Of a DNA stretch of 64,000 nt, positions 1 through 64,000 are shown one piece after another. The translations under genes and the position numbers were made by a program. The number at the start of each line of letters is the position of its first letter. Position 1 is the stretch's first letter. The notes under the pieces were generated by a model. The model was given only the letters and a program-made list of their open reading frames with translations, ran no database searches and had not been told where the DNA came from. Source of the DNA: Clostridiaceae bacterium (GTDB taxonomy: Bacteria; Bacillota; Clostridia; Saccharofermentanales; DTU023); NCBI GenBank assembly GCA_012838795.1, contig DUOO01000033.1, forward strand, positions 1 through 64,000, read 5' to 3'.

Positions 1-134
1 ATATTCTACTGTAAGGCTTTGCACACCCCTATGAATTTCTGCACCCTAGGTCAGGAGTTCTTGCACACACCTTTACAGAATTTATGTTCAATCGTGTGAT
101 TGTATTAGGAGTGCAGTCTTATGCCAAATTGTTG

Positions 135-166
135 AAACCCGCTTCTCTCAATAGTCAGCGGGTTTT
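135..166. terminator. hairpin terminator downstream of cysK
   Basis: Nine-base-pair perfect inverted repeat (arms 135-143 and 157-165, core CCCGCT/AGCGGG, 13-nt loop) with TTTT on its plus-strand side. It lies 17 bases past the stop codon of the minus-strand cysK, so it probably ends that transcript or acts in both directions. The T tract is short. Confidence 0.55.
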
Positions 167-182
167 GATTATTCAGTTAAGT

Positions 183-1085
183 TTAAATTAATGCAGTACT
201 GAAATATCTTTCCACCCTGTCCGGCAGAATAGTTACAATGTTTTTATCTTGACCATATTTTTGCGACATCTGAATGGATGCCCAGACATTGGCGCCGGAC
301 GAAGTGCCAACCAAAAGACCCTGGCCGCTGGCCAATGCTCTTGTAGTATTAAATGCATCGTCATCCGTCACCTCTACTACTTCGCTAATCAGGCTGACAT
401 CAAGCACACTGGGGATAAACCCATCGCCAATACCTTGAATCTTATGAAATCCCGGCTCGTGTCCTAATAGCGCAGAAACATTTTTCGGCTCTACAGCGAT
501 AATCTTTGCCTGTGGATTCTTTTCTTTAATAAATCGACCAATTCCCGTCAAGGTACCGCCGCTGCCCAGCCCGGAAACAAAAACATCTACCTTGCCATCC
601 ATTTGTTCCCATATTTCCGCTGCTGTGGTTAAGTAGTGGATATAGGGATTATGCATATTTTTAAACTGTTGCGGTACATAAATATTCATGTCAGCAGCTT
701 GTTGCCGTTCCACCTCCGCGACTGCTCCGCCGATGTTTTCTTCGGCATCAGTCAGAATCAGCTCGGCACCCAGAGCGCGGATGATCTTTTTTCTTTCCTC
801 ACTCATATTTTCCGGCATGACAATTACTACCCGGTAGCCCTTTTGCACACCGACTAATGCCAGACCAATTCCGGTATTGCCCGAGGTGGGCTCCATAATT
901 GTCATCCCGGGCTTTAATTTTCCTTCAGCTTCAGCCTGTTCGATCATATATTTAGCCACCCGGTCTTTGATGCTGCCACCGGGATTCAAGTACTCAGCCT
1001 TTGCAAAAATATTTAGTCCTGTGGCTTTTTTCAGGCTGATAATCGGTGTATTGCCGATAATATCAAGAATGTTTTCAGTAATCAT
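183..1085 (-). CDS. cysK: cysteine synthase (O-acetylserine sulfhydrylase)
   Basis: PLP enzyme that makes L-cysteine from O-acetylserine and sulfide in the cytosol. The 300-residue protein has the family's usual length. Visible are the PLP lysine in GGSIKDR (about K40), the TSGNTG substrate loop (about residues 67-72), and the GSGGTLTG phosphate-binding loop. A GATGGA-like ribosome site precedes the ATG at 1085. It stands alone on the minus strand, divergent from the alpha-galactosidase operon. Its base composition is G+C-rich (one line counted at 57%), matching the following 10 kb rather than the fatty-acid region. Cystathionine-beta-synthase-like activity cannot be excluded, but there is no CBS domain. 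Confidence 0.93.
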   Translation of the reverse strand: MITENILDIIGNTPIISLKKATGLNIFAKAEYLNPGGSIKDRVAKYMIEQAEAEGKLKPGMTIMEPTSGNTGIGLALVGVQKGYRVVIVMPENMSEERKKIIRALGAELILTDAEENIGGAVAEVERQQAADMNIYVPQQFKNMHNPYIHYLTTAAEIWEQMDGKVDVFVSGLGSGGTLTGIGRFIKEKNPQAKIIAVEPKNVSALLGHEPGFHKIQGIGDGFIPSVLDVSLISEVVEVTDDDAFNTTRALASGQGLLVGTSSGANVWASIQMSQKYGQDKNIVTILPDRVERYFSTALI

Positions 1086-1362
1086 ATTTATCCATCTTTC
1101 ATATCAGTGTTTATTTGTATAACCTAGAATAACTTAGCATGCAAAAATGCCTTATTTATCTTAATCAGTATACCATTTAATATATTAATCAGATAAACTG
1201 TACAAGTCAAAAGAATGCCGGAAAAGGACATGAAAGTGGGTGCATGTTATGATAGATGAAAAGCATATCTTGTTGTATTATAATATCGTGATACAATTGT
1301 TGAATAATACGCTGAAATGAAATAAATAAACTGCTGGAGTCTGTTTGTTTAATATATTTTGT

Positions 1363-1367
1363 GGAGG
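1363..1367 (+). promoter_or_regulatory. ribosome binding site that fixes the alpha-galactosidase start
   Basis: GGAGG sits 11 bases before ATG at 1379. The upstream GTG at 1361 that would lengthen the protein by six residues is itself part of this site, so translation should begin at 1379. Confidence 0.8.
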
Positions 1368-1378
1368 ATAAAATAAAA

Positions 1379-3403
1379 ATGAAATCATTTTTTCCGGAAC
1401 AGAAAATTAAGTTGCTGCATTTTACGAAAAACGAGGAAAGCTTAATTTTGGACTCGTTTTTTGGAATGAGCTGCGCAAAGGATGATGCTTTTCCAGAGAG
1501 TGAGGGGCTGTTTTTCTTGGACGCGGATACTGGACGCTATGAAGGAAAAAAGTGGATGTTTATCGTAATAAACGAAGGAGATACTGAAGTATCATACCGG
1601 ATGCGGACAGCGGATGGTCTTTTTGAGGTCGCGACTGACTTTACTTTGGATTTGGATACCGGGGTTTATTCCCGGCGAGATACGCTCAAAAATCTTGATG
1701 ATAAGCCGCATACTGTCTATGCCTGCCTGGCGCGGGCGGTGCTGCATTGCGATGACCTGGAGTTATACGGACAATCGAGTGGATGGTGTAGGGAAAATGA
1801 GGGAAATTGGCGCGATGTCGCGGCGGGTACGATAGAATTGGAGAATTCAATGGGCCGTTCCACCGAAAACTGCACACCATTCGCCTGCCTGCGGAGTAAG
1901 AGCACGGGGGATATGGCGGCAGTCCATGTTTTGCCAGTAGGTGATTGGGTGATCCGAGTTAAAAAACTGATGGGTCATAGGACAGCTTACACGGTGCTTG
2001 AGGCGGGGCTTTCTGATAACGGCCTCAGGATGGTTATCAACTCAGGTGAGGAGCTAGTGTTGCCAGAGCTGCTATTGTATGGCTTTAAGGACAAAATAGA
2101 AAATGGCATGGAGGCATTGCACCGTTATTTACTTTATAGATACCCGCAGGCTCGTTGCGCAGATTTTGTCTATAATACATGGTTTTTGGGATACGATGTG
2201 ATCGACGAAGAGTTACTAAGGAAGCAAGTGCCGGTGGCGAAGGAGATTGGGTGTAGACATTTTGTGGTGGATGCAGGCTGGTTTGGCGACGGTGTGGACT
2301 GGGATAACCAGGTGGGCGACTGGCATGAGTCGCAACACAATGCGTTCAAGGGAAAGATGGGCGAGTTTGCGGATTTTGTTCGTTCGCACGGTATGGGTTT
2401 TGGTCTGTGGATGGATCCTGAGCGTGCAGCGGAGAAGAGCACTGTCTACCGCGTTCATCCCGAATGGTTCATGGAGGCGGATGTGCCCATTTATGATATG
2501 GCGAACCCGACTGTGGCGGATTATCTTTACAGTGAGATCACCAAACTGGTAGAAATCTACGATTTATCGTGGATGAAGATAGATTGTAACGTGCGGATGC
2601 ACCGTGACCATACCGGTAGTAATTTTTATCGCTATTATCTTGCTTGGAACGAAGTGATGGAAAGGGTGAGGGCTGCTTGCCCTCAGTGTATTTTTGAAGG
2701 CTGTGCCAGCGGGGGCATGCGAACAGATATTGAAAACACACTGGTACGATACAATGGCCATTTTATCAGCGATTCAGTCAACCCACTGGAAGTGCTGCGT
2801 ATGCGGCAGAGCGCCGCTCTGAGGATGCTGCCCTCGTATTTGGGAAGCTGGCTGGTTGCCCATCAGATGGATTTCCCGGTCGATTCCTATTTTGAGCACA
2901 ACAAGGCCACGCGGCAAAAACTTTTTGCTTGCGCGGATGCTTGGTGGTCTCGTGTGGTGGACGTATCGGTGGATTTTGCGATGAAAGCTCTTGTTATGGG
3001 CATCGGCGGCATTGGAGGCGATATTACGACCTTTGATGAGAGAACAAAGGCCTGTGTACGGTACTGGATTGCTTTTTATCACAGTCATCAAGATTTTCTT
3101 TCGCGATGCTGCTGCCGTAATCTTACCAAAACGGCGGGGATTGACGATACCACAGGTTGGCTTCTTATGCAGTACACGAATGTTGAAAACGGCGGTATTT
3201 TGCTGTATGCCTTCCGCTTGCAGAGCGGTATGCCGGAATTCTTGTGCTGTCCGGGTAATCTGCGTGAAGGGGTGCGATATATGGTGTCTACCGATGGCGG
3301 CACAGTGGACAGTTTGGGCGCGGAGACGATTGCTCGGGACGGAATTATGATTCACTGCCCAAATATGTTTAGCGCAAAGGTGATAGAGCTAAAACCACAA
3401 TAA
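1379..3403 (+). CDS. alpha-galactosidase, GH36/melibiase type
   Basis: Predicted to release terminal alpha-1,6-galactose from melibiose/raffinose-type sugars. With the ATG at 1379 it is 674 residues. A beta-sandwich-like N-terminal part is followed by the catalytic barrel. The nucleophile is the Asp of WMKIDCN (about residue 402) and the acid/base is the Asp of GGMRTDIEN (about residue 450), which is the clan-D layout. The WFLGYD and DAGWFGDG segments are also typical. No signal peptide is seen, so it should act inside the cell on sugars brought in by the ABC importer encoded downstream. It is the first gene of the operon, 17 bases before the sensor kinase. The family is secure; the exact substrate is inferred. 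Confidence 0.9.
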   Translation: MKSFFPEQKIKLLHFTKNEESLILDSFFGMSCAKDDAFPESEGLFFLDADTGRYEGKKWMFIVINEGDTEVSYRMRTADGLFEVATDFTLDLDTGVYSRRDTLKNLDDKPHTVYACLARAVLHCDDLELYGQSSGWCRENEGNWRDVAAGTIELENSMGRSTENCTPFACLRSKSTGDMAAVHVLPVGDWVIRVKKLMGHRTAYTVLEAGLSDNGLRMVINSGEELVLPELLLYGFKDKIENGMEALHRYLLYRYPQARCADFVYNTWFLGYDVIDEELLRKQVPVAKEIGCRHFVVDAGWFGDGVDWDNQVGDWHESQHNAFKGKMGEFADFVRSHGMGFGLWMDPERAAEKSTVYRVHPEWFMEADVPIYDMANPTVADYLYSEITKLVEIYDLSWMKIDCNVRMHRDHTGSNFYRYYLAWNEVMERVRAACPQCIFEGCASGGMRTDIENTLVRYNGHFISDSVNPLEVLRMRQSAALRMLPSYLGSWLVAHQMDFPVDSYFEHNKATRQKLFACADAWWSRVVDVSVDFAMKALVMGIGGIGGDITTFDERTKACVRYWIAFYHSHQDFLSRCCCRNLTKTAGIDDTTGWLLMQYTNVENGGILLYAFRLQSGMPEFLCCPGNLREGVRYMVSTDGGTVDSLGAETIARDGIMIHCPNMFSAKVIELKPQ

Positions 3404-3420
3404 AATAAAGGGAGGATACG

Positions 3421-5187
3421 ATGCCGAAACACCATCGCATCCGCATGAAAATGATACTGGCAGTGTTTGTATTTGCTGTCATTCCTGCCATTCTGATGAG
3501 TATAATTTATTATAATGCGGTGTGGGACAGCGAGACGGAGCGCATTGCTGAATACATGCGCAACAATATCCACAATACGAGTGACAACATTGAGATCAAT
3601 TTATTGAACATTGAGCAATCACTGCCTGGAGTGATCTCCGACGAAGGGCTGATTGATAGCCTGCGCCTGCTGGAGCGTGAGGAGGGCGGCATTGAACTGC
3701 GAGATGCCAGTAAATTTGTGGATAACTATCTCTTTGAACTGAATAGGGTTAGCGGCTTCATCAGCAACATCTATATTTCAAATGACGCGGTTGGAGTAGT
3801 TTATGCGGCAAAGGGCAAGCGAATCTTCTTTCCGAGTGAATATGCGGAAAGGAGCTTGTACCGAAATGCCCCGGAGGATTATGAGCATTCCAATCAATGG
3901 ATAATTACACAGGGCATCGGCAAAGGTAATAATATTCTGGCACTCTACAAGGAGATACGGGAATTTACCAAAAATGAACATGTAGGTACGCTAACTTTCT
4001 TGGTGGACGAGGAGAAGCTGAGGCAGGAAATTGAGCTGAAAAACGATTATGATGCCGATATTTTTATATTGGACGCTCAAAACAATTATGTTTCCCATCC
4101 GGACGAGGAGATCACGGGGACAAAGGCTTCCGATGGAAAGACAGTGCCGAGGGGCCACGGTTTTTACATCAGCACGGGCGAGGATGGTGACCTGCTTACC
4201 GTGCATTACGAATCCGGTTACACTGGTTGGCGATATGTGTCGCAAATACCGATACATAGTATACTCTCTACTTTGGATATCTTCCGTAACTATACATTTA
4301 CTATCATCGTGCTGATGATATTGTTGATGATAGGCTGGAGCATTTATAATAGTAAGGTGCTTTACGAACCGATCAAATGTCTAATGCACTATATGCAGAA
4401 AATGGAGAAAAATGATTTTGAATCGCGCATCCCCTTTCGTCGCGATGACGAGTTTGGCTATTTATACGATCGATACAACGAGATTGCAGAAAATGTACAA
4501 AAGCTGATTAATGACCTCTACATACAGCGGATATTGCGTCAACAGGCACAGCTGAATGCAATAGAGACGGAGATCAATGAGCACTTTTTGTATAACACGT
4601 TAGATGCGGCTCGCTGGATGATACGCATGGGAAAGGAAGAAGAGGCGAGCGACCTGTTGCTCAAGCTTTCCCAGCTGTTCCGGCAGAGCCTGGATACGCA
4701 CGAGGACATTGCAACAGTGTCACAGGTAATGGAGTTATTACAAAACTATCTTGATATCATCAAGATCCGCTACAAGGATCAGTTTGAGTGCCGTTTTCAA
4801 TTCGACGAAGGCCTGGCAGAACGGCGTGTGTTGAAGTTCATTTTTCAACCGCTGGTGGAAAATGCTGTTTTCCACGGCATGAAAGGGGTGCGACGAAAGT
4901 TGGAGGTGGAGGTGAGTTTTGTGGAGCACGATGATTTGCTTGTATTCTCCGTGTGGGATAACGGCAGCGGAATCAGCCCTGAGCGCATGTCGGAGATACG
5001 GGTGGCACTAGATTCCGGCATCGGAGACATGGAGGAGGGGGATTGTTTTGCGCTTAAGAACATCAATGCACAGATCAAGCTGTTTTATGGGAAGGAATAC
5101 GGACTGAGGGTAGAAGGAGAAGAATACAAATGGACACGAGTGAGTTTCGAGATTCCCAAGGAACCACCGCAGAAGGGCAAAATCTGA
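3421..5187 (+). CDS. YesM-type sensor histidine kinase
   Basis: Membrane sensor of 588 residues. TM1 is at about residues 11-34, followed by a large extracellular sensing region, TM2 at about 288-308, a HAMP linker, then a His_kinase (PF06580-type) domain. The phosphoacceptor is His388 in EINEHFLYNTLD. The ATP site begins with FIFQPLVENAVFHG and the G box is DNGSG. An AGGGAGG ribosome site precedes the ATG. It overlaps the response regulator gene by 58 bases, so the two are translationally linked. It probably senses an oligosaccharide, or the importer's binding protein loaded with one, and controls this operon. Confidence 0.93.
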   Translation: MPKHHRIRMKMILAVFVFAVIPAILMSIIYYNAVWDSETERIAEYMRNNIHNTSDNIEINLLNIEQSLPGVISDEGLIDSLRLLEREEGGIELRDASKFVDNYLFELNRVSGFISNIYISNDAVGVVYAAKGKRIFFPSEYAERSLYRNAPEDYEHSNQWIITQGIGKGNNILALYKEIREFTKNEHVGTLTFLVDEEKLRQEIELKNDYDADIFILDAQNNYVSHPDEEITGTKASDGKTVPRGHGFYISTGEDGDLLTVHYESGYTGWRYVSQIPIHSILSTLDIFRNYTFTIIVLMILLMIGWSIYNSKVLYEPIKCLMHYMQKMEKNDFESRIPFRRDDEFGYLYDRYNEIAENVQKLINDLYIQRILRQQAQLNAIETEINEHFLYNTLDAARWMIRMGKEEEASDLLLKLSQLFRQSLDTHEDIATVSQVMELLQNYLDIIKIRYKDQFECRFQFDEGLAERRVLKFIFQPLVENAVFHGMKGVRRKLEVEVSFVEHDDLLVFSVWDNGSGISPERMSEIRVALDSGIGDMEEGDCFALKNINAQIKLFYGKEYGLRVEGEEYKWTRVSFEIPKEPPQKGKI

Positions 5188-6776
5188 TACGTATCGCGGT
5201 GGCAGACGATGAGCCGCAGATACGAGAGGGAATCAAATACGTGCTGAGCGACCTTGTGGACGAGATGTATTTGGCTGCGGATGGAGAAAAGGCCTACGAG
5301 ACTGTGATCGAGTACGACATTGACATTTTGATTACCGATATTCGTATGCCGGGAATTGATGGTCTGGAGATGGTGCGTGCGCTACGCGAAGGAGGCAGCG
5401 ACTGTAAGGTTATTGTGATTAGCGGATACAAGAATTTTGATTACGCACAGGAGGCGGTGAGGCTGGGCGCATCCGGCTATATCCTAAAGCCTATAGATGA
5501 AAGTTTGCTGCTGGAAGCGGTCAAGAAATGTATACGTAAGATTCGCAGGGAGAGGGAAAGCATCCTGGAAAAAACCGAGATGAAGCAAGAGGCGAGGAAA
5601 CTGAGCATTGATTATATTCGCTTAGTAATGCTGAGTTTTTTAAATAACGATGTTACGCCAGATATCGATGGGGACCAGGTGGAAAAATACACATTTTTGA
5701 AGAAAGTGATGTCTTACGATTACTATAGAGTGGCACTCATCAAATGTGAAGGGCTGAATAACTGTGTGCATTGCCTGGACGAAGCTCGTCGCATATTCGC
5801 TGATGTAAAGGAGAATGCCAGGGTGAAGGTCCGCGATAAGCATTCAAAATTAATGGTGTTGCCTGATAAGGATGAAATGATCTTCGTCTTCATGTGGAAT
5901 GGCGAAAAGGAAACGAAAATGGGGCTGACGTGGATTATGAGACTGCGTACACTGGCAGCCAGATGGAAGCACGAATTTGATGCGTATGCATACGTGGGGA
6001 TCAGTGATACTGTTTCGCAATTCAAACAGATCAGCGAAGCTTATTGCGAGGCTGCTGCTGTACTGTTTTTTTCAGAACATACTCACATCTGCCAACAGAA
6101 GATTGGTGACGTATTGTGCGAGTGTAATGCCAAAAGACCGGAAAAAGCCTTACAGGAGGGGCTGTCCATGGCGGTACTACAAGGGGATATCTGTACTGCA
6201 AAAGCCCTGATAATCGAGTGGATCAAGTTGCTGGTTTGTGTAGACGGTGCCAAAAACCTTGCGGCGGCAAAGGCAATGTTTGCGGATGCGGCACAGGCAA
6301 CCGCGGAGCGGTTCGGCAACAGGTCACCTGAGACAGAAGCGATGCGAATGGAATGGCTGATGTCCATACAGAGTGCTAACCATTTGGATAAGCTGTTTCA
6401 CACGATGGTAGACGGCATCATCTTCTTTCATGAAATATGGAAAAATGCAGATACCGGTAAGCGAAAGATTGTTGAAGAAATCAAGGAATACATTAGTGCG
6501 AACTTGCAGACGGAGCTGACGTTGAAACGAGTGGCGGAGGAATTCTATTTTTCGCCAAACTATCTCTCTCGATTGTTTTCTGAAAGTGAAGGGGAATCTT
6601 TCAAGCAATACCTAACCCGTGAACGGGTAAAAAAAGCAAAACAGCTTTTAAAAGATCCGAAGATCAAGATATACGAGATAGCCAATATGTTGGGATACCG
6701 TGAGGCGCGCAATTTTATGAAAGTATTCAAAAGTGTCACTGGCCGGACAATGACCGAATATCGTGAACAAAGCTAG
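5130..6776 (+). CDS. YesN-type AraC-family response regulator
   Basis: 548-residue regulator. The N-terminal receiver has acidic DDE residues near 28-30, phospho-acceptor Asp70 in ITDIRMPG, and a conserved Lys in ILKPID. A long middle linker leads to a C-terminal AraC double helix-turn-helix (about residues 445-545, with FSPNYLSRLF and GYREARNFMKVFK). The ATG at 5130 lies inside the kinase gene and has GGAG 9-12 bases upstream, so the overlap looks genuine. It is the partner of the preceding kinase and the likely activator of the importer promoter in the following 287-bp gap (6777-7063). Confidence 0.92.
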   Translation: MDTSEFRDSQGTTAEGQNLIRIAVADDEPQIREGIKYVLSDLVDEMYLAADGEKAYETVIEYDIDILITDIRMPGIDGLEMVRALREGGSDCKVIVISGYKNFDYAQEAVRLGASGYILKPIDESLLLEAVKKCIRKIRRERESILEKTEMKQEARKLSIDYIRLVMLSFLNNDVTPDIDGDQVEKYTFLKKVMSYDYYRVALIKCEGLNNCVHCLDEARRIFADVKENARVKVRDKHSKLMVLPDKDEMIFVFMWNGEKETKMGLTWIMRLRTLAARWKHEFDAYAYVGISDTVSQFKQISEAYCEAAAVLFFSEHTHICQQKIGDVLCECNAKRPEKALQEGLSMAVLQGDICTAKALIIEWIKLLVCVDGAKNLAAAKAMFADAAQATAERFGNRSPETEAMRMEWLMSIQSANHLDKLFHTMVDGIIFFHEIWKNADTGKRKIVEEIKEYISANLQTELTLKRVAEEFYFSPNYLSRLFSESEGESFKQYLTRERVKKAKQLLKDPKIKIYEIANMLGYREARNFMKVFKSVTGRTMTEYREQS

Positions 6777-7063
6777 AGCGGCTTGCTGAAGATAATTGGC
6801 CATTATTGGAAAATCGCCCCGTACTGTGTTACATATATCGGTCGTATGTATCTATATGCCCGCATTTACGTGCCTTTTTAAAATCAATTTGATTGAATGT
6901 ACCGTCGTTACCATTCACAAGGCCAGACAAAAAGTTTGTGAAGAATAAAAAAACGCACAATTTGATAGAATTACCGTATTGTTTTGGATGTAAAACTCTT
7001 GTTAAATGCTAATATGAGCTTTTTTTATTTGCAAGAAAAATTTCAAAACAGGAGGAATGGAAA

Positions 7064-8395
7064 ATGAAGAAGGCAATTTGTATTTTATTGATGCTAACGA
7101 TTCTGTGTATGTTGTTTGTAGCCTGTTCCGCGTCAGACAATCCAGAGGAAGAAGTCTCGGAGGACGAACAGCAGGAGGGAGTGGATTCCGCGTCTGAGAG
7201 AAAGGAAGAGGCAACAGGGGAGACGAAGATTAATTTCATTACATGGCGCGCGGAAGATGCGGATGTGCTTAAGGAAATGATCGCGATGTTTGAGGCGGAA
7301 AACCCGGACATCAAGGTTAATTTAGAGATTACATCCAGCGATATGACGGAGTATTACACCATATTGAAATCACGTTTGGTGAGCAATGAAGGTGCGGATG
7401 TGTTCCATTGTCACGCAGGTCCATATCTTGATCAACTGGTGAAAGCAGGGTACTGCAAAGACCTGACTGATACTGGTCTTGCGGACCTTTATGAACCTGA
7501 GTTCCTGGAGATAGACGTGATTGACGATAAGCTCTATGGGCTACTTCAGACCTATAATTCTTTTGCTATATTCTATAACTTGAAAATATTTGACGAATTG
7601 GGATTGCAGAAACCAACAAGCTATGCGGATGTGGTAAATGCGGCAAAAGTATCTGCGGATGCGGGCTATATGCCCATCGCCGCCGGGTTTGCGGAGGCGT
7701 GGACCACGAGTATGCTGTATGAACAGATGATGGCGAACTACGTCCCGGATGATCCCATGGTGTTCCGCAAGTTAGAAACTGGCGAAGCGAAATTGACTGA
7801 TGAGCCTTATGTCACGATGATGACGGATCTTGCCACGATGGTGGAAGATGGATTATTCCAGAAGAATGCCATGGGAACGAAATACGACGCGTCGTTGTCG
7901 CTGTTCGCCATGGGAGAAGCATCCATGCTGATCACCGGTACATGGAGTGTAGGCGGCCTCAAAGAGATGGACGAAACGCTGGAGTTCGGTCTGTTCTCCA
8001 TGCCAGGTGTTAACGTGCCTGCAGTGGGCATCATCAGTCCTTCGCAGTCGATCTGTGTCAATGCTAAATCTGCAAACGATGAGGCGGCGATGAAGTTTAC
8101 GGAGTACCTGAGTAGCATAGATGCGGGTACATTCTACTGCGAGCAGACCAAACAGGCTCCCACGGTGAAAGGAGTTACAGTGGCATCTCCCGAACTATCG
8201 GAGGTTTCCAAACTGATGGAAGGCGACACGGTGATGTTGGCGGATTCCTATGTGCAGGATCCCCGGATGGTCAGCATTATGGATGAGGTTTCCGCGCTGA
8301 TACTGGGCGGCGAGGATGTGAAGACATCGCTGGAGGAAGGTCAAAGGCAGATCGACGCATTGATTGCAGAAAATCAGGATGAACAAACCAATTGA
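7064..8395 (+). CDS. carbohydrate ABC transporter substrate-binding lipoprotein
   Basis: 443-residue extracellular solute-binding protein of the MalE/UgpB kind. A lipoprotein signal ends in LFVAC, giving lipidated Cys21. An acidic, Glu-rich linker of about 30 residues follows before the binding domain begins at about INFITWRAEDADVL. A perfect AGGAGG ribosome site lies before the ATG. It captures sugars, probably alpha-galactosides, for the two permeases that follow. A strong hairpin separates it from the permeases, which would allow this protein to be made in excess. Confidence 0.93.
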   Translation: MKKAICILLMLTILCMLFVACSASDNPEEEVSEDEQQEGVDSASERKEEATGETKINFITWRAEDADVLKEMIAMFEAENPDIKVNLEITSSDMTEYYTILKSRLVSNEGADVFHCHAGPYLDQLVKAGYCKDLTDTGLADLYEPEFLEIDVIDDKLYGLLQTYNSFAIFYNLKIFDELGLQKPTSYADVVNAAKVSADAGYMPIAAGFAEAWTTSMLYEQMMANYVPDDPMVFRKLETGEAKLTDEPYVTMMTDLATMVEDGLFQKNAMGTKYDASLSLFAMGEASMLITGTWSVGGLKEMDETLEFGLFSMPGVNVPAVGIISPSQSICVNAKSANDEAAMKFTEYLSSIDAGTFYCEQTKQAPTVKGVTVASPELSEVSKLMEGDTVMLADSYVQDPRMVSIMDEVSALILGGEDVKTSLEEGQRQIDALIAENQDEQTN

Positions 8396-8413
8396 TTTAA
8401 TTAGGATACTGCT

Positions 8414-8445
8414 GTACGTGCCTGCACATTTATGCGGGCACGTAC
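8414..8445 (+). promoter_or_regulatory. strong intercistronic hairpin between binding protein and permease genes
   Basis: Two 12-base arms (8414-8425 and 8434-8445), paired throughout with one G-U wobble, around an 8-base loop, 19 bases after the binding-protein stop. No T run follows. It therefore looks like an mRNA-stabilising or processing hairpin, or a leaky attenuator, rather than a full terminator. This is a known way to make importer binding proteins more abundant than permeases. Confidence 0.7.
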
Positions 8446-8468
8446 TCATAAGTGAGAAGGAGGAAACC

Positions 8469-9359
8469 ATGGAAGAAATGGATAAACGTATCAACAAACG
8501 CCGATTCAATACCACATATCTGTTTCTGATCGCACCGCTTGCCATCTATACCGTTTTTTTTGTGATGCCCAATGTCAATTCACTGATTTTCAGTTTTTAT
8601 AAATGGGACGGTATTGCACCAGCGAAAGTGTTCGTTGGTTTCGATAATTATATTAAAATGGCGAACGACCCAGTCTTTTGGAAAGCTATTTTAAATACTG
8701 TGAAATATACGGTGACGTTGGTGGTTTTCCAGACTCTGATTGGTTTGCTTTTGGCAGTACTGATCTTCAAGACATCTAAGATCCATAATTTTTTCCGTAC
8801 ACTATATTTTTTACCCTCCGTACTTTCGGCGGTGACAGTGGGGTTGATATGGGGCTTCATCTATGACCCCAACATGGGAGCTCTAAACAAATTCCTGGAA
8901 GCAATTGGCTTAGAAAACCTGACACATTCGTGGCTTTCTGATGAAAAGATCGTTATTTATGCCCTGGCTTTCGTACATGTTTGGGTAGGGGTGGGGCAAA
9001 GTGTAGTACTATTTGTAGCTGGGCTGCAAAACATCCCATACGAACTCTATGAAAGCGCGCGCATCGATGGTGCAGGACCCTGGAAGCAATTTACGAGGGT
9101 GACTATGCCCATGCTGAGATCCACCACGCTGATCGTGCTGGTTCTAACCACTATTGGCGGGTTCAAGTGTTTTGACTATGTATTTGTGATGACAGGGGGA
9201 GGTGCGACTCACTCCTCGGAGGTACTGTCAACGTTCTTATATAAGGAGGCTTATGCTTACAGTGAATTCGGATATTCCGCGGCGATCTCCGTGACGCTGT
9301 TGATTATCGTTTCCATAATAACGGTAGTGCAAATGCGACTACTGCGCAAAAAGACATAA
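8469..9359 (+). CDS. sugar ABC transporter permease (MalF/UgpA-like)
   Basis: 296-residue inner-membrane permease with six predicted helices. The cytoplasmic EAA loop (YESARIDGAGPWKQFTRVTMPML) contacts the ATPase. The reading frame is open upstream to 8364 but that part overlaps the hairpin. AGAAGGAGG at 8455-8463 places the start at ATG 8469, residue 36 of the longer frame. It pairs with the next permease to form the channel of the importer. Confidence 0.92.
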   Translation: MEEMDKRINKRRFNTTYLFLIAPLAIYTVFFVMPNVNSLIFSFYKWDGIAPAKVFVGFDNYIKMANDPVFWKAILNTVKYTVTLVVFQTLIGLLLAVLIFKTSKIHNFFRTLYFLPSVLSAVTVGLIWGFIYDPNMGALNKFLEAIGLENLTHSWLSDEKIVIYALAFVHVWVGVGQSVVLFVAGLQNIPYELYESARIDGAGPWKQFTRVTMPMLRSTTLIVLVLTTIGGFKCFDYVFVMTGGGATHSSEVLSTFLYKEAYAYSEFGYSAAISVTLLIIVSIITVVQMRLLRKKT

Positions 9360-9375
9360 ATGAGGGCAATGAGAT

Positions 9376-10197
9376 ATGAACAAAGTAAAGAAAATACCAA
9401 AATACATGGTGCTATCGTTGTTTGCCATATTAATTATCTTTCCGATATATATGGTGATCATCGGTTCGTTCAAGACAGAGAAGGAGTTGTATAATAATGT
9501 GTTTGGTCTGCCTTCCATGCTGAATATGGATAACTACCGGGAGGCATTTTTTGGCGGCGGGCTGAACAAATACTTTGTGAACAGCATCGTGGTGACGGGT
9601 GTATCGATCGTGATGATTTTATTACTGGCCAGTATGGCGGCGTTTGCGCTCACACGTTCCAGGATCAAGGGGAGTAAGATGATATACCTGCTGTTTATCA
9701 TTGGTATAGCCATCCCACCGCAGGTTGCCATTATACAACTGGCGCTGCAAATGACGAATATGCACCTTAATAATTCGCTACTGGGCTTGATCTTCACTTA
9801 TGTTGCATACGAACTGCCGTTCTCGATATTCATCTTTTATGGATTTATGCAGGAGATACCACATGAGATACAAGAGGCAGCGATGATCGATGGTTGCAGC
9901 AATTTTCAGATGTACCGGAGGGTGATCATGCCGCTTTCCAAAGGCCCAGTGGCCACGGTAATGATTTTCAATCTTGTTGCTATCTGGAATGACATGATCT
10001 TTCCGCTGGTGTTGATTAGCGACGACGCGCTGAAAACGTTGCCTATTGGTCTGCTGCGCTTTAAAGGCATGTATATATCGAAAAATACAGTGATGTTTGC
10101 AGGGGTGATCATAATATCCATTCCACTGGTAGTTCTGTACCTGTGCCTGCAAAAGCAGTTCATCCGGGGTATATCGCAGGGCGCGGTAAAAGGATGA
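9376..10197 (+). CDS. sugar ABC transporter permease (MalG/UgpE-like)
   Basis: 273-residue second permease of the carbohydrate importer. It has the MalG-type N-terminus with a GSFKTEKE periplasmic start after TM1 and an EAA loop ([23 protein letters not shown]). GAGGG precedes the ATG. It starts 16 bases after the first permease and ends 13 bases before the ATPase gene, consistent with one transcript. Confidence 0.93.
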
Positions 10198-10210
10198 AAG
10201 GATAAGAGTT

Positions 10211-11356
10211 ATGGCAAGTGTAAAATTGGTGAATATCAGCAAGAAATATGAAAAAGAACATTTGGCTGTTAAGGATTTTAATATAGAGATAGAGGATAAG
10301 GAGTTTATTGTGCTGGTGGGACCCTCAGGTTGCGGGAAATCCACTATACTGCGTATGATTGCGGGATTGGAGGAGATTACTTCTGGCGAACTATACATCA
10401 ACGGAACGCTGATGAACAAGGTAGAGCCAAAGGACCGCGATATCGCCATGGTATTCCAGAACTATGCGCTGTACCCACACATGACAGTGTACGATAACAT
10501 GGCGTTTAGTCTTAAGCTGCGCAAGGTAAAGAAAGCAGTGATCGACCGGAAGGTGAAGGAAGCTGCTAATATCCTCGGTATAGAAGATCTGTTGCGGCGG
10601 AAACCCAAGCAGCTTTCGGGCGGACAGCGTCAGAGGGTAGCAATTGGCAGGGCCATAGTGCGCGAACCCAAAGTTTTCCTGATGGATGAGCCTCTCAGCA
10701 ACCTTGATGCCAAACTAAGGAACAAGATGCGTGCTGAGCTGGTGATGCTACGGCGTAAGATCGATACCACCTTTGTTTATGTAACCCACGACCAGTTGGA
10801 AGCGATGACTCTGGGCGACCGGATCGTGGTGATGAACAATGGCGTGATCCAGCAGATTGGTACACCGGAGCAAGTGTTCACGCGACCTGAGAACATTTTT
10901 GTAGCGGAGTTTATCGGTTCACCCAAAATGAACCTGTTCTGCGGAGCGCAGCTCACACTGGACAACGGCAAGTATTACGTAGACTTCGAGAAAAAACGGT
11001 TTTCGGTGGATCCACTGGACGCATGTGCATTGTACGCCAACAAACAGCAAAGCTGCAATATTGTATTAGGTATTCGTCCGGAGCATTTCAAGCTGTGTAC
11101 GGAAATTACAGATGAAAGCTTTGAAACGCATGTAGATGTCTACGAGATACTGGGCAGCGAAAGTTATATTCACTCCAGCTTGGCGGGAACAGATATTATA
11201 ATAAAGACAGAAACGAAATCCAAATTATTTGAGAAGTACAAGGCGACAGATCAGACGGTGTGCTTCGAGCTGATGAAGGATAACATGCAAATCTTCGATG
11301 CAGAAACCGGTTTAAACCTGTTGGCAGATCGCAGCGGTGAGACGAAAGGCACGTAA
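10211..11356 (+). CDS. carbohydrate ABC transporter ATPase (UgpC/MsmX-like)
   Basis: 381-residue ATPase that powers the importer. Walker A is GPSGCGKST (residues 37-45), the Q loop is [13 protein letters not shown], the signature is LSGGQRQR, Walker B is [12 protein letters not shown], and the switch His is in [15 protein letters not shown]-terminal TOBE/regulatory domain contains the typical GIRPEHF. Having the ATPase inside the sugar operon is notable, because many Bacillota share one MsmX-like ATPase between importers. It is the last gene of the G+C-rich block. Confidence 0.95.
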
Positions 11357-11391
11357 GGAAGCGCTTAGAGTGGTGTATATAAACTTCAATT

Positions 11392-11715
11392 TCACAATTT
11401 GGGATATTCGAATGTCATTTCTGCTTCGACAAGAAGATGATCATCAGCAGCATCAAAGAATTCTTCTTCCGTAAATCCGTTTTGTAATTCCGGCATAGTA
11501 TCCAGTGCATAAGCAAAAATCTGGCATGTGTGTGGCTTATCCTGCGGAGTCGGACCGCCATAGCCGACGGTTCCGAAAGCGTTAGTTCCTTGGATCATTT
11601 GCTCAGCCATTTTTATACTTGTGTTTTCCGGCAGATCAACGGATTCAAGATTTACGACCATCCGGTTTATCCCAAAATATCCGGAGATCGGTTCGGAATC
11701 CAGATCGTGCATCAT
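11392..11715 (-). pseudogene. 5'-truncated PEBP (YbhB/YbcL) family gene remnant
   Basis: The 107-residue frame matches only the C-terminal two thirds of the phosphatidylethanolamine-binding / Raf-kinase-inhibitor-like family. The signature segments AFGTVGYGGPTPQDKPHTC and FAYALDT are clear. The N-terminal ligand-site half (about 50 residues, including the DPDAP region) is absent. The usual HWV is changed to NRMVV. An in-frame stop lies just upstream and no ribosome site is visible. I read it as a decayed fragment at the boundary between the G+C-rich sugar block and the A+T-rich region, possibly a scar of insertion or deletion. Confidence 0.6.
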
Positions 11716-11746
11716 ATCAGAATTTCAAACTATGGGTTAATTCTGA

Positions 11747-12406
11747 TTACTTCAATTCCACAATGTCGTTTTGGTTTTTATAAATAATATTTGATTCAAT
11801 AATACCTCTGACCATTGAGAGTGGATAGATTATGGTGTTTTTACCGATAATTACTCCCGGATTAAGTACTGCGTTACAGCCGACTTCAACATGATCGCCG
11901 AGGATTGCACCAAATTTTCGCAATCCTGTTTCAATTTGTTGATTTTTATAATAAAGAATAATGTTTTTACGATCAGCTTTAATATTAGAAGTGATTGAAC
12001 CTGCACCCATATGACTATACGGAGCGAGAATAGAGTCGCCAACATAGTTAAAGTGCGGAGCTTCAACATGAGAAACTAAAATACTGTTTTTTAACTCAGT
12101 TGAATTACCGACTATACAAGAATTTCCGATGATAACATTGCCTCTGATAAATGCATTATGTCTGATTTCACAATCAGGTCCGATAATCAGCGGTCCGTTG
12201 AGCAGAGCAGACTCAGTTATTTGAGCTGTATGATGAATCCAAATATCATCTTTTATTTGTTCATATTCCGATTTCGGCAAACCGGGTCCCAGGTCTAAAA
12301 TATATTGATTAATCAAGGGAAGAGCTTGCCAAGGGTACTCTGCTCCTTCCAACAGCTTTTCCGCCAATGTTCCTTGATAAGAAATAATATTCTTTGTTTT
12401 TAACAT
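11747..12406 (-). CDS. hexapeptide-repeat (left-handed beta-helix) acyltransferase-like protein
   Basis: 219 residues with many [LIV]-G-x4 turns (PLIIGPDCEIRHNAFIRGNVIIGNSCIVGNS and AILGDHVEVGCNAVLNPGVIIGKNT). This is the fold of the C-terminal half of GlmU/sugar-nucleotidyltransferase-like proteins, here without a nucleotidyltransferase domain. NYVGDSILAPYSHMGAGSITSN resembles the acetyl-CoA/UDP-GlcNAc acyltransferase site of GlmU. It probably acylates a sugar or amino-sugar, substrate unknown. It is on the minus strand and stands alone. Confidence 0.8.
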   Translation of the reverse strand: MLKTKNIISYQGTLAEKLLEGAEYPWQALPLINQYILDLGPGLPKSEYEQIKDDIWIHHTAQITESALLNGPLIIGPDCEIRHNAFIRGNVIIGNSCIVGNSTELKNSILVSHVEAPHFNYVGDSILAPYSHMGAGSITSNIKADRKNIILYYKNQQIETGLRKFGAILGDHVEVGCNAVLNPGVIIGKNTIIYPLSMVRGIIESNIIYKNQNDIVELK

Positions 12407-12512
12407 AATTTACTCCGTTTTCAGTTGATATTGAATAATTTTAACTTATAAATCTTTCTGTTGATACTCTTATTTCCGTATATCTTAATACATATTAAAA
12501 CAACTGTTTCGC

Positions 12513-13235
12513 TTAATAAAACAAGTCAAAGGGATTATGTTTCGGTTGACTTTTGAAAATACATATTTCATCTTTTGTCGGATGCTTGAATTGTAAAAAT
12601 ATGGCATAAAGAGCCGGACCGTCTGCATTACGATCCAAATCAGTGATTTTGCCATATAATCTGTCACCGACCAATGGATGATTATGTGCTCTCATCTGTG
12701 ATCTGATCTGATGACTTCGCCCGGTTTTTAAATCTATTTCGACCAGACTGATATCAATTTTGGGTAAATGTTTTTGCAATTGATAACTTAACTCACATTT
12801 TTGATACTTTTTTCGATATGATTTACTTGGTTGATTCGTTACAATATATTTTCCCCGGACCCTATCAAGCGAAATATAATCTGACCAAACAGCATTTTTC
12901 GGATCAGGTTGTCCGTGTATTACTGCTGCATATTTTCTGACAAACTGACGTTCTCTGATTTGAGCTGACAATCTTGAAGCGGCTTTTGACGTTTTGGCGA
13001 AAGCCATTAAACCTCCGACCGGACGGTCTAAGCGGTGGACTAAGCCCAGCCAGGCAGCGCCGGGTTTATTGTATTTAACACGCAGATATTCTTTTATTAT
13101 GTTTAATAGATCAGGATCGCCGCTTTGATCTTCTTGCGATAATAATCCGACCGGTTTTTCAACAATAATTAAATGATTATCTTCGTAAACAACCGGAATG
13201 TTATATTCTTGGTTCAGATAAATAATTTTTGTCAT
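12513..13235 (-). CDS. RluA-family pseudouridine synthase
   Basis: 240-residue single-domain enzyme that turns uridine into pseudouridine in rRNA or tRNA. The catalytic Asp70 is in GLVHRLDRPVGG. The later TGRSHQIRSQM and HPLVGDRLYG motifs are also present. No N-terminal S4 domain is seen, as in the shorter YhcT/RluA-like members. It is on the minus strand and divergent from the next membrane-protein gene. Substrate position unknown. Confidence 0.92.
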   Translation of the reverse strand: MTKIIYLNQEYNIPVVYEDNHLIIVEKPVGLLSQEDQSGDPDLLNIIKEYLRVKYNKPGAAWLGLVHRLDRPVGGLMAFAKTSKAASRLSAQIRERQFVRKYAAVIHGQPDPKNAVWSDYISLDRVRGKYIVTNQPSKSYRKKYQKCELSYQLQKHLPKIDISLVEIDLKTGRSHQIRSQMRAHNHPLVGDRLYGKITDLDRNADGPALYAIFLQFKHPTKDEICIFKSQPKHNPFDLFY

Positions 13236-13420
13236 ATTATTCCTTTAGCAATGTTCAAATATCAGGTTATATACCGGTTAAGCAATATATTTAATATTAG
13301 CACTTAAGAATCTCTTTTTCTTAACAATAAAAAATGTAATGACAGATACACGGTAAAATCATATTAATAATTACAGTAATTAGCTATAATGTAAAGAAAA
13401 TATATATAAGTACGGTAAAT

Positions 13421-14803
13421 ATGAGCAAAGTACAACTCGAACGAAATCAGCAAATGTGTAATGATAATAAACCGAAAATATCTGACTTAACTCAACGCGA
13501 AAATTCTATTTCCGGCAAAGAATCAGATTTATTTAATAGATATAATTGGTTAATCTGCTTAACGCTGCTTTCGGCATTTATTATCTTGGGATTTTCTCTG
13601 GATACTCCGGGTAATTTGTGGAAGGGCATAATCAAGATTGTATTGTCTTCTTCAGTATTAACTACTGACTATTTTGCGGTAGGCGGGGTTGGAGCAGCTT
13701 TAATTCACAATGCTTGTTTTATTTTATTGCTTTTAGCGATAGTGTTGATTAGCAAAACAAAATTAACCGGAAATATTATGGTGCATATTTTTATGCCGGT
13801 AGGTTTTGCTTTTTTCGGAATGAATATATTAAATATTTTACCATTTGTTCTGGGAGTATATTTGTATGCTGCAAGACAAAAAGAGCCATTCGGCAAATAT
13901 ATCACGAATGCTTTTAATTTCGGATCTCTGGGACCTATAATGAGTTTCTTGGCTTTACATAGCGGCTTGCAGCTTTATTTGTCGATTCCTTTGGCAATTG
14001 TGTGCGGCACAATAATTGGATTTTTCGGGGTCCCGTTTGCTGCAAGTTGTTTTAAGCTGCATCAAGGTTATACATTATATAACACGGGATTTACCGGAGG
14101 ATTTATCGGAATCTTGGCCATTGCACTTATGGGAGTTTTTAAGATTGAGGTAATCAGGCCGAATATTTTACTCGGGCAAACCTCATTGCCTTTTGCTGTT
14201 TTTTTAATAGTTTATTCTGTCTATATCTTTTTATTAGGAATTTTCCTTTCGATAAAATCCGGTTCTCACGGTTCGAAAAAGTCAGGATCGTATCTTAAAC
14301 TTCTAAAATGCACCGGATATGGTGAAGTAATTTATGATTCTTACGGGGCAGAAATTACTTATATCAATATGGGAATTATGGGTTTATTGTCAATCGGATA
14401 TGTTTTATTGATGGGGGCAACGTTAACGGGGCCTGTTATTGCAGGAATCTTTTCGGTAATAGGCTATGGGGTCCTCGGAAAACAACCGTTCAACACGATT
14501 CCGATAATTCTCGGGGTAACACTGAGCGGATTAGTGTCAGGTGCTGATTTATCAAGCACCGATTTTGTGATGACAGGACTTTTCGGGACTGCACTGGCAC
14601 CGGTGACAGGCAAGTTCGGTTTTATTCCGGGTTTTGTTGCCGGTTTCATACACTGTGCCATTGCCAGAATGACTTCGGATTTTCATGGAGGATTTGTTCT
14701 GTATAATAACGGATTTGCCAGTGGTATTGTTGCCATTTTATTAATCAATTTTCTAAGTAATTTACCGCAAAATATCTTTCGCAGAAATAATACAAATTAT
14801 TAA
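13421..14803 (+). CDS. polytopic membrane protein of unknown function (DUF1576-like)
   Basis: 460-residue integral membrane protein with about ten or more hydrophobic segments. An internal repeat is visible: GYTLYNTGFTGGFIGILAI in the first half matches GFVLYNNGFASGIVAILLI near the C-terminus, and a GG/GTA-rich loop precedes each. I tentatively recognise the DUF1576 family. The duplicated architecture suggests an inverted-repeat transporter fold, but no substrate can be named. The ribosome site is weak. Confidence 0.6.
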   Translation: MSKVQLERNQQMCNDNKPKISDLTQRENSISGKESDLFNRYNWLICLTLLSAFIILGFSLDTPGNLWKGIIKIVLSSSVLTTDYFAVGGVGAALIHNACFILLLLAIVLISKTKLTGNIMVHIFMPVGFAFFGMNILNILPFVLGVYLYAARQKEPFGKYITNAFNFGSLGPIMSFLALHSGLQLYLSIPLAIVCGTIIGFFGVPFAASCFKLHQGYTLYNTGFTGGFIGILAIALMGVFKIEVIRPNILLGQTSLPFAVFLIVYSVYIFLLGIFLSIKSGSHGSKKSGSYLKLLKCTGYGEVIYDSYGAEITYINMGIMGLLSIGYVLLMGATLTGPVIAGIFSVIGYGVLGKQPFNTIPIILGVTLSGLVSGADLSSTDFVMTGLFGTALAPVTGKFGFIPGFVAGFIHCAIARMTSDFHGGFVLYNNGFASGIVAILLINFLSNLPQNIFRRNNTNY

Positions 14804-14947
14804 TACAAATTACATTTTTTTCTGTTATATTCATTAATATTCTATAATTTAATGTGATTTATTACAGAATTTCTTTTAAGATGTTTACTGTTAAATTATA
14901 TTTCAAGTTTCAATGAAAAGAACAGAAGTATTTGTCGGGAGAACAAT

Positions 14948-15697
14948 ATGTCAGAAACAAACAGAAAATTTGTACCGGAAGTTAAATCCGTTTTAAAAGA
15001 TGATTCTATAATTGTTACACCTTCAGTCATTCGTAATTCGAGTGGAATCAAAATTTATAATCGCAGAATTAAATCCTTTATCTTTACAACTGATGTTGCC
15101 ACGATTACTTATTCCGATGCTGATGCCATACTGGCAGTTTATCCTCAAACACCGCATCCGGCTATTATTGAAGCCATTACTGCTGTAGCCAGTCAACCGG
15201 TTTTTGCGGGAGTCGGCGGCGGAACGACAGGCGGCAAGCGCAGTGCTTATGTTGCAGAATTTGCTGAAGCCAGAGGGGCCATGGGAATAGTAGTTAATTC
15301 TCCGACAACAATAGCGACTATTCGGTTATTGGAAAACTCAGTAGAGTGTCCGATTGTTGCTACAATTGTTTCACATTATGATGATGTTGCAAGCAAATTA
15401 AATGCCGGAGCGGATATTTTGAATGTAGCGGACGGTAAAAATACATCAAATCTTGTTCGATGGATTCGCAAACGATATCCGAAAGTTCCGATCATAGCCA
15501 CCGGCGGTCCTACTGATGAAACCATTCAGGAAGCAATTGATGCCGGAGCCAATGCAATTAGCTGGACACCACCGACTAATGCAGAATTATTTAAAAACAA
15601 AATGGTCAAATATAGAATAGAAAAGCGACAAACTTTCATGGATAATCACGATGGCATGACAATGAACGAATGTGAAAACAGGAATCTTGAACATTGA
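14948..15697 (+). CDS. TIM-barrel (ribulose-phosphate-binding-like) protein, putative hydrolase
   Basis: 249-residue soluble protein with repeating beta-alpha units. The late glycine-rich phosphate-binding strand (IIATGGPTDETIQEAIDAGANAISWTPP) resembles HisA/HisF/NanE-like barrels. GVGGGTTGGKRS and GADILNVADGKNT are distinctive. GGGAG precedes the ATG. It sits 144 bases after the membrane protein and upstream of the acyl-activating enzyme. Some relatives are loosely annotated as hydrolases. The reaction is unknown. Confidence 0.55.
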   Translation: MSETNRKFVPEVKSVLKDDSIIVTPSVIRNSSGIKIYNRRIKSFIFTTDVATITYSDADAILAVYPQTPHPAIIEAITAVASQPVFAGVGGGTTGGKRSAYVAEFAEARGAMGIVVNSPTTIATIRLLENSVECPIVATIVSHYDDVASKLNAGADILNVADGKNTSNLVRWIRKRYPKVPIIATGGPTDETIQEAIDAGANAISWTPPTNAELFKNKMVKYRIEKRQTFMDNHDGMTMNECENRNLEH

Positions 15698-15834
15698 TTA
15701 ATGATTGAATTTCTTAGGTTTTTACATATAACAATCGATATTTCAAGATGTCATCCGGATCGGATTATATATTGTCATAATTAGATTTTTGTTTTATCTT
15801 AACAATAAAGAATTGATGATTTGGGAGAATTTTG

Positions 15835-17709
15835 ATGATTATAAAAGGTAAAGCCTATTATAATATGCCGATATATGAAACAATTTCTGATTTGTTTGAA
15901 CAATCCCGCAAGAAACATCGAAATGATTACGTCCTGACCTATCGCAAAAAACCAGAGGCGGAACCGATAAATTTCACTTATCAAGCGATTGCTGACCAAA
16001 TTATTTTCTTGCAATCCGTTTGGTCAGATTTAGGTTTGACTAATCGACGTCTGGCTTTGTCGGGCAGAAACAGCTATCCTTGGATTACAATATATTTGGC
16101 TGCAGTTGAAAGCCAGAATATGGTGATTCCTTTGGACAATCTGCTGACCGTAGGAGAGCAAAGTCAATTGATTCATCGTGCCAAAGCAAATATTTATTGT
16201 GTAGACGGTTTAACGTTAATTAAGTATGCGGGCAATTTGTCCTATCTGCAGGATTTGACATTGATCATGATTATGAATGATTATCATATGACTGAGAATG
16301 AAATTGCTCAACTTACAGCAATAAAATCGCAATTACCTGATGTAATATTTATTGATTTCTCAACGGCTTTAATTTTCGGTGAAGAATTAGTAAATCAAGG
16401 AATTGAAGCGAAGTTCAATCCTGTAGCTCCGGACGATCCGAGTATTTTGATTTTTACTTCAGGTACAACAGCAATGGCGAAAGGAGTACTTTTATCGCAA
16501 AGAGCTATCGTTACGGATGTCGCAGCCTTACACGGCATGATTAATTTTCCTGAACGTTGTCGCAGCTTAAGTATTTTACCGTTAAATCATACTTTTGAAA
16601 GTACTTGCGGCTTTTTGGGAGTTCTCTCAATCGGCGGTCATATTCATATATGTGATGGTTTGCGTTATGCTCAGAAAAATTTGCAGGAATATAGTATTCA
16701 AATGTTTATCGGAGTTCCGGCAATTTTTGACAGTATGTACAGAAGGATCATCAATTATGCAACCAAACAAGGTAAAATGAAAAAAATCAATATTAGCTTG
16801 TACTTAAGCAAGTTTTTACGTTTTTTCAAAATCGATAAGAGAAGAAAATTATTTGATGAAGTGTTATCACAATTGGGTTACTTAGAAATTGTTATCTGTG
16901 GTGCTGCTCCGATGAAAAAAGAACAAATTGAATTTTTTCATAATATGGGAATCAGAATATATGAAGGTTATGGATTAACTGAAACATCTCCGGTTGTAAC
17001 AGGCAATAATGACTTTACTTTTATTCCGGGTACTGTTGGTGAGCCGGTACCGGGAGTGGAAATTAAAATTGAGAGTGAAGAACCGAATGTACCGGGTGAG
17101 ATATTAATCAAAGGACCGATTTTAATGCAGGGATATTATGATAATCCGGAAGAAACTGCTGCGGTATTTACTGAGGATGGCTGGTTCCGTTCAGGAGATC
17201 TTGGTATTGTCGATACCAAGACAAATAGTCTCAGAATTATCGGACGTAAAAAATCGATGATAGTTCTAAATAGCGGGAAAAAAGTTTATCCTGAAGAAAT
17301 TGAACAGCTGATTAAAGAAAACGGTCCTGATGTAATCACAGACACTTTGATTTTTGCCCAAAATACTGAAAATATGCATAAAATATTATCTGCAAAATTT
17401 GTTTTAGATATAGAAAAAACGAAAGAAGGAGCTTTGAAATCCGGCTTTTTAACAGACGTATCCCGTTATGTTACCGACTTATTGGATAAGTTATTGAAAG
17501 ATATAAACAGTAAAATGCCTGATTTTAAGCGAATTAAAACATATTTTTACAGTTATAAAAATATGATTTCAACTTCAACCTTAAAAGTGAAGCGTGATGC
17601 GGAAGAATCGCAGCTTGAAAAAATGAAACAAAAATTAAATCTGCGTTGGTACGAGATCAGCAAAAAAAACATTGATTTAGTTGAAGCTGAATTCTTGGAA
17701 TTATTATAA
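15835..17709 (+). CDS. AMP-forming acyl-CoA / acyl-ACP synthetase
   Basis: 624-residue adenylate-forming enzyme that activates a fatty acid with ATP and passes it to CoA or ACP. The P-loop-like motif ILIFTSGTTAMAKGV is clear, as are GYGLTETSPVV, the GDLG hinge Asp (WFRSGDLG), and the C-terminal GRKKSMIVLNSGKKVYPEEIE. GGGAG lies 7 bases before ATG 15835, so the TTG codon at 15832 is not needed. Its likely role is salvage of exogenous fatty acids; whether it also feeds the ketosynthase cluster 24 kb away is unknown. Confidence 0.9.
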   Translation: MIIKGKAYYNMPIYETISDLFEQSRKKHRNDYVLTYRKKPEAEPINFTYQAIADQIIFLQSVWSDLGLTNRRLALSGRNSYPWITIYLAAVESQNMVIPLDNLLTVGEQSQLIHRAKANIYCVDGLTLIKYAGNLSYLQDLTLIMIMNDYHMTENEIAQLTAIKSQLPDVIFIDFSTALIFGEELVNQGIEAKFNPVAPDDPSILIFTSGTTAMAKGVLLSQRAIVTDVAALHGMINFPERCRSLSILPLNHTFESTCGFLGVLSIGGHIHICDGLRYAQKNLQEYSIQMFIGVPAIFDSMYRRIINYATKQGKMKKINISLYLSKFLRFFKIDKRRKLFDEVLSQLGYLEIVICGAAPMKKEQIEFFHNMGIRIYEGYGLTETSPVVTGNNDFTFIPGTVGEPVPGVEIKIESEEPNVPGEILIKGPILMQGYYDNPEETAAVFTEDGWFRSGDLGIVDTKTNSLRIIGRKKSMIVLNSGKKVYPEEIEQLIKENGPDVITDTLIFAQNTENMHKILSAKFVLDIEKTKEGALKSGFLTDVSRYVTDLLDKLLKDINSKMPDFKRIKTYFYSYKNMISTSTLKVKRDAEESQLEKMKQKLNLRWYEISKKNIDLVEAEFLELL

Positions 17710-17751
17710 AGATTATTGCTACAATAGATAAGAAACATCGGAGGGAAAAAT

Positions 17752-18447
17752 ATGGGCAACATACCGCTAATTTTAATCAGTGACGATGATCCGATCGTTC
17801 ATGAAGCTTTAAGTATTTATTTAAATGAAGAAAACTATCAATATTTTTCGGTATATGATGGTGAAGCGGCATTGACAGCATTTAAGGAAAAACAACCTGA
17901 CTTGATTATATTGGATTTAATGATGCCTAAAATGTCGGGCATGGACGTTTGCAAAGAAATCAGAAAATCAAGCAATGTACCGATTATTATGTTGACCGCT
18001 AAAGGCGAAGAAATTGATCGGATTTTAGGCTTGGAACTTGGTGCTGATGACTATATCGTAAAACCTTTCAGCCCACGCGAAGTAGTTGCCAGGATCAAGG
18101 CAGTTTTACGTCGAGCCAATGATCCGGAAACCGGAAAACCTTCTTCTATTTTACGTTTTGACGGTTTAGAGATTAATATTGATAATTATGAAGTATTGGT
18201 TGATGGTGTTCCGGTAGCTTTTACGCCAAAAGAAGTTGAAATATTGTATCTCTTAGCCTCTAATCCGGGTCAGGTTATGGATCGTGAACAAATCCTTTCT
18301 AAAGTTTGGGGTTATGATTATTTTGGTGATACCAGGACTGTGGATACCCATATTAAAAGGATAAGACAAAAAATTGACAGTGACAGCCATAAATATGCTT
18401 TACTTACAGTCTATGGCGTGGGTTACAAATTCGAGCCCGGTCAATAA
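17752..18447 (+). CDS. OmpR/PhoB-family response regulator
   Basis: 231 residues: receiver (acidic DDD near 11-13, phospho-Asp55 in ILDLMMPKMSG, Lys in IVKPF) followed by a winged-helix DNA-binding domain with the typical GYDYFGDTRTVDTHIKRIRQK recognition region. AGGG precedes the ATG. The cognate kinase gene follows 21 bases later. Similarity to PhoB/WalR-type regulators is general; the signal is unknown. Confidence 0.94.
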   Translation: MGNIPLILISDDDPIVHEALSIYLNEENYQYFSVYDGEAALTAFKEKQPDLIILDLMMPKMSGMDVCKEIRKSSNVPIIMLTAKGEEIDRILGLELGADDYIVKPFSPREVVARIKAVLRRANDPETGKPSSILRFDGLEINIDNYEVLVDGVPVAFTPKEVEILYLLASNPGQVMDREQILSKVWGYDYFGDTRTVDTHIKRIRQKIDSDSHKYALLTVYGVGYKFEPGQ

Positions 18448-18468
18448 ATAATTCAATAACGAATATTT

Positions 18469-20301
18469 ATGCAGAAAAATTTTGTTTTACGTCGAATTTT
18501 ATTCCTGTTGCTTTTGGCCATTGTTTTATGGTCTGTTTTAACCAGCATAGTATATCTTAGAATCGCTCGACCGATTTTTCGCAATATTAAATCCGAGGAT
18601 TTATATGATCAAGCCAGAATTATTTCTTATGTGGCGTCCGAAGGAAATAGTATTATTACTGATGATCTAATTCAGCTCTTGACTTTATCAATTCGATTTT
18701 ATGAATCCGGTGTGCTTATTTCTGATGAAACCGGAATGCCTTTGATCAGTAATTTTCCGCATGATATACCGGATTATTTTTTAGATGGCATTCAAGAGGA
18801 CTTCAGTAATTTTCAGAATAATGTTTTGTCTTCACAGTCACGTCAATCGATGATTGTATATTCCGAAAAACTGAATAAGGATTTGATTTTTGTAGGCGTA
18901 CCGATTATAAAAACAATTGAAGATAAAATATATCTGATGGGTTCGGTTGTTATTGTGCAAACTGTCGATGAGCTTCAAGCAAGTTATTCAAGTCTTAACT
19001 CCGCACTGATGATTTCAACGATCATTGTCGGATTATTAGTGGCGATTCCGATTGTGTTTTTCGCAGGTAAAGTAGTCCAACCTCTGACTAAAATGCGGGA
19101 AGCGGCAGCTGCAATGGTTAAAGGTGATTTTTCTCAAAGGCTGGAGCCGATTGAAGAAGATAATGAAATTTCGTATTTAATTAATGCGTTTAATCATCTG
19201 GCGAGTGAACTTGATTCCAATATCTCTAAGCTGACCAATGAACGTAATCAATTACAACATATTATTGACGGTATTGCCGAAGGTATTATTGCAGTTAACA
19301 GTGAGGGTAATGTTACCCAGAATAACGATATGGTCTGGCACTTATTTCATCGTAATACACGTCTTTATACTTCTGATGAATTGCTGAAAATTACCGGTTT
19401 AGATGAATTGTTTGAAGTATGTTTAAGTGAACAAAGAATTGTAGTCGAAATTAAAGAATCCGGTAATGATTTAATTAATTGTTTGATTTCGCCTTTGCTG
19501 GATCAGGACAATGTTTTGTACGGTGCTGTCGGCCTGTTCAGAGATGTAACAGAATCGGAAAAACTGGAAGAAACCAGGCGTGAATATGTTGCAAATGTAT
19601 CTCATGAATTAAGAACTCCGATTACAGCGATGCGCGGATTACTTGAACCGTTAAATGACGGCTTGGTCAAGAACGAGGAAAATCAAAAAAAATATTATTC
19701 AATTTTATTACGTGAAACCAAACGCTTATCGGATTTAATTGATGATATGCTTGAACTGTCACGTATTCAAACTTCAGAAAAAATAATCAATTTGGAACCG
19801 GTATATTTGAAAAATGATCTGTTGGAGTTGGCAATCAGATTTGAAGTTTTGGCAGAACAAAAACAAATTACTTTTGAAATGCAGGATTCAAAAGAACAAT
19901 GGTCAACGGTGTGGGGTAAAGCGGATAGAATAATACAAATTCTTTCTGCAATTATGGAAAATGCTGTAAAATTTACTCCGGAAGGCGGCAAGATTGTAAT
20001 GTCGGTTGCAGAAGATGAAACCGGTTTAACCGTATCAATCAGTGATAACGGACCCGGAATTTCGATTGAAGATTTACCGCATGTTTTTGAAAGATTTTAT
20101 AAAGCGGATAAAGCACATAATGAGCGTGGAACAGGACTCGGCTTATCCATTGCTTCCGAGTTAGCCGAACAGATGGGGCATACTTTAGAAGTGACCAGTG
20201 CTGAGGGAAAGGGTTCAACTTTTTCCCTTACAATGCCGTTTGCCAGAGATGTCATGAAATCGGAACCTCATCTTAAAGACGTTTACGAAAGCGATTTTTG
20301 A
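18469..20301 (+). CDS. PhoR/WalK-type sensor histidine kinase
   Basis: 610 residues: TM1 (about 8-30), extracellular domain, TM2 (about 178-200), HAMP (about 203-255), a PAS-like domain with IDGIAEGIIAVNSEGNV, HisKA with His379 in VSHELRTPITAMRG, and HATPase with N box ENAVKF, G1 DNGPGI and G2 GTGLGLSI. It pairs with the preceding regulator. The ribosome site is weak, suggesting coupled translation. The next gene begins one base after the stop, so an rRNA-modifying enzyme shares the transcript. Confidence 0.94.
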   Translation: MQKNFVLRRILFLLLLAIVLWSVLTSIVYLRIARPIFRNIKSEDLYDQARIISYVASEGNSIITDDLIQLLTLSIRFYESGVLISDETGMPLISNFPHDIPDYFLDGIQEDFSNFQNNVLSSQSRQSMIVYSEKLNKDLIFVGVPIIKTIEDKIYLMGSVVIVQTVDELQASYSSLNSALMISTIIVGLLVAIPIVFFAGKVVQPLTKMREAAAAMVKGDFSQRLEPIEEDNEISYLINAFNHLASELDSNISKLTNERNQLQHIIDGIAEGIIAVNSEGNVTQNNDMVWHLFHRNTRLYTSDELLKITGLDELFEVCLSEQRIVVEIKESGNDLINCLISPLLDQDNVLYGAVGLFRDVTESEKLEETRREYVANVSHELRTPITAMRGLLEPLNDGLVKNEENQKKYYSILLRETKRLSDLIDDMLELSRIQTSEKIINLEPVYLKNDLLELAIRFEVLAEQKQITFEMQDSKEQWSTVWGKADRIIQILSAIMENAVKFTPEGGKIVMSVAEDETGLTVSISDNGPGISIEDLPHVFERFYKADKAHNERGTGLGLSIASELAEQMGHTLEVTSAEGKGSTFSLTMPFARDVMKSEPHLKDVYESDF

Positions 20302-20302
20302 C

Positions 20303-21019
20303 ATGAAAAATGACGGGGTTCGTTTAAATAAATACATTTCCTCTGCGGGATATTGCAGCCGGCGTCAAGCTGACCGATTAATCGCCCAAAACAAAGTTTT
20401 TCTGAATGGGGCAATTGCTGAATTAGGATCTGTAGTGACGTCAGGCGATAAAGTTGAAATCGAAGGTGAATTGATTATTGCACAAACTATAACTGATTTA
20501 GTATATTTAGCATTCAATAAACCTCAAGGAATAGTATGTACAGCGAATCCAAAAGTAAAAAACAATATTATTGATTTTATAGATTATCCACAAAGGATTT
20601 TTACAATCGGACGATTAGACAAAGATTCAGAAGGTTTGATTCTTCTGACTAATGACGGTTCGATTTTTAATAAAATTGTAAGAGCGGAGTATGAGAACGA
20701 AAAGGAATACATAGTGGAATTAAACCGTCCTTATGATCTGCCTTTTATCGAGTCAATGGAAAAAGGTGTGCGTATCTTGGATCAGATGACCAATCCAACT
20801 CAAGTTATACCACTGAATAATACTAAGTTTAAACTGACTTTAACCCAAGGTCTTAACCGACAGATACGTCGCATGTGCGAGGTGCTTGGCTATCGGGTAA
20901 TTTTTTTACAAAGGATACGTATTATGAATATTACACTGGGAAAATTACCACGTGGCATGTATCGAGAACTTTCCAAACATGAATTAAGAGATTTGTTTGA
21001 ATTATTAAATCAGAAGTAA
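20303..21019 (+). CDS. RsuA/RluB/RluF-family pseudouridine synthase
   Basis: 238-residue enzyme with an N-terminal S4 RNA-binding domain (RLNKYISSAGYCSRRQADRLI) and a catalytic domain with Asp106 in GRLDKDSEGLILLTNDG. The GLNRQIRRMCEVLGY motif closes the active site. It modifies rRNA; RluF/RluB-like specificity is likely, but the position cannot be read from sequence. It is coupled directly to the kinase gene. Confidence 0.92.
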   Translation: MKNDGVRLNKYISSAGYCSRRQADRLIAQNKVFLNGAIAELGSVVTSGDKVEIEGELIIAQTITDLVYLAFNKPQGIVCTANPKVKNNIIDFIDYPQRIFTIGRLDKDSEGLILLTNDGSIFNKIVRAEYENEKEYIVELNRPYDLPFIESMEKGVRILDQMTNPTQVIPLNNTKFKLTLTQGLNRQIRRMCEVLGYRVIFLQRIRIMNITLGKLPRGMYRELSKHELRDLFELLNQK

Positions 21020-21150
21020 TTTGCTTGTTTCGAATATTTGCTTATACCTTAAACTGGAAAACAAATACTATTAGATGTACTAATTTAGATTTGTAAAAAC
21101 CAAGTTCAAATATTATGATATATAAGAATATTCTTCTTTATAGGTGGGGA

Positions 21151-22107
21151 ATGCGTAAACTACGGTATTTATTAGGAGTGTTTCTAAGTTTAAGCTTGCT
21201 GGTATGGCTGGCAGGTTGTAGTTGCAATTCCGCTGAAAGTGTAAATCTTGAAAAACAATCAATAGTTAGTTCTGAAAATCTGAGAAACGATCAGATTAAA
21301 TCAGAGTCAACTGAAGAACGAAAATCTGCTAATGAAGTGGCGGATAATTCTGAGCAAATAGCTGATGCTGACAATAAATCTCAAAATAACAACGAACTGA
21401 ACGAAAATCAGCAATCTGAAACTTCAGCAAATTCATCAGATTCAAAAGGATCTAAGAAAACGGAAGCAGCTGCGAAAGAAGTTGAGGTTTCTTCTGCACA
21501 ACCGATAACGAATACAAATTCAAGAGAAAATACGGAAGAAACAATTGCTGTAACACAGAGTAATTCAGATGATTATTCAACTATCGAAGAGAGTTTATCC
21601 GGTACACAAACGGTAAATCGGGCAACAACTTCAAATGACCGAACTTCAGGCAGCAAGACTTCGACAGTGCCTACCACTGCTGCACCCGAAACTGTAACGA
21701 CAATTCCTGTATCAACAACCGCAGATAAGACAACCGAAACAGTTCCGGATACTATTCGGGTTCAAATCAGTGTTGACTGCGTTAATGCATATAATGCCGG
21801 CAATGAAATAGCACAGGCAATTTCTTCTGACGGTTGGATTCTGGGTGCAACGATCTATGAAATGCCGAAGAATTCAACTGTTTATGATTTGATAATGGCC
21901 ACTGATCTGGTTATCGGTGCAAGAACCACAAATTTCGGTGTGTATATCTATTCGATTCAATCTTTAGCAGAATTTGCAGTGGGCGGAAACGGCGGTTGGC
22001 TCTATTCCGTAAATGGTTCGCAACCGTCAGTAGGAGTTGATTCTTATATTCTGCAACCCGGAGACATTGTGCATTTCAGCTATACTGTTGATTTAGGAGA
22101 TTTTTGA
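21151..22107 (+). CDS. DUF4430 lipoprotein of an ECF transporter locus
   Basis: 318 residues from ATG 21151, which has AGGTGGGG just upstream. The frame is open to 21115, but the extra residues would spoil the signal. A lipoprotein signal ends in WLAGC (Cys23). A long Ser/Thr/Asn/Glu-rich linker (about residues 30-205) follows, then a C-terminal DUF4430 domain related to the transcobalamin C-terminal fold (GGNGGWLYSVNG and LQPGDIVHFSYTVDLG). DUF4430 proteins are often encoded next to ECF vitamin transporters, so this is probably a surface corrinoid-capturing or delivering protein. The gene overlaps ecfT. Confidence 0.82.
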   Translation: MRKLRYLLGVFLSLSLLVWLAGCSCNSAESVNLEKQSIVSSENLRNDQIKSESTEERKSANEVADNSEQIADADNKSQNNNELNENQQSETSANSSDSKGSKKTEAAAKEVEVSSAQPITNTNSRENTEETIAVTQSNSDDYSTIEESLSGTQTVNRATTSNDRTSGSKTSTVPTTAAPETVTTIPVSTTADKTTETVPDTIRVQISVDCVNAYNAGNEIAQAISSDGWILGATIYEMPKNSTVYDLIMATDLVIGARTTNFGVYIYSIQSLAEFAVGGNGGWLYSVNGSQPSVGVDSYILQPGDIVHFSYTVDLGDF

Positions 22108-23045
22108 TGCATAGTCTCAAAGATTATCATCCAGGTGTTAGTTTATTATACTTCTTTTGTGTATTGACTTGCAGCATGATGACCAGAAATCCGATTTGGG
22201 TTTTACTTTGTTTGATTTTCGCAATTATCTTTGTCATTCAACTTAAAGGGTTCAAACATTTCTTGCTTCAATTGTTCTATTTTCTGCCGATGTTAATTTT
22301 TATTGTTTTCATGAACAGCTATTTTAACAGCTTGGGTCTTACGGTTCTGTTTTATTTAGGGAGAGGCAGCCCGGTAACAGCAGAAAATCTTACCTATGGT
22401 GTGATAAGCGGTTTAGCCTTATTGACAATATTGTTATGGTTTACTTGTTTTAATTCGCTTATTTCTGCAGATCAAATATTGATAATTATGGGCAAGAGTT
22501 TTCCGACGATCGGTTTAAGTTTAGCAATGATCATTAAATTTATTCCGGATACAATAAAGCAGGGCAGAGAAGTATTGTTAAATCAAAAAGCGATGCTTGG
22601 CAAACAAGAATTGACCGGCAATCAGAAAGTGAAATTTGCTGCCCGTATGATCACTGTATTGCTAAGTTGGAGTATGGAGAATTCGTTGGAAACAGCAGAT
22701 AGTATGCTGGCCAAAGGCTATCCCTCCAAAAATCGGATAAATTACAGCAGAGAACATCTTAATTCAAGTGATCTCGGTTTACTTATAACAATGTTAATTT
22801 TATTTATTATTCATTTAATCAGCGCATTTTCCGGTTCAATCAAATTTACCTATTATCCATTCCTGAAGTGGAGCGGTTTTGCAACAAATAAGAACATGTT
22901 GATAATCTCACTGGTAAGTTTAAGTCTGATTTTGGCATTTCCCTTGGTATTAGATATTATTAATCGATATAAGTGGCAGAAAATTCTGAAACAGGAACAG
23001 AATATGCAACAACAAATTATTGACGGAATTATAGTATATGAATAA
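22107..23045 (+). CDS. ecfT: ECF transporter transmembrane component EcfT
   Basis: 312-residue membrane protein coupling an S component to the ATPases. Several hydrophobic helices and a CbiQ/EcfT-like cytosolic region are seen, with an Ala-Arg-like coupling segment (KVKFAARMITVLLSWSMENSLETADSMLAKGY). The ATG at 22107 overlaps the lipoprotein stop as TGATG, with TAGGAGA upstream. It overlaps the ATPase gene by 8 bases. Confidence 0.88.
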   Translation: MHSLKDYHPGVSLLYFFCVLTCSMMTRNPIWVLLCLIFAIIFVIQLKGFKHFLLQLFYFLPMLIFIVFMNSYFNSLGLTVLFYLGRGSPVTAENLTYGVISGLALLTILLWFTCFNSLISADQILIIMGKSFPTIGLSLAMIIKFIPDTIKQGREVLLNQKAMLGKQELTGNQKVKFAARMITVLLSWSMENSLETADSMLAKGYPSKNRINYSREHLNSSDLGLLITMLILFIIHLISAFSGSIKFTYYPFLKWSGFATNKNMLIISLVSLSLILAFPLVLDIINRYKWQKILKQEQNMQQQIIDGIIVYE

Positions 23046-24717
23046 ACAACAAACTTTAGTTGAATTTCTGAATTTTTCTTTCACTTATCCTACAAGTGAA
23101 GGTTTACCGGCTTTACAGAAAATTAGTTTGAAAATTAAAACCGGTAATTTGACTGTGCTTTGCGGAATGAACGGCAGCGGGAAAACAACTCTCTTACGTC
23201 ATTTAAAACCTGAACTTAGTCCGGCCGGTGAAATAACAGGTGATTTGATTTTCGCAGATAGATTGTATCAAAAAAAAGATGAGAATAATCGACAAAAGAT
23301 TGCTTATGTAATGCAAAATCCTTCAAATCAGATAATTATGGATTCGGTTTGGCATGAATTAGCTTTCGGCCTGGAAAATCAAGGATTAAAAACAGAAGAG
23401 ATAGAACGCAGAATTGCTGAAATATCAATTTTTTTCGGCATAGAAACTTGGATTGATAAAAAAGTTGCGGAATTGTCCGGTGGTGAAAAACAAATATTGA
23501 ATTTAGCATCAAATATGATTTTGCAGCCTGATTTGCTCGTTCTTGATGAACCGACAGCCCAATTAGACCCAATTGCAAGACGAGACTTTCTGCAAATGTT
23601 GTTTTACGTACATTCGGAAACCGGGATTTCAATTGTTATTTCTGAGCATAATCTCAATGACTTATTGGAAAATGCAGATCATGTTTTATTCTTGGATAAA
23701 GGCAAGCTTGATTTTACGGGTTCAGCAAACGGTTTAACAGATTATTTATTCAATAATGATCATCCGTATAAAGCTGTGTTGCCGATTGCAACTCAAGCAG
23801 GTTATTTAGTGGATCAGGTTCAAAGAACAGAAAGCTCAAATACCATGCCGCTAAGTATCAAGCAAGGGCGTGATTTGTTAAATCGGACTTTTTCTCATCA
23901 ATCAGCTGTAACTGACATTGATCATAAAAATATTATTGCTGAAGATAAAAACGGAAATTCAGATAACGATACGAAAATACTTACCGCTGATCGAATCTGG
24001 TATCGTTATAGTCCGGAAGATGATTTGGTTTTAAAAGAAGCCAGTTTCAATTTATATGAAAATGAGATATTTGCCGTTATGGGCGGTAATGGAAGTGGTA
24101 AAAGTACTTTGTTGTACTTATTAAGCCGGGCGTTAAAACCGCTTAAAGGACAAATTAAAAGCACGGTTCAAAAAAGGATTGCCATGTTAGGTCAAAATCC
24201 GGAAGCAGTATTTGCTCAAGATACGGTGCTGCAAGTTCTGACTGAATTCAAACAACGTTTTACAAATACTGATCGAGAAATTAGTGACATGATTGATTTG
24301 TTTGACTTGCGCGATATCTTGCAACGCCATCCCTATGATATAAGCGGAGGAGAAAAACAAAAACTGGCTTTGGCAAAAGTTTTGTTAATTAAACCGGATA
24401 TTTTATTACTTGATGAACCTTTCAAAAGTCTTGATGTAATCTATAAACAGAAAATAAAACAAATATTGTCAGAATTAAAAGCAAAAATGTCAATTGTGAT
24501 TGTAACACATGATGTTGATGCTATTGCGGAAATTGCGGATCGCTGTGCGATGATTTTTAATCGAAGAATAATTGCAGAAGCTCCGACACAAGATTTTTTC
24601 CAAAAAAATTCATATTTTACAACGACAACTTACCGTTTAACCAGGGATATTATTCCCGGATGTATTGTTTTTAACGATTTACAGCAAAAACTGATAAATC
24701 TTACAAGCGGAGAATGA
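23038..24717 (+). CDS. tandem double-ATPase of ECF transporter (EcfA-EcfA' fusion)
   Basis: 559 residues holding two complete ABC ATPase domains in one chain. NBD1 has Walker A GMNGSGKTT (about 43), signature LSGGEKQ, and Walker B LLVLDEPTAQLDP. NBD2 has Walker A GGNGSGKST (about 350), signature ISGGEKQK, and Walker B ILLLDEPFKSLD. In many ECF systems EcfA1 and EcfA2 are separate genes; here one gene supplies both. The linker between domains (about residues 235-315) is poorly conserved-looking. It drives vitamin uptake with EcfT and the S component. Confidence 0.92.
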   Translation: MNKQQTLVEFLNFSFTYPTSEGLPALQKISLKIKTGNLTVLCGMNGSGKTTLLRHLKPELSPAGEITGDLIFADRLYQKKDENNRQKIAYVMQNPSNQIIMDSVWHELAFGLENQGLKTEEIERRIAEISIFFGIETWIDKKVAELSGGEKQILNLASNMILQPDLLVLDEPTAQLDPIARRDFLQMLFYVHSETGISIVISEHNLNDLLENADHVLFLDKGKLDFTGSANGLTDYLFNNDHPYKAVLPIATQAGYLVDQVQRTESSNTMPLSIKQGRDLLNRTFSHQSAVTDIDHKNIIAEDKNGNSDNDTKILTADRIWYRYSPEDDLVLKEASFNLYENEIFAVMGGNGSGKSTLLYLLSRALKPLKGQIKSTVQKRIAMLGQNPEAVFAQDTVLQVLTEFKQRFTNTDREISDMIDLFDLRDILQRHPYDISGGEKQKLALAKVLLIKPDILLLDEPFKSLDVIYKQKIKQILSELKAKMSIVIVTHDVDAIAEIADRCAMIFNRRIIAEAPTQDFFQKNSYFTTTTYRLTRDIIPGCIVFNDLQQKLINLTSGE

Positions 24718-24721
24718 TCTT

Positions 24722-25393
24722 ATGCGAAAATGGAGTTGGTTGGCAATAATCAGTTTGATTTCTGTGATGGCAATTTGTGCTATATTGCGAATTGAGCAAA
24801 CTGCCTTATTTATCTTTTTTGCCGCAGTTATTGCCATAATTCCTTTTTTTATTTCTTATGAACGAAAGAAACCCAAACCGCGTGACTTGATGCCGGTAGT
24901 CGTATTGTCGGCTTTAGCTGTTGCAGGCAGAATACTTTTTGCAGCATTGCCGAATTTTAAACCGATGACTGCAATTGTGATAATTGCCGGCATGGCTTTC
25001 GGTCCGGAAAGCGGATTTATGACCGGAGCATTGTCCGGTTTAGTCAGCAATCTGTTTTTCGGCCAGGGCCCATGGACACCATGGCAAATGTTAGCTTGGG
25101 GTATGATCGGCTTTGTTGCGGGGATATTATCCGAGAAAAACATTTTAGTTAAACCGTGGTCCATATTTACGTATGGTATTCTGGCCAGCTTGAGTTTCGG
25201 TTTTATCATGGATACCTGGAATATTTTGGGTTTTGTCCAACCATTGAATTATAAAAATATTGTTTCGTCTTATCTCTTGGGCATTCCTTTTAATATCAGT
25301 CATGCTGTTTCGACTGTAGTTTTTCTATTGCCGGTTTATAAAACCTGGCTTTGTCAATTAAAACGAATCAAACTCAAATTTAATCTCAAATAA
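24722..25393 (+). CDS. ECF transporter substrate-binding S component, probably corrinoid
   Basis: 223-residue membrane protein with about six helices and the segment SGLVSNLFFGQGPWTPWQML, which I associate with cobalamin-type S components. It ends the cassette with the DUF4430 lipoprotein, EcfT and double ATPase, which makes a dedicated (group I) ECF importer. The substrate is inferred from DUF4430 linkage and this motif. No cobalamin riboswitch was recognised upstream of the cassette. Confidence 0.75.
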   Translation: MRKWSWLAIISLISVMAICAILRIEQTALFIFFAAVIAIIPFFISYERKKPKPRDLMPVVVLSALAVAGRILFAALPNFKPMTAIVIIAGMAFGPESGFMTGALSGLVSNLFFGQGPWTPWQMLAWGMIGFVAGILSEKNILVKPWSIFTYGILASLSFGFIMDTWNILGFVQPLNYKNIVSSYLLGIPFNISHAVSTVVFLLPVYKTWLCQLKRIKLKFNLK

Positions 25394-25422
25394 TGTGCAT
25401 TTAGTTAATTAATATTTTCTTG

Positions 25423-25451
25423 TTGACAGTAAGCTCAGAATTCAGTACATT
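25423..25451 (+). promoter_or_regulatory. promoter of the fatty-acid operon
   Basis: TTGACA (25423-25428), 17-base spacer, TACATT (25446-25451). Transcription should begin near 25458, about 60 bases before acpP. The initial transcribed region is A/T-rich with partial inverted repetition (GGTTAGTTAA ... TTAATTAAAA), which might bind the FabT-like regulator, but I see no certain operator. Confidence 0.75.
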
Positions 25452-25516
25452 TTGGTTAGTTAAGTTTTTTTAATTAAAATCTTAAAACCATATAATTGTA
25501 TCTGAAAGGACAGCAA

Positions 25517-25744
25517 ATGATTTTTAATGAAGTCAAAACTGTATTAATTGAAGTAATGGGCGTTGCTGAAGCAGATGTAGTTGAAAGCGCATATCTGATT
25601 GATGATTTGGGTGCAGATTCATTGGATGCAGTTGAAATATCGATTGCTTTACAAGATAAATTCGATATTGAAATTGAGGACGATGATATCCTGAGAATGC
25701 AAACAGTGGGTGATATTGTTGGTTATATCGAACAACACAATTAA
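25517..25744 (+). CDS. acpP: acyl carrier protein
   Basis: 75-residue acidic four-helix protein that carries growing acyl chains on phosphopantetheine attached to Ser35 of GADSLDAVE. AAAGGA at 25505-25510 sets the start at ATG 25517, removing seven residues of an upstream TTG-started frame. It is the first gene of the fab/acc operon and the only ACP in the window, so it may also serve the later ketosynthases. A hairpin overlaps its stop codon. Confidence 0.95.
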   Translation: MIFNEVKTVLIEVMGVAEADVVESAYLIDDLGADSLDAVEISIALQDKFDIEIEDDDILRMQTVGDIVGYIEQHN

Positions 25745-25761
25745 ATTAAACAATTGTGTTG
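25733..25761 (+). promoter_or_regulatory. hairpin straddling the acpP stop codon
   Basis: A perfect 10-bp inverted repeat (arms CAACACAATT at 25733-25742 and AATTGTGTTG at 25752-25761, 9-base loop). No T run follows, so it is unlikely to be a plain terminator. It may protect or process the acpP message so that ACP, needed in large amounts, exceeds the carboxylase subunits. Confidence 0.6.
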
Positions 25762-25832
25762 AAAGAAGCGAATTGAAAATCATGAAAAATGATCAATACT
25801 CTTATAGGTTCTGTTAATAGAATGGTGTAACT

Positions 25833-26288
25833 ATGGATAAACAAGATATAAAAGAATTAATGCAACAATTTGATAATAGTTCTTTGACCAAGTTCAAATT
25901 GGAGAACAAAGATTATAAATTATATTTCAGCAAAAAAAGCAAATTTGATATTTCTCAAACTGATTCGGCAGGATTGACACAAATAACATCACAAGCCGCA
26001 AAAGCAATTCAAGATGTTGAACAAGTTGATCAAAGTAATATGTTTGAAGTCAGATCACCAATGGTCGGAACATTTTATGCATCAGCTGAAGCTGGTGGTA
26101 AACCATATGTTCAAGCAGGCGATCAAATTAAAGCAGGTCAAATTATTTGCATAATTGACGTAATGAAAACGATGAATGAGATTCCGTCACCTGTTGCCGG
26201 TAAAGTTGTCAGTATACATGCTGAAGACGGCGAATTAATGGAATTCGATTCATTATTATTTGTTGTGGATACTGAAAATGTTTCGTAA
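25833..26288 (+). CDS. accB: biotin carboxyl carrier protein of acetyl-CoA carboxylase, copy 1
   Basis: 151 residues. The N-terminal dimer/recruiting segment (DKQDIKELMQQFDNSSLTKFKLE) is followed by a linker and the biotinyl domain from about residue 70 (VRSPMVGTFYAS). The biotinylated Lys112 sits in DVMKTMNEI, where the usual sequence is EAMK[ML]; Glu and Ala are replaced by Asp and Val. It moves carboxylate from AccC to AccDA in malonyl-CoA synthesis. It overlaps accC by 11 bases. A second copy lies at 35638. Confidence 0.92.
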   Translation: MDKQDIKELMQQFDNSSLTKFKLENKDYKLYFSKKSKFDISQTDSAGLTQITSQAAKAIQDVEQVDQSNMFEVRSPMVGTFYASAEAGGKPYVQAGDQIKAGQIICIIDVMKTMNEIPSPVAGKVVSIHAEDGELMEFDSLLFVVDTENVS

Positions 26289-27663
26289 GATTTTAATAGC
26301 CAATCGAGGAGAAATAGCGGTTCGTATAATGCGTTCGTGTCGTGAAATGGGTATCAATACGGTTGCGATTTATTCAACTGCGGATAAAAATGCCTTGCAT
26401 GTTCAAATGGCTAAAGAGGCTTATTGTATCGGCAGACCGGTACCTAAAGACAGTTATCTGAATATGCAAGCGATTCTGACAGTTGCCTTAGAAACAGGAT
26501 GTGAAGCGGTCCATCCCGGCTATGGACTCTTATCGGAAAACGCGGATTTTGCTGACATGGTTGAAGCGGTAGGTTTGAAATTTATCGGACCTTCCGGAAA
26601 AACGATAAACGAATTGGGTGATAAAGCCAATGCCAGACGTTTAATGCAAAAAGCCGGTGTACCTGTTCCACCCGGTTCAGACGGGATTCTTACCGATGTT
26701 CAACAAGCAGCGGATATTGCGGCAGAAATAGGATATCCGGTATTGATTAAGGCCTCTGCAGGCGGTGGCGGCAGAGGTATGCGCCGCATAGATAATGCGG
26801 AACAAATGTCACAATTATTTAATGAAGCTGCGATGGAAGCCCGAAGTGCATTCGGTGACGGATCTTTGTATTTAGAAAAATTAATTGAAAATCCGAAACA
26901 CATAGAATTTCAGATACTGGCCGATCAACAAGGAAATGTGATTCATCTTGGTGATCGTGATTGTTCATGGCAAAGACGTCGTCAAAAAGTAATCGAAGAA
27001 ACTCCCTGTGCAAGATTATCCGATGATTTAAGAAATGAAATGGGAGAAGCGGCAATTCGTGCAATCAAATCCGTTGATTATGAGGGTGCAGGTACAGTAG
27101 AGTTTGTTTTGGATAATCAGCGAAATTTCTATTTCATAGAAGTGAATACTCGAATTCAAGTTGAACATCCGATTACCGAAATGGTAACAGGAATCGATAT
27201 TGTACGTGAACAGATCCGGATTGCCAACGGCGCAAGTTTACCGATTACTCAAGAAGAAATGCAAATCAGGGGACATGCGATTGAGTGCCGGATTAATGCG
27301 GAAAAGCCTTCCGAGAACTTCAAATCGAGTCCGGGGAAAATCAATAACTATATTATGCCCGGTGGCCGCTCGGTTAGAATAGATTCGGCAATTTATCCTG
27401 AATATGAGATTAGCCCGTATTATGATTCGATGGTGGCGAAGATCATCGTTCACGGTAATAACCGCAGTCACGCAATCAGGCGTATGAGACGCTGTTTAGA
27501 GGAACTTATTATTGACGGAGTAGAAACCAATGCCGCTTTACTTTATGTTTCATTATTTGACCAGTCAATGATCCGTGGTACCTATGATACTTCCACTTTA
27601 GAAAATAACCTGGATGATTTATTAAAATATGAAACAGTTTTTCGCCTTCCTGCAGATATATAA
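26278..27663 (+). CDS. accC: biotin carboxylase subunit of acetyl-CoA carboxylase, copy 1
   Basis: 461 residues from ATG 26278, whose MFRKILIANRGEIAVRIMRSC is the typical N-terminus; the frame opens six codons earlier. The ATP-grasp glycine loop KASAGGGGRGMR, the EKLIENPKHIEFQ stretch, the active-site HLGDRDCSWQRRRQKVIEE, and EVNTRIQVEHPITEMVTGIDIV are all intact. It carboxylates biotin on AccB with bicarbonate and ATP. It has a close paralogue at 36069 in the same neighbourhood order. Confidence 0.96.
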   Translation: MFRKILIANRGEIAVRIMRSCREMGINTVAIYSTADKNALHVQMAKEAYCIGRPVPKDSYLNMQAILTVALETGCEAVHPGYGLLSENADFADMVEAVGLKFIGPSGKTINELGDKANARRLMQKAGVPVPPGSDGILTDVQQAADIAAEIGYPVLIKASAGGGGRGMRRIDNAEQMSQLFNEAAMEARSAFGDGSLYLEKLIENPKHIEFQILADQQGNVIHLGDRDCSWQRRRQKVIEETPCARLSDDLRNEMGEAAIRAIKSVDYEGAGTVEFVLDNQRNFYFIEVNTRIQVEHPITEMVTGIDIVREQIRIANGASLPITQEEMQIRGHAIECRINAEKPSENFKSSPGKINNYIMPGGRSVRIDSAIYPEYEISPYYDSMVAKIIVHGNNRSHAIRRMRRCLEELIIDGVETNAALLYVSLFDQSMIRGTYDTSTLENNLDDLLKYETVFRLPADI

Positions 27664-27713
27664 ATCAATGTCGGAAAAAGAAGTGATATTTAGCCAAGAA
27701 AGGAAACTGAACA

Positions 27714-29372
27714 ATGAGAGTTTTTTTCAATAAAAGGCGTAATAAGTTAGAAAAAATGGATAAATTGACACGCTTAAGAACACCGGCTAAGAAAAAGAAG
27801 ATTCCGGTAAATGTCTTTACCTCTTGTCCCAAATGTGCAAAATCTTTTACGCCTCAAGTTTGGTCAGACAATCTTTATGTTTGCCCGGAATGTAATAAAC
27901 ATCTGAGATTAAGTGTTAAAACCCGCCTGAATATGATTATGGATGCCGAATATGAATTCATTGATGAGCCGTCTGAATTCAGAAATCCGATCAATTTTCC
28001 CGGGTATGAAGAAAAATGGCGTACAGCATATGACAATACTGATTCTGATGAGGCGATTGTTTTTGTTAAAGGCAATATTTATGAACAACCTTGTATTGTC
28101 GGTGTAATGGATACGAATTTTCTGATGGGATCTTTGGGCAGTATAGTCGGAGAAAGAATAATCAGTTCTTTGACACTGGCAACAGAAGAAAAGTTACCTG
28201 TAATAATATTTACTGCAAGTGGTGGTGCAAGAATGCAAGAAGCCATTATCAGCTTAATGCAAATGCGTTATGTATCGGCTGCCGTAGGTAAATTTCAACG
28301 TGCTGGCGGATTGTATATTACTGTAATGACAGATCCGACAACCGGCGGAGTTACTGCCAGTTATGCTTCCTTAGGTAATATTATCTTGACGGAACCCGGT
28401 ACCTTGATTGCTTTTGCCGGCCCGCGGGTAATCAGAGATACAATCAAACAAGAATTGCCGGAAGGATTTCAAACTGCAGAGCATTTGGAGAAACGAGGTT
28501 TTGTTGATCGAATCATCGAGCGTAAAGATATGAAAAAAGCTTTAGCCGAATTGCTGAAAATGCATAATAGTAAACAAGTTAAAGTTGAGTTTTCAGAGGT
28601 TGAATTGCAAACAGATGTGTTCTTGAAATCCGATCAGAAATCAGCAGAAAAAAATACCAATTTAACAGCCTTTGATCGTGTAAAAAAAGCCCGTGATCCT
28701 GATCGTATCAGCCCTAAGCAAGTCTTGGAATATCTATGTTCAGATATTATTGAATTACGAGGAGATCGCTTATACGGTGATGATCAGACGATTGTCGGCG
28801 GTCTCGCAACTCTTGGCGGCCTGCCGATAACGTATATTTATACACAAAAAGGTGATGATCTGGAAAGCCGTATCAAATTGAATTTTGGGATGCCACATCC
28901 TGAAGGTTATAGAAAAGCTCGACGCTTAATGAAAGAAGCGGAAAATTTCGGTCGACCGATTTTAACAATTATTGACACGCCCGGTGCTTATCCTGGTATT
29001 GGATCGGAAAACAGAGGAATGGGAGAAGCCATTGCTCAGAATTTAAGGTTTATGTCAGATTTGAAAACGCCGACTATAGCAATAATTACCGGTGAAGCCG
29101 GCAGTGGCGGGGCGATCGCTCTGGCCTGTACGGATAAATTATTTATGCTTGAAAATGCAGTTTATACAATATTATCACCGGAAGGTTTTGCCACAATTCT
29201 TTGGAAAGATGTTTCAAAAGTTGAAGAAGCATCAACCAATATGCGTTTAACAGCCGAAGATATGTATGAATTAAAAGTATGTGATCAGATTTTCCCTGAT
29301 GATTTAACTGGCTTGAAACAAGCAATTGCCAATACATTTAACCAATTGTTAGAAGAAAAAACGAAACAATAA
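27714..29372 (+). CDS. accDA: fused acetyl-CoA carboxylase carboxyltransferase (AccD-AccA), copy 1
   Basis: 552 residues joining the beta (AccD) and alpha (AccA) carboxyltransferase subunits, which are separate in many bacteria. The AccD part starts with a C-x2-C-x15-C-x2-C zinc ribbon (about residues 39-61), then GSLGSIVGE, FTASGGARMQEAIISLMQM and TDPTTGGVTASYASLGN. The AccA part (from about residue 320) shows LRGDRLYGDD, FGMPHPEGYRKARRLM, TIIDTPGAYPG and AITGEAGSGGAIAL. It transfers carboxyl from biotin to acetyl-CoA. AAAGGAA-like ribosome site. Copy 2 is at 37502. Confidence 0.96.
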   Translation: MRVFFNKRRNKLEKMDKLTRLRTPAKKKKIPVNVFTSCPKCAKSFTPQVWSDNLYVCPECNKHLRLSVKTRLNMIMDAEYEFIDEPSEFRNPINFPGYEEKWRTAYDNTDSDEAIVFVKGNIYEQPCIVGVMDTNFLMGSLGSIVGERIISSLTLATEEKLPVIIFTASGGARMQEAIISLMQMRYVSAAVGKFQRAGGLYITVMTDPTTGGVTASYASLGNIILTEPGTLIAFAGPRVIRDTIKQELPEGFQTAEHLEKRGFVDRIIERKDMKKALAELLKMHNSKQVKVEFSEVELQTDVFLKSDQKSAEKNTNLTAFDRVKKARDPDRISPKQVLEYLCSDIIELRGDRLYGDDQTIVGGLATLGGLPITYIYTQKGDDLESRIKLNFGMPHPEGYRKARRLMKEAENFGRPILTIIDTPGAYPGIGSENRGMGEAIAQNLRFMSDLKTPTIAIITGEAGSGGAIALACTDKLFMLENAVYTILSPEGFATILWKDVSKVEEASTNMRLTAEDMYELKVCDQIFPDDLTGLKQAIANTFNQLLEEKTKQ

Positions 29373-29446
29373 TTATTAGAATCTTAGAAAATACCTAACA
29401 ATTAATTTAAAAACTTGAATAAAACACTGGTAGGAAAGAGGATACA

Positions 29447-30388
29447 ATGGGTATTAGTTTGATAAGTACAGCAAGATATTTACCGAAGGGAACATTAACC
29501 AATTTTGATTTGGAAAAAATGGTTGAAACAAGTGATGAATGGATACAACAAAGAACCGGTATAATTTCCAGGACCATCGCCGAAGATGAGACGATTGCCG
29601 ATATGGCAATTAAAGCAGGAACTGAATGTCTGCACAATGTAGCCCCGGAAATCAAAGATAAAATTAAGATTTTAATCGTAACAACAGCTTCTTATCTGCA
29701 GGTTGTGCCTCATGTGTCATCCGAAATTGTTGAACCGCTGGGTTTGAATAAGAATATCTTAGCTTATGATTTAAATGCAGGATGTACAACATTTATTTAT
29801 GCACTGAATACAATTGAAAGATTTTTAATCGAACCCGGAGACTATGCTTTGATTGTATCTTCAGATAAATTAAGTGATTATATAGATTATACGGATCGCG
29901 GAACTTGTATTTTATTCGGAGACGGTGCAGCTGCAACACTTTGGGAATATTCGGAAGTTACGGATTATTATTCAATAAATCAAACGATAACTAATCCTGA
30001 AGTCCTTTATCGCGAAGGGAAATATGTTCATATGAACGGATCGGAAATATTCAAATTTGCTGTAGGCACATTGCCCGGTTTAATAGAAGACGTTTGTGCT
30101 CAAGGTGATGTTGCGATTGAAGATGTAGATTTATTTCTTTTACATCAAGCAAACGGTCGTATTGTTGAATCTGTAGCCCGAAAATTTAAAATTGATAATG
30201 ATAAATTTCCGGTGAGATACCAAAATATCGGCAATACATCATCACCGAGCATACCGATTTTAATGACTCAATTGATAGATGAGAATAAATTGCAGAAAGC
30301 AAAAAATATAGTGTTAGCCGGTTTCGGTGCCGGATTAAGTTTGGGAATTGTTTTATTGAAAGGAAATGGACAATATGTGGTTAAATGA
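29447..30388 (+). CDS. fabH: 3-oxoacyl-ACP synthase III (KAS III), copy 1
   Basis: 313 residues; starts fatty-acid synthesis by condensing an acyl-CoA with malonyl-ACP. The full catalytic triad is present: Cys113 (NAGCTTF), His233 (LLHQANGR) and Asn263 (IGNTSS). LTNFDLEKMVETSDEWIQQRTGI is the typical N-terminus. GGAAAGAGG precedes the ATG. It overlaps fabK by a few codons. A close paralogue is at 39181, and divergent relatives form the cluster from 40333. Confidence 0.93.
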   Translation: MGISLISTARYLPKGTLTNFDLEKMVETSDEWIQQRTGIISRTIAEDETIADMAIKAGTECLHNVAPEIKDKIKILIVTTASYLQVVPHVSSEIVEPLGLNKNILAYDLNAGCTTFIYALNTIERFLIEPGDYALIVSSDKLSDYIDYTDRGTCILFGDGAAATLWEYSEVTDYYSINQTITNPEVLYREGKYVHMNGSEIFKFAVGTLPGLIEDVCAQGDVAIEDVDLFLLHQANGRIVESVARKFKIDNDKFPVRYQNIGNTSSPSIPILMTQLIDENKLQKAKNIVLAGFGAGLSLGIVLLKGNGQYVVK

Positions 30389-31319
30389 AAAATTCAATTT
30401 AAAATATCCTGTGATTTCAGGCGGTATGGCCAATATAAGTACAGCCGTTTTTGCAGCTGCGGTAAGTAACGCAGGTGCTCTCGGAATGATCGGCACCGGT
30501 GCCTGGACCGCTGATCTGGTAAGAGCTGAAATCAGAAAAGCAAGAGAATTAACTGATAAACCATTCGGTGTTAACTTAATGCTCATGAATCCGCATTCAG
30601 AAGAAGTTGCAAATGTTGTGATTGAAGAAGGAATTAAAGTTGTTACAACAGGTGCCGGTAATCCGGCTCCTTATATAGAGAAATGGCATGAAGCTGGAAT
30701 TTCGGTCATACCGGTAATCTCATCGCTGTCACAAGGTGAACGCATGCAAAAGCTCGGTGTTGATGCTGTTGTCGGTGAAGGTCAAGAAGCGGGCGGACAT
30801 ATCGGGGATTCCACTTCAATGGTTCTTTGGCCTTTGTTAGCGAAGAATCTTGATATACCGGTAATCGGTGCAGGTGGTGTGGCTTTAGGCAGCCATATCA
30901 TTGCCGGACGTGTTTTAGGTGTTCAGGGTTTTCAATTAGGTACATTACTGCTTTCAGCAGAAGAATGTCCGATCCATGACGGTTTCCGAGAGCAATTAAT
31001 TAAAGCTCGCGATTCACAAATCACGGTAGTCGGTCGTGCCGGTGGCGGTATGCCGACCAGGATTATGAAAAACCCTTTAGCAAGAAAATATATTCAATTT
31101 GAAAAAGAGAATAGATCGAAAGAAGATTTTGAAGAAATTATGAATGGTGCTTTGAAAAAAGCAGTTTTCTACGGCGATAAAAATGAAGGTTGCTTCATGA
31201 TGGGGCTGGTTGCTTCTTTAATTGATGAAATCAAACCGATGGAAAAAGTTTTGGCTGATTTATTTGCTGAAGCTGAAGCCGAATATACAAGAATAAAAAC
31301 AGAGGATATTTTAACATGA
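30375..31319 (+). CDS. fabK: enoyl-ACP reductase II (FabK), FMN-dependent
   Basis: 314 residues of the nitronate monooxygenase/FabK TIM-barrel family. N-terminal KYPVISGGMANISTAVFAAAVSNAGALGMIG, FMN/phosphate loop GAGGVALGSHI, and GEGQEAGGHIGD with the family His are visible. It reduces the enoyl-ACP double bond at the end of each cycle. AGGA at 30361-30364 fits ATG 30375 better than ATG 30366, which is only one base away. Position between fabH and fabD supports FabK over a nitronate monooxygenase. FabK enzymes are typically triclosan-resistant. Confidence 0.92.
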   Translation: MWLNEKFNLKYPVISGGMANISTAVFAAAVSNAGALGMIGTGAWTADLVRAEIRKARELTDKPFGVNLMLMNPHSEEVANVVIEEGIKVVTTGAGNPAPYIEKWHEAGISVIPVISSLSQGERMQKLGVDAVVGEGQEAGGHIGDSTSMVLWPLLAKNLDIPVIGAGGVALGSHIIAGRVLGVQGFQLGTLLLSAEECPIHDGFREQLIKARDSQITVVGRAGGGMPTRIMKNPLARKYIQFEKENRSKEDFEEIMNGALKKAVFYGDKNEGCFMMGLVASLIDEIKPMEKVLADLFAEAEAEYTRIKTEDILT

Positions 31320-32314
31320 AAAAAGTTTTTCTCTTTGGAGGTCAAGGCAGTCAATTACCCGGAATGACTCTGGATATTCGTCGAGAGTTTCCTCAAACGG
31401 AACCGCTTTTTCAAACTGCATTCAATCTGAATCCGGAGTTGGAGGGAGTTTTGCAAAGTGAATCAGAAGATATCAATCAGACCAGATTCACGCAAACGGC
31501 AATTGCGTTATTTAGTGCAGCAATTACTCAAGTATTACACGAAAACGGAATTGAAGCGGATGCTGCGATCGGTTCAAGTATTGGTGAATATCCTGCTCTT
31601 GCAGCACTTGGTGTTTGGACTTTCAGTGACATGCTTAGAATCTCTTACGCCCGCGGCAAACTTATGGCTGAACGATTAAGCAAGCGGAAAACTGAAGGCT
31701 TTACAGATGGTATGCATGCCGTACTGGGGCTGACTGAAACGGCAATAACAACCTTGATTGAAAAGTATGATCAACTTTGGCTTACAAACATTAACGATGA
31801 AAGGCAAGTTGTGATCAGTGGTCAAATAGAACAATTGGCTGAAATTGATGCGGAACTCAAACAAGCAGGGGCACGCAGAATTGTACCCTTATCTGTTGAA
31901 GGCGCTTTTCATACACCGATTTTCGAAGAAGAACAAAAGAAATTGTTGAATGTTATCAAACAATATCCGCTGGCGGTTTCACAAAAAGAATTCTATTTCA
32001 ATCGAAATGCCGAGCCGTTATTTGATGCGTCCGTTTCAGAAGTTGAACAAAAAAACAACATTCAGCTCTGGATGTCGGAACAAATGGTTGCACCGGTCAG
32101 ATTTTATCAATGTGGTGAAAAATTATTCCGAGATAAAACAGAGAGTAAAATAGAAAAATCGGACAGTGTCGAACAATTTGACTTAGCTGTGGAAATATCT
32201 GCAAAACGTGTTATGGCAGGAATGCTGAGAAAACACTTGAAGAAGATACCGACTGTCCAAATTAATTCAGCGGAAGATCTGAAAGAGTTCCTGCAAAAAA
32301 TGAAGAATAGTTAA
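31316..32314 (+). CDS. fabD: malonyl-CoA:ACP transacylase
   Basis: 332 residues; loads malonyl from CoA onto ACP. FLFGGQGSQLPGM is the family start, the nucleophile is Ser88 in GSSIGEYPA (usually GHSLGE, so His is replaced by Ser), and GAFHTPIFEE carries the catalytic His. The C-terminal region contains a charged insertion (about residues 265-285) not typical of short FabD proteins. It overlaps fabK by 4 bases. Confidence 0.92.
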   Translation: MKKVFLFGGQGSQLPGMTLDIRREFPQTEPLFQTAFNLNPELEGVLQSESEDINQTRFTQTAIALFSAAITQVLHENGIEADAAIGSSIGEYPALAALGVWTFSDMLRISYARGKLMAERLSKRKTEGFTDGMHAVLGLTETAITTLIEKYDQLWLTNINDERQVVISGQIEQLAEIDAELKQAGARRIVPLSVEGAFHTPIFEEEQKKLLNVIKQYPLAVSQKEFYFNRNAEPLFDASVSEVEQKNNIQLWMSEQMVAPVRFYQCGEKLFRDKTESKIEKSDSVEQFDLAVEISAKRVMAGMLRKHLKKIPTVQINSAEDLKEFLQKMKNS

Positions 32315-32329
32315 AATAATTTAACGAAG

Positions 32330-32369
32330 AGTAAAATTTCAACTTAAGCTTTGTAACATAAGTTTTACT
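32330..32369 (+). promoter_or_regulatory. intercistronic hairpin between fabD and fabG
   Basis: The right arm TAAGTTTTACT (32359-32369) is complementary to AGTAAAA plus CTTA on the left, with a 6-base bulge. No T run follows. It may be a message-processing element. Weak support. Confidence 0.35.
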
Positions 32370-32387
32370 AAAGGAAGGTTAATTTAA

Positions 32388-33125
32388 ATGGAAAAAGAAA
32401 TTGCATTAGTCACAGGTGGCGGAACAGGTATCGGTCAAGCTATTTGCGAACAATTAGCAAATCCTGATCGGCACATTTACATACATTATGGCGGTTCACA
32501 ACAAGGAGCCGAGCAAACTTTGAGTTTGGTAGAAGCTCAAGGCGGATCAGGTGAGATTATCCAAGCTGATCTGAACGACAGTGATCAGATTTCCGCCATG
32601 ATTCAAAAAATCAAAGAACAATCAGGTCGTCTGGATATTCTCGTTAATAATGCAGGGATAACCAGAGATGGTTTGGCGGTTCGGATGTCTGATCAAATGT
32701 ATGATGATGTAATCAGAGTTAATCAAAAAGCAGTTTTCGTAGCAATGCGAGAAGCCGGTAAACTCATGATGCGACAACGGAAAGGCAAGATTATTAATAT
32801 CAGCAGCGTCGTAGGCTTACATGGTAATGCAGGTCAAATCAATTACGCTGCGGCAAAATCAGCAGTTTTTGCCATGACTAAATCTTTAGCTCAAGAATTG
32901 GCTTCAAGAAATGTTACTGTTAATTGTGTAGCCCCGGGATATATTAATACGCCAATGACAGAAGAATTATCCGATAAAGTTAAAGATGCGCTTATCAGTC
33001 AGATCCCAATGCAAAGAACAGGCGAACCGAAAGAAGTTGCCTACACAGTTAAGTTTTTGGCAAGCAAAGAAGCAGACTACATCACGGGACAAAGCATTTC
33101 TGTTGATGGCGGCATGAATATGTAA
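32388..33125 (+). CDS. fabG: 3-oxoacyl-ACP reductase
   Basis: 245-residue short-chain dehydrogenase. NADPH loop TGGGTGIG (about 10-17), NNAG, catalytic Ser in INISSVVG, Tyr and Lys in YAAAK, and the C-terminal YITGQSISVDGGMNM typical of FabG. AAAGGAAGG upstream. It reduces 3-oxoacyl-ACP in the elongation cycle. It lies 13 bases before fabF. Confidence 0.95.
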   Translation: MEKEIALVTGGGTGIGQAICEQLANPDRHIYIHYGGSQQGAEQTLSLVEAQGGSGEIIQADLNDSDQISAMIQKIKEQSGRLDILVNNAGITRDGLAVRMSDQMYDDVIRVNQKAVFVAMREAGKLMMRQRKGKIINISSVVGLHGNAGQINYAAAKSAVFAMTKSLAQELASRNVTVNCVAPGYINTPMTEELSDKVKDALISQIPMQRTGEPKEVAYTVKFLASKEADYITGQSISVDGGMNM

Positions 33126-33138
33126 AAGGAAGGGCAGT

Positions 33139-34377
33139 ATGGAAAATAGAGTAGTTATAACGGGTATCGGTTTACTTACCCCGTTGGGACTCGATCGTGA
33201 AACAACATGGAAGAATCTTAAAGACGGAAAAGTAGGGATTACCGAGCTGACTAGATTCAGTGCACCGGAGATCAATATACATGTAGCAGGTCAGATTCAT
33301 GACTTTGATGCGAAAGATTATTTTGATCATAGGACTGTACGCCGCATGGATCCATTTACACAATACGCGATAGTTGCAGCGCGAGAAGCTTTTGAACAAA
33401 GCGGACTAGGTGATGCCGATTTCAATCGTAATCGGGCTAATGTCATTGTTTCTACAGGTATTGGCGGAATCATAACATTAGAAGCCAACAAAGTAATAGG
33501 TGAAGAAAGAGGATATAACAGAATCTCTCCTTTCTTTATACCGATGGCTATCGCCAACATGGCTTCTGCCGCTATCTCCATGGAATTTGGTTTACATGGT
33601 CATTCTTCTTCAATTATTACTGCTTGTGCCGGCGGCACTGATGCTATCGGTGAAGCTTATCGTCAAATAAAGCACGGCTATATGGATGTCGCAATTGCCG
33701 GTGGTACGGAAGCTACAATTTCACCTTTATGTATTGGGGGATTTGCTGCAATGCGAGCTTTATCTACATCTAAAGATCCATTATCCGCCTCCCGACCTTT
33801 TGATAAAGATCGTGACGGTTTTGTTCCGAGTGAAGGTTCAGGAATTTTGGTTCTCGAATCATTAGATCATGCTTTGGCGAGAAAAGCACCGATTATTGCT
33901 GAAATTATCGGATATGCTTCAACCAGCGATGCATACCATATGACAGCTCCGGATCCTGAAGCAACTCAAGCGACAAGAGCAATGCAAGAATGTTTGAGCT
34001 CGGCCGGTCTTGAACCGACTGATGTTGATTATGTTAATGCTCATGGGACATCGACACCGTTAAATGACACAATTGAAACTCAAGTTATTAAAAATGCACT
34101 CGGTGAACATGCATATAATGTGAAAATTTCATCGACAAAATCCATGTTGGGTCACGCTTTAGGTGGTAGTGGCGGTATAGAGCTTGCGGTTACTGCTCTG
34201 ACAATTCGCGATCAATTTGTTCATCCGACGGTGGGATTAAAAGAACCTGATCCGGAATGCGATTTAGATTATGTACAGGCTAAAGGTCAATCCCGCCAAG
34301 TTGATATAGCAATCAGCAATTCATTAGGTTTTGGCGGACATAATGCTTGTATCGCAATCAAGAAATTCGCTGAATAA
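33139..34377 (+). CDS. fabF: 3-oxoacyl-ACP synthase II (KAS II)
   Basis: 412 residues; the main elongating ketosynthase. Cys163 in TACAGGTDAIGEA, His in NAHGTSTPLND and His in GHALGGSGGIE form the Cys-His-His triad, and SNSLGFGGHNA is the C-terminal loop. GGAAGGG-type ribosome site. Part of the main operon. Confidence 0.96.
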   Translation: MENRVVITGIGLLTPLGLDRETTWKNLKDGKVGITELTRFSAPEINIHVAGQIHDFDAKDYFDHRTVRRMDPFTQYAIVAAREAFEQSGLGDADFNRNRANVIVSTGIGGIITLEANKVIGEERGYNRISPFFIPMAIANMASAAISMEFGLHGHSSSIITACAGGTDAIGEAYRQIKHGYMDVAIAGGTEATISPLCIGGFAAMRALSTSKDPLSASRPFDKDRDGFVPSEGSGILVLESLDHALARKAPIIAEIIGYASTSDAYHMTAPDPEATQATRAMQECLSSAGLEPTDVDYVNAHGTSTPLNDTIETQVIKNALGEHAYNVKISSTKSMLGHALGGSGGIELAVTALTIRDQFVHPTVGLKEPDPECDLDYVQAKGQSRQVDIAISNSLGFGGHNACIAIKKFAE

Positions 34378-34411
34378 TTAAAAAAATTATAATTATTAAG
34401 GAAAGAGAAAA

Positions 34412-34858
34412 ATGTCAATCATCTTGGAAAGTTTTGAAATAGAAGAGATTCTACCACATCGTTATCCCTTTATTTTAGTAGATCGGATTATTGATGGTGA
34501 ATGGGGAGAATTTGCGGTTGGAATAAAGCAAGTGACTCGGAATGAATGGTTTTTTGACGGACACTTTCCCGGCAAACCGATTATGCCCGGAGTTTTACAA
34601 CTCGAGGCAATGGCACAAGTTGGCGGAGTAGCTTTTCTAGGTTTACCGGAAAATAAAAATAAACTTGCTCTGTTTTTAGGTGTGAAAAATGCACGCTTTG
34701 CAAAACCTGTTTTGCCCGGTGATACACTGATGATTCGTACAGAATTTACCGGAAAGAAATTGAATATCGGTTTTGCGATAGGAGAAATACGTTCAGAGGA
34801 TCAGTTGGTCTGTAAAGTAGAAATGATGTTTTCCATAGTTGACAGCGACCGAATCTGA
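34412..34858 (+). CDS. fabZ: 3-hydroxyacyl-ACP dehydratase
   Basis: 148-residue hotdog-fold dehydratase. LPHRYPFILVDR, catalytic His51 in GHFPGKPIMPG and Glu65 in LQLEAMAQ. It removes water from 3-hydroxyacyl-ACP; no separate FabA/FabM is seen in the window. Last gene of the main fab run before the regulator. Confidence 0.96.
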   Translation: MSIILESFEIEEILPHRYPFILVDRIIDGEWGEFAVGIKQVTRNEWFFDGHFPGKPIMPGVLQLEAMAQVGGVAFLGLPENKNKLALFLGVKNARFAKPVLPGDTLMIRTEFTGKKLNIGFAIGEIRSEDQLVCKVEMMFSIVDSDRI

Positions 34859-34887
34859 TTGATTTAATAAAAATTGCTTAATAAAAT

Positions 34888-34915
34888 TTGATTAAAATAA
34901 TTAAAAAGATACAAT
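34888..34915 (+). promoter_or_regulatory. promoter of the fabT-like regulator gene
   Basis: TTGATT (34888-34893), 16-base spacer, TACAAT (34910-34915), about 70 bases before the gene. The -35 region TTTGATTAAAATAATTAAA is partly symmetrical and could be an autoregulatory site. Fair support only. Confidence 0.5.
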
Positions 34916-34983
34916 GAATGAAATAAATATACACAGATGATATATAAAATATATAAATATATATATAGATGAGGGCTGTTAAA

Positions 34984-35466
34984 ATGCGTAATACTGAAAT
35001 GAAAGATAATATTGCTCAAGATCTTTACGAAATTTACCGAAAAGTAAAATTATATACTTTCCATAGAATATTCCGTAAAATAACCACCAAAGAAGAAGAT
35101 TCTTTAACAGCGCTTGAAGTACTGAGCCTGGATTTGATTCAAGGGATGGAAAATCCGACTCAAACGGAATTTGCCAGATATATTAATGTTTCAATGCCGA
35201 ATGCGACATACAAGTTAAACAGTCTTGAGAAAAAAGGCTATATAACTAAAGAGCAATCGACTGAAGACGGCAGAATTTTTTATTTAAGAGTAACGGAAAA
35301 AACAAAGGAACTTCTCGGAACAAGTGAAAGGTATCTGGATATTCTCTACAGAAGACTTCAACGCGAATTCAAACCGGAAGAACTAAAAGTTTTTGAAAAG
35401 GTGATCCATGCTGTTTCCAATGACTTGATGGTTGAATTGGATCGTTACGTAGAATATAGAATATAA
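34984..35466 (+). CDS. fabT: MarR-family regulator, FabT-like
   Basis: 160 residues from ATG 34984, chosen because GAGGG at 34971-34975 lies 8 bases upstream; ATG 34969 would overlap that site. A winged-helix with PTQTEFARYINVSMPNATYKLNSLEKKGYI as recognition helix and EDGRIFYLRVTEK as wing. MarR proteins at fab loci (FabT) repress fatty-acid genes with acyl-ACP as co-repressor; the role here is inferred from position. It separates the main fab operon from the second acc set. Confidence 0.85.
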   Translation: MRNTEMKDNIAQDLYEIYRKVKLYTFHRIFRKITTKEEDSLTALEVLSLDLIQGMENPTQTEFARYINVSMPNATYKLNSLEKKGYITKEQSTEDGRIFYLRVTEKTKELLGTSERYLDILYRRLQREFKPEELKVFEKVIHAVSNDLMVELDRYVEYRI

Positions 35467-35637
35467 GCGTGTTTTGTGTAAAACTTAATTAAATAAAAAC
35501 ATCTTTAGACCAGATTTTAACTTTTCTGTCTTTTATCAAGAAATTTACATTTGAATAACTTATTGCATTAACTTCGTATCGTATAATTATAATAATTCAA
35601 AAAAGTATACTAATTATTACGAAACGAATGGGTATTT

Positions 35638-36069
35638 ATGAATAAACAAGATATAAAAGAACTGATACAACAATTTGATCAAAGTGATTTGACAGATTTC
35701 GTGTTGAAGAATAAAGACGTGGAATTAAAATTTGCAAAAATAGTTACAACTGTTGATCGCGAAGATATGCAATCAAAACGAGATGTACCTATTAGTAGTA
35801 TATCCGATAACAACAAGCCGCAACAAAATGAGAAATTGGTCGAAGTAAGATCACCGATGGTGGGAACTTTTTACTCTTCGGATAAACAAGACGGAAAACC
35901 GTTTGTTCAAGTCGGTGATTTAGTCCAAGAAGGGCAAGTATTGTGTATTATTGAAGCGATGAAGACGATGAATGAAATTGTATCTCCGGTTGAGGGAAAA
36001 GTAATTTCAATAGTTCCGAGTAATGGTGAATTTATTGATTACGATAAAGTCATTATAGTTTTGGAATAA
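35638..36069 (+). CDS. accB: biotin carboxyl carrier protein, copy 2
   Basis: 143 residues with the same plan as the first copy: N-terminal NKQDIKELIQQFDQSDLTDF, variable linker, biotinyl domain VRSPMVGTFYSS with Lys109 in EAMKTMNEI. Unlike copy 1 it keeps the canonical Glu-Ala before MK. TATAAT-like hexamers lie at 35582 and 35588 with TTGCAT at 35563, but spacing (13 or 19) is not ideal. The stop overlaps accC copy 2 as TAATG. Confidence 0.92.
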   Translation: MNKQDIKELIQQFDQSDLTDFVLKNKDVELKFAKIVTTVDREDMQSKRDVPISSISDNNKPQQNEKLVEVRSPMVGTFYSSDKQDGKPFVQVGDLVQEGQVLCIIEAMKTMNEIVSPVEGKVISIVPSNGEFIDYDKVIIVLE

Positions 36070-37484
36070 TGAAAATGTTTCATAAAATACTGGTTGCTAA
36101 CAGAGGTGAGATAGCAGTTAGAATAATACGCACTTGCAGAGAAATGGGTATTGATACTGTTGCTGTATTTTCAACTGCTGATCGCGATTCTCTTCATGCT
36201 CAATTTGCTACAGAAGCTTATTGTATTGGCGGACCGGCATCAAAGGACAGTTATTTGAATATGCAAGCAATTATGACGGTTGCGCTTGAGACCGGATGTG
36301 AGGCGATACATCCGGGATATGGCATGTTGGCTGAAAATCCTTACTTCGCAGATATGGTCAATCAGGTCGGGTTGAAATTTATCGGACCTTCCGGAGACAC
36401 AATCAGAGCTTTAGGAGATAAATCCAACGCACGACTTTTAATGTCGGAAGCCAATGTGTCGGTACCGCCGGGTTCCAATGGTGTTTTACAAGACGAAACT
36501 CAGGCTCTGGCTGTAGCTGAACAGATCGGTTATCCTGTTTTGCTAAAAGCCTCTGCCGGAGGCGGCGGTCGCGGGATGAGACTGGTTGAAAGGTCAGAAG
36601 ACATGGTCAGATTATACTATGAGGCGATGTTAGAGGCCGAGACTGCTTTCGGTGATAATTCTTTATACATAGAAAAATTGATTGAAAATCCCAAGCATAT
36701 AGAGTTTCAGGTTTTAGTTGATCAAGCCGGCAATGCCATTCATCTCGGTGATCGTGATTGTTCATGGCAGAGAAGGAGACAAAAAGTAATAGAAGAAACT
36801 CCTTGTCCGATCTTATCCGATGAACAGAGAAAAAGTATGGGGGAAGCTGCGATACGTGCAATCAAAGCTGTTAATTATGAAGGTGCCGGTACGGTTGAAT
36901 TTGTATTGGCTGAAGACGGAAATTTTTATTTCATAGAGATTAACACCAGAATTCAAGTTGAACATCCGATTACCGAAATGGTTACAGGTATAGACATTGT
37001 GCGTGAACAAATCAGAATTGCTCAAGGTGGAAATCTATTGTTAACTCAAGCTGATGTCAAAATCAATGGCCATGCTTTTGAATGTAGAATTAATGCAGAA
37101 AAACCTTCTGATAACTTCAGAGCAAGTCCGGGGGTGATAGATGATTTTATTATGCCGGGCGGGCGTTCAGTCAGAATTGATTCAGCGATCTATCCGGGTT
37201 GTAAAATCAGTCACCATTATGACTCCATGATCGTAAAAGTTATTGTTCACGGGAACAGGCGTAGTGATGCTATTCGAAGAATGCGCCGCAGTTTAGAAGA
37301 AACAATAATCAATGGTATAGATACGAATATCGGTTTATTATACGTTTCATTATTCGACCAGGATATGATCAGGGGTTCTTATAATACTTCCACTTTAGAA
37401 TCGCATATGGATGAGATTTTGAAATATGAAAAAATCTTTCGCATATCGGAAAATCAAGATTTTGAAATAATTACCGGTAATTAA
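36069..37484 (+). CDS. accC: biotin carboxylase, copy 2
   Basis: 471 residues, closely similar throughout to the copy at 26278 (shared ANRGEIAVRI, KASAGGGGRGMR, HLGDRDCSWQRRRQKVIEE, NTRIQVEHPITEMVTGIDIV). All ATP-grasp and biotin-site motifs are intact, so it should be active. It carries a slightly longer C-terminal tail. Supplies carboxybiotin to the second AccDA. Start overlaps accB copy 2; ATG at 36075 is an alternative. Confidence 0.95.
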   Translation: MKMFHKILVANRGEIAVRIIRTCREMGIDTVAVFSTADRDSLHAQFATEAYCIGGPASKDSYLNMQAIMTVALETGCEAIHPGYGMLAENPYFADMVNQVGLKFIGPSGDTIRALGDKSNARLLMSEANVSVPPGSNGVLQDETQALAVAEQIGYPVLLKASAGGGGRGMRLVERSEDMVRLYYEAMLEAETAFGDNSLYIEKLIENPKHIEFQVLVDQAGNAIHLGDRDCSWQRRRQKVIEETPCPILSDEQRKSMGEAAIRAIKAVNYEGAGTVEFVLAEDGNFYFIEINTRIQVEHPITEMVTGIDIVREQIRIAQGGNLLLTQADVKINGHAFECRINAEKPSDNFRASPGVIDDFIMPGGRSVRIDSAIYPGCKISHHYDSMIVKVIVHGNRRSDAIRRMRRSLEETIINGIDTNIGLLYVSLFDQDMIRGSYNTSTLESHMDEILKYEKIFRISENQDFEIITGN

Positions 37485-37501
37485 GAAAGGGCTTACATTT
37501 A

Positions 37502-39196
37502 ATGAAAGAATCTTTTGATATTAGACGGGAACAATTGAAAGAATCCGGCAAATATACAAAGTTGCGCAGTCCGACGAAAAAGAAAAAAATTTCGGAAAAG
37601 ATTTTCACCCAGTGTCCTGGTTGTAAGCAATATATCTACGATAAAATTTTGAAAGAGAATCTTTATGTTTGTCCTGATTGTGGCAAATGTTTAAGAATTG
37701 GAACAAAAACAAGATTTGAATTAACACTTGATCCGAGTTATGAACTAATTGATGAACTTGCAGTTTTTCAAGATCCGATTCAATTTGCCGGTTACCAAAA
37801 AAAATGGGAAAACAATCAAAAAAAAGCGGGAGTTGATGAAGCTATTACTTTTGCCAGGGGGACTATCAAAGGAGAACCGGTAATTGTAGGCGTTATGGAT
37901 TGCAATTTCATGATGGGGTCAATGGGCAGCATCGTAGGAGATAGAATTATCAAAGCATTTGCTAAAGCTACTCGGGAAAAGTTACCGGTGATTATTTTTA
38001 CTGCCAGCGGCGGAGCCAGAATGCAAGAGGCAATTATCAGCTTGATGCAAATGCGATATGTTTCTGAAGCGGTTGGCAAATTTCAAAAAGCTGGCGGTCT
38101 GTATATAACCGTGCTGACAGATCCTACAACAGGTGGTGTTACGGCCAGTTTTGCTTCACTGGGTAATATTATTTTAGCTGAGCCGAATGCTCTGATTGCT
38201 TTTGCCGGACCAAGAGTAATTGAAGAAACTATCCAGCAAAAATTACCCAAAGGATTTCAACGTGCGGAACATCTTTTAGAACATGGCTTCGTTGATTCTA
38301 TAGTTCTGCGCAAAAACTTAAAAAACACTTTAAGCTTATTGTTAAAAATGCATAATCCGAAGCAGACAGAAGTAGACTTAACACAAATCTCAGGCAGGTT
38401 TTCAAAAAAACTAATTAAAAAAATGACCAACGAAGCTGAGGTTGATCCTGATAAACAGGTAATTTCATTTGATCGTGTTTTGAAAGCACGTGATCCAAAG
38501 CGTATCACACCCAGACAAGTCTTAAAATATCTTTGTGATGATATTTTTGAATTGAGCGGTGATCGTTTATATGCCGATGATCCTACAATTTGTGCCGGAA
38601 TTGCCAGACTGGGCGGATTACCTATAACATTTGTTTACACTAAAAAAGGTAAAGATCTGAAAAGTCAAATTAAATTACATTTCGGAATGCCGCATCCTGA
38701 AGGTTATCGTAAAGCAAGACGTTTAATGCAAGAGGCGGAAAACTTCGGCAGACCTATTTTAACAATTATCGACACTCCAGGAGCTTATCCCGGACTGGAA
38801 TCGGAAAACAGGGGAATGGGTGAGGCTATTGCCCAAAACTTACGATTTATGTCAGGTTTAACAGTGCCGACGATTGCGATAATTACGGGTGAAGCAGGCA
38901 GTGGCGGTGCAATTGCTTTAGCATGTACGGATAAATTGTTCATGTTGGAAAATGCAATTTATACTATTTTATCTCCTGAAGGTTTTGCCACAATTTTATG
39001 GAAAGATTCTGCAAAAGTAGAGGAAGCATCTGAGCAGATGAAGCTAACTGCTCACGACATGGTAGAACTTGAAGTTTGCGATCAAGTATTTCCGGATGAT
39101 TTAACAGGCTTGAAAGAGGCTCTGGCACAGACTTTTAATGAATTAATAAAAGAAAAACAAATGAGAAATGAGAGGAATCAATGGGAATTAAACTAG
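37502..39196 (+). CDS. accDA: fused AccD-AccA carboxyltransferase, copy 2
   Basis: 564 residues with the same beta-alpha fusion as copy 1. Zinc ribbon C-x2-C-x15-C-x2-C (about residues 38-60), FTASGGARMQEAIISLMQMRYV and TDPTTGGVTASFASLGN in the beta half, FGMPHPEGYRKARRLM, TIIDTPGAYPG and TGEAGSGGAIAL in the alpha half. The region joining the halves (about residues 290-325) differs most from copy 1. Its end overlaps fabH copy 2 by 16 bases. Confidence 0.95.
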   Translation: MKESFDIRREQLKESGKYTKLRSPTKKKKISEKIFTQCPGCKQYIYDKILKENLYVCPDCGKCLRIGTKTRFELTLDPSYELIDELAVFQDPIQFAGYQKKWENNQKKAGVDEAITFARGTIKGEPVIVGVMDCNFMMGSMGSIVGDRIIKAFAKATREKLPVIIFTASGGARMQEAIISLMQMRYVSEAVGKFQKAGGLYITVLTDPTTGGVTASFASLGNIILAEPNALIAFAGPRVIEETIQQKLPKGFQRAEHLLEHGFVDSIVLRKNLKNTLSLLLKMHNPKQTEVDLTQISGRFSKKLIKKMTNEAEVDPDKQVISFDRVLKARDPKRITPRQVLKYLCDDIFELSGDRLYADDPTICAGIARLGGLPITFVYTKKGKDLKSQIKLHFGMPHPEGYRKARRLMQEAENFGRPILTIIDTPGAYPGLESENRGMGEAIAQNLRFMSGLTVPTIAIITGEAGSGGAIALACTDKLFMLENAIYTILSPEGFATILWKDSAKVEEASEQMKLTAHDMVELEVCDQVFPDDLTGLKEALAQTFNELIKEKQMRNERNQWELN

Positions 39197-40110
39197 TTAG
39201 TGCAACACGCTATTTACCACAGGGAAAATTAACGAACTCAGATTTAGAAAAAATGGTAGAAACCAGTGATGATTGGATTAGACAAAGGACAGGTTTAGTT
39301 TCCAGAACAATGGCTGGTGATGAAACCATAACTGATATGGCAATCAAAGCTGCGCGAGAGTGTTTAGAAAAAATAGATAGAGAAATCATTGATAAGATTA
39401 AGCTGTTAATTGTGACTACAGCCTCTTATTTACAGGTTGTACCACATGTATCGGCAGCAATAGTTAAACCTATCGGTTTAGCAGAGGAGGTATTGGCTTT
39501 TGATATAAATTCGGGCTGTACTAGCTTTATTTATGCATTGGACATAGTTGAAAAATATCTTCTGAAAGACAAAGATCAATATGCATTAATAGTATCTTCA
39601 GATAAATTGAGTGATTATATTGACTATACGGATCGCGGCACCTGCATTTTGTTTGGCGATGCAGCTGCTGCTACATTATGGGCTTATGAAGAACAAAATG
39701 AGCAAATAGCAATACATAAAACACTGACGGCTCCTGATGTATTGTTCAGAGATGGTGATTATATTAATATGAATGGGAATGAAGTATTTAAATTTGCTGT
39801 TGGTAATTTACCTGAATTAATCTCAGATGTCTGCCGCAAAGCAAATGTAGATGTTTCAGAAGTCGATTTATTTTTGTTGCACCAAGCTAATGGCAGAATC
39901 ATTGAATCTGTAGCTAAAAAGTTTCGATCTGATGACAACCACTTCCCTGTAAGGTTCCAAAACATAGGTAACACCTCATCTGTCAGTCTGCCGATCTTGA
40001 TTACCCAAATGATAGACGAGGATAAATTGCAGAATGCAAGAAATATTATATTTGCCGGTTTTGGTGCCGGTTTAAGTTTAGGTGTAATCTTATTCAAAGG
40101 TATTAATTAA
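39181..40110 (+). CDS. fabH: 3-oxoacyl-ACP synthase III, copy 2
   Basis: 309 residues, clearly paralogous to the copy at 29447, with Cys113 (NSGCTSF), His234 (LLHQANGR) and Asn264 (IGNTSS) intact. AGAGG lies before the ATG. As last gene of the duplicated acc set and immediate neighbour of five divergent KAS III-like genes, it may be the ancestor or a functional partner of that cluster, possibly with different primer specificity from copy 1. Confidence 0.92.
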   Translation: MGIKLVSATRYLPQGKLTNSDLEKMVETSDDWIRQRTGLVSRTMAGDETITDMAIKAARECLEKIDREIIDKIKLLIVTTASYLQVVPHVSAAIVKPIGLAEEVLAFDINSGCTSFIYALDIVEKYLLKDKDQYALIVSSDKLSDYIDYTDRGTCILFGDAAAATLWAYEEQNEQIAIHKTLTAPDVLFRDGDYINMNGNEVFKFAVGNLPELISDVCRKANVDVSEVDLFLLHQANGRIIESVAKKFRSDDNHFPVRFQNIGNTSSVSLPILITQMIDEDKLQNARNIIFAGFGAGLSLGVILFKGIN

Positions 40111-40332
40111 TATTATAAATACATAGATGTTTCTACTTAATTCTTTTTTAAATATTAATAATCCGAAGTGCTGTAAAAATCAGACAGAGCCTTGTAAACA
40201 TTATTCTGAAAAATTTAATCAATCTTAACATCTCGATAACTTATTTAATTCATTACGTACATTAAAATAGAACCAGTAATTTGAATGAAAGTAAATACAA
40301 TTGTTTACCGGTATTTAACGAGGGAAGATTAT

Positions 40333-41316
40333 ATGAATAATATGCTTGTAGATTTAAGAATTGAATCTGTCGGATTGGTTAAGCCCTCCATAGAGTATGA
40401 GTTAGACAAATCAGTTTTTGAAAAAACCGGAATAGAGAAAGTGAATATTTTTGATGATGAATATACAACTTCAAAAGCTGCAATTTGCTCAGCTAAAGAT
40501 GCATTAAAAAGAATTGATATGGCTGCATCCGATCTTGATCAGCTTATTTTTCAAAGTGAGGGCATGAGCGACTATCTGTATATGGACTCTTCAAAAACAA
40601 TAATGCTTGAAATAGGTGGCAGAGAATGCGGCAATATATACACCTATGATTTTTTCCGCGGAAATAACGGGATAATAGGCACTATATATTTAATTAATAA
40701 TCAACTTACAGGAAATCCTGAAATAAATTATAGCATGCTCTGTTCTTCGTTGTTATGGACATATCATTCAAAAAACAGACAGTTAGGAGATACTTATCTG
40801 GGTGACGGGGCAGGTGCGGTGATTCTTAGTTGCCGATCCGGGGGTTCCAGAGTTCTTGGTTTATCAACACTTTCTTTTAGTCAATATAATAAAATAACTG
40901 CTTTTAAAATCGGTGGCACAGTTAATGATATTAATGTCGCAGGAGTAAAAGCAGGAGATTTTATATACGATATTTTAGATTACGATCATCTAGCGAGTAT
41001 GAGAGAACAAATTGTTACCGGATCCTTAAAAGTAATATCTCAAGCTTTAAGCGAGTCTAATTTAAAAATGAAAGATATAGATGTAATTGGTATTTTAGGT
41101 TTTAAAAAAAATTACAATGCTAAGATTCTCAATGAAATTCTGGAAGGTCAAACCGTAATCGATCTTTTAAGCAAAAACGGATATCTGGGGTCAGTTGGTT
41201 TTTTCGCAGTAATAAATGAATTTTTATATAATGAAAAGTTTTCCAAAGGCGATATTTTGTTATTAATCATGATTGGGATGGATTACCGAATTGAAGCAAT
41301 GGTGGTGCGCAAATGA
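40333..41316 (+). CDS. KAS III-like protein lacking all catalytic residues (KS-A)
   Basis: 327 residues from ATG 40333, which has AGGGA 7 bases upstream; the frame is open to 40285 without a ribosome site. The thiolase fold is recognisable (YTTSKAAICSAKDALKRI, LGDTYLGDGAGAVILS, and C-terminal KGDILLLIMIG). The Cys position is Asn111 (FRGNNGII for NAGCSGF), the HQAN region reads GILGFKKN, and the GNTSS region reads GYLGSVG. All three catalytic residues are gone. By analogy to PqsB of the PqsBC heterodimer it could be a structural or substrate-shaping partner of another KS. First gene of the cluster; its stop overlaps the next start (ATGA). Confidence 0.8.
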   Translation: MNNMLVDLRIESVGLVKPSIEYELDKSVFEKTGIEKVNIFDDEYTTSKAAICSAKDALKRIDMAASDLDQLIFQSEGMSDYLYMDSSKTIMLEIGGRECGNIYTYDFFRGNNGIIGTIYLINNQLTGNPEINYSMLCSSLLWTYHSKNRQLGDTYLGDGAGAVILSCRSGGSRVLGLSTLSFSQYNKITAFKIGGTVNDINVAGVKAGDFIYDILDYDHLASMREQIVTGSLKVISQALSESNLKMKDIDVIGILGFKKNYNAKILNEILEGQTVIDLLSKNGYLGSVGFFAVINEFLYNEKFSKGDILLLIMIGMDYRIEAMVVRK

Positions 41317-42326
41317 AAATAGAAAATTGTCCGAAACAGCAACGTACACACGTTGGTATTGCCGGTATAGGTTTGTATTTTCCTGAAAAAACTGTTGATA
41401 CACGAGTAGAGGCGAAAATTCATAAATTGCCTGAGAATGTTTATAAAAATATTGGAATTGACAGAATATATGTCCCGAACCAGAAAGAGCAACCGTCTTA
41501 TATGGCATATCACTCATCTAAAGAGGCTCTCCTAGACTCTGATACGGATCCTGAGGACATTGATTTGATAATCGTTTCGTGTTTCAAAAATGATTTTTAC
41601 CATTGGGCTATGTCTGATTGGTTATGTGATAGATTAGGGTTTAAAAATGCCTTGACAATAGAAATCAAAGGCGGTTGCGGGGCATTTTACCAGGCTATCG
41701 AGTTTGGAGTTAACCAGATCAATGGTTCAAAAAATATAAAAACTGTAATGGTAGTAAGTTCGGAGAGATTATTCGGATATGGCTGGCCTTCATTTATGAG
41801 TGCCGGATCCCAAGCTGTTATCTTAAAGGAAAATTCTGATAAGTATGAGTTTCTAGGTTTTTCTACTTATAACTATTTAAAATACCATGCTATGGCATAT
41901 ATACCCTATGGGGGAACAGCGCAACCTTTTCAAAAAAGCCCCGAATGGAAGGGTGAAGATTTCACGAGTAATGTTGTTGTTGATAGAGATATGTATTTTG
42001 ATCATATAAAACCGTATGTTTTTGATAATTTTCGTTATGTAACAAAACAACTTCTTGACAAAACCGGAGTGAATATTGAAGAAATAGATTTTTTTGTGAC
42101 TTTAATTCAACAAGATAATTTCGAAAAAAGAGTGCAAACTTCCATAGGAATACCGGAAGTTAAAAATGCAGCTGAATTCAAACGCAAACTTGGTCATTTC
42201 AGCGGAGCGGATCCATATGTCTTAATCAAGTTATCACAAGAATCAGGTTTGATAAAAAAAGGAGATTTAATATTAAATATAGGGTTAGGCGGGGTTGCAT
42301 GGTATGCAACTTTAATTCGTTATTAA
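41313..42326 (+). CDS. divergent KAS III-like ketosynthase with Cys only (KS-B)
   Basis: 337 residues. Thiolase-fold condensing-enzyme relative with nucleophile Cys122 in IKGGCGAFYQA. The His position of HQAN is Gln266 (LIQQDN) and the Asn position is His295 (GHFSGADP). YIPYGGTAQPF is shared in form with KS-D. Possibly an acyl-transferring or heterodimeric partner enzyme rather than a standard decarboxylating KAS III. The start overlaps the KS-A stop, so the two are probably made together. Confidence 0.8.
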   Translation: MKIENCPKQQRTHVGIAGIGLYFPEKTVDTRVEAKIHKLPENVYKNIGIDRIYVPNQKEQPSYMAYHSSKEALLDSDTDPEDIDLIIVSCFKNDFYHWAMSDWLCDRLGFKNALTIEIKGGCGAFYQAIEFGVNQINGSKNIKTVMVVSSERLFGYGWPSFMSAGSQAVILKENSDKYEFLGFSTYNYLKYHAMAYIPYGGTAQPFQKSPEWKGEDFTSNVVVDRDMYFDHIKPYVFDNFRYVTKQLLDKTGVNIEEIDFFVTLIQQDNFEKRVQTSIGIPEVKNAAEFKRKLGHFSGADPYVLIKLSQESGLIKKGDLILNIGLGGVAWYATLIRY

Positions 42327-42343
42327 GAGAGAGTGAGTGAATT

Positions 42344-43321
42344 ATGATTGGAATAAGTGGACTGGGTAATTATGTTCCTGAAACTAAATGTTTAGTGTCT
42401 GATATATGTAAAGATTTAAATACTGATGAATTGAGAAAAATAGGTGTGGAATCTGTCCCGCGTGAAACACAAAACACAGCGGCTGAAATGGCGACAATTG
42501 CATCCAAGAGAGCTTTGGATGATGCCGGAATCAAACCGGTAGATTTGGATCTGATTATTAATACTCAAGCCGGTTTGCATGATCATTTATTATGGCAAGT
42601 ATCTGCCAAAATACAGTCTGATTTGGGAGCTGGTAATGCTAATTTTGTGGATTTGTATCAGGGTTGCAGCGGTTTTATGTTTGCCTTGATTTTAGCAAAA
42701 CAAATATTAAGTGCCACAGAGACTAATTCTCATATTTTAATTAATACCGGTGAGAAATGGAGTGAGTCTATCCAAGGTTACAGGACAAATAAAATAGTAT
42801 TTGGAGAAGCTGCTGTTGCAGCAGTTGTTGATAATAAATCAACCGGAAATTTTATCTTAGGACATTCTCTTTTAAGTGATGGAAGCCTGCATGATATTTC
42901 TATGATGAGTATGGGAACATCAAATCCGCCGAGACTGATAAAAAATAAAGAGGATTATTTCTATAGTGTAAGGAATTTAGAAAAGGCTAAAAAAAATCTG
43001 ATTCCCGTTAACATTGAACGTTTTCATCGTGTTGGTTTAGAAGCTGTTAAAAACAGCAATTTAACCTTTGAAGATATCTCAAGCATAATTTTTCCAAGTG
43101 TCGGTTTTGGTCTTTTCGAGAAAGTCATGGCTACTTTCGAATTTCCGTTAGAGAAGACAAACTTTCGTTATGTCAAACATACCGGTGATTGCGGATCTGT
43201 AGGAGAGATGCTTTCCTACCACCGTATGATTAATGATCAGTTAATTAAAAAAGGCGACAATGTTTTGATTTTGTCTCAAGGTGCCGGTTTTACTTGGTCT
43301 GCGATAGTTATTGAAGTTTAG
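42344..43321 (+). CDS. divergent KAS III-like ketosynthase with Cys only (KS-C)
   Basis: 325 residues. MIGISGLGNYVPET start, Cys108 in YQGCSGFMFAL, and the C-terminal KKGDNVLILSQGAGFTWSAIVIE are condensing-enzyme-like. The HQAN segment is replaced by FPSVGFGL, so no His is aligned, and the Asn is Asp282 (HTGDCGS). A thioester could form on the Cys, but classical malonyl decarboxylation is unlikely without partner residues. 17 bases after KS-B, 12 before KS-D. Confidence 0.8.
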   Translation: MIGISGLGNYVPETKCLVSDICKDLNTDELRKIGVESVPRETQNTAAEMATIASKRALDDAGIKPVDLDLIINTQAGLHDHLLWQVSAKIQSDLGAGNANFVDLYQGCSGFMFALILAKQILSATETNSHILINTGEKWSESIQGYRTNKIVFGEAAVAAVVDNKSTGNFILGHSLLSDGSLHDISMMSMGTSNPPRLIKNKEDYFYSVRNLEKAKKNLIPVNIERFHRVGLEAVKNSNLTFEDISSIIFPSVGFGLFEKVMATFEFPLEKTNFRYVKHTGDCGSVGEMLSYHRMINDQLIKKGDNVLILSQGAGFTWSAIVIEV

Positions 43322-43333
43322 ACGGAGATTAGA

Positions 43334-44323
43334 ATGGAAATATATTCACAAATAAAAGGATTAGGCTTTTATGTACCTGAAAGAATAATTGAGAACAGTT
43401 ATTTTGAATCATATCTTGATACTACTGATAAGTGGATTGTTGAAAAAATAGGAGTTAAAGAGAGAAGAGTTGCTTCAAGTCAACAAGTAACATCGGATTT
43501 AGCTGCAGAAGCCTGTGTTTCAGCTTTGACTAAGGCATCCGTTCACGCTTTAGATATTGATTGTATAATTTTTTCAACTAATACACCGGATAACCTAAGC
43601 CCGCAAACTTCTGTAAAAATTCAAGAGAAGATAGGTGCAAAAAATGCATTTGCTTTTGACCTGAGGGTTGGAGGATGTCCCGGTCTTGTTTATGCAATTT
43701 CAATTGCTGATCAGTTTATAAAATCCGGTAAATGTAAAAATGTTCTGGCAGTTTCAGCGGAGATCAATTCACGAGGAATTGATTGGCAAGATCGTTCTAC
43801 TGCTGTTATTTTAGGTGATGGTGCCAGTGCCGTGGTTCTTACGGCAACCACGGATACAGATTGCCGTATTATAGATACTCAATTATTTACAGACCCTAAG
43901 GGATACTATGATGCTTATATTCCTGCAGGAGGAACTGCTGAACCATTTTCTGAAAGTACTTTTCAAGATCGACGACATTATTTCAAAATGAACGGAAGAG
44001 AAATTTACAAATTTGCCGTTGATGTTTTCCCGGCTTCTGTAAGCAAAATAGTTAAAGATAATGGATTTTCAATTCAAGATATTGATTTTATTATTTCTCA
44101 TCAAGCCAACATAAACATAATTAAGGAATCGATGTACAAGCTAGGCATTAGCATGACGAAAACTTATACGAATTTGAAAAAGTATGGAAATACCAGCGGA
44201 GCATCTGTTGGTATCGCTTTTGCAGAGGCTGTAGACAAAGGATATATATCACGTGGTGACTTACTGATTCTGGTTGCATATGGGGCAGGTTCAGGTTGGG
44301 GGACTATATTAATAAAATATTAG
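43334..44323 (+). CDS. KAS III-like ketosynthase with intact triad (KS-D)
   Basis: 329 residues. Complete triad: Cys115 (VGGCPGLVYA), His256 (SHQANINII) and Asn286 (YGNTSGAS). YLDTTDKWIVEKIGVKERRVA and IPAGGTAEPFSES resemble KAS III enzymes of secondary metabolism more than housekeeping FabH. GGAG lies upstream of the ATG. Predicted to catalyse Claisen condensation of an acyl thioester with a malonyl thioester. The GGCPG active-site loop is shared with KS-E. Confidence 0.87.
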   Translation: MEIYSQIKGLGFYVPERIIENSYFESYLDTTDKWIVEKIGVKERRVASSQQVTSDLAAEACVSALTKASVHALDIDCIIFSTNTPDNLSPQTSVKIQEKIGAKNAFAFDLRVGGCPGLVYAISIADQFIKSGKCKNVLAVSAEINSRGIDWQDRSTAVILGDGASAVVLTATTDTDCRIIDTQLFTDPKGYYDAYIPAGGTAEPFSESTFQDRRHYFKMNGREIYKFAVDVFPASVSKIVKDNGFSIQDIDFIISHQANINIIKESMYKLGISMTKTYTNLKKYGNTSGASVGIAFAEAVDKGYISRGDLLILVAYGAGSGWGTILIKY

Positions 44324-44332
44324 GAGTTAATC

Positions 44333-45166
44333 ATGATAAAAGAAAGAAACATCGGAGTAGTTGGGTTAGGTTTAATGGGCAAAGGATTGGTCGTAGAACT
44401 TGTTCAGCACGGTTATTTTGTTACGGCTGTCAGAAGAAGGAAAAATGATAACGGGTTAGAGAATTATCTTAATTATATAGCGTGTAAAAACCAAGATGCC
44501 AGTATGAAAAATGAGATTTTACAGAATATAGAACAAACCACGGATATATCCAAATTACGTGATTGTGACCTGGTAATAGAGTGTATCAATGAAGATATAG
44601 CAGCTAAGTCAGAAATTTTTCAGATTCTTGATGAGATCTGCATGCCCGAAACGGTATTAGCCTCAAATACCTCAAGTTTATCGATTGAAGAAATTTCTTC
44701 CGGATGCCGTAGAAACGATAAGATATTAGGAATTCATTTTATGTCTCCGGTATCTCGTATGAAATTGGTTGAACTTATCCATACAGACAAAACCTCGGTT
44801 AAAACTTTGGATAATTGCAAAAGATTTATTTCCAGCTTAGATAAAGAATATGTTGTTGTACAAGATAGTCCGGGATTCATTGTTAGTCGATTAGGTGCAG
44901 TTTTAATTAATGAAGCAATGAATATTTTATCAGAAGGAGTTGCCAGTGAAACCGATATAGATAAAGCTGCCAAATTAGGTATGAATTTTCCGCTGGGACC
45001 ATTAGAGTTAGCAGATAATGTTGGTCTGGATATTTGTTTAAATGTGTTAAAGTCACTATTTAGATACTACGATAACGAAAAATATGCACCTGACGCAATA
45101 CTCGAAATGAAAGTTGTATCCGGGAATTTAGGGAAAAAATCAGGGAATGGATTTTATAATTATTAA
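44333..45166 (+). CDS. 3-hydroxyacyl-CoA dehydrogenase (HBD-like)
   Basis: 277 residues: N-terminal Rossmann domain GVVGLGLMGKGLV, LASNTSSLSIEEI, GIHFMSPVSRMKLVELI with the catalytic His (usual form HFFNP), and a C-terminal helical domain with LGMNFPLGPLELADNVGLD. Such enzymes interconvert 3-oxoacyl- and 3-hydroxyacyl-CoA with NAD(H). Between two intact KS genes it suggests CoA-bound intermediates. HFMSP for HFFNP hints at an altered substrate. TAGGAG upstream; 9 bases after KS-D. Confidence 0.87.
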   Translation: MIKERNIGVVGLGLMGKGLVVELVQHGYFVTAVRRRKNDNGLENYLNYIACKNQDASMKNEILQNIEQTTDISKLRDCDLVIECINEDIAAKSEIFQILDEICMPETVLASNTSSLSIEEISSGCRRNDKILGIHFMSPVSRMKLVELIHTDKTSVKTLDNCKRFISSLDKEYVVVQDSPGFIVSRLGAVLINEAMNILSEGVASETDIDKAAKLGMNFPLGPLELADNVGLDICLNVLKSLFRYYDNEKYAPDAILEMKVVSGNLGKKSGNGFYNY

Positions 45167-45186
45167 TTATTTAGAAGGTGAATACT

Positions 45187-46200
45187 ATGAGAAGAAGTGC
45201 AGGAATTGCCGGTTTGGGATTTTATGTTCCTGAGAGGATAATGTATAACGATGAACTTGGTGACTATTGCGGCATTAAAGGAAGCTGGATTGAAGAAAGA
45301 TTAGGAATTAAAATGCGCAGAATCGCAAGTCAGGATCAAGCGTTATCCGACCTTGCTTATTACGCTGCCTCAAGGGCTATGGATCAAGCTGAGGTACATG
45401 CGAAACAAATTGACTTAATAATAGTATGTGCGATCAGTCATGATAAAAGAGCTCCTGCCACTGCCGCTATTCTTCAAAAAAGACTGGGAGCAATCAATTC
45501 CGCCGCTTTTGATGTTAATGTCGGAGGTTGTCCAGGCAGTTCTTATTCCTTGGTTATAGCCCAACAGTTTGTGGAAAATGGCATGTATGATACTGTATTG
45601 GTTATTTCAGGTGAGATATATTCAAAAATTGTAGATTTTTCAGACAGAAATGTTGCACCGTTTTTCGGAGACGGTGTAGGAGCGGTTATTCTTAAATCTT
45701 GCAGAGAGAACAAAGGAATAATTTCTTCCGTTTTGGGTGCAGATGGCGAAGGCGGAGCAGATAAAATAGTTTGCGAAGGAGGATCCCGAGTTTCTATAAA
45801 TCTGAAAAATTTTGAAAGTGGTAAATTAACCAAAATAGAGATGGATAACAAGGCTGTTTGGAAATTCGGCACACAGATATTTCCGAGAGTAGTTGAGTTG
45901 GTTTCTAATAAAGCAGGTGTAGATAAGGAAAATATAGATTGGATAATTCCTCATCAGGCAAATATTAATATGATTAAAAAAGGAATTAAAACCTTGGGTT
46001 TGTCTATGGATAATGTATATACCAATATGGATAGATATGCCAACACAGGTGGCGGATCAGTTTTAATAGCTCTTGCAGAAGCATTTGAAAAAGGTTTAAT
46101 AAAATCTGATGAATATGTCGTTTTAGCTTCATTCGGGGCAGGTTTTTCTTGGGGAGCTTTACTAATGAGATGGTGCAGTAAGGATGATTTTATTATTTAG
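45187..46200 (+). CDS. KAS III-like ketosynthase with intact triad (KS-E)
   Basis: 337 residues from ATG 45187, with AAGGTG 6 bases upstream (the GTG at 45178 is part of that site). Cys115 (VGGCPGSSYS), His256 (PHQANINMI) and Asn286 (YANTGGGS) fall at the same residue numbers as in KS-D, so the two are close relatives. DVNVGGCPG and AFDLRVGGCPG match. The region before His (about residues 196-228) differs from KS-D and lacks the GGTAEPF loop, suggesting a different acyl specificity. Confidence 0.87.
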   Translation: MRRSAGIAGLGFYVPERIMYNDELGDYCGIKGSWIEERLGIKMRRIASQDQALSDLAYYAASRAMDQAEVHAKQIDLIIVCAISHDKRAPATAAILQKRLGAINSAAFDVNVGGCPGSSYSLVIAQQFVENGMYDTVLVISGEIYSKIVDFSDRNVAPFFGDGVGAVILKSCRENKGIISSVLGADGEGGADKIVCEGGSRVSINLKNFESGKLTKIEMDNKAVWKFGTQIFPRVVELVSNKAGVDKENIDWIIPHQANINMIKKGIKTLGLSMDNVYTNMDRYANTGGGSVLIALAEAFEKGLIKSDEYVVLASFGAGFSWGALLMRWCSKDDFII

Positions 46201-46212
46201 CAGGTGTGACTT

Positions 46213-46953
46213 ATGAATTTGGTAAATAAAGTTGCTTTGATAACCGGCAGTTCTTCAGGCATTGGTGAGGCAACAGCTCGCTTGTTTGCTAAAGAAGGAG
46301 CGACAGTTGTACTAGTAGCCAGGGATATAGAAAAACTTAAAAACATTGAGAAAACAATCAATAAGAGTGGGGGGACTGCATTAGCTTTACAACTGGATGT
46401 AAGTGATAGTGATCAAGTAATTAATGTAGTAAACTCAGCAATACAAAAATATGGGAAAATAGACATACTGATAAATAATGCCGGGATAACCAGAGATTCT
46501 TTTATAGAAAATATGACTGTCGAAATGTGGGATGACGTTATTTCGGTCAACTTGAGCGGCGCTTTTTATATGATTCATGCCGTATTACCACAGATGATTA
46601 AACGAAAATTCGGCAACATTATTAATATGAGTTCCATCGCTGCGAGAAGAGGAGCGGTTACACAGGCGAATTATTCTGCTTCTAAAGCGGGTATTATAGG
46701 ACTTACTTTGACCTTGGCTCAAGAGCTGGGGAAAAAAGGTATTACGATCAATGCAATTGCACCTGGATTGGTAAATACTAAAATGGTTGAAAAAATTCCC
46801 GAAAAAATAGCTGAAAAATGGCTGAAAATAATTCCGGTCGGGCGTTTTGCAACCCCTGAAGAAATAGCACATCTTTGTTTATATTTAGTAAGTGAGCATG
46901 GACAATATATCAACGGATCCGTGATAGATATTAATGGTGGTCTAATCGGCTGA
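46213..46953 (+). CDS. FabG-like short-chain reductase
   Basis: 246 residues: TGSSSGIGEATA, NNAG, Ser in INMSSIAAR, Tyr and Lys in YSASK, and a C-terminal YINGSVIDINGG. This is a second FabG-type 3-oxoacyl reductase, separate from fabG at 32388. With the HBD-like gene it gives the cluster two ketoreduction or oxidation enzymes, so different chain positions or carrier types may be handled. 12 bases after KS-E. Confidence 0.9.
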   Translation: MNLVNKVALITGSSSGIGEATARLFAKEGATVVLVARDIEKLKNIEKTINKSGGTALALQLDVSDSDQVINVVNSAIQKYGKIDILINNAGITRDSFIENMTVEMWDDVISVNLSGAFYMIHAVLPQMIKRKFGNIINMSSIAARRGAVTQANYSASKAGIIGLTLTLAQELGKKGITINAIAPGLVNTKMVEKIPEKIAEKWLKIIPVGRFATPEEIAHLCLYLVSEHGQYINGSVIDINGGLIG

Positions 46954-46988
46954 TTCGTGTTTATAAATTAGAGAAAGTGAGAGACTGT

Positions 46989-47879
46989 ATGAGTTATCTA
47001 GTTAAAATGGAAAACGTTAAAAAGACTTTTGGAAATTTTAATGCCCTTGACGGAATAAACCTTAATGTTAATCCGGGAGAAATTCACGGATTTATCGGTC
47101 CGAATGGTGCAGGTAAAACTACCACGATCCGTATTTTATTAGGATTTTACAAAGCTAACGGCGGAAAAGCATCAGTATTTGACTATGATTGTTGGAAAGA
47201 CTCAATCAAAATTCATCAGAAAATTTCATATGTACCCGGAGATGTAATGTTATGGGGAAATTTAACTGGTGGGGAAGTTATTGACATGTTAAGTAATTTA
47301 GGGAGAAGAAAGATATCCGAAAAAAAGAAGAATAGACTTATAGATAATTTCAACCTTGATATAAATAAAAAATGCAGAAACTACTCCAAAGGGAATCGTC
47401 AAAAAGTTGCATTAATTAGTGCGTTCTTATCAGATGCGGAACTCTTAATATTAGATGAACCCACATCAGGTCTTGATCCTTTGATGGAACAGGTTTTCCA
47501 AGAGTTTGTTCTTGAAACGAAACAACAAGGCAAAAGCATCTTATTGTCAAGCCATATTTTATCAGAAGTAGAAAAAACGTGTGATGTGGTGAGTATAATA
47601 AAAGAAGGGAAAGTCATAGAAAGCGGTGAATTGTCAAAGTTGCGCCACCTTACGCGTATGAATTTTATTGTTCATTCTAAAGAAAATCTCGGGAAACTTT
47701 CTGACAGTAAAGGAGTAATTAATTATTCATTTGATGAGCAGACTAAGTCAGCAACATTTCAAGTCGAACCGAGCAATGTAAATGCTGTTTTAGCTTTGTT
47801 AAGTAATTACAAATTAGATAATCTAGAGGTTTATCCTCAAACTCTTGAAGATTTATTTTTAAATTATTATGAAAACTAA
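46989..47879 (+). CDS. ABC exporter ATPase
   Basis: 296 residues. Walker A GPNGAGKTT, Q loop VPGDVMLWGNLTGGE, signature YSKGNRQK (variant of LSGGQ), Walker B LLILDEPTSGLDP, switch His in LLSSHILSEVEKT, and a C-terminal domain typical of DrrA/CcmA-type drug exporters. ATG 46989 is preferred to GTG 46977. 35 bases after the reductase and followed by its permease, so it likely exports the cluster product. Confidence 0.93.
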   Translation: MSYLVKMENVKKTFGNFNALDGINLNVNPGEIHGFIGPNGAGKTTTIRILLGFYKANGGKASVFDYDCWKDSIKIHQKISYVPGDVMLWGNLTGGEVIDMLSNLGRRKISEKKKNRLIDNFNLDINKKCRNYSKGNRQKVALISAFLSDAELLILDEPTSGLDPLMEQVFQEFVLETKQQGKSILLSSHILSEVEKTCDVVSIIKEGKVIESGELSKLRHLTRMNFIVHSKENLGKLSDSKGVINYSFDEQTKSATFQVEPSNVNAVLALLSNYKLDNLEVYPQTLEDLFLNYYEN

Positions 47880-47899
47880 AGAGGAGAGGTTGAAGTTTC

Positions 47900-49507
47900 A
47901 TGAAAAAACAATATTTTGCTAATACAGGCAATTGTGTACAATTTATATTAAGACAATATAAATTTTTGTTATTGATATTTGTTTTGTCAATTTTGGCTTT
48001 TACTATTTTTTCTGCACAATCATACTTAGAGCTTTATCCCGATGCGATTGAGCGTCAATTAATAGCGGAGACAATGAAAAATCCTTCTTTAGTTGCTATG
48101 TTGGGACCTGTTTACGGATCCGAAAATTATACAATAGGGGCCGTTCTGTCAAATCAGTCATTACTGATAACTATTGTAGTTGTCGCTATTTTCAACGTGC
48201 TGTTTGTTGTAAAACATTTGGATTACAATGAGAACATGTCTATTTCTGAACTGTTTAATTCATTTCCAATTGGTCGCAGTGCTAAATTGTTAGCTTTAAT
48301 TATTATCATTTTTATTCTGAATTTTTTATTAATTCTGGGATTGGTAATCGGATTACTTGTTTTGGGAATAGATAGCATTGATTTTAACGGCAGCATTCTT
48401 TACGGAAGTATATTAGCATTAAGCGGGTTTTTTTTCGGATCTCTGACGATGGTCATCAGCCAGTTATTTTCTAATAAAAGGCTGGTTATGGGATTATCTT
48501 TTGGTTATATAGGTTTTTCGTATTTATTAAGAGCAGTTGGGGATATACAAAATAACGTTGTTTCATATTTGTCCCCAATCGGTTTATTGCAAAAATCCCA
48601 AGTTTTTGTAAAAAATTATTGGTATTCTTGTATAATTATTTTAGTCATAACAATTATTCTTATATTATTAGCATTATTTTTATCTAAAGAGAAAGATTTA
48701 GGTTCCGGATTAATAAAGTTAAATGGTTTTGTTAAGAGAAAAAATATTATTATTAAATCCCCTGTGGGACTGGCTCTTCAAATTCAAAAGTCCACCCTTA
48801 TTGTTTGGTTAATAGTTATGATTATTTTGGGATTTAGCTATGGATCAATTGTTGGAGATTTAGGAGTTTATTTAGAAGACAATAATTTTCTGCGCGACTT
48901 CTTTGTGAATAGTGGGGATTCCAGCATTGAGTTGGAATATACATTTGTAGTGATTAAACTAATGGCTATACTTGGGATTGTACCTGCTCTTTTATCAATA
49001 ATAGGGATTTGGAGAGAAGAGAAGTCGTTTAGATTAGAACATATTATTGCCAAACCTATATCGCGGTTAAAGTTGTTTTATAGTTTCACCATACCTTCCT
49101 GTATATTTTCACTATTAAATCAGCTCTGTTTTGCCGGAGGATATTGGTATTCTGCAAATGAATATATATCTTCGACGATCAGTTTATCTGATTTCATGGT
49201 GGCTGTTATGTCATATTTCCCGGCAATTTTGTTTTTCATAAGCCTTTCATTATTATTTATAGGAATTAAGCCAAACTTATTAATTGTCAATTGGTTAATA
49301 TATGGAGTATTCTCGTTTTTAACAATTTTCGGTCAAGCTTTGGGGTGGTCCGAGGATGTCTTGAATATTTCTATTTTCAATCAAATTGCCCGATATCCGG
49401 TAGAAGATTTTAACTTTCAAAATATGTATATTATTTTAAGTTGTGCAATAATTTTTAATGTTATCGGATTCTTGTTTTATAGAAAAAGAGATCTTTTTAA
49501 TCAATAA
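47900..49507 (+). CDS. ABC-2 type exporter permease, polyketide-exporter-like
   Basis: 535-residue membrane protein with about 12 hydrophobic segments, roughly two six-helix halves in one chain. The N-terminal half contains MLGPVYGSENYTIGAV, the second half RLEHIIAKPISRLKL. This size and layout resemble the TnrB3/COG3559 exporters of polyketide antibiotics. GGAGAGG upstream. It is the last gene of the KS operon and gives the product an exit route. Confidence 0.82.
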   Translation: MKKQYFANTGNCVQFILRQYKFLLLIFVLSILAFTIFSAQSYLELYPDAIERQLIAETMKNPSLVAMLGPVYGSENYTIGAVLSNQSLLITIVVVAIFNVLFVVKHLDYNENMSISELFNSFPIGRSAKLLALIIIIFILNFLLILGLVIGLLVLGIDSIDFNGSILYGSILALSGFFFGSLTMVISQLFSNKRLVMGLSFGYIGFSYLLRAVGDIQNNVVSYLSPIGLLQKSQVFVKNYWYSCIIILVITIILILLALFLSKEKDLGSGLIKLNGFVKRKNIIIKSPVGLALQIQKSTLIVWLIVMIILGFSYGSIVGDLGVYLEDNNFLRDFFVNSGDSSIELEYTFVVIKLMAILGIVPALLSIIGIWREEKSFRLEHIIAKPISRLKLFYSFTIPSCIFSLLNQLCFAGGYWYSANEYISSTISLSDFMVAVMSYFPAILFFISLSLLFIGIKPNLLIVNWLIYGVFSFLTIFGQALGWSEDVLNISIFNQIARYPVEDFNFQNMYIILSCAIIFNVIGFLFYRKRDLFNQ

Positions 49508-49551
49508 GATTTGCTGAACGAACAGTTATCACTTGGTATTAGTGCATTATC

Positions 49552-49608
49552 AGGGATAAATGTCTACAATAAGTGCACGGTGTTTAGAGCATATTTGTAT
49601 TTATCCCT
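49552..49608. repeat. 10-bp inverted repeat in the gap after the exporter
   Basis: AGGGATAAAT at 49552-49561 and its exact complement ATTTATCCCT at 49599-49608, 37 bases apart. It may act as a rho-independent end for the KS operon, but only TTT follows. Confidence 0.4.
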
Positions 49609-49719
49609 TTAGCAGGTATCATCCATGGAAACTGCTCACTTTTCGGACTTGACTATTTTGAGCATAAATTGTCAGAACTTGTCCTAGCATACGTAGATAA
49701 TGATCTTAAATTTGATTAA
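49588..49719 (+). pseudogene. short coding-like remnant, possibly HPt-domain-like
   Basis: An open stretch of about 43 codons ends in TAA at 49717-49719, without a start in frame after the TAG at 49585. Its translation includes IIHGNCSLFGLDYFEHKLSE, reminiscent of the H-x3-G-x4-GL pattern of histidine phosphotransfer domains. Too short to be sure; could be chance. It fills most of the 232-base gap between the exporter and tRNA-Glu. Confidence 0.25.
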
Positions 49720-49739
49720 AGAAAACTAGAAAAATATAA

Positions 49740-49814
49740 TGGTGACCCTAAGGGGAATCGAACCCCTGATTCCGCCGTGAGAGGGCGGCGTCTTGACCGC
49801 TTGACCATAGGGCC
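49740..49814 (-). tRNA. tRNA-Glu (CTC anticodon)
   Basis: Read on the minus strand: acceptor GGCCCTA pairs with TAGGGTC. The D arm contains GGTCAAGCGGTCAAGAC, and the anticodon stem CCGCC/GGCGG encloses CTCTCAC (anticodon CTC, codon GAG). The T arm has GGTTCGATTCC, and CCA is encoded. All four arms can be folded by eye. Confidence 0.93.
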
Positions 49815-50117
49815 GTTTTTAGCTATCTGATAATAACAGAATTGAATTTTAGTATCAAGTTTTTCTTCACAAAAGCAAGAAATTATTATTAATTAATAAT
49901 TAATATTCATATTACAATATTAACTGAAAACAGAAATAATTTGTCCGGACTCTTTATCCAAACGAGCATAAATGTTAAAATCATGTTAAGTCCATGTAAA
50001 TTCTACAAATATATATTGAGGGGACAACGTTGTATTATTGAGCAAATTGCTTCTGGTTTTATGATTTAGTTTCTTAGAATAGATAGCTGTTTTAATTCTA
50101 CAGCGTTTTAGTTTAAT
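49815..50117. other. intergenic region with palindromes
   Basis: 303-base A/T-rich gap between divergent tRNA-Glu and the Na/Pi transporter. Besides the tRNA promoter it has two perfect palindromes: a 16-base one at 49885-49900 (ATTATTAATTAATAAT) and ACAACGTTGT at 50024-50033. The second lies about 85 bases before the transporter start and could be an operator. No gene is seen. Confidence 0.5.
49830..49858 (-). promoter_or_regulatory. promoter of tRNA-Glu
   Basis: On the minus strand: TTGATA (49858-49853), 17-base spacer, TATTAT (49835-49830). This puts the start point about 8-10 bases before the mature tRNA at 49814. Confidence 0.7.
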
Positions 50118-51920
50118 ATGACAATTTTTAATGTTTTGGAGTTGATAGGCGGTCTTTGTCTATTTCTATTCGGTATGTCTATCCTGGGTGATAGTTTAAC
50201 TACGATTTCCGGCGGAAAACTGGAATATATTCTTGGTAAATTATGTTCTACCAAGCTGCGTGGTATGCTTTTAGGTACTTTAGTGACGGCCGTGATTCAA
50301 TCATCATCGGCCACAACTGTTATGGTAGTTGCGCTGGTTAACTCAGGAGTGATGAAACTAGTTCAGGCGGTTCCGGTAATTATGGGAGCAAATATCGGTA
50401 CAACTATTACCGGCTGGATTTTAAGCTTAAGCGGAATTTCCGGAGATACCTTCTTTATTCAAATGTTAAAACCAAGTTCTTTTACACCGATACTGGCGGC
50501 GATTGGAATTGTTCTGATTTTCATTGCGAAAACTGAAGGCAGGAAGGCTACGGGACATGCTTTATTAGGTTTCGCCGTTTTAATGTTCGGTATGGAAGTG
50601 ATGTCAAGTTCAGTTGCTCCATTACAGGGTATGCCTGAATTCAGGAACATGTTCCAAATTTTTACGAATCCTTTAGTCGGAGTACTTGTAGGTGCGGTGC
50701 TGACAGCTATCATACAATCTTCATCTGCTTTTACCGGAATATTGCAAGCTTTGAGCACAACCGGCGCAATTACTTTCGGGTCTGTTATTCCGCTGATAAT
50801 GGGTCAAAATATCGGCACATGTATTACGGCAGCATTAGCTTCAATCGGAGCAGGTCGCAATGCGAAACGGGCAGCTTTTATTCACTTAAGTTTTAATGTA
50901 ATCGGAACAATTTGCTTTATGATTGCATTCTATACGATTAACTTTTTCCGGCCATTTCCGTTCATGGGAGATGTGGTCAATGAAGTTAATATTGCTTTGA
51001 TTCATACAATCTTCAATGTGTTTACAACGATCCTTTTATTTCCGTTCAGCAATCAATTGGTTAAATTCTCAAAAGTAGTACTGCCGCGTAAAGAACCCAA
51101 AATCAAAAAAGACGAAATTACTACCAATTTAAAACTCTTAGATCCGAGATTCCTTGAACGTCCGGGTTTTGCAGTTGAACAAGCTTATACGGTAACTTGT
51201 AAAATGATCGAAACTGCAACAGCTTCGTTAAATGAAGCGATTGAATTGATTTATGATTTTGAATATGAAGAATATGCTCATGTAGAAGAATTGGAAAATC
51301 AGGTGGACCTGTATGAAGATGCATTAATGGAATATACCATGGGAATTACTGCGAGCAGTCTTAATCAAACCGACAATCGCAAACTGACAATTATCATGCA
51401 TTCTCTCAATGATATTGAAAGGATCAGTGATCATGCAATAAATATTGCTGATCAGGCGAAAATTAAGCATCAAGCCGAGAATTCTTTCTCTGAACAAGCG
51501 ATGATTGAATTGGAAATTTATACCAAAGCAATTTTAGATATTATGCAATTGACAAAAGACGCTTTTATAAATTTAGATCTTGATCTGGCAGAAAAAATAT
51601 CTCCTTTGGAAGATAGAATTGATGAGATTAATAAAGTTCTTTACGATCGACATATTGAACGTTTGAAGAATAACATTTGTCGGATAGAGAATGGAATTAC
51701 GATTGTCGAAATCTATACTTGTTTTGAGCGAATATCCGATCATTGCAATAATATCAGCATAGTCATGCGCCAATTCAGCGAACAACAATTCCGATCGCAT
51801 GATTTTGACAAAAATATGAATAGGTTAAGTCCGGAATATAAAGAAATGCTTAAAGTTTATACAAAAGAATATATTATACCCGATATGGAAAAAGTTCTTG
51901 AGAATTCCCGGGCTAAATAG
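50118..51920 (+). CDS. Na/phosphate cotransporter with C-terminal PhoU domain
   Basis: 600 residues. The N-terminal membrane part (about 1-310) carries the duplicated Na/Pi motif: VIQSSSATTVMVVALVNSG with GANIGTTITGW, and IIQSSSAFTGILQAL with GQNIGTCITAAL. The C-terminal part (about 340-590) is a PhoU-like helical bundle (ERISDHAINIADQA and CFERISDHCNNI). Such NptA/YjbB-like proteins move phosphate and may sense it. The ribosome site is weak. Confidence 0.94.
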   Translation: MTIFNVLELIGGLCLFLFGMSILGDSLTTISGGKLEYILGKLCSTKLRGMLLGTLVTAVIQSSSATTVMVVALVNSGVMKLVQAVPVIMGANIGTTITGWILSLSGISGDTFFIQMLKPSSFTPILAAIGIVLIFIAKTEGRKATGHALLGFAVLMFGMEVMSSSVAPLQGMPEFRNMFQIFTNPLVGVLVGAVLTAIIQSSSAFTGILQALSTTGAITFGSVIPLIMGQNIGTCITAALASIGAGRNAKRAAFIHLSFNVIGTICFMIAFYTINFFRPFPFMGDVVNEVNIALIHTIFNVFTTILLFPFSNQLVKFSKVVLPRKEPKIKKDEITTNLKLLDPRFLERPGFAVEQAYTVTCKMIETATASLNEAIELIYDFEYEEYAHVEELENQVDLYEDALMEYTMGITASSLNQTDNRKLTIIMHSLNDIERISDHAINIADQAKIKHQAENSFSEQAMIELEIYTKAILDIMQLTKDAFINLDLDLAEKISPLEDRIDEINKVLYDRHIERLKNNICRIENGITIVEIYTCFERISDHCNNISIVMRQFSEQQFRSHDFDKNMNRLSPEYKEMLKVYTKEYIIPDMEKVLENSRAK

Positions 51921-52015
51921 TCTTGCGTTGAGATTTAGAATTGAATTATATTATGTTTTATCATGTAACTGAAAAATGTCTTAAATATCGATTGTATAAA
52001 TCATTAATTTATAAC

Positions 52016-52044
52016 TTGACAATTTGGCATAGCAAAAGGATAAT
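52016..52044 (+). promoter_or_regulatory. promoter of tRNA-Pro(CGG)
   Basis: TTGACA (52016-52021), 17-base spacer, GATAAT (52039-52044). Start expected near 52051, about 38 bases upstream of the mature tRNA. Confidence 0.75.
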
Positions 52045-52060
52045 GTAAAACTGTAAAACA

Positions 52061-52085
52061 AAAGGATAAGTAACTTATCCTTTTT
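52061..52085 (+). terminator. terminator-like hairpin just upstream of tRNA-Pro(CGG)
   Basis: AAAGGATAAG (52061-52070), 3-base loop, CTTATCCTTT (52074-52083), then TT: a perfect 10-bp stem with five consecutive Ts. It lies after the promoter at 52016 and only 3 bases before the tRNA. It may therefore be an attenuator or a 5'-leader processing element rather than a terminator for the PhoU gene. Confidence 0.65.
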
Positions 52086-52088
52086 CAA

Positions 52089-52164
52089 CGAGGTGTAGCG
52101 CAGTTGGTAGCGTGCTTGCTTCGGGAGCAAGAAGTCGCAGGTTCAAGTCCTGTCACCTCGACCA
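52089..52164 (+). tRNA. tRNA-Pro (CGG anticodon)
   Basis: Acceptor CGAGGTG pairs with CACCTCG; D arm GCGCAGTTGGTAGCG; anticodon stem CTTGC/GCAAG around TTCGGGA (anticodon CGG); T arm GCAGGTTCAAGTCCTGT; encoded ACCA end. Nearly identical to the tRNA at 54052 outside the anticodon arm. Confidence 0.95.
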
Positions 52165-52217
52165 TAACGGTGGTTGTGAAGGAACGGAGTTTCTTTATGA
52201 TTACCGTTATTTTTTTA
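52165..52217 (+). terminator. terminator after tRNA-Pro(CGG)
   Basis: ATAACGGT (52164-52171) pairs with ACCGTTAT (52203-52210) around a 31-base loop, followed by a run of seven Ts. The left arm begins at the last base of the tRNA. Confidence 0.6.
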
Positions 52218-52598
52218 CCAGTATGTAAGTGTTATAGAGGCCTGGTTAATTACATTTCTAAAGTTCGGTATGAGGTTTTGTTTTTTCAAATTATATTTAA
52301 TGTTTGATTTCAGATATTGACCAAAATGTGGGCAAAAATTTATAATATTCTCAGAATTTTCAATATTTTCAGACCATGCAGTTTGTTAATGGTATCTTAG
52401 TACTGATAGGTAATATTCTTAAATGAACCTGCGTATGACAATACTAAATGAGACAAAGGAAAATAATTATTGCTGTTTAACTAAGATATAGGCTATTTCA
52501 TGTATCACACCCTATGACAGCTTAGAAGGTTGGCAGATTACAACCGACAAAATTGATAAAATTGCGGCAATAGACCGCGGATAGTAGGAGGCATATTT
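52218..52598. other. intergenic region holding the lipoprotein promoter
   Basis: 381 bases without a recognised gene. It contains a promoter at 52317-52346 and a leader of about 240 bases that ends in the AGGAGG ribosome site of the lipoprotein gene. No riboswitch was recognised in the leader. Confidence 0.5.
52317..52346 (+). promoter_or_regulatory. promoter upstream of the repeat-rich lipoprotein
   Basis: TTGACC (52317-52322), 18-base spacer, TATAAT (52341-52346). The distance to the gene implies a 5' leader of roughly 240 bases. Confidence 0.6.
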
Positions 52599-53906
52599 AT
52601 GAAACGAATTACGATTGTTTTACTGATTTTTGCTCTGTTAGCAATGACTGCTTGTGGTGGGAAAGGTACACTGGAAATATCATTCACAAATGATACAGAT
52701 AAGGACCTTAAAACTATTCATATTTGTGAATATGGCTCAGACTCTATCGGTTCCGATTTGCTTGGAGCTACAACCATTCTAAAAGCGGGCGGTACATTGA
52801 AATTAAAACTGGAATCTGTAGCAGAAAGTGGTATTTATGACATTCACTGTGAAGATGATGATGACACATGGCTGACCCAGCGTGTTCCAATTTCAAAAGG
52901 TACTTCTTTATCAGTGTATTTAAACGATGACGGAATACCTGTTGTTGTGGTGACTGACAGTAAGGGAAATACATCTGAGATTTTGGGAGAATTCGAAGGA
53001 CTAGAACCTGTGCCGTCAACGCGAGAGACTACGACTGCAACTACAACAAAAGAGACAACTGCTGCAACTACAACAAAAGAGACAACTGCAGCAACTACAA
53101 CAGAAGAGACTACGACTGCAACTACAACAAAAGAGACAACTGCAGCAACTACAACAAAAAAAGTCATTCAGGCACCGTCGGCAGATGACCCGCTTGATAT
53201 GACTTATAACTTGAAATCATTCCCCGGTGAAATTCTCATACCTTATCCGTCTACAATGAGGGTAATTCGTGAGTCAGAAACAACACCTACAATATGGCTA
53301 GATGCTCTAAACGATCCGGACTATGATAATAATATCTGTGTAGATTTCATTCAAATCAACAACTTTGATAAATATTTTACTTCCGGTGAATCACAAGCAC
53401 GGGTTGGGTTGGATAAACTTTTTGCTGCCGTTATTGATGTCAGCTATAGTGATTATTATATTCAATCTACCGCAAGTGAATTCGTGAACGGCGGAACTTA
53501 TTATGGACTCAGACATTATATGTGGTTCAGTGGTAACTATTGGGGGGATGAGATACCTATACGCGCCGTGTTGGAGTTACGCTATTATGGTCCGACAGGT
53601 TATTTGTTGGCCGTTTTAACAACAACAGCGGATGGTGCCATTGAAAGATATTTTTCAGTAGCATCGAAGATAGCTGATGCTATTCCGCTTGGTGGTGATT
53701 GGAGTACAGGAGTATCAAATTCCGACAGCTGGTCTGATCCAGGTGATTGGGACTATGATCCGTGGTCTGATGCGGGTGATGGTGATGGTTTTGATTATAG
53801 TCCGTATGAGATTGATCCTTGGAGCGATCCCGGTGATGGTGAAGACTTTGATTATGATCCGTACGAGATTGATCCTTGGAGTGACCCCGGCGACACGGGT
53901 GACTGA
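52599..53906 (+). CDS. repeat-rich surface lipoprotein, probably cut short by a nonsense codon
   Basis: 435 residues. A lipoprotein signal ends in MTAC (Cys19). A small beta-like domain (about 25-135) follows, then a Thr/Glu/Ala-rich spacer of 9-residue repeats (TTTKETTAA type, about 143-188), a globular domain (about 195-365), and an acidic tail of 19-residue repeats beginning DPWSDPGDG. TGA at 53904-53906 falls where the repeat has Trp before SD. The frame then continues SDLGDGEDY for 14 codons to TAG at 53951, so the original product was probably 450 residues. AGGAGG precedes the ATG. Function unknown; the anchored, spacer-and-tail layout suggests a cell-surface role. Confidence 0.78.
   Translation: MKRITIVLLIFALLAMTACGGKGTLEISFTNDTDKDLKTIHICEYGSDSIGSDLLGATTILKAGGTLKLKLESVAESGIYDIHCEDDDDTWLTQRVPISKGTSLSVYLNDDGIPVVVVTDSKGNTSEILGEFEGLEPVPSTRETTTATTTKETTAATTTKETTAATTTEETTTATTTKETTAATTTKKVIQAPSADDPLDMTYNLKSFPGEILIPYPSTMRVIRESETTPTIWLDALNDPDYDNNICVDFIQINNFDKYFTSGESQARVGLDKLFAAVIDVSYSDYYIQSTASEFVNGGTYYGLRHYMWFSGNYWGDEIPIRAVLELRYYGPTGYLLAVLTTTADGAIERYFSVASKIADAIPLGGDWSTGVSNSDSWSDPGDWDYDPWSDAGDGDGFDYSPYEIDPWSDPGDGEDFDYDPYEIDPWSDPGDTGD
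53025..53162 (+). repeat. 27-bp in-frame tandem repeats (Thr-rich spacer)
   Basis: Four whole 27-base units at 53040-53066, 53067-53093, 53094-53120 and 53121-53147, with partial units on each side, coding for nine-residue TTTKETTAA-like repeats. Differences are few, so copy number may change by slippage without frameshift. Confidence 0.9.
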
Positions 53907-53951
53907 AGTGATTTAGGCGATGGCGAGGATTATGTTTCCGATGACTGCTAG
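53757..53951 (+). repeat. 57-bp in-frame repeats of the acidic tail
   Basis: Two full 57-base units (53757-53813 and 53814-53870, coding DPWSD-x-GDG...YSPYEI/YDPYEI) and a third degenerate unit from 53871 that runs past the TGA to TAG 53949-53951. Confidence 0.85.
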
Positions 53952-54004
53952 TTTGATCTTAAAGTGACAACAAATTCAGCTCGGACGATGAAATTTCGAT
54001 CAGC

Positions 54005-54033
54005 TTGACATAAAAGAATTTTGTAATTATGAT
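54005..54033 (+). promoter_or_regulatory. promoter of tRNA-Pro(TGG)
   Basis: TTGACA (54005-54010), 17-base spacer, TATGAT (54028-54033). Start expected about 12 bases before the mature tRNA. Confidence 0.75.
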
Positions 54034-54051
54034 TGTTAATGCTGATTGAAC

Positions 54052-54127
54052 CGAGGTGTAGCGCAGTTGGTAGCGCACCTGTTTTGGGAACAGGGGGTCG
54101 CAGGTTCAAGTCCTGTCACCTCGACCA
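54052..54127 (+). tRNA. tRNA-Pro (TGG anticodon)
   Basis: Same acceptor, D and T arms as the tRNA at 52089; anticodon stem CCTGT/ACAGG around TTTGGGA (anticodon TGG); encoded CCA. This isoacceptor can read most proline codons by wobble. Confidence 0.95.
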
Positions 54128-54133
54128 TAAGCA

Positions 54134-54168
54134 AAATAGTCCGAAGCTTTCAAGCCAGGACTATTTTT
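54134..54168 (+). terminator. terminator after tRNA-Pro(TGG)
   Basis: AAATAGTCC (54134-54142) pairs perfectly with GGACTATTT (54158-54166), 15-base loop, followed by a T-rich tract. Confidence 0.85.
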
Positions 54169-54577
54169 ATTTTAAAATCAGAATAATTATTTAGGAATTT
54201 ATTTCTAAATAACTGTTTTTAAAAAAGAATTTATTAAGTGTAATTGTTACTTGGATTTTTTTGCTTAGCAAAACTATACATAAAATAGTTGCTAAGTTTG
54301 GATAAATTTAGAAAAACGCTAATAATCTATATGTGGGATTGCTTAAGGAAAATATAATTGTTAATGTTAGTTTTGAGTGAATATTAATTCATTTAAATGA
54401 TTATTCTTAAACAATAATTTTAAAAGAAAAGATTGATAGCTTAAATTAATAATTTTAGTTTATTCAAGAATGCTTTTTATAAAGAGGTGCAGGATTAATC
54501 AAGCAAAAATTAAATTCATGTTAATAGTGGTTGCTGCTATGTCGACCCGAAATTATTAGGAGACAATAGAGAACAAT
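54169..54577. other. A/T-rich intergenic region before serC
   Basis: About 410 bases without a gene. It contains a hairpin at 54264-54296 (CTTAGC/GCTAAG and AACTAT/ATAGTT stems with a two-base bulge, 7-base loop) of unknown role. No T-box sequence or known riboswitch was recognised. An AGGAG ribosome site for serC is at its end. Confidence 0.5.
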
Positions 54578-55666
54578 ATGAGTAAAGTATTTAATTTTTC
54601 AGCAGGACCATCCGTATTACCGGTTGAAGTACTTCGTAAAGCCGGTGAAGAAATGGTGGATTATCGTGGTTATGGCTTATCTGTAATGGAAATGAGTCAT
54701 CGTTCTAAAGTATACAGTGACATCCAAGATGAAGCTGAACAGCTTTTGAGAAAGTTGATGAATATTCCGGACAATTATCAGGTATTATTTTTACAAGGTG
54801 GTGCTTCAACTCAATTTGCCATGATACCGCTCAATTTGATGAATAAGAATAATACCGCTGATTATTTGATTACAGGTAATTGGGCAAGTAAAGCTCAAGA
54901 AGAGGCTTCACGTTATGGTGAAGCGAGAATTGTTGCATCTTCAAAAGATAAAATATATTCCTACATTCCGCAAACTACCAAAGATGATTATAATCCGGAT
55001 GCTGATTACGTGCATATTTGTACGAATAATACAATTTACGGAACCAGGATTGCTCCGGATAACATTCCGGATGTCGGCTCACTGGACTTGGTTGCTGACA
55101 TGTCTTCCAATATTCTTTCGGAAGTATATAATGTGGAAAAATTTGCGATGATTTATGCCGGCGCACAGAAGAATATGGGACCTGCCGGTGTTACGGTTGT
55201 AATTATACGAGATGATTTGCTTGGTAATGCGATGGAATTTACTCCGACAATGCTGAATTACAAAACTCATGCAGATAACGGTTCGATGTATAATACACCG
55301 CCTTGCTACAATATATATATATGTAAATTGGTTTATGAATGGTTGGATAAATTAGGCGGAGTTTCTGCGATCGAAGAAATTAACAAAACGAAAGCTCGAA
55401 AATTATATGACTACATAGATAACAGTAATTTTTATCAAGGTACGGCAAAAAAGGAATATCGCTCCTTAATGAATATACCTTTCATTTGCAGTAATGATGA
55501 GTTAAATGCGGAGTTTGTGCAACAGGCAACAGCCAGAGGTTTGCAAAACTTAAAAGGGCATAGATCCGTTGGCGGTATGAGAGCAAGTGTTTACAATGCA
55601 ATGACGCTTGAAGGCATTGATACTCTGATTTCGTTCATGCAAGAATTTGCTGAACAAAACAGCTAA
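54578..55666 (+). CDS. serC: phosphoserine aminotransferase
   Basis: 362 residues; converts 3-phosphohydroxypyruvate to phosphoserine with glutamate and PLP. NFSAGPSVLPVEVL start, FLQGGASTQFAM, the PLP Lys in GAQKNMGPAGVTVVI, and TPPCYNIY are diagnostic. First of three genes of serine synthesis; serA follows after 59 bases. Confidence 0.96.
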   Translation: MSKVFNFSAGPSVLPVEVLRKAGEEMVDYRGYGLSVMEMSHRSKVYSDIQDEAEQLLRKLMNIPDNYQVLFLQGGASTQFAMIPLNLMNKNNTADYLITGNWASKAQEEASRYGEARIVASSKDKIYSYIPQTTKDDYNPDADYVHICTNNTIYGTRIAPDNIPDVGSLDLVADMSSNILSEVYNVEKFAMIYAGAQKNMGPAGVTVVIIRDDLLGNAMEFTPTMLNYKTHADNGSMYNTPPCYNIYICKLVYEWLDKLGGVSAIEEINKTKARKLYDYIDNSNFYQGTAKKEYRSLMNIPFICSNDELNAEFVQQATARGLQNLKGHRSVGGMRASVYNAMTLEGIDTLISFMQEFAEQNS

Positions 55667-55725
55667 AATACTTAAAGATATTTATTAAACAATTTCAGAT
55701 TAGGTTATGATTTTGGAAGGAAAAA

Positions 55726-56907
55726 ATGAAGAATTATAAAATTTTAACTTTGAATAATATTGATGAAACAGCTTTAAGCCAAATTCCTGAACATTATGTA
55801 GTGGATAGTGAAATCGAAAGTCCTGACGCGATTATTGTCCGAAGCAAAGATATGCACGGTATGGAATTCGGACCGGAATTGAAATTTATCGGACGTGCAG
55901 GTTCGGGTGTTAATAATATCCCTCTCGAAAAATGTTCAGAACAGGGTATTGTTGTCTGTAATTCTCCCGGTGCGAATGCTAACGGAGTTAAAGAATTAGT
56001 TGCCTTGGCGATGATCATGGCATCAAGAAATGTTGTTGAAGCGCTGAAATGGACTGCAGAACTGGATCCCGACGGTGAAGTAATTACTAAAGTTGAATCA
56101 GGTAAAAAAGAATTTGTCGGTCCTGAACTTTACGGCAAAACAGTCGGGGTGATCGGGCTGGGCGAAATCGGAGCGCTGGTTGCCAACATGTGTGTTGATT
56201 TTGGTATGCATGTTTATGGTTACGATCCTTTCCTGACAGTTAAACACGCCTGGGCATTGAACAGCAGTATTCAAAGATCAAATGATCTTGATGTTCTGTT
56301 CAAGAGTTGTGATATTATTACAATTCATATTCCGTATAATAGCGATACGGACAATTTTGTGAATGAAGAATTATTGATGAATGCAAAACCGGGACTGATT
56401 GTGGTTAATTTAGCTCGTGGTGAATTAGTTGATGTTAAAGCTATAAAAAAAGCAATTGACAATAATATTGTTTCACATTATGTTGTGGATTTTCCTGATG
56501 AAGACACTTTGAAATTAGATCGTACGATCAACATTCCTCATTTAGGAGCCTCGACTCCGGAAAGTGAATATAATGCTGCCAGAATGGCTGTAGAGCAAAT
56601 GATTGACTACATTAAAAACGGTAATATTCATAATTCCGTGAACTTCCCGAATTTCGATTTTGGAGTATGTAACGGTCATAACAGAATTACAGTATTACAC
56701 AAAAACATTCCTAATATGATTAACCAGATTACGAAGATCTTGGCAGATAAAAATATTGCGCGCTTAAGTAATCGTCATAAAGAAAAATGGGCCTATACAA
56801 TGCTGGATGTAGATGATGAAGTTGATCGTGAAACTATTAATAAAATTAAAGCCATTGACGGTGTGGTTCGTGTGCGAAAACTTCTCGGAGAAGTCAGAAT
56901 AGATTAG
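55726..56907 (+). CDS. serA: D-3-phosphoglycerate dehydrogenase
   Basis: 393 residues. Substrate and NAD domains with GLGEIGALVA, VNLARGELVD (catalytic Arg) and IPHLGASTPESE (catalytic His), then a C-terminal ACT domain (about 315-390) for regulation. Catalyses the first step from 3-phosphoglycerate. Shorter than E. coli SerA, with no intervening domain. AAGGA ribosome site. Confidence 0.95.
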   Translation: MKNYKILTLNNIDETALSQIPEHYVVDSEIESPDAIIVRSKDMHGMEFGPELKFIGRAGSGVNNIPLEKCSEQGIVVCNSPGANANGVKELVALAMIMASRNVVEALKWTAELDPDGEVITKVESGKKEFVGPELYGKTVGVIGLGEIGALVANMCVDFGMHVYGYDPFLTVKHAWALNSSIQRSNDLDVLFKSCDIITIHIPYNSDTDNFVNEELLMNAKPGLIVVNLARGELVDVKAIKKAIDNNIVSHYVVDFPDEDTLKLDRTINIPHLGASTPESEYNAARMAVEQMIDYIKNGNIHNSVNFPNFDFGVCNGHNRITVLHKNIPNMINQITKILADKNIARLSNRHKEKWAYTMLDVDDEVDRETINKIKAIDGVVRVRKLLGEVRID

Positions 56908-56981
56908 TAAATAGTGATTCAGATTTACAAACATTTTCATGTAGCTGAAACAGAATTAATATAACTTAGTAAAGGAATACT

Positions 56982-58226
56982 ATGGCAAAAATTAAAGCTT
57001 TTAAGGCAATTCGTCCTGTTGCGGAATATGCTTCTGAAGTAGCAGCACTTCCATATGATGTGATGAGCAGTGAAGAAGCTCGCATTGAAATTCAGGGTAA
57101 ACCTAACAGCTTTATGCGGGTTGATCGACCGGAAACAACATTAGATAAAAGCATTTATATTTATGATGAGCGTGTTTATCAACAAGCGGTCATCAATATG
57201 AATTCTCTGCTTGAGCGTGGAATTATGCAACAAGATCCTACGGCTAATCTATATCTTTATGAATTGACAATGGATGGTCGGAGTCAAACCGGTGTGGTTT
57301 GTTGTGCTTCTGTAGATGAATATTTGAATGAGACAATTAAAAAACATGAAAAAACAAGAGCGGATAAGTTAGCAGATCGGATTAAACATGTTGATGTATT
57401 AGATGCTAATACCGGACCGATTTTTTTAGCATATAAAAAACAAGAAAATATTCAGGCAATATTAGAGCAATATAAAAATAATAAACCGGAATATGATTTT
57501 ATTTCTCCTGATAACGTAACCCATCGTATCTGGGTAATTGATGAGCAAAATATCGTTCAACAATTAATAGATGAATTTGAGAGATTAGATGCACTTTACA
57601 TTGCAGATGGACATCATAGATGTGCTTCCGGTGTAGAAGTTGCCAAGAAACGCAGAGCAGAAAATCCGGACTATTCAGGTGACGAAGAATTTAATTATTT
57701 CTTAGCTGTTGTCTTTTCAGATCATGAATTGAAAATTTTAGACTATAACCGCTTGGTCAAGGATTTAAATGGCTTGTCGGAAGATGAGTTTTTCGAAAAA
57801 GTAAAAGAAAAATTTAACATTGTCTGTGTTGGAGATCAAACATATCAGCCGCAGGTTAAAAGTGAATTCGGCATGTATTATCAAAACAAATGGTATAAGT
57901 TAACAGCTAAAGCCGGTACCTTTGATCCGGAAGATCCGGTTAATTCATTAGATGTTGCGATAATACAAAATAATCTTTTGCAGCCAATTTTGGGTATTGA
58001 GGATCCGCGTACAGATCAAAGAATCGATTTTGTCGGTGGGATTAGAGGGTTAACTGAACTCGAAAGCAGAGTGGACAGTGGTGAAATGCAATTAGCATTT
58101 TCAATGTATCCGACATCAATTTCTGAATTGTTTGATGTTGCAGATGCAAATAAATTAATGCCGCCCAAATCAACCTGGTTTGAACCGAAATTGCGCAGCG
58201 GCCTTTTTATCCATAAATTATCTTAG
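56982..58226 (+). CDS. DUF1015 family protein linked to serine synthesis
   Basis: 414 residues of the DUF1015 family: FKAIRPVAEYASEVAALPYDVMS start, ETIKKHEKTRADKLADRIKHVD, YIADGHHRCASGVEVAKK with paired His, and FVGGIRGLTELE. Its steady linkage with serA and serC suggests a role in serine metabolism. Since no phosphoserine phosphatase (SerB) gene is seen here, it is a candidate for that step or a related serine-phosphate activity; this is inference only. AAAGGA precedes the ATG. Confidence 0.82.
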   Translation: MAKIKAFKAIRPVAEYASEVAALPYDVMSSEEARIEIQGKPNSFMRVDRPETTLDKSIYIYDERVYQQAVINMNSLLERGIMQQDPTANLYLYELTMDGRSQTGVVCCASVDEYLNETIKKHEKTRADKLADRIKHVDVLDANTGPIFLAYKKQENIQAILEQYKNNKPEYDFISPDNVTHRIWVIDEQNIVQQLIDEFERLDALYIADGHHRCASGVEVAKKRRAENPDYSGDEEFNYFLAVVFSDHELKILDYNRLVKDLNGLSEDEFFEKVKEKFNIVCVGDQTYQPQVKSEFGMYYQNKWYKLTAKAGTFDPEDPVNSLDVAIIQNNLLQPILGIEDPRTDQRIDFVGGIRGLTELESRVDSGEMQLAFSMYPTSISELFDVADANKLMPPKSTWFEPKLRSGLFIHKLS

Positions 58227-58314
58227 GATTAATGCACATTAATTTATTTTCGGGTAAAAACTCGATTTCATTATTCAGAATAAATGTTTTTGAATGGTGT
58301 GATGTAAATGAGAA

Positions 58315-58920
58315 TTAAGCTTGATTTGCTAAAAGATCATGCATTATTTCATTAACTTCATCTAATTCAAAGCGACTGGAAGAAATTGCCGTAGCTCCGT
58401 CAGTCAGAGCTTGCAGAATATCTTTTTTTGTTCGAATTAATCCGCCGGCAATAATCGGAATACTACAATATTCCTTGATCAGAGCAAATGCTTTAGTTGC
58501 GATTCCGGGGAGTATTTCGATCATATCCGGATTTGAATAATCTATATTGTGATAACTGTTTTCCAGAGCCATTGAGTCTAACATGAAAATTCTGAGGACC
58601 GTAATAAAATTATATTTTTTAGCATATTTGAGCAGGCGCGGTTTGGTTGAAATAACGCCATCTGCTTCAGTATATTGATGAATAAAATCAATAGCTATCT
58701 CCCGACTGCTGATTCCGTCAACCAAATCCAAGTGAACAAATACGTATTTGCCATGTTTTTTGGCTAACTTGGTATATTCTTCAATAGTACAGATATTCCC
58801 GAATAACAAAAAAATGATTTTACAATCACTGGTTAAAGCCTTTTGTAATGATTCCTCATTTTTAACTGCCAAAATTACCGGAGACTTCAATAGGTGTTTT
58901 TGTAAAACTTGAAATTTCAT
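58315..58920 (-). CDS. glpP: glycerol-3-phosphate-responsive antiterminator
   Basis: 201 residues of the GlpP family, a TIM-barrel RNA-binding regulator: VFVHLDLVDGISSREIAIDFI, ADGVISTKPRLLKYAKK, EILPGIATKAF, PIIAGGLIRTKKDILQALTDGATAISSS. With glycerol-3-phosphate bound it prevents termination in glp leaders. It is divergent from glpA, whose leader has a matching terminator. AAAGGT ribosome site on the minus strand. Confidence 0.94.
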   Translation of the reverse strand: MKFQVLQKHLLKSPVILAVKNEESLQKALTSDCKIIFLLFGNICTIEEYTKLAKKHGKYVFVHLDLVDGISSREIAIDFIHQYTEADGVISTKPRLLKYAKKYNFITVLRIFMLDSMALENSYHNIDYSNPDMIEILPGIATKAFALIKEYCSIPIIAGGLIRTKKDILQALTDGATAISSSRFELDEVNEIMHDLLANQA

Positions 58921-59142
58921 TTAAAATAAAGATACCTTTCAAAATGCAAAATTTTTTCTTGTTTATTATTTCATAGATTTCATTATTTAACCATAACTAA
59001 AAGAAAACTTTAAACTGAATGATTCTTGTTTGAATATAAAATAATAAACACATAAAAAGCAAGTTCAAACTAATTTAATTAATTATTTTTAATTTATTTA
59101 CATTAAACACTGTTTAATTGTAGGAAATGACCAAATTACTGT

Positions 59143-59171
59143 TTGCTTAAGCATTTTATATGTGATAAGAT
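59143..59171 (+). promoter_or_regulatory. promoter of the glp operon
   Basis: TTGCTT (59143-59148), 17-base spacer, TAAGAT (59166-59171). Start near 59178, leaving a leader of about 130 bases before glpA. Confidence 0.65.
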
Positions 59172-59205
59172 TATAACAACTCGATAATAAACCGTGAGAT
59201 TTTTG

Positions 59206-59248
59206 AGCTGAGGTTCCTATGTTGAGAAGGAGTCGTATGCTTTTTTTT
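59206..59248 (+). terminator. leader terminator, likely GlpP antitermination target
   Basis: Left arm 59206-59218, loop 59219-59227, right arm 59228-59241; about 12 pairs including three wobbles, one mismatch and one bulge, followed by eight Ts (59241-59248). It lies between promoter and glpA, the arrangement known for GlpP-controlled glp genes in Bacillus. Confidence 0.65.
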
Positions 59249-59309
59249 ATATCTGTCAGCATCAAGCAAGCGGTCTCCTGAGCATAACATTTTAGTTAAG
59301 GAGTTTGAT

Positions 59310-60749
59310 ATGTTTGATGTAATTATTATCGGAGCGGGTGTTATAGGTTGTGCGACCGCCTATGAGTTATCGCAATTTGATCTGAATGTTCTGCTGCTCG
59401 ATAAAGAAAACGATGTTTCTCTCGGTGCATCTCGCGCCAATACTGCTATTGTTCACGGTGGTTATGATCCTGATCCCGCAACCCTGATGGGTAAGTACAA
59501 TGTAAGAGGAGCTAAGCGCTGTATGGAATTGGTCAATACTTTGGATGTTGAATTCAAAAAGACCGGTTCCTTAATTATTGCACTTGATGAGAATGATCTC
59601 AAAACGTTAGATAAGTATTACGAACGTGGTCTGCTCAATGGAGTAGAAGGAATGGAAATGTTGGACAGTGAGGAAACACGTAAGCGTGAACCGAATCTGT
59701 CGGAAGAAGTAATCGGAGCATTGTGGATTCCTGAATCAGGTGTAATCAATCCTTGGGAATTTACGATTTCAATGGCTGAAGTTGCAGTTCGCGAAGGTGT
59801 CAAACTTGAGTTGAATCAAAAAGTTATAGACATTGATAAAAAATCTGATCATTATCTTGTCAAGACCGAAACAGACCAATTCCAAACAAAATATGTTGTA
59901 AATGCAGCAGGTGTCTATAGTGATCAAATCCATAACATGGTTGCTGAACCTGCTTTTAAAATTAACCCGACTCGCGGTCAGTATTATCTTTTAGACAGAT
60001 CGGCCGGTGAAACGGTTAAAACTGTAATCTTCCCGTGTCCGACCGAATTGACTAAAGGAATTTTGGTTTCGCCTACTATACATGAAAATATTTTAGTCGG
60101 TCCTGATGCAGAGACAGTTTCTGATCCGGAAGACACTTCTACAACCAGAGAAGTCTTAGGTCTTGTAGCGCGAGAAGCACAACGATCCGTACCATCTCTT
60201 AATTTCAGAAATAATATCAGAAACTATTCCGGAATCAGAGCTAATAGTGATTATAATGATTTCTTTGTTAAAATCAGTGCGCCGAAATTTTTGGATCTGG
60301 CAGCAATTAAATCACCGGGTTTGACCTGTGCACCTATCATTGCGGAGGAAGGAATTAAACTACTGGCACAAGAAGGTCTTGAACTGAATAAAAAGGATAA
60401 ATGGGATGGTACAAGAAAAATTATTCGATTCAAAGAAATTCCGAAAGCTGAAAGAGCGGATTTTATCAAAGAAAATCCTGAATATGGCCGTATAATATGT
60501 CGTTGCGAGCATATTACGGAGGGTGAAATTGTTGCGGCAATTCATAGAGGACTACCGATCTTTTCACTTGATGCGATCAAACGTAGAGCAGGTTCCGGTT
60601 TAGGACGTTGCCAAGGGGGATTTTGCGGACCTAGAGTCCAAGAAATTATTGCTCGGGAGACCGGAGTTTCACCTTTGGATATTCTACTTAATAAAACAGG
60701 CAGTTATATTTTAGTCGGTCAGACGAAAAATGCCGAGTCAGAAGATTAA
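59310..60749 (+). CDS. glpA: anaerobic-type glycerol-3-phosphate dehydrogenase (GlpA-like)
   Basis: 479 residues. FAD-binding IIIGAGVIGCATAYELS at the start, DAO-type oxidoreductase domain, and a C-terminal BFD-like [2Fe-2S] region with cysteines in IICRCEHITEGEI and LGRCQGGFCGPRVQEII. Oxidises glycerol-3-phosphate to dihydroxyacetone phosphate, passing electrons to the next flavoprotein. AAGGAG precedes the ATG. Close spacing to the next two genes suggests a three-part complex. Confidence 0.92.
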   Translation: MFDVIIIGAGVIGCATAYELSQFDLNVLLLDKENDVSLGASRANTAIVHGGYDPDPATLMGKYNVRGAKRCMELVNTLDVEFKKTGSLIIALDENDLKTLDKYYERGLLNGVEGMEMLDSEETRKREPNLSEEVIGALWIPESGVINPWEFTISMAEVAVREGVKLELNQKVIDIDKKSDHYLVKTETDQFQTKYVVNAAGVYSDQIHNMVAEPAFKINPTRGQYYLLDRSAGETVKTVIFPCPTELTKGILVSPTIHENILVGPDAETVSDPEDTSTTREVLGLVAREAQRSVPSLNFRNNIRNYSGIRANSDYNDFFVKISAPKFLDLAAIKSPGLTCAPIIAEEGIKLLAQEGLELNKKDKWDGTRKIIRFKEIPKAERADFIKENPEYGRIICRCEHITEGEIVAAIHRGLPIFSLDAIKRRAGSGLGRCQGGFCGPRVQEIIARETGVSPLDILLNKTGSYILVGQTKNAESED

Positions 60750-60764
60750 GGTGAGGTGAGATCA

Positions 60765-62051
60765 ATGCAAAATATTAAAGAATATCAATTGATTATAGTC
60801 GGCGGAGGTCCTGCCGGTCTTGCAGCAGCTATCAGTGCCGCCAAGAGTGGTTTAAGCGAGATACTGATTATCGAAAGAGATAAATATCTCGGAGGGATTT
60901 TAAATCAATGTATACATAACGGTTTCGGTTTACATTATTTTAAGGAAGAATTGACCGGCCCGGAATATTCAAAACGATTCATCGATTTATTATCCGAAAA
61001 TAAAATTGAAGTAGCTTTGGATACCATGGCTCTTAATCTGGAAAACACTGAAGATTGGCGATATGTACATGTGATGAGCAGTTCGGACGGCTATCGTGTT
61101 TTACGTAGTAAAGCTTTGATTTTGGCTATGGGTTGTCGTGAGCGTACCAGAATGAATATTCAAATTCCGGGGACAAGAGCTGCAGGCATATTCAATGCAG
61201 GCCAAGCTCAATTATATGTAAACCTTGAAGGTTATATGGTTGGCAAAAAGGTGATAATTCTGGGTTCAGGCGACGTAGGCTTAATTATGGCACGTCGTAT
61301 GACCCTGGAAGGTGCTGAAGTTGTTGCATGTGTAGAAGTAATGCCATATCCCGGCGGACTTAATCGAAATATTGTTCAGTGTTTACAGGATTTCAATATT
61401 CCATTATATCTTTCCCATACTATTACCGACATTAAAGGGCGTAACAGAGTAGAACAAGTAACGGTACAAGAAGTAGATCAATTCGGTAAACCTGTTGCCG
61501 GAACGGAAATATACTATGATGTAGATACAGTTCTTTTATCTGTCGGTTTAATTCCTGAGAATGAATTAAGCAGGGAAGCCGGTGTGGAAATTGATCCGCG
61601 TACTTCAGGTCCGATGGTCTATGAAAATAAAGAAACTCGGTCTAAAGGAGTTTTCGCTTGCGGTAATGTTTTACATGTTCATGATTTGGTTGACTTTGTA
61701 ACGGAAGAAGGCGAAAGTGCAGGTCATGCCGCAGCTTGCTTTGTTCAGGATGGAGGTTGTGTTACGGAAGATGCCAATATTATTTCGATAAAAACAGATT
61801 CGAATATCGGTTATACAGTACCGCAACAAATCAGAGTTGATGATGTTGAAAAAGCGGTTCGGGTATTTTTCCGCGTCAGAAAAATATTTAAGGAACCGAG
61901 CAGAATTGTATTCCGTGATCAGTCAAATGCTGAAATAGCATCATTTAAGCGTCCGTTTATGTTCCCGGCAGAAATGGAAAATGTCAATTTGCCACGTCAG
62001 CTGTTAGATAAAATTTCGGGAACAGAATTAACGGTTTCGGTGGAGGAATAA
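60765..62051 (+). CDS. NAD(P)/FAD-dependent oxidoreductase of the glp complex
   Basis: 428 residues from ATG 60765; AGGTGAG lies before it, and the GTG at 60756 belongs to that site. FAD motif IIVGGGPAGLAAAISA, second nucleotide loop ILGSGDVGLIMARR, and GVFACGNVLHVHD. No CxxC redox pair of thioredoxin reductases is seen. It probably carries electrons from GlpA to another acceptor, replacing GlpB. Shared operon with glpA and the DUF1667 gene. Confidence 0.88.
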   Translation: MQNIKEYQLIIVGGGPAGLAAAISAAKSGLSEILIIERDKYLGGILNQCIHNGFGLHYFKEELTGPEYSKRFIDLLSENKIEVALDTMALNLENTEDWRYVHVMSSSDGYRVLRSKALILAMGCRERTRMNIQIPGTRAAGIFNAGQAQLYVNLEGYMVGKKVIILGSGDVGLIMARRMTLEGAEVVACVEVMPYPGGLNRNIVQCLQDFNIPLYLSHTITDIKGRNRVEQVTVQEVDQFGKPVAGTEIYYDVDTVLLSVGLIPENELSREAGVEIDPRTSGPMVYENKETRSKGVFACGNVLHVHDLVDFVTEEGESAGHAAACFVQDGGCVTEDANIISIKTDSNIGYTVPQQIRVDDVEKAVRVFFRVRKIFKEPSRIVFRDQSNAEIASFKRPFMFPAEMENVNLPRQLLDKISGTELTVSVEE

Positions 62052-62053
62052 AA

Positions 62054-62404
62054 ATGGTTCAAGAAATAATTTGTATTGTTTGTCCGCGTGGTTGTCATCT
62101 GAAAGTTGATCCGGAAAATGATTATGAAGTAACAGGAAACTCATGCCCCAGAGGTGTTACCTATGGTAAAGCTGAATTGAAAAATCCGACCAGAGTTGTT
62201 ACTTCAACTGTCAAGATTAAAGGTGCTGATCTTAAAAGATGTCCGGTGAAAACCGATCAGCCGATACCTAAAGCTAAGATGCAGGAAGTAATGCAACTAA
62301 TTAATGCTGTGGATTTGGAAGCTCCGGTTAGAGTTGGCGATGTAATAATCGAAAACATATTAGACACAGAAGCAAAATTAGTGGTTTGTCGTGATATAGG
62401 GTAA
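62054..62404 (+). CDS. DUF1667 small cysteine-rich protein
   Basis: 116 residues with four N-terminal cysteines, C7-x2-C10-x3-C14-x16-C31 (ICIVCPRGCHLKV and NSCPRGVTYG), a pattern fitting an iron-sulfur or metal site like that at the start of molybdopterin oxidoreductases. DUF1667 genes regularly follow this GlpA-type and flavoprotein pair, so it is probably a small electron-transfer subunit. Starts 2 bases after the preceding stop. Confidence 0.88.
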   Translation: MVQEIICIVCPRGCHLKVDPENDYEVTGNSCPRGVTYGKAELKNPTRVVTSTVKIKGADLKRCPVKTDQPIPKAKMQEVMQLINAVDLEAPVRVGDVIIENILDTEAKLVVCRDIG

Positions 62405-62549
62405 TTCATAATGTTTTAAATCAGGTGAATAGTTTCTTCTGATTAAAAAGTTGTTAAAAAATAAAAATATTAAATTAATTACAAGGGAGGTGTAGAGATC
62501 GTAAGTTGAATCGAAGTTGTTCATAGTTTTAACAAGCCAGAAAGTATAG

Positions 62550-64000
<1,451 letters not shown>

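Follow-up and report, generated by a model that had tools for sequence, protein, structure and literature searches.

The described systems closest to the locus analyzed here are built on divergent KAS III proteins. In the alkylquinolone pathway of Pseudomonas aeruginosa (PqsBCD), PqsB, a KAS III protein without catalytic residues, is paired with the active PqsC, which has a Cys-His dyad and no third residue (PMC4807248). Lipstatin synthase LstA/LstB is a KAS III heterodimer (PMC12141560); the LstAB/OleA kind of system is marked by heterodimers of divergent KAS III partners, which in LstAB are 23% identical. The acyltransferases ChlB3 and CerJ carry a Cys-His-Asp triad with the Asp at +5 from the His (C113/H296/D301 in ChlB3; PMC9573744) and, like AfcL, serve PKS or NRPS pathways. 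KAS III proteins of the PRK06840 type occur in importer/CoA-transferase clusters of Bacillota, whose branched-chain amino-acid-type importers suggest uptake and breakdown. On the transport side, the two-gene ABC system NarAB provides resistance to polyether ionophores (PMC7010723). A preliminary description of the present locus held that it fits no known fatty-acid, alkylquinolone (PqsBCD), OleABCD or resorcinol pathway, and no such gene set was found in the literature searched. Ladderane clusters were considered as a likeness by the titles of the publications only, and were set aside.

The window, a 64,000-nucleotide stretch of DNA from a Clostridiaceae bacterium, contains nine ORFs between 40333 and 49507 that are all on one strand, full length and without internal stops. 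The first two, KS-A and KS-B, overlap by 4 bp (ATGA), and the following intervals up to the permease gene are 17, 12, 9, 11, 12, 35 and 20 bp, in agreement with the nine same-direction genes separated by 35 bp or less of the preliminary description, although the several overlaps it mentioned are reduced to this one. The unit is bigger than these nine genes, since a second acetyl-CoA carboxylase set with its own FabH (35638-40110) lies directly upstream. The full block (~35.6-49.5 kb, ~14 kb) comprises the acc2 set, two reductases, an exporter and six KAS III-type enzymes that represent three or more catalytic kinds. As fabH2 and KS-A are 222 bp apart, the acc2 set may be transcribed separately from the KS genes. 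The accB-accC-accDA-fabH set, as well as the absence of the whole block in a relative, had been overlooked in the preliminary description.

The block is located directly 3' of a complete FAS II operon and a FabT-like regulator, and is bordered on the right by a tRNA-Glu(ctc) gene on the reverse strand (49740-49814), where no convincing integrase or att repeats were observed. Its GC and GC3 are those of the neighboring sequence. A search for a common operator among the FAS, acc2 and KS-A upstream regions gave no signal above shuffles, and scanning for promoters and terminators did no better than chance. The genome has seven KAS III genes, all of them within one 17-kb stretch, whereas same-genus genomes have one FabH in the corresponding operon, indicating a clustering beyond chance.

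The acc2 set, all on the forward strand, was above the curated cut-offs for BCCP, AccC and AccD: accB2, for the biotin carboxyl carrier protein (35638-36069; TIGR00531, 118.7 bits, cut-off 115.2), accC2, for biotin carboxylase (36075-37484; TIGR00514, 636.6 bits, cut-off 626.5), which is 72% identical to accC1, and accDA2, for a fused carboxyltransferase (37502-39196; TIGR00515, 327.6 bits, cut-off 317.45). They are followed by fabH2 (39181-40110, forward strand; PRK09352, 284 bits, cut-off 249), whose product retains Cys113-His234-Asn264. The earlier view of a block without precursor supply therefore had to be corrected, as a complete second acetyl-CoA carboxylase and a FabH are part of it. 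Five same-genus genomes were compared and had one carboxylase set each, two being present only in the genome under study (G000). A first acc tree that included a distant outgroup was unresolved; in the tree redone without it, acc2 branched inside the genus; acc2-fabH2 and the host set are paralogues.

The five KS proteins, also encoded on the forward strand, are all of KAS III type, as previously proposed, but they do not amount to five synthases. KS-D (43334-44323; TIGR00747, 333 bits) and KS-E (45178-46200; 303 bits, cut-off 292 for both) are canonical FabH-type enzymes carrying the Cys-His-Asn triad (Cys115-His256-Asn286 and Cys118-His259-Asn289, respectively), which KS-A, KS-B and KS-C lack. 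KS-B (41313-42326), above the cut-off for Pfam ACP_syn_III_C, has C/L/H at the three FabH triad sites; its His295 occupies the Asn site and Asp300 lies at +5, so that Cys122-His295-Asp300 form an acyltransferase-type triad. KS-C (42344-43321) also passes ACP_syn_III_C and is degenerate, with Cys108 only and Pro251 and Asp282 at the His and Asn sites (C/P/D). KS-A (40333-41316) has no catalytic residues, the three sites being held by Asn111, Lys259 and Tyr284 (N/K/Y); its ATG at 40333 is preceded by GAGGGAAG, with an alternative start at 40285. In family searches, KS-A scored slightly below the Pfam cut-off (22.9 vs 26.6 bits) and matched PRK06840 at 8e-30. The predicted structures of KS-A (pLDDT 90.7; Z 34.9, 2.3 A, 310 residues) and KS-B (pLDDT 89.1; Z 37.2, 2.5 A, 318 residues) have the KAS III fold. 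The branches of KS-A, KS-B and KS-C are very long (2.6-3.7 changes per column) and their placement in the tree is unsure.

Two reductase genes are interspersed with or follow the KS genes on the same strand. The 3-hydroxyacyl-CoA dehydrogenase-like protein (HBD, 3HCDH; 44333-45166) keeps the His/Glu dyad and has Ser in place of Asn in the PGF[VI]VNR motif, and the FabG-like SDR ketoreductase (46213-46953) carries the Asn-Ser-Tyr-Lys motifs. The last two genes, likewise on the forward strand, encode a DrrA/NarA-like ABC ATPase (46989-47879; alternative GTG start at 46977) and a NarB-like permease of 535 aa with multiple hydrophobic segments (47900-49507). No match to the permease was found in Pfam or NCBIfam, but it aligned with NarB-type permeases over 97-100% of its own length (30% identity; E 2e-44 at 97% coverage); this full-length homology, together with the adjacent DrrA-like ATPase, is as expected of a NarAB-type exporter. 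The block pair differs from NarAB in this low identity and in ending a biosynthetic-looking operon. The ABC pair was also found without KS genes in another genome (G017), so that the pair in the block could be unrelated self-protection.

The lack of an own carrier was confirmed: no ACP, thioesterase or acyl-CoA synthetase was detected among the block ORFs, and the carriers of the genome all sit at other loci. The nearest possible one is the acpP of the fatty-acid operon (25496-25744, forward strand; PF00550), outside the block and conserved in same-genus genomes; of the others, one is a housekeeping ACP that precedes rnc-smc, and one is a small carrier encoded in a membrane-acyltransferase locus.

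The locus resembles PqsBCD in its consecutive KAS III-like genes and, as regards PqsB, in having a subunit without catalytic residues (KS-A) adjoining, through the ATGA overlap, a cysteine-bearing one (KS-B); a small secreted product, which PqsBCD has, would be a further likeness. It differs in that no PqsA anthranilate-CoA ligase or PqsE-type thioesterase is present among its ORFs, KS-B has Cys-His-Asp instead of the PqsC dyad, and the block has five KS proteins, its own carboxylase, reductases and an exporter. Compared with the Ole and Lst systems, OleC/LstC acyl-CoA ligase and OleD-type reductase are absent, and the stretches aligned at the FabH Phe87 position (YLYMD, FYHWA, HLLWQ, NLSPQ and KRAPA), near which OleA has E117, show no Glu in any of the five KS proteins. 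Type II polyketide synthases have a FabF-type KS/chain-length-factor pair and a dedicated ACP, whereas the block contains KAS III types only. KS-B shares the Cys-His-Asp pattern (Asp at +5) with CerJ, ChlB3 and AfcL, although sequence identity is only ~18%; ChlB3 ranked near the top of the structural matches for KS-A as well as for KS-B, and was the top PDB sequence match of KS-A. The same triad was present in 31/31 PRK06840-type relatives, and PRK06840 was the best NCBIfam match of KS-A, KS-B and KS-C, at scores (104-162 bits) below its cut-off of 315; the importers of PRK06840-type clusters are unlike the gene content of the block.

In G003, a genome of this genus whose flanking genes match, the distance between fabT and tRNA-Glu is ~110 bp, compared with 14.2 kb here, and ~35.5-49.7 kb is missing; the flanks are syntenic with relatives on both sides, and same-genus genomes do without the block. 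The same operon was not found in searches with KS-C in 59 relatives, with KS-A in 188 same-order genomes, with KS-B in 391 same-class genomes, or with KS-A in 398 same-phylum genomes plus 37 more. Matches to KS-A, KS-B and KS-C outside the present genome reached at most about 30% identity, and those with inspected neighborhoods proved to be genes for FabH or PRK06840-type proteins in different surroundings. A profile search of genome contigs with KS-E and KS-D revealed, among the matches listed, two KAS III genes only in a distant MAG (L095), where relatives of KS-D, KS-E and the SDR are grouped. Viral contigs searched with KS-B and KS-C yielded nothing, and plasmid matches (S. epidermidis, P. 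megaterium and B. finegoldii) were discarded, their context being lone KAS III or ABC genes. Co-occurrence in other genomes, which the preliminary description had set as its own refuting test, was thus not borne out beyond the L095 trio; the whole set was in no other genome searched, and hence no conserved gene order supports a single pathway.

On balance, we favor the reading that the block is a dedicated unit that makes and secretes a small compound, acyl or polyketide-like in nature, with carriers borrowed from the neighboring fatty-acid operon; the reactions, pairings, use of the host ACP, export and product class are what we infer from gene content and active-site residues. The acetyl-CoA carboxylase of the block would supply extra malonyl-CoA, with host FabD loading host ACP, and FabH2, KS-D and KS-E (Cys-His-Asn) would catalyze decarboxylative condensations. 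The FabG-like SDR would reduce 3-oxo groups, as probably would the HBD-like enzyme with its altered substrate site, and FabZ and FabK of the neighboring operon may complete some cycles. Judging from its triad, KS-B may act as an acyltransferase that attaches the chain to a hydroxyl, an amine or a carrier. It would probably do so in a heterodimer with KS-A, which lacks catalytic residues and is encoded by the overlapping gene. KS-C could be another non-canonical subunit and plausibly pairs with KS-D. Export of a lipophilic product would fall to the NarAB/DrrAB-like pair. We propose only tentatively a class distinct from type I-III PKS, PqsBCD and Ole/Lst, namely a carbon-chain assembly line solely of KAS III-fold proteins, in which condensing proteins, an acyltransferase of KAS III type and two partner subunits with reduced catalytic sites would work with their own carboxylase copy and exporter.

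The block might instead modify lipids of the cell itself, with the additional KAS III proteins and carboxylase providing alternative starters for the fatty acids of membrane or surface lipids, and with the ABC pair serving as a flippase or, unrelated to the rest, as a resistance pump. We regard this as possible but rather doubtful: it accords with the position after the FAS II operon and FabT-like regulator, with the paralogy of acc2-fabH2 to the host set, and with a same-genus surface-polysaccharide locus (L032, in G004) that, like the block, has several KAS III genes interleaved with SDR genes (three and two, respectively). That locus, however, is not orthologous; it has its own FabD and two ACPs, three KAS III all of C-H-N type and no ABC pair. 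Moreover, plain alternative starters require the FabH triad, which three of the five KS proteins lack, an HBD-like enzyme and a NarB-like permease are unusual in fatty-acid synthesis, and same-genus genomes dispense with the block.

Decay of an expanded KAS III family, with KS-D and KS-E as redundant FabH copies and KS-A, KS-B and KS-C as drifting remnants of no joint pathway, would account for the long branches, the catalytic residues lost in KS-A and KS-C, and the failure to find an orthologous set in the genomes searched. It appears unlikely given ORFs that are all intact, full length and tightly spaced, the confident folds predicted for KS-A and KS-B, and the complete alternative triad of KS-B, which is not random loss. 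That unrelated sequences were joined by an error of assembly or binning, as a genome in 63 contigs and a set seen nowhere else searched might suggest, is very improbable for a block that is carried on one 129-kb contig, is syntenic with relatives at both flanks, resembles its neighbors in GC and GC3, and has an acc2 set from the genus.

If the favored reading is true, a lipid or polyketide is produced and exported in a small Firmicute-type bacterium by an enzyme set that may escape those cluster finders that look for FabF-type ketosynthases or megasynthases, and the second carboxylase set would be a useful search signal for more clusters of this kind. Within one operon, the KAS III fold would then serve condensation, acyl transfer and non-catalytic functions in different proteins, and the role of degenerate KAS III subunits would become directly testable.

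All nine genes that the preliminary description had placed at 40333-49507 were present, intact and in the same direction; their tight packing was confirmed, although the spacing (-4, 17, 12, 9, 11, 12, 35 and 20 bp) contained a single overlap, of the KS-A stop with the KS-B start, rather than several. Among the five KAS III-like proteins, named KS-A to KS-E by gene order (40333-46200), the last four were assigned to KAS III by Pfam and NCBIfam, and KS-A fell slightly below the Pfam cut-off, with a PRK06840 match at 8e-30. All seven genomic copies of the KAS III C-terminal family lie within 30.1-46.2 kb of the window. The other genes encode a 3-hydroxyacyl-CoA dehydrogenase-like protein (HBD, between KS-D and KS-E), a FabG-like reductase (SDR), a DrrA-like ABC ATPase, and a permease that has no Pfam family but is a full-length NarB relative (30%, tblastn).

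Upstream lies a fatty-acid operon (25496-35466; acpP, accB, accC, accDA, fabH, fabK, fabD, fabG, fabF, fabZ and a FabT-like regulator, with fabK, fabD, fabF and fabZ named by sequence resemblance), preceded at 21115-25393 by a lipoprotein gene and an energising-module-like transporter set (T, fused A-A and S components) kept in same-genus genomes. It is followed, immediately upstream of KS-A, by a second accB-accC-accDA-fabH set (acc2-fabH2, 35638-40110), above curated acetyl-CoA carboxylase cut-offs. Five same-genus genomes had one acc set in this operon, and only the window's genome had two. The sets share 67-73% identity across accC, accDA and fabH, and the second branched inside the genus, which makes acc2-fabH2 a diverged paralogue of the host genes. 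In G003, a genome of the same genus, ~110 bp lie between fabT and tRNA-Glu, with a Na/phosphate symporter next, whereas in the window 14.2 kb separate fabT from the same tRNA-Glu; because of this difference, the genes from acc2-fabH2 through KS-A to KS-E, HBD, SDR and the ABC pair were treated as one block. A search of the block for an integrase or convincing att repeats found none, and its GC content was like that of its neighbours. Two tRNA-Pro genes flank a predicted lipoprotein (52599-53906) whose sequence contains degenerate TTTKETTAATTT and DPWSDPGD repeats.

Active-site positions read by alignment to E. coli FabH (Cys112, His244, Asn274) suggest that the five KS proteins cover at least three catalytic states. 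KS-D (C115, H256, N286) and KS-E (C118, H259, N289), which share 40% identity, are canonical and above the fabH cut-off. The Phe87 site holds Ser in KS-D and Ala in KS-E, which may mean a roomier acyl pocket. KS-C retains Cys108 as its sole catalytic residue, and KS-A lacks them all. In KS-B, Cys122 is accompanied by His295, which takes the Asn274 position, and by Asp300 five residues on, the pattern of ChlB3 and CerJ, KAS III-fold acyltransferases with a Cys-His-Asp triad (PMC9573744); a Cys/His/Asp triad is also found in amide-forming AfcL (PMC12186527). The His and Asp of KS-B recurred in 31/31 PRK06840-type relatives with His at the Asn274 site. Structure models of KS-A and KS-B, built from a 43-sequence alignment (pLDDT 90.7 and 89.1), matched KAS III structures along their full length (Z 34.9 and 37.2). 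The exact family position of KS-A to KS-C is unsure because of their very long branches in the tree.

PRK06840-type KAS III with the Cys-His-Asp triad recur in many Bacillota (L072-L091, e.g. L078:6837-10220 and L073:7996-13632), neighboured by branched-chain amino-acid-type ABC importers, CoA-transferase-like genes, alpha/beta hydrolases and SDRs, and in some loci by another KAS III, of Cys/Thr/Tyr type; these loci look like an uncharacterised pathway of uptake and degradation.

HBD retains its His/Glu dyad; the replacement of Asn by Ser in the PGF[VI]VNR motif, together with HFMSP in place of HFFNP, suggests an altered substrate. The SDR motifs are complete. No ACP gene was found within the block. 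As carriers the genome has the fatty-acid operon's acpP, a housekeeping ACP directly ahead of rnc-smc, and a small one that belongs to a membrane-acyltransferase locus; carriers would thus be common with fatty-acid synthesis, or intermediates CoA-bound. On balance, we favour a role of the block in producing and exporting a small acyl or polyketide-like compound, and we infer its reactions, pairings and product as follows. The second carboxylase would supply malonyl-CoA; FabH2, KS-D and KS-E would condense on host ACP; SDR, perhaps also HBD, would reduce; KS-B would transfer the chain, perhaps as a heterodimer with KS-A; and the ABC pair would export the product. Residue-less KAS III partners and heterodimers have precedents in PqsB/PqsC (PMC4807248) and LstA/LstB (PMC12141560), and NarAB confers polyether ionophore resistance (PMC7010723).

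The block matched none of three known systems: it lacks the ligase and PqsC-type dyad of PqsBCD, the glutamate and ligase of OleA/LstAB, and the FabF pair and ACP of type II PKS, in agreement with the earlier claim that neither PqsBCD nor the Ole pathway fits. In its workings it resembles a KAS III-based pathway, but with a gene combination of which no description was found in the literature searched. Other KAS III arrangements were seen elsewhere. In a surface-polysaccharide locus of the same-genus genome G004 (L032:810-13875), three C-H-N KAS III genes are interspersed with two SDRs, two ACPs and a FabD-like acyltransferase, which suggests that a sugar polymer is decorated with acyl groups; genome G522 (L207:9493-19901) has a cluster of KAS III, ACP, KAS III, AMP ligase and a large PKS-like protein, with paired KAS III matches also in several genomes of its family; and a lone KAS III gene adjoins transposition genes and blaZ on S. 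epidermidis plasmid pSE-12228-05 (L092:13022-14002).

The preliminary description had made its proposal depend in part on co-occurrence of the nine genes in other genomes; whole-genome searches of overlapping sets of 59, 188, 391, 398 and 37 genomes yielded no second copy of the full set, which counts in part against it. Among the matches listed in a collection scan, one distant MAG contig (L095:139-6946) carried consecutive genes for KS-D-like and KS-E-like proteins and an SDR; next to them are an aldehyde dehydrogenase, a class-V aminotransferase, DUF169 and an FlK-type thioesterase. In the tree, the L095 protein clustered with KS-E (SH-aLRT 93). On these grounds the block is at present a singleton, its main weakness. 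Even so, the operon is striking and testable.
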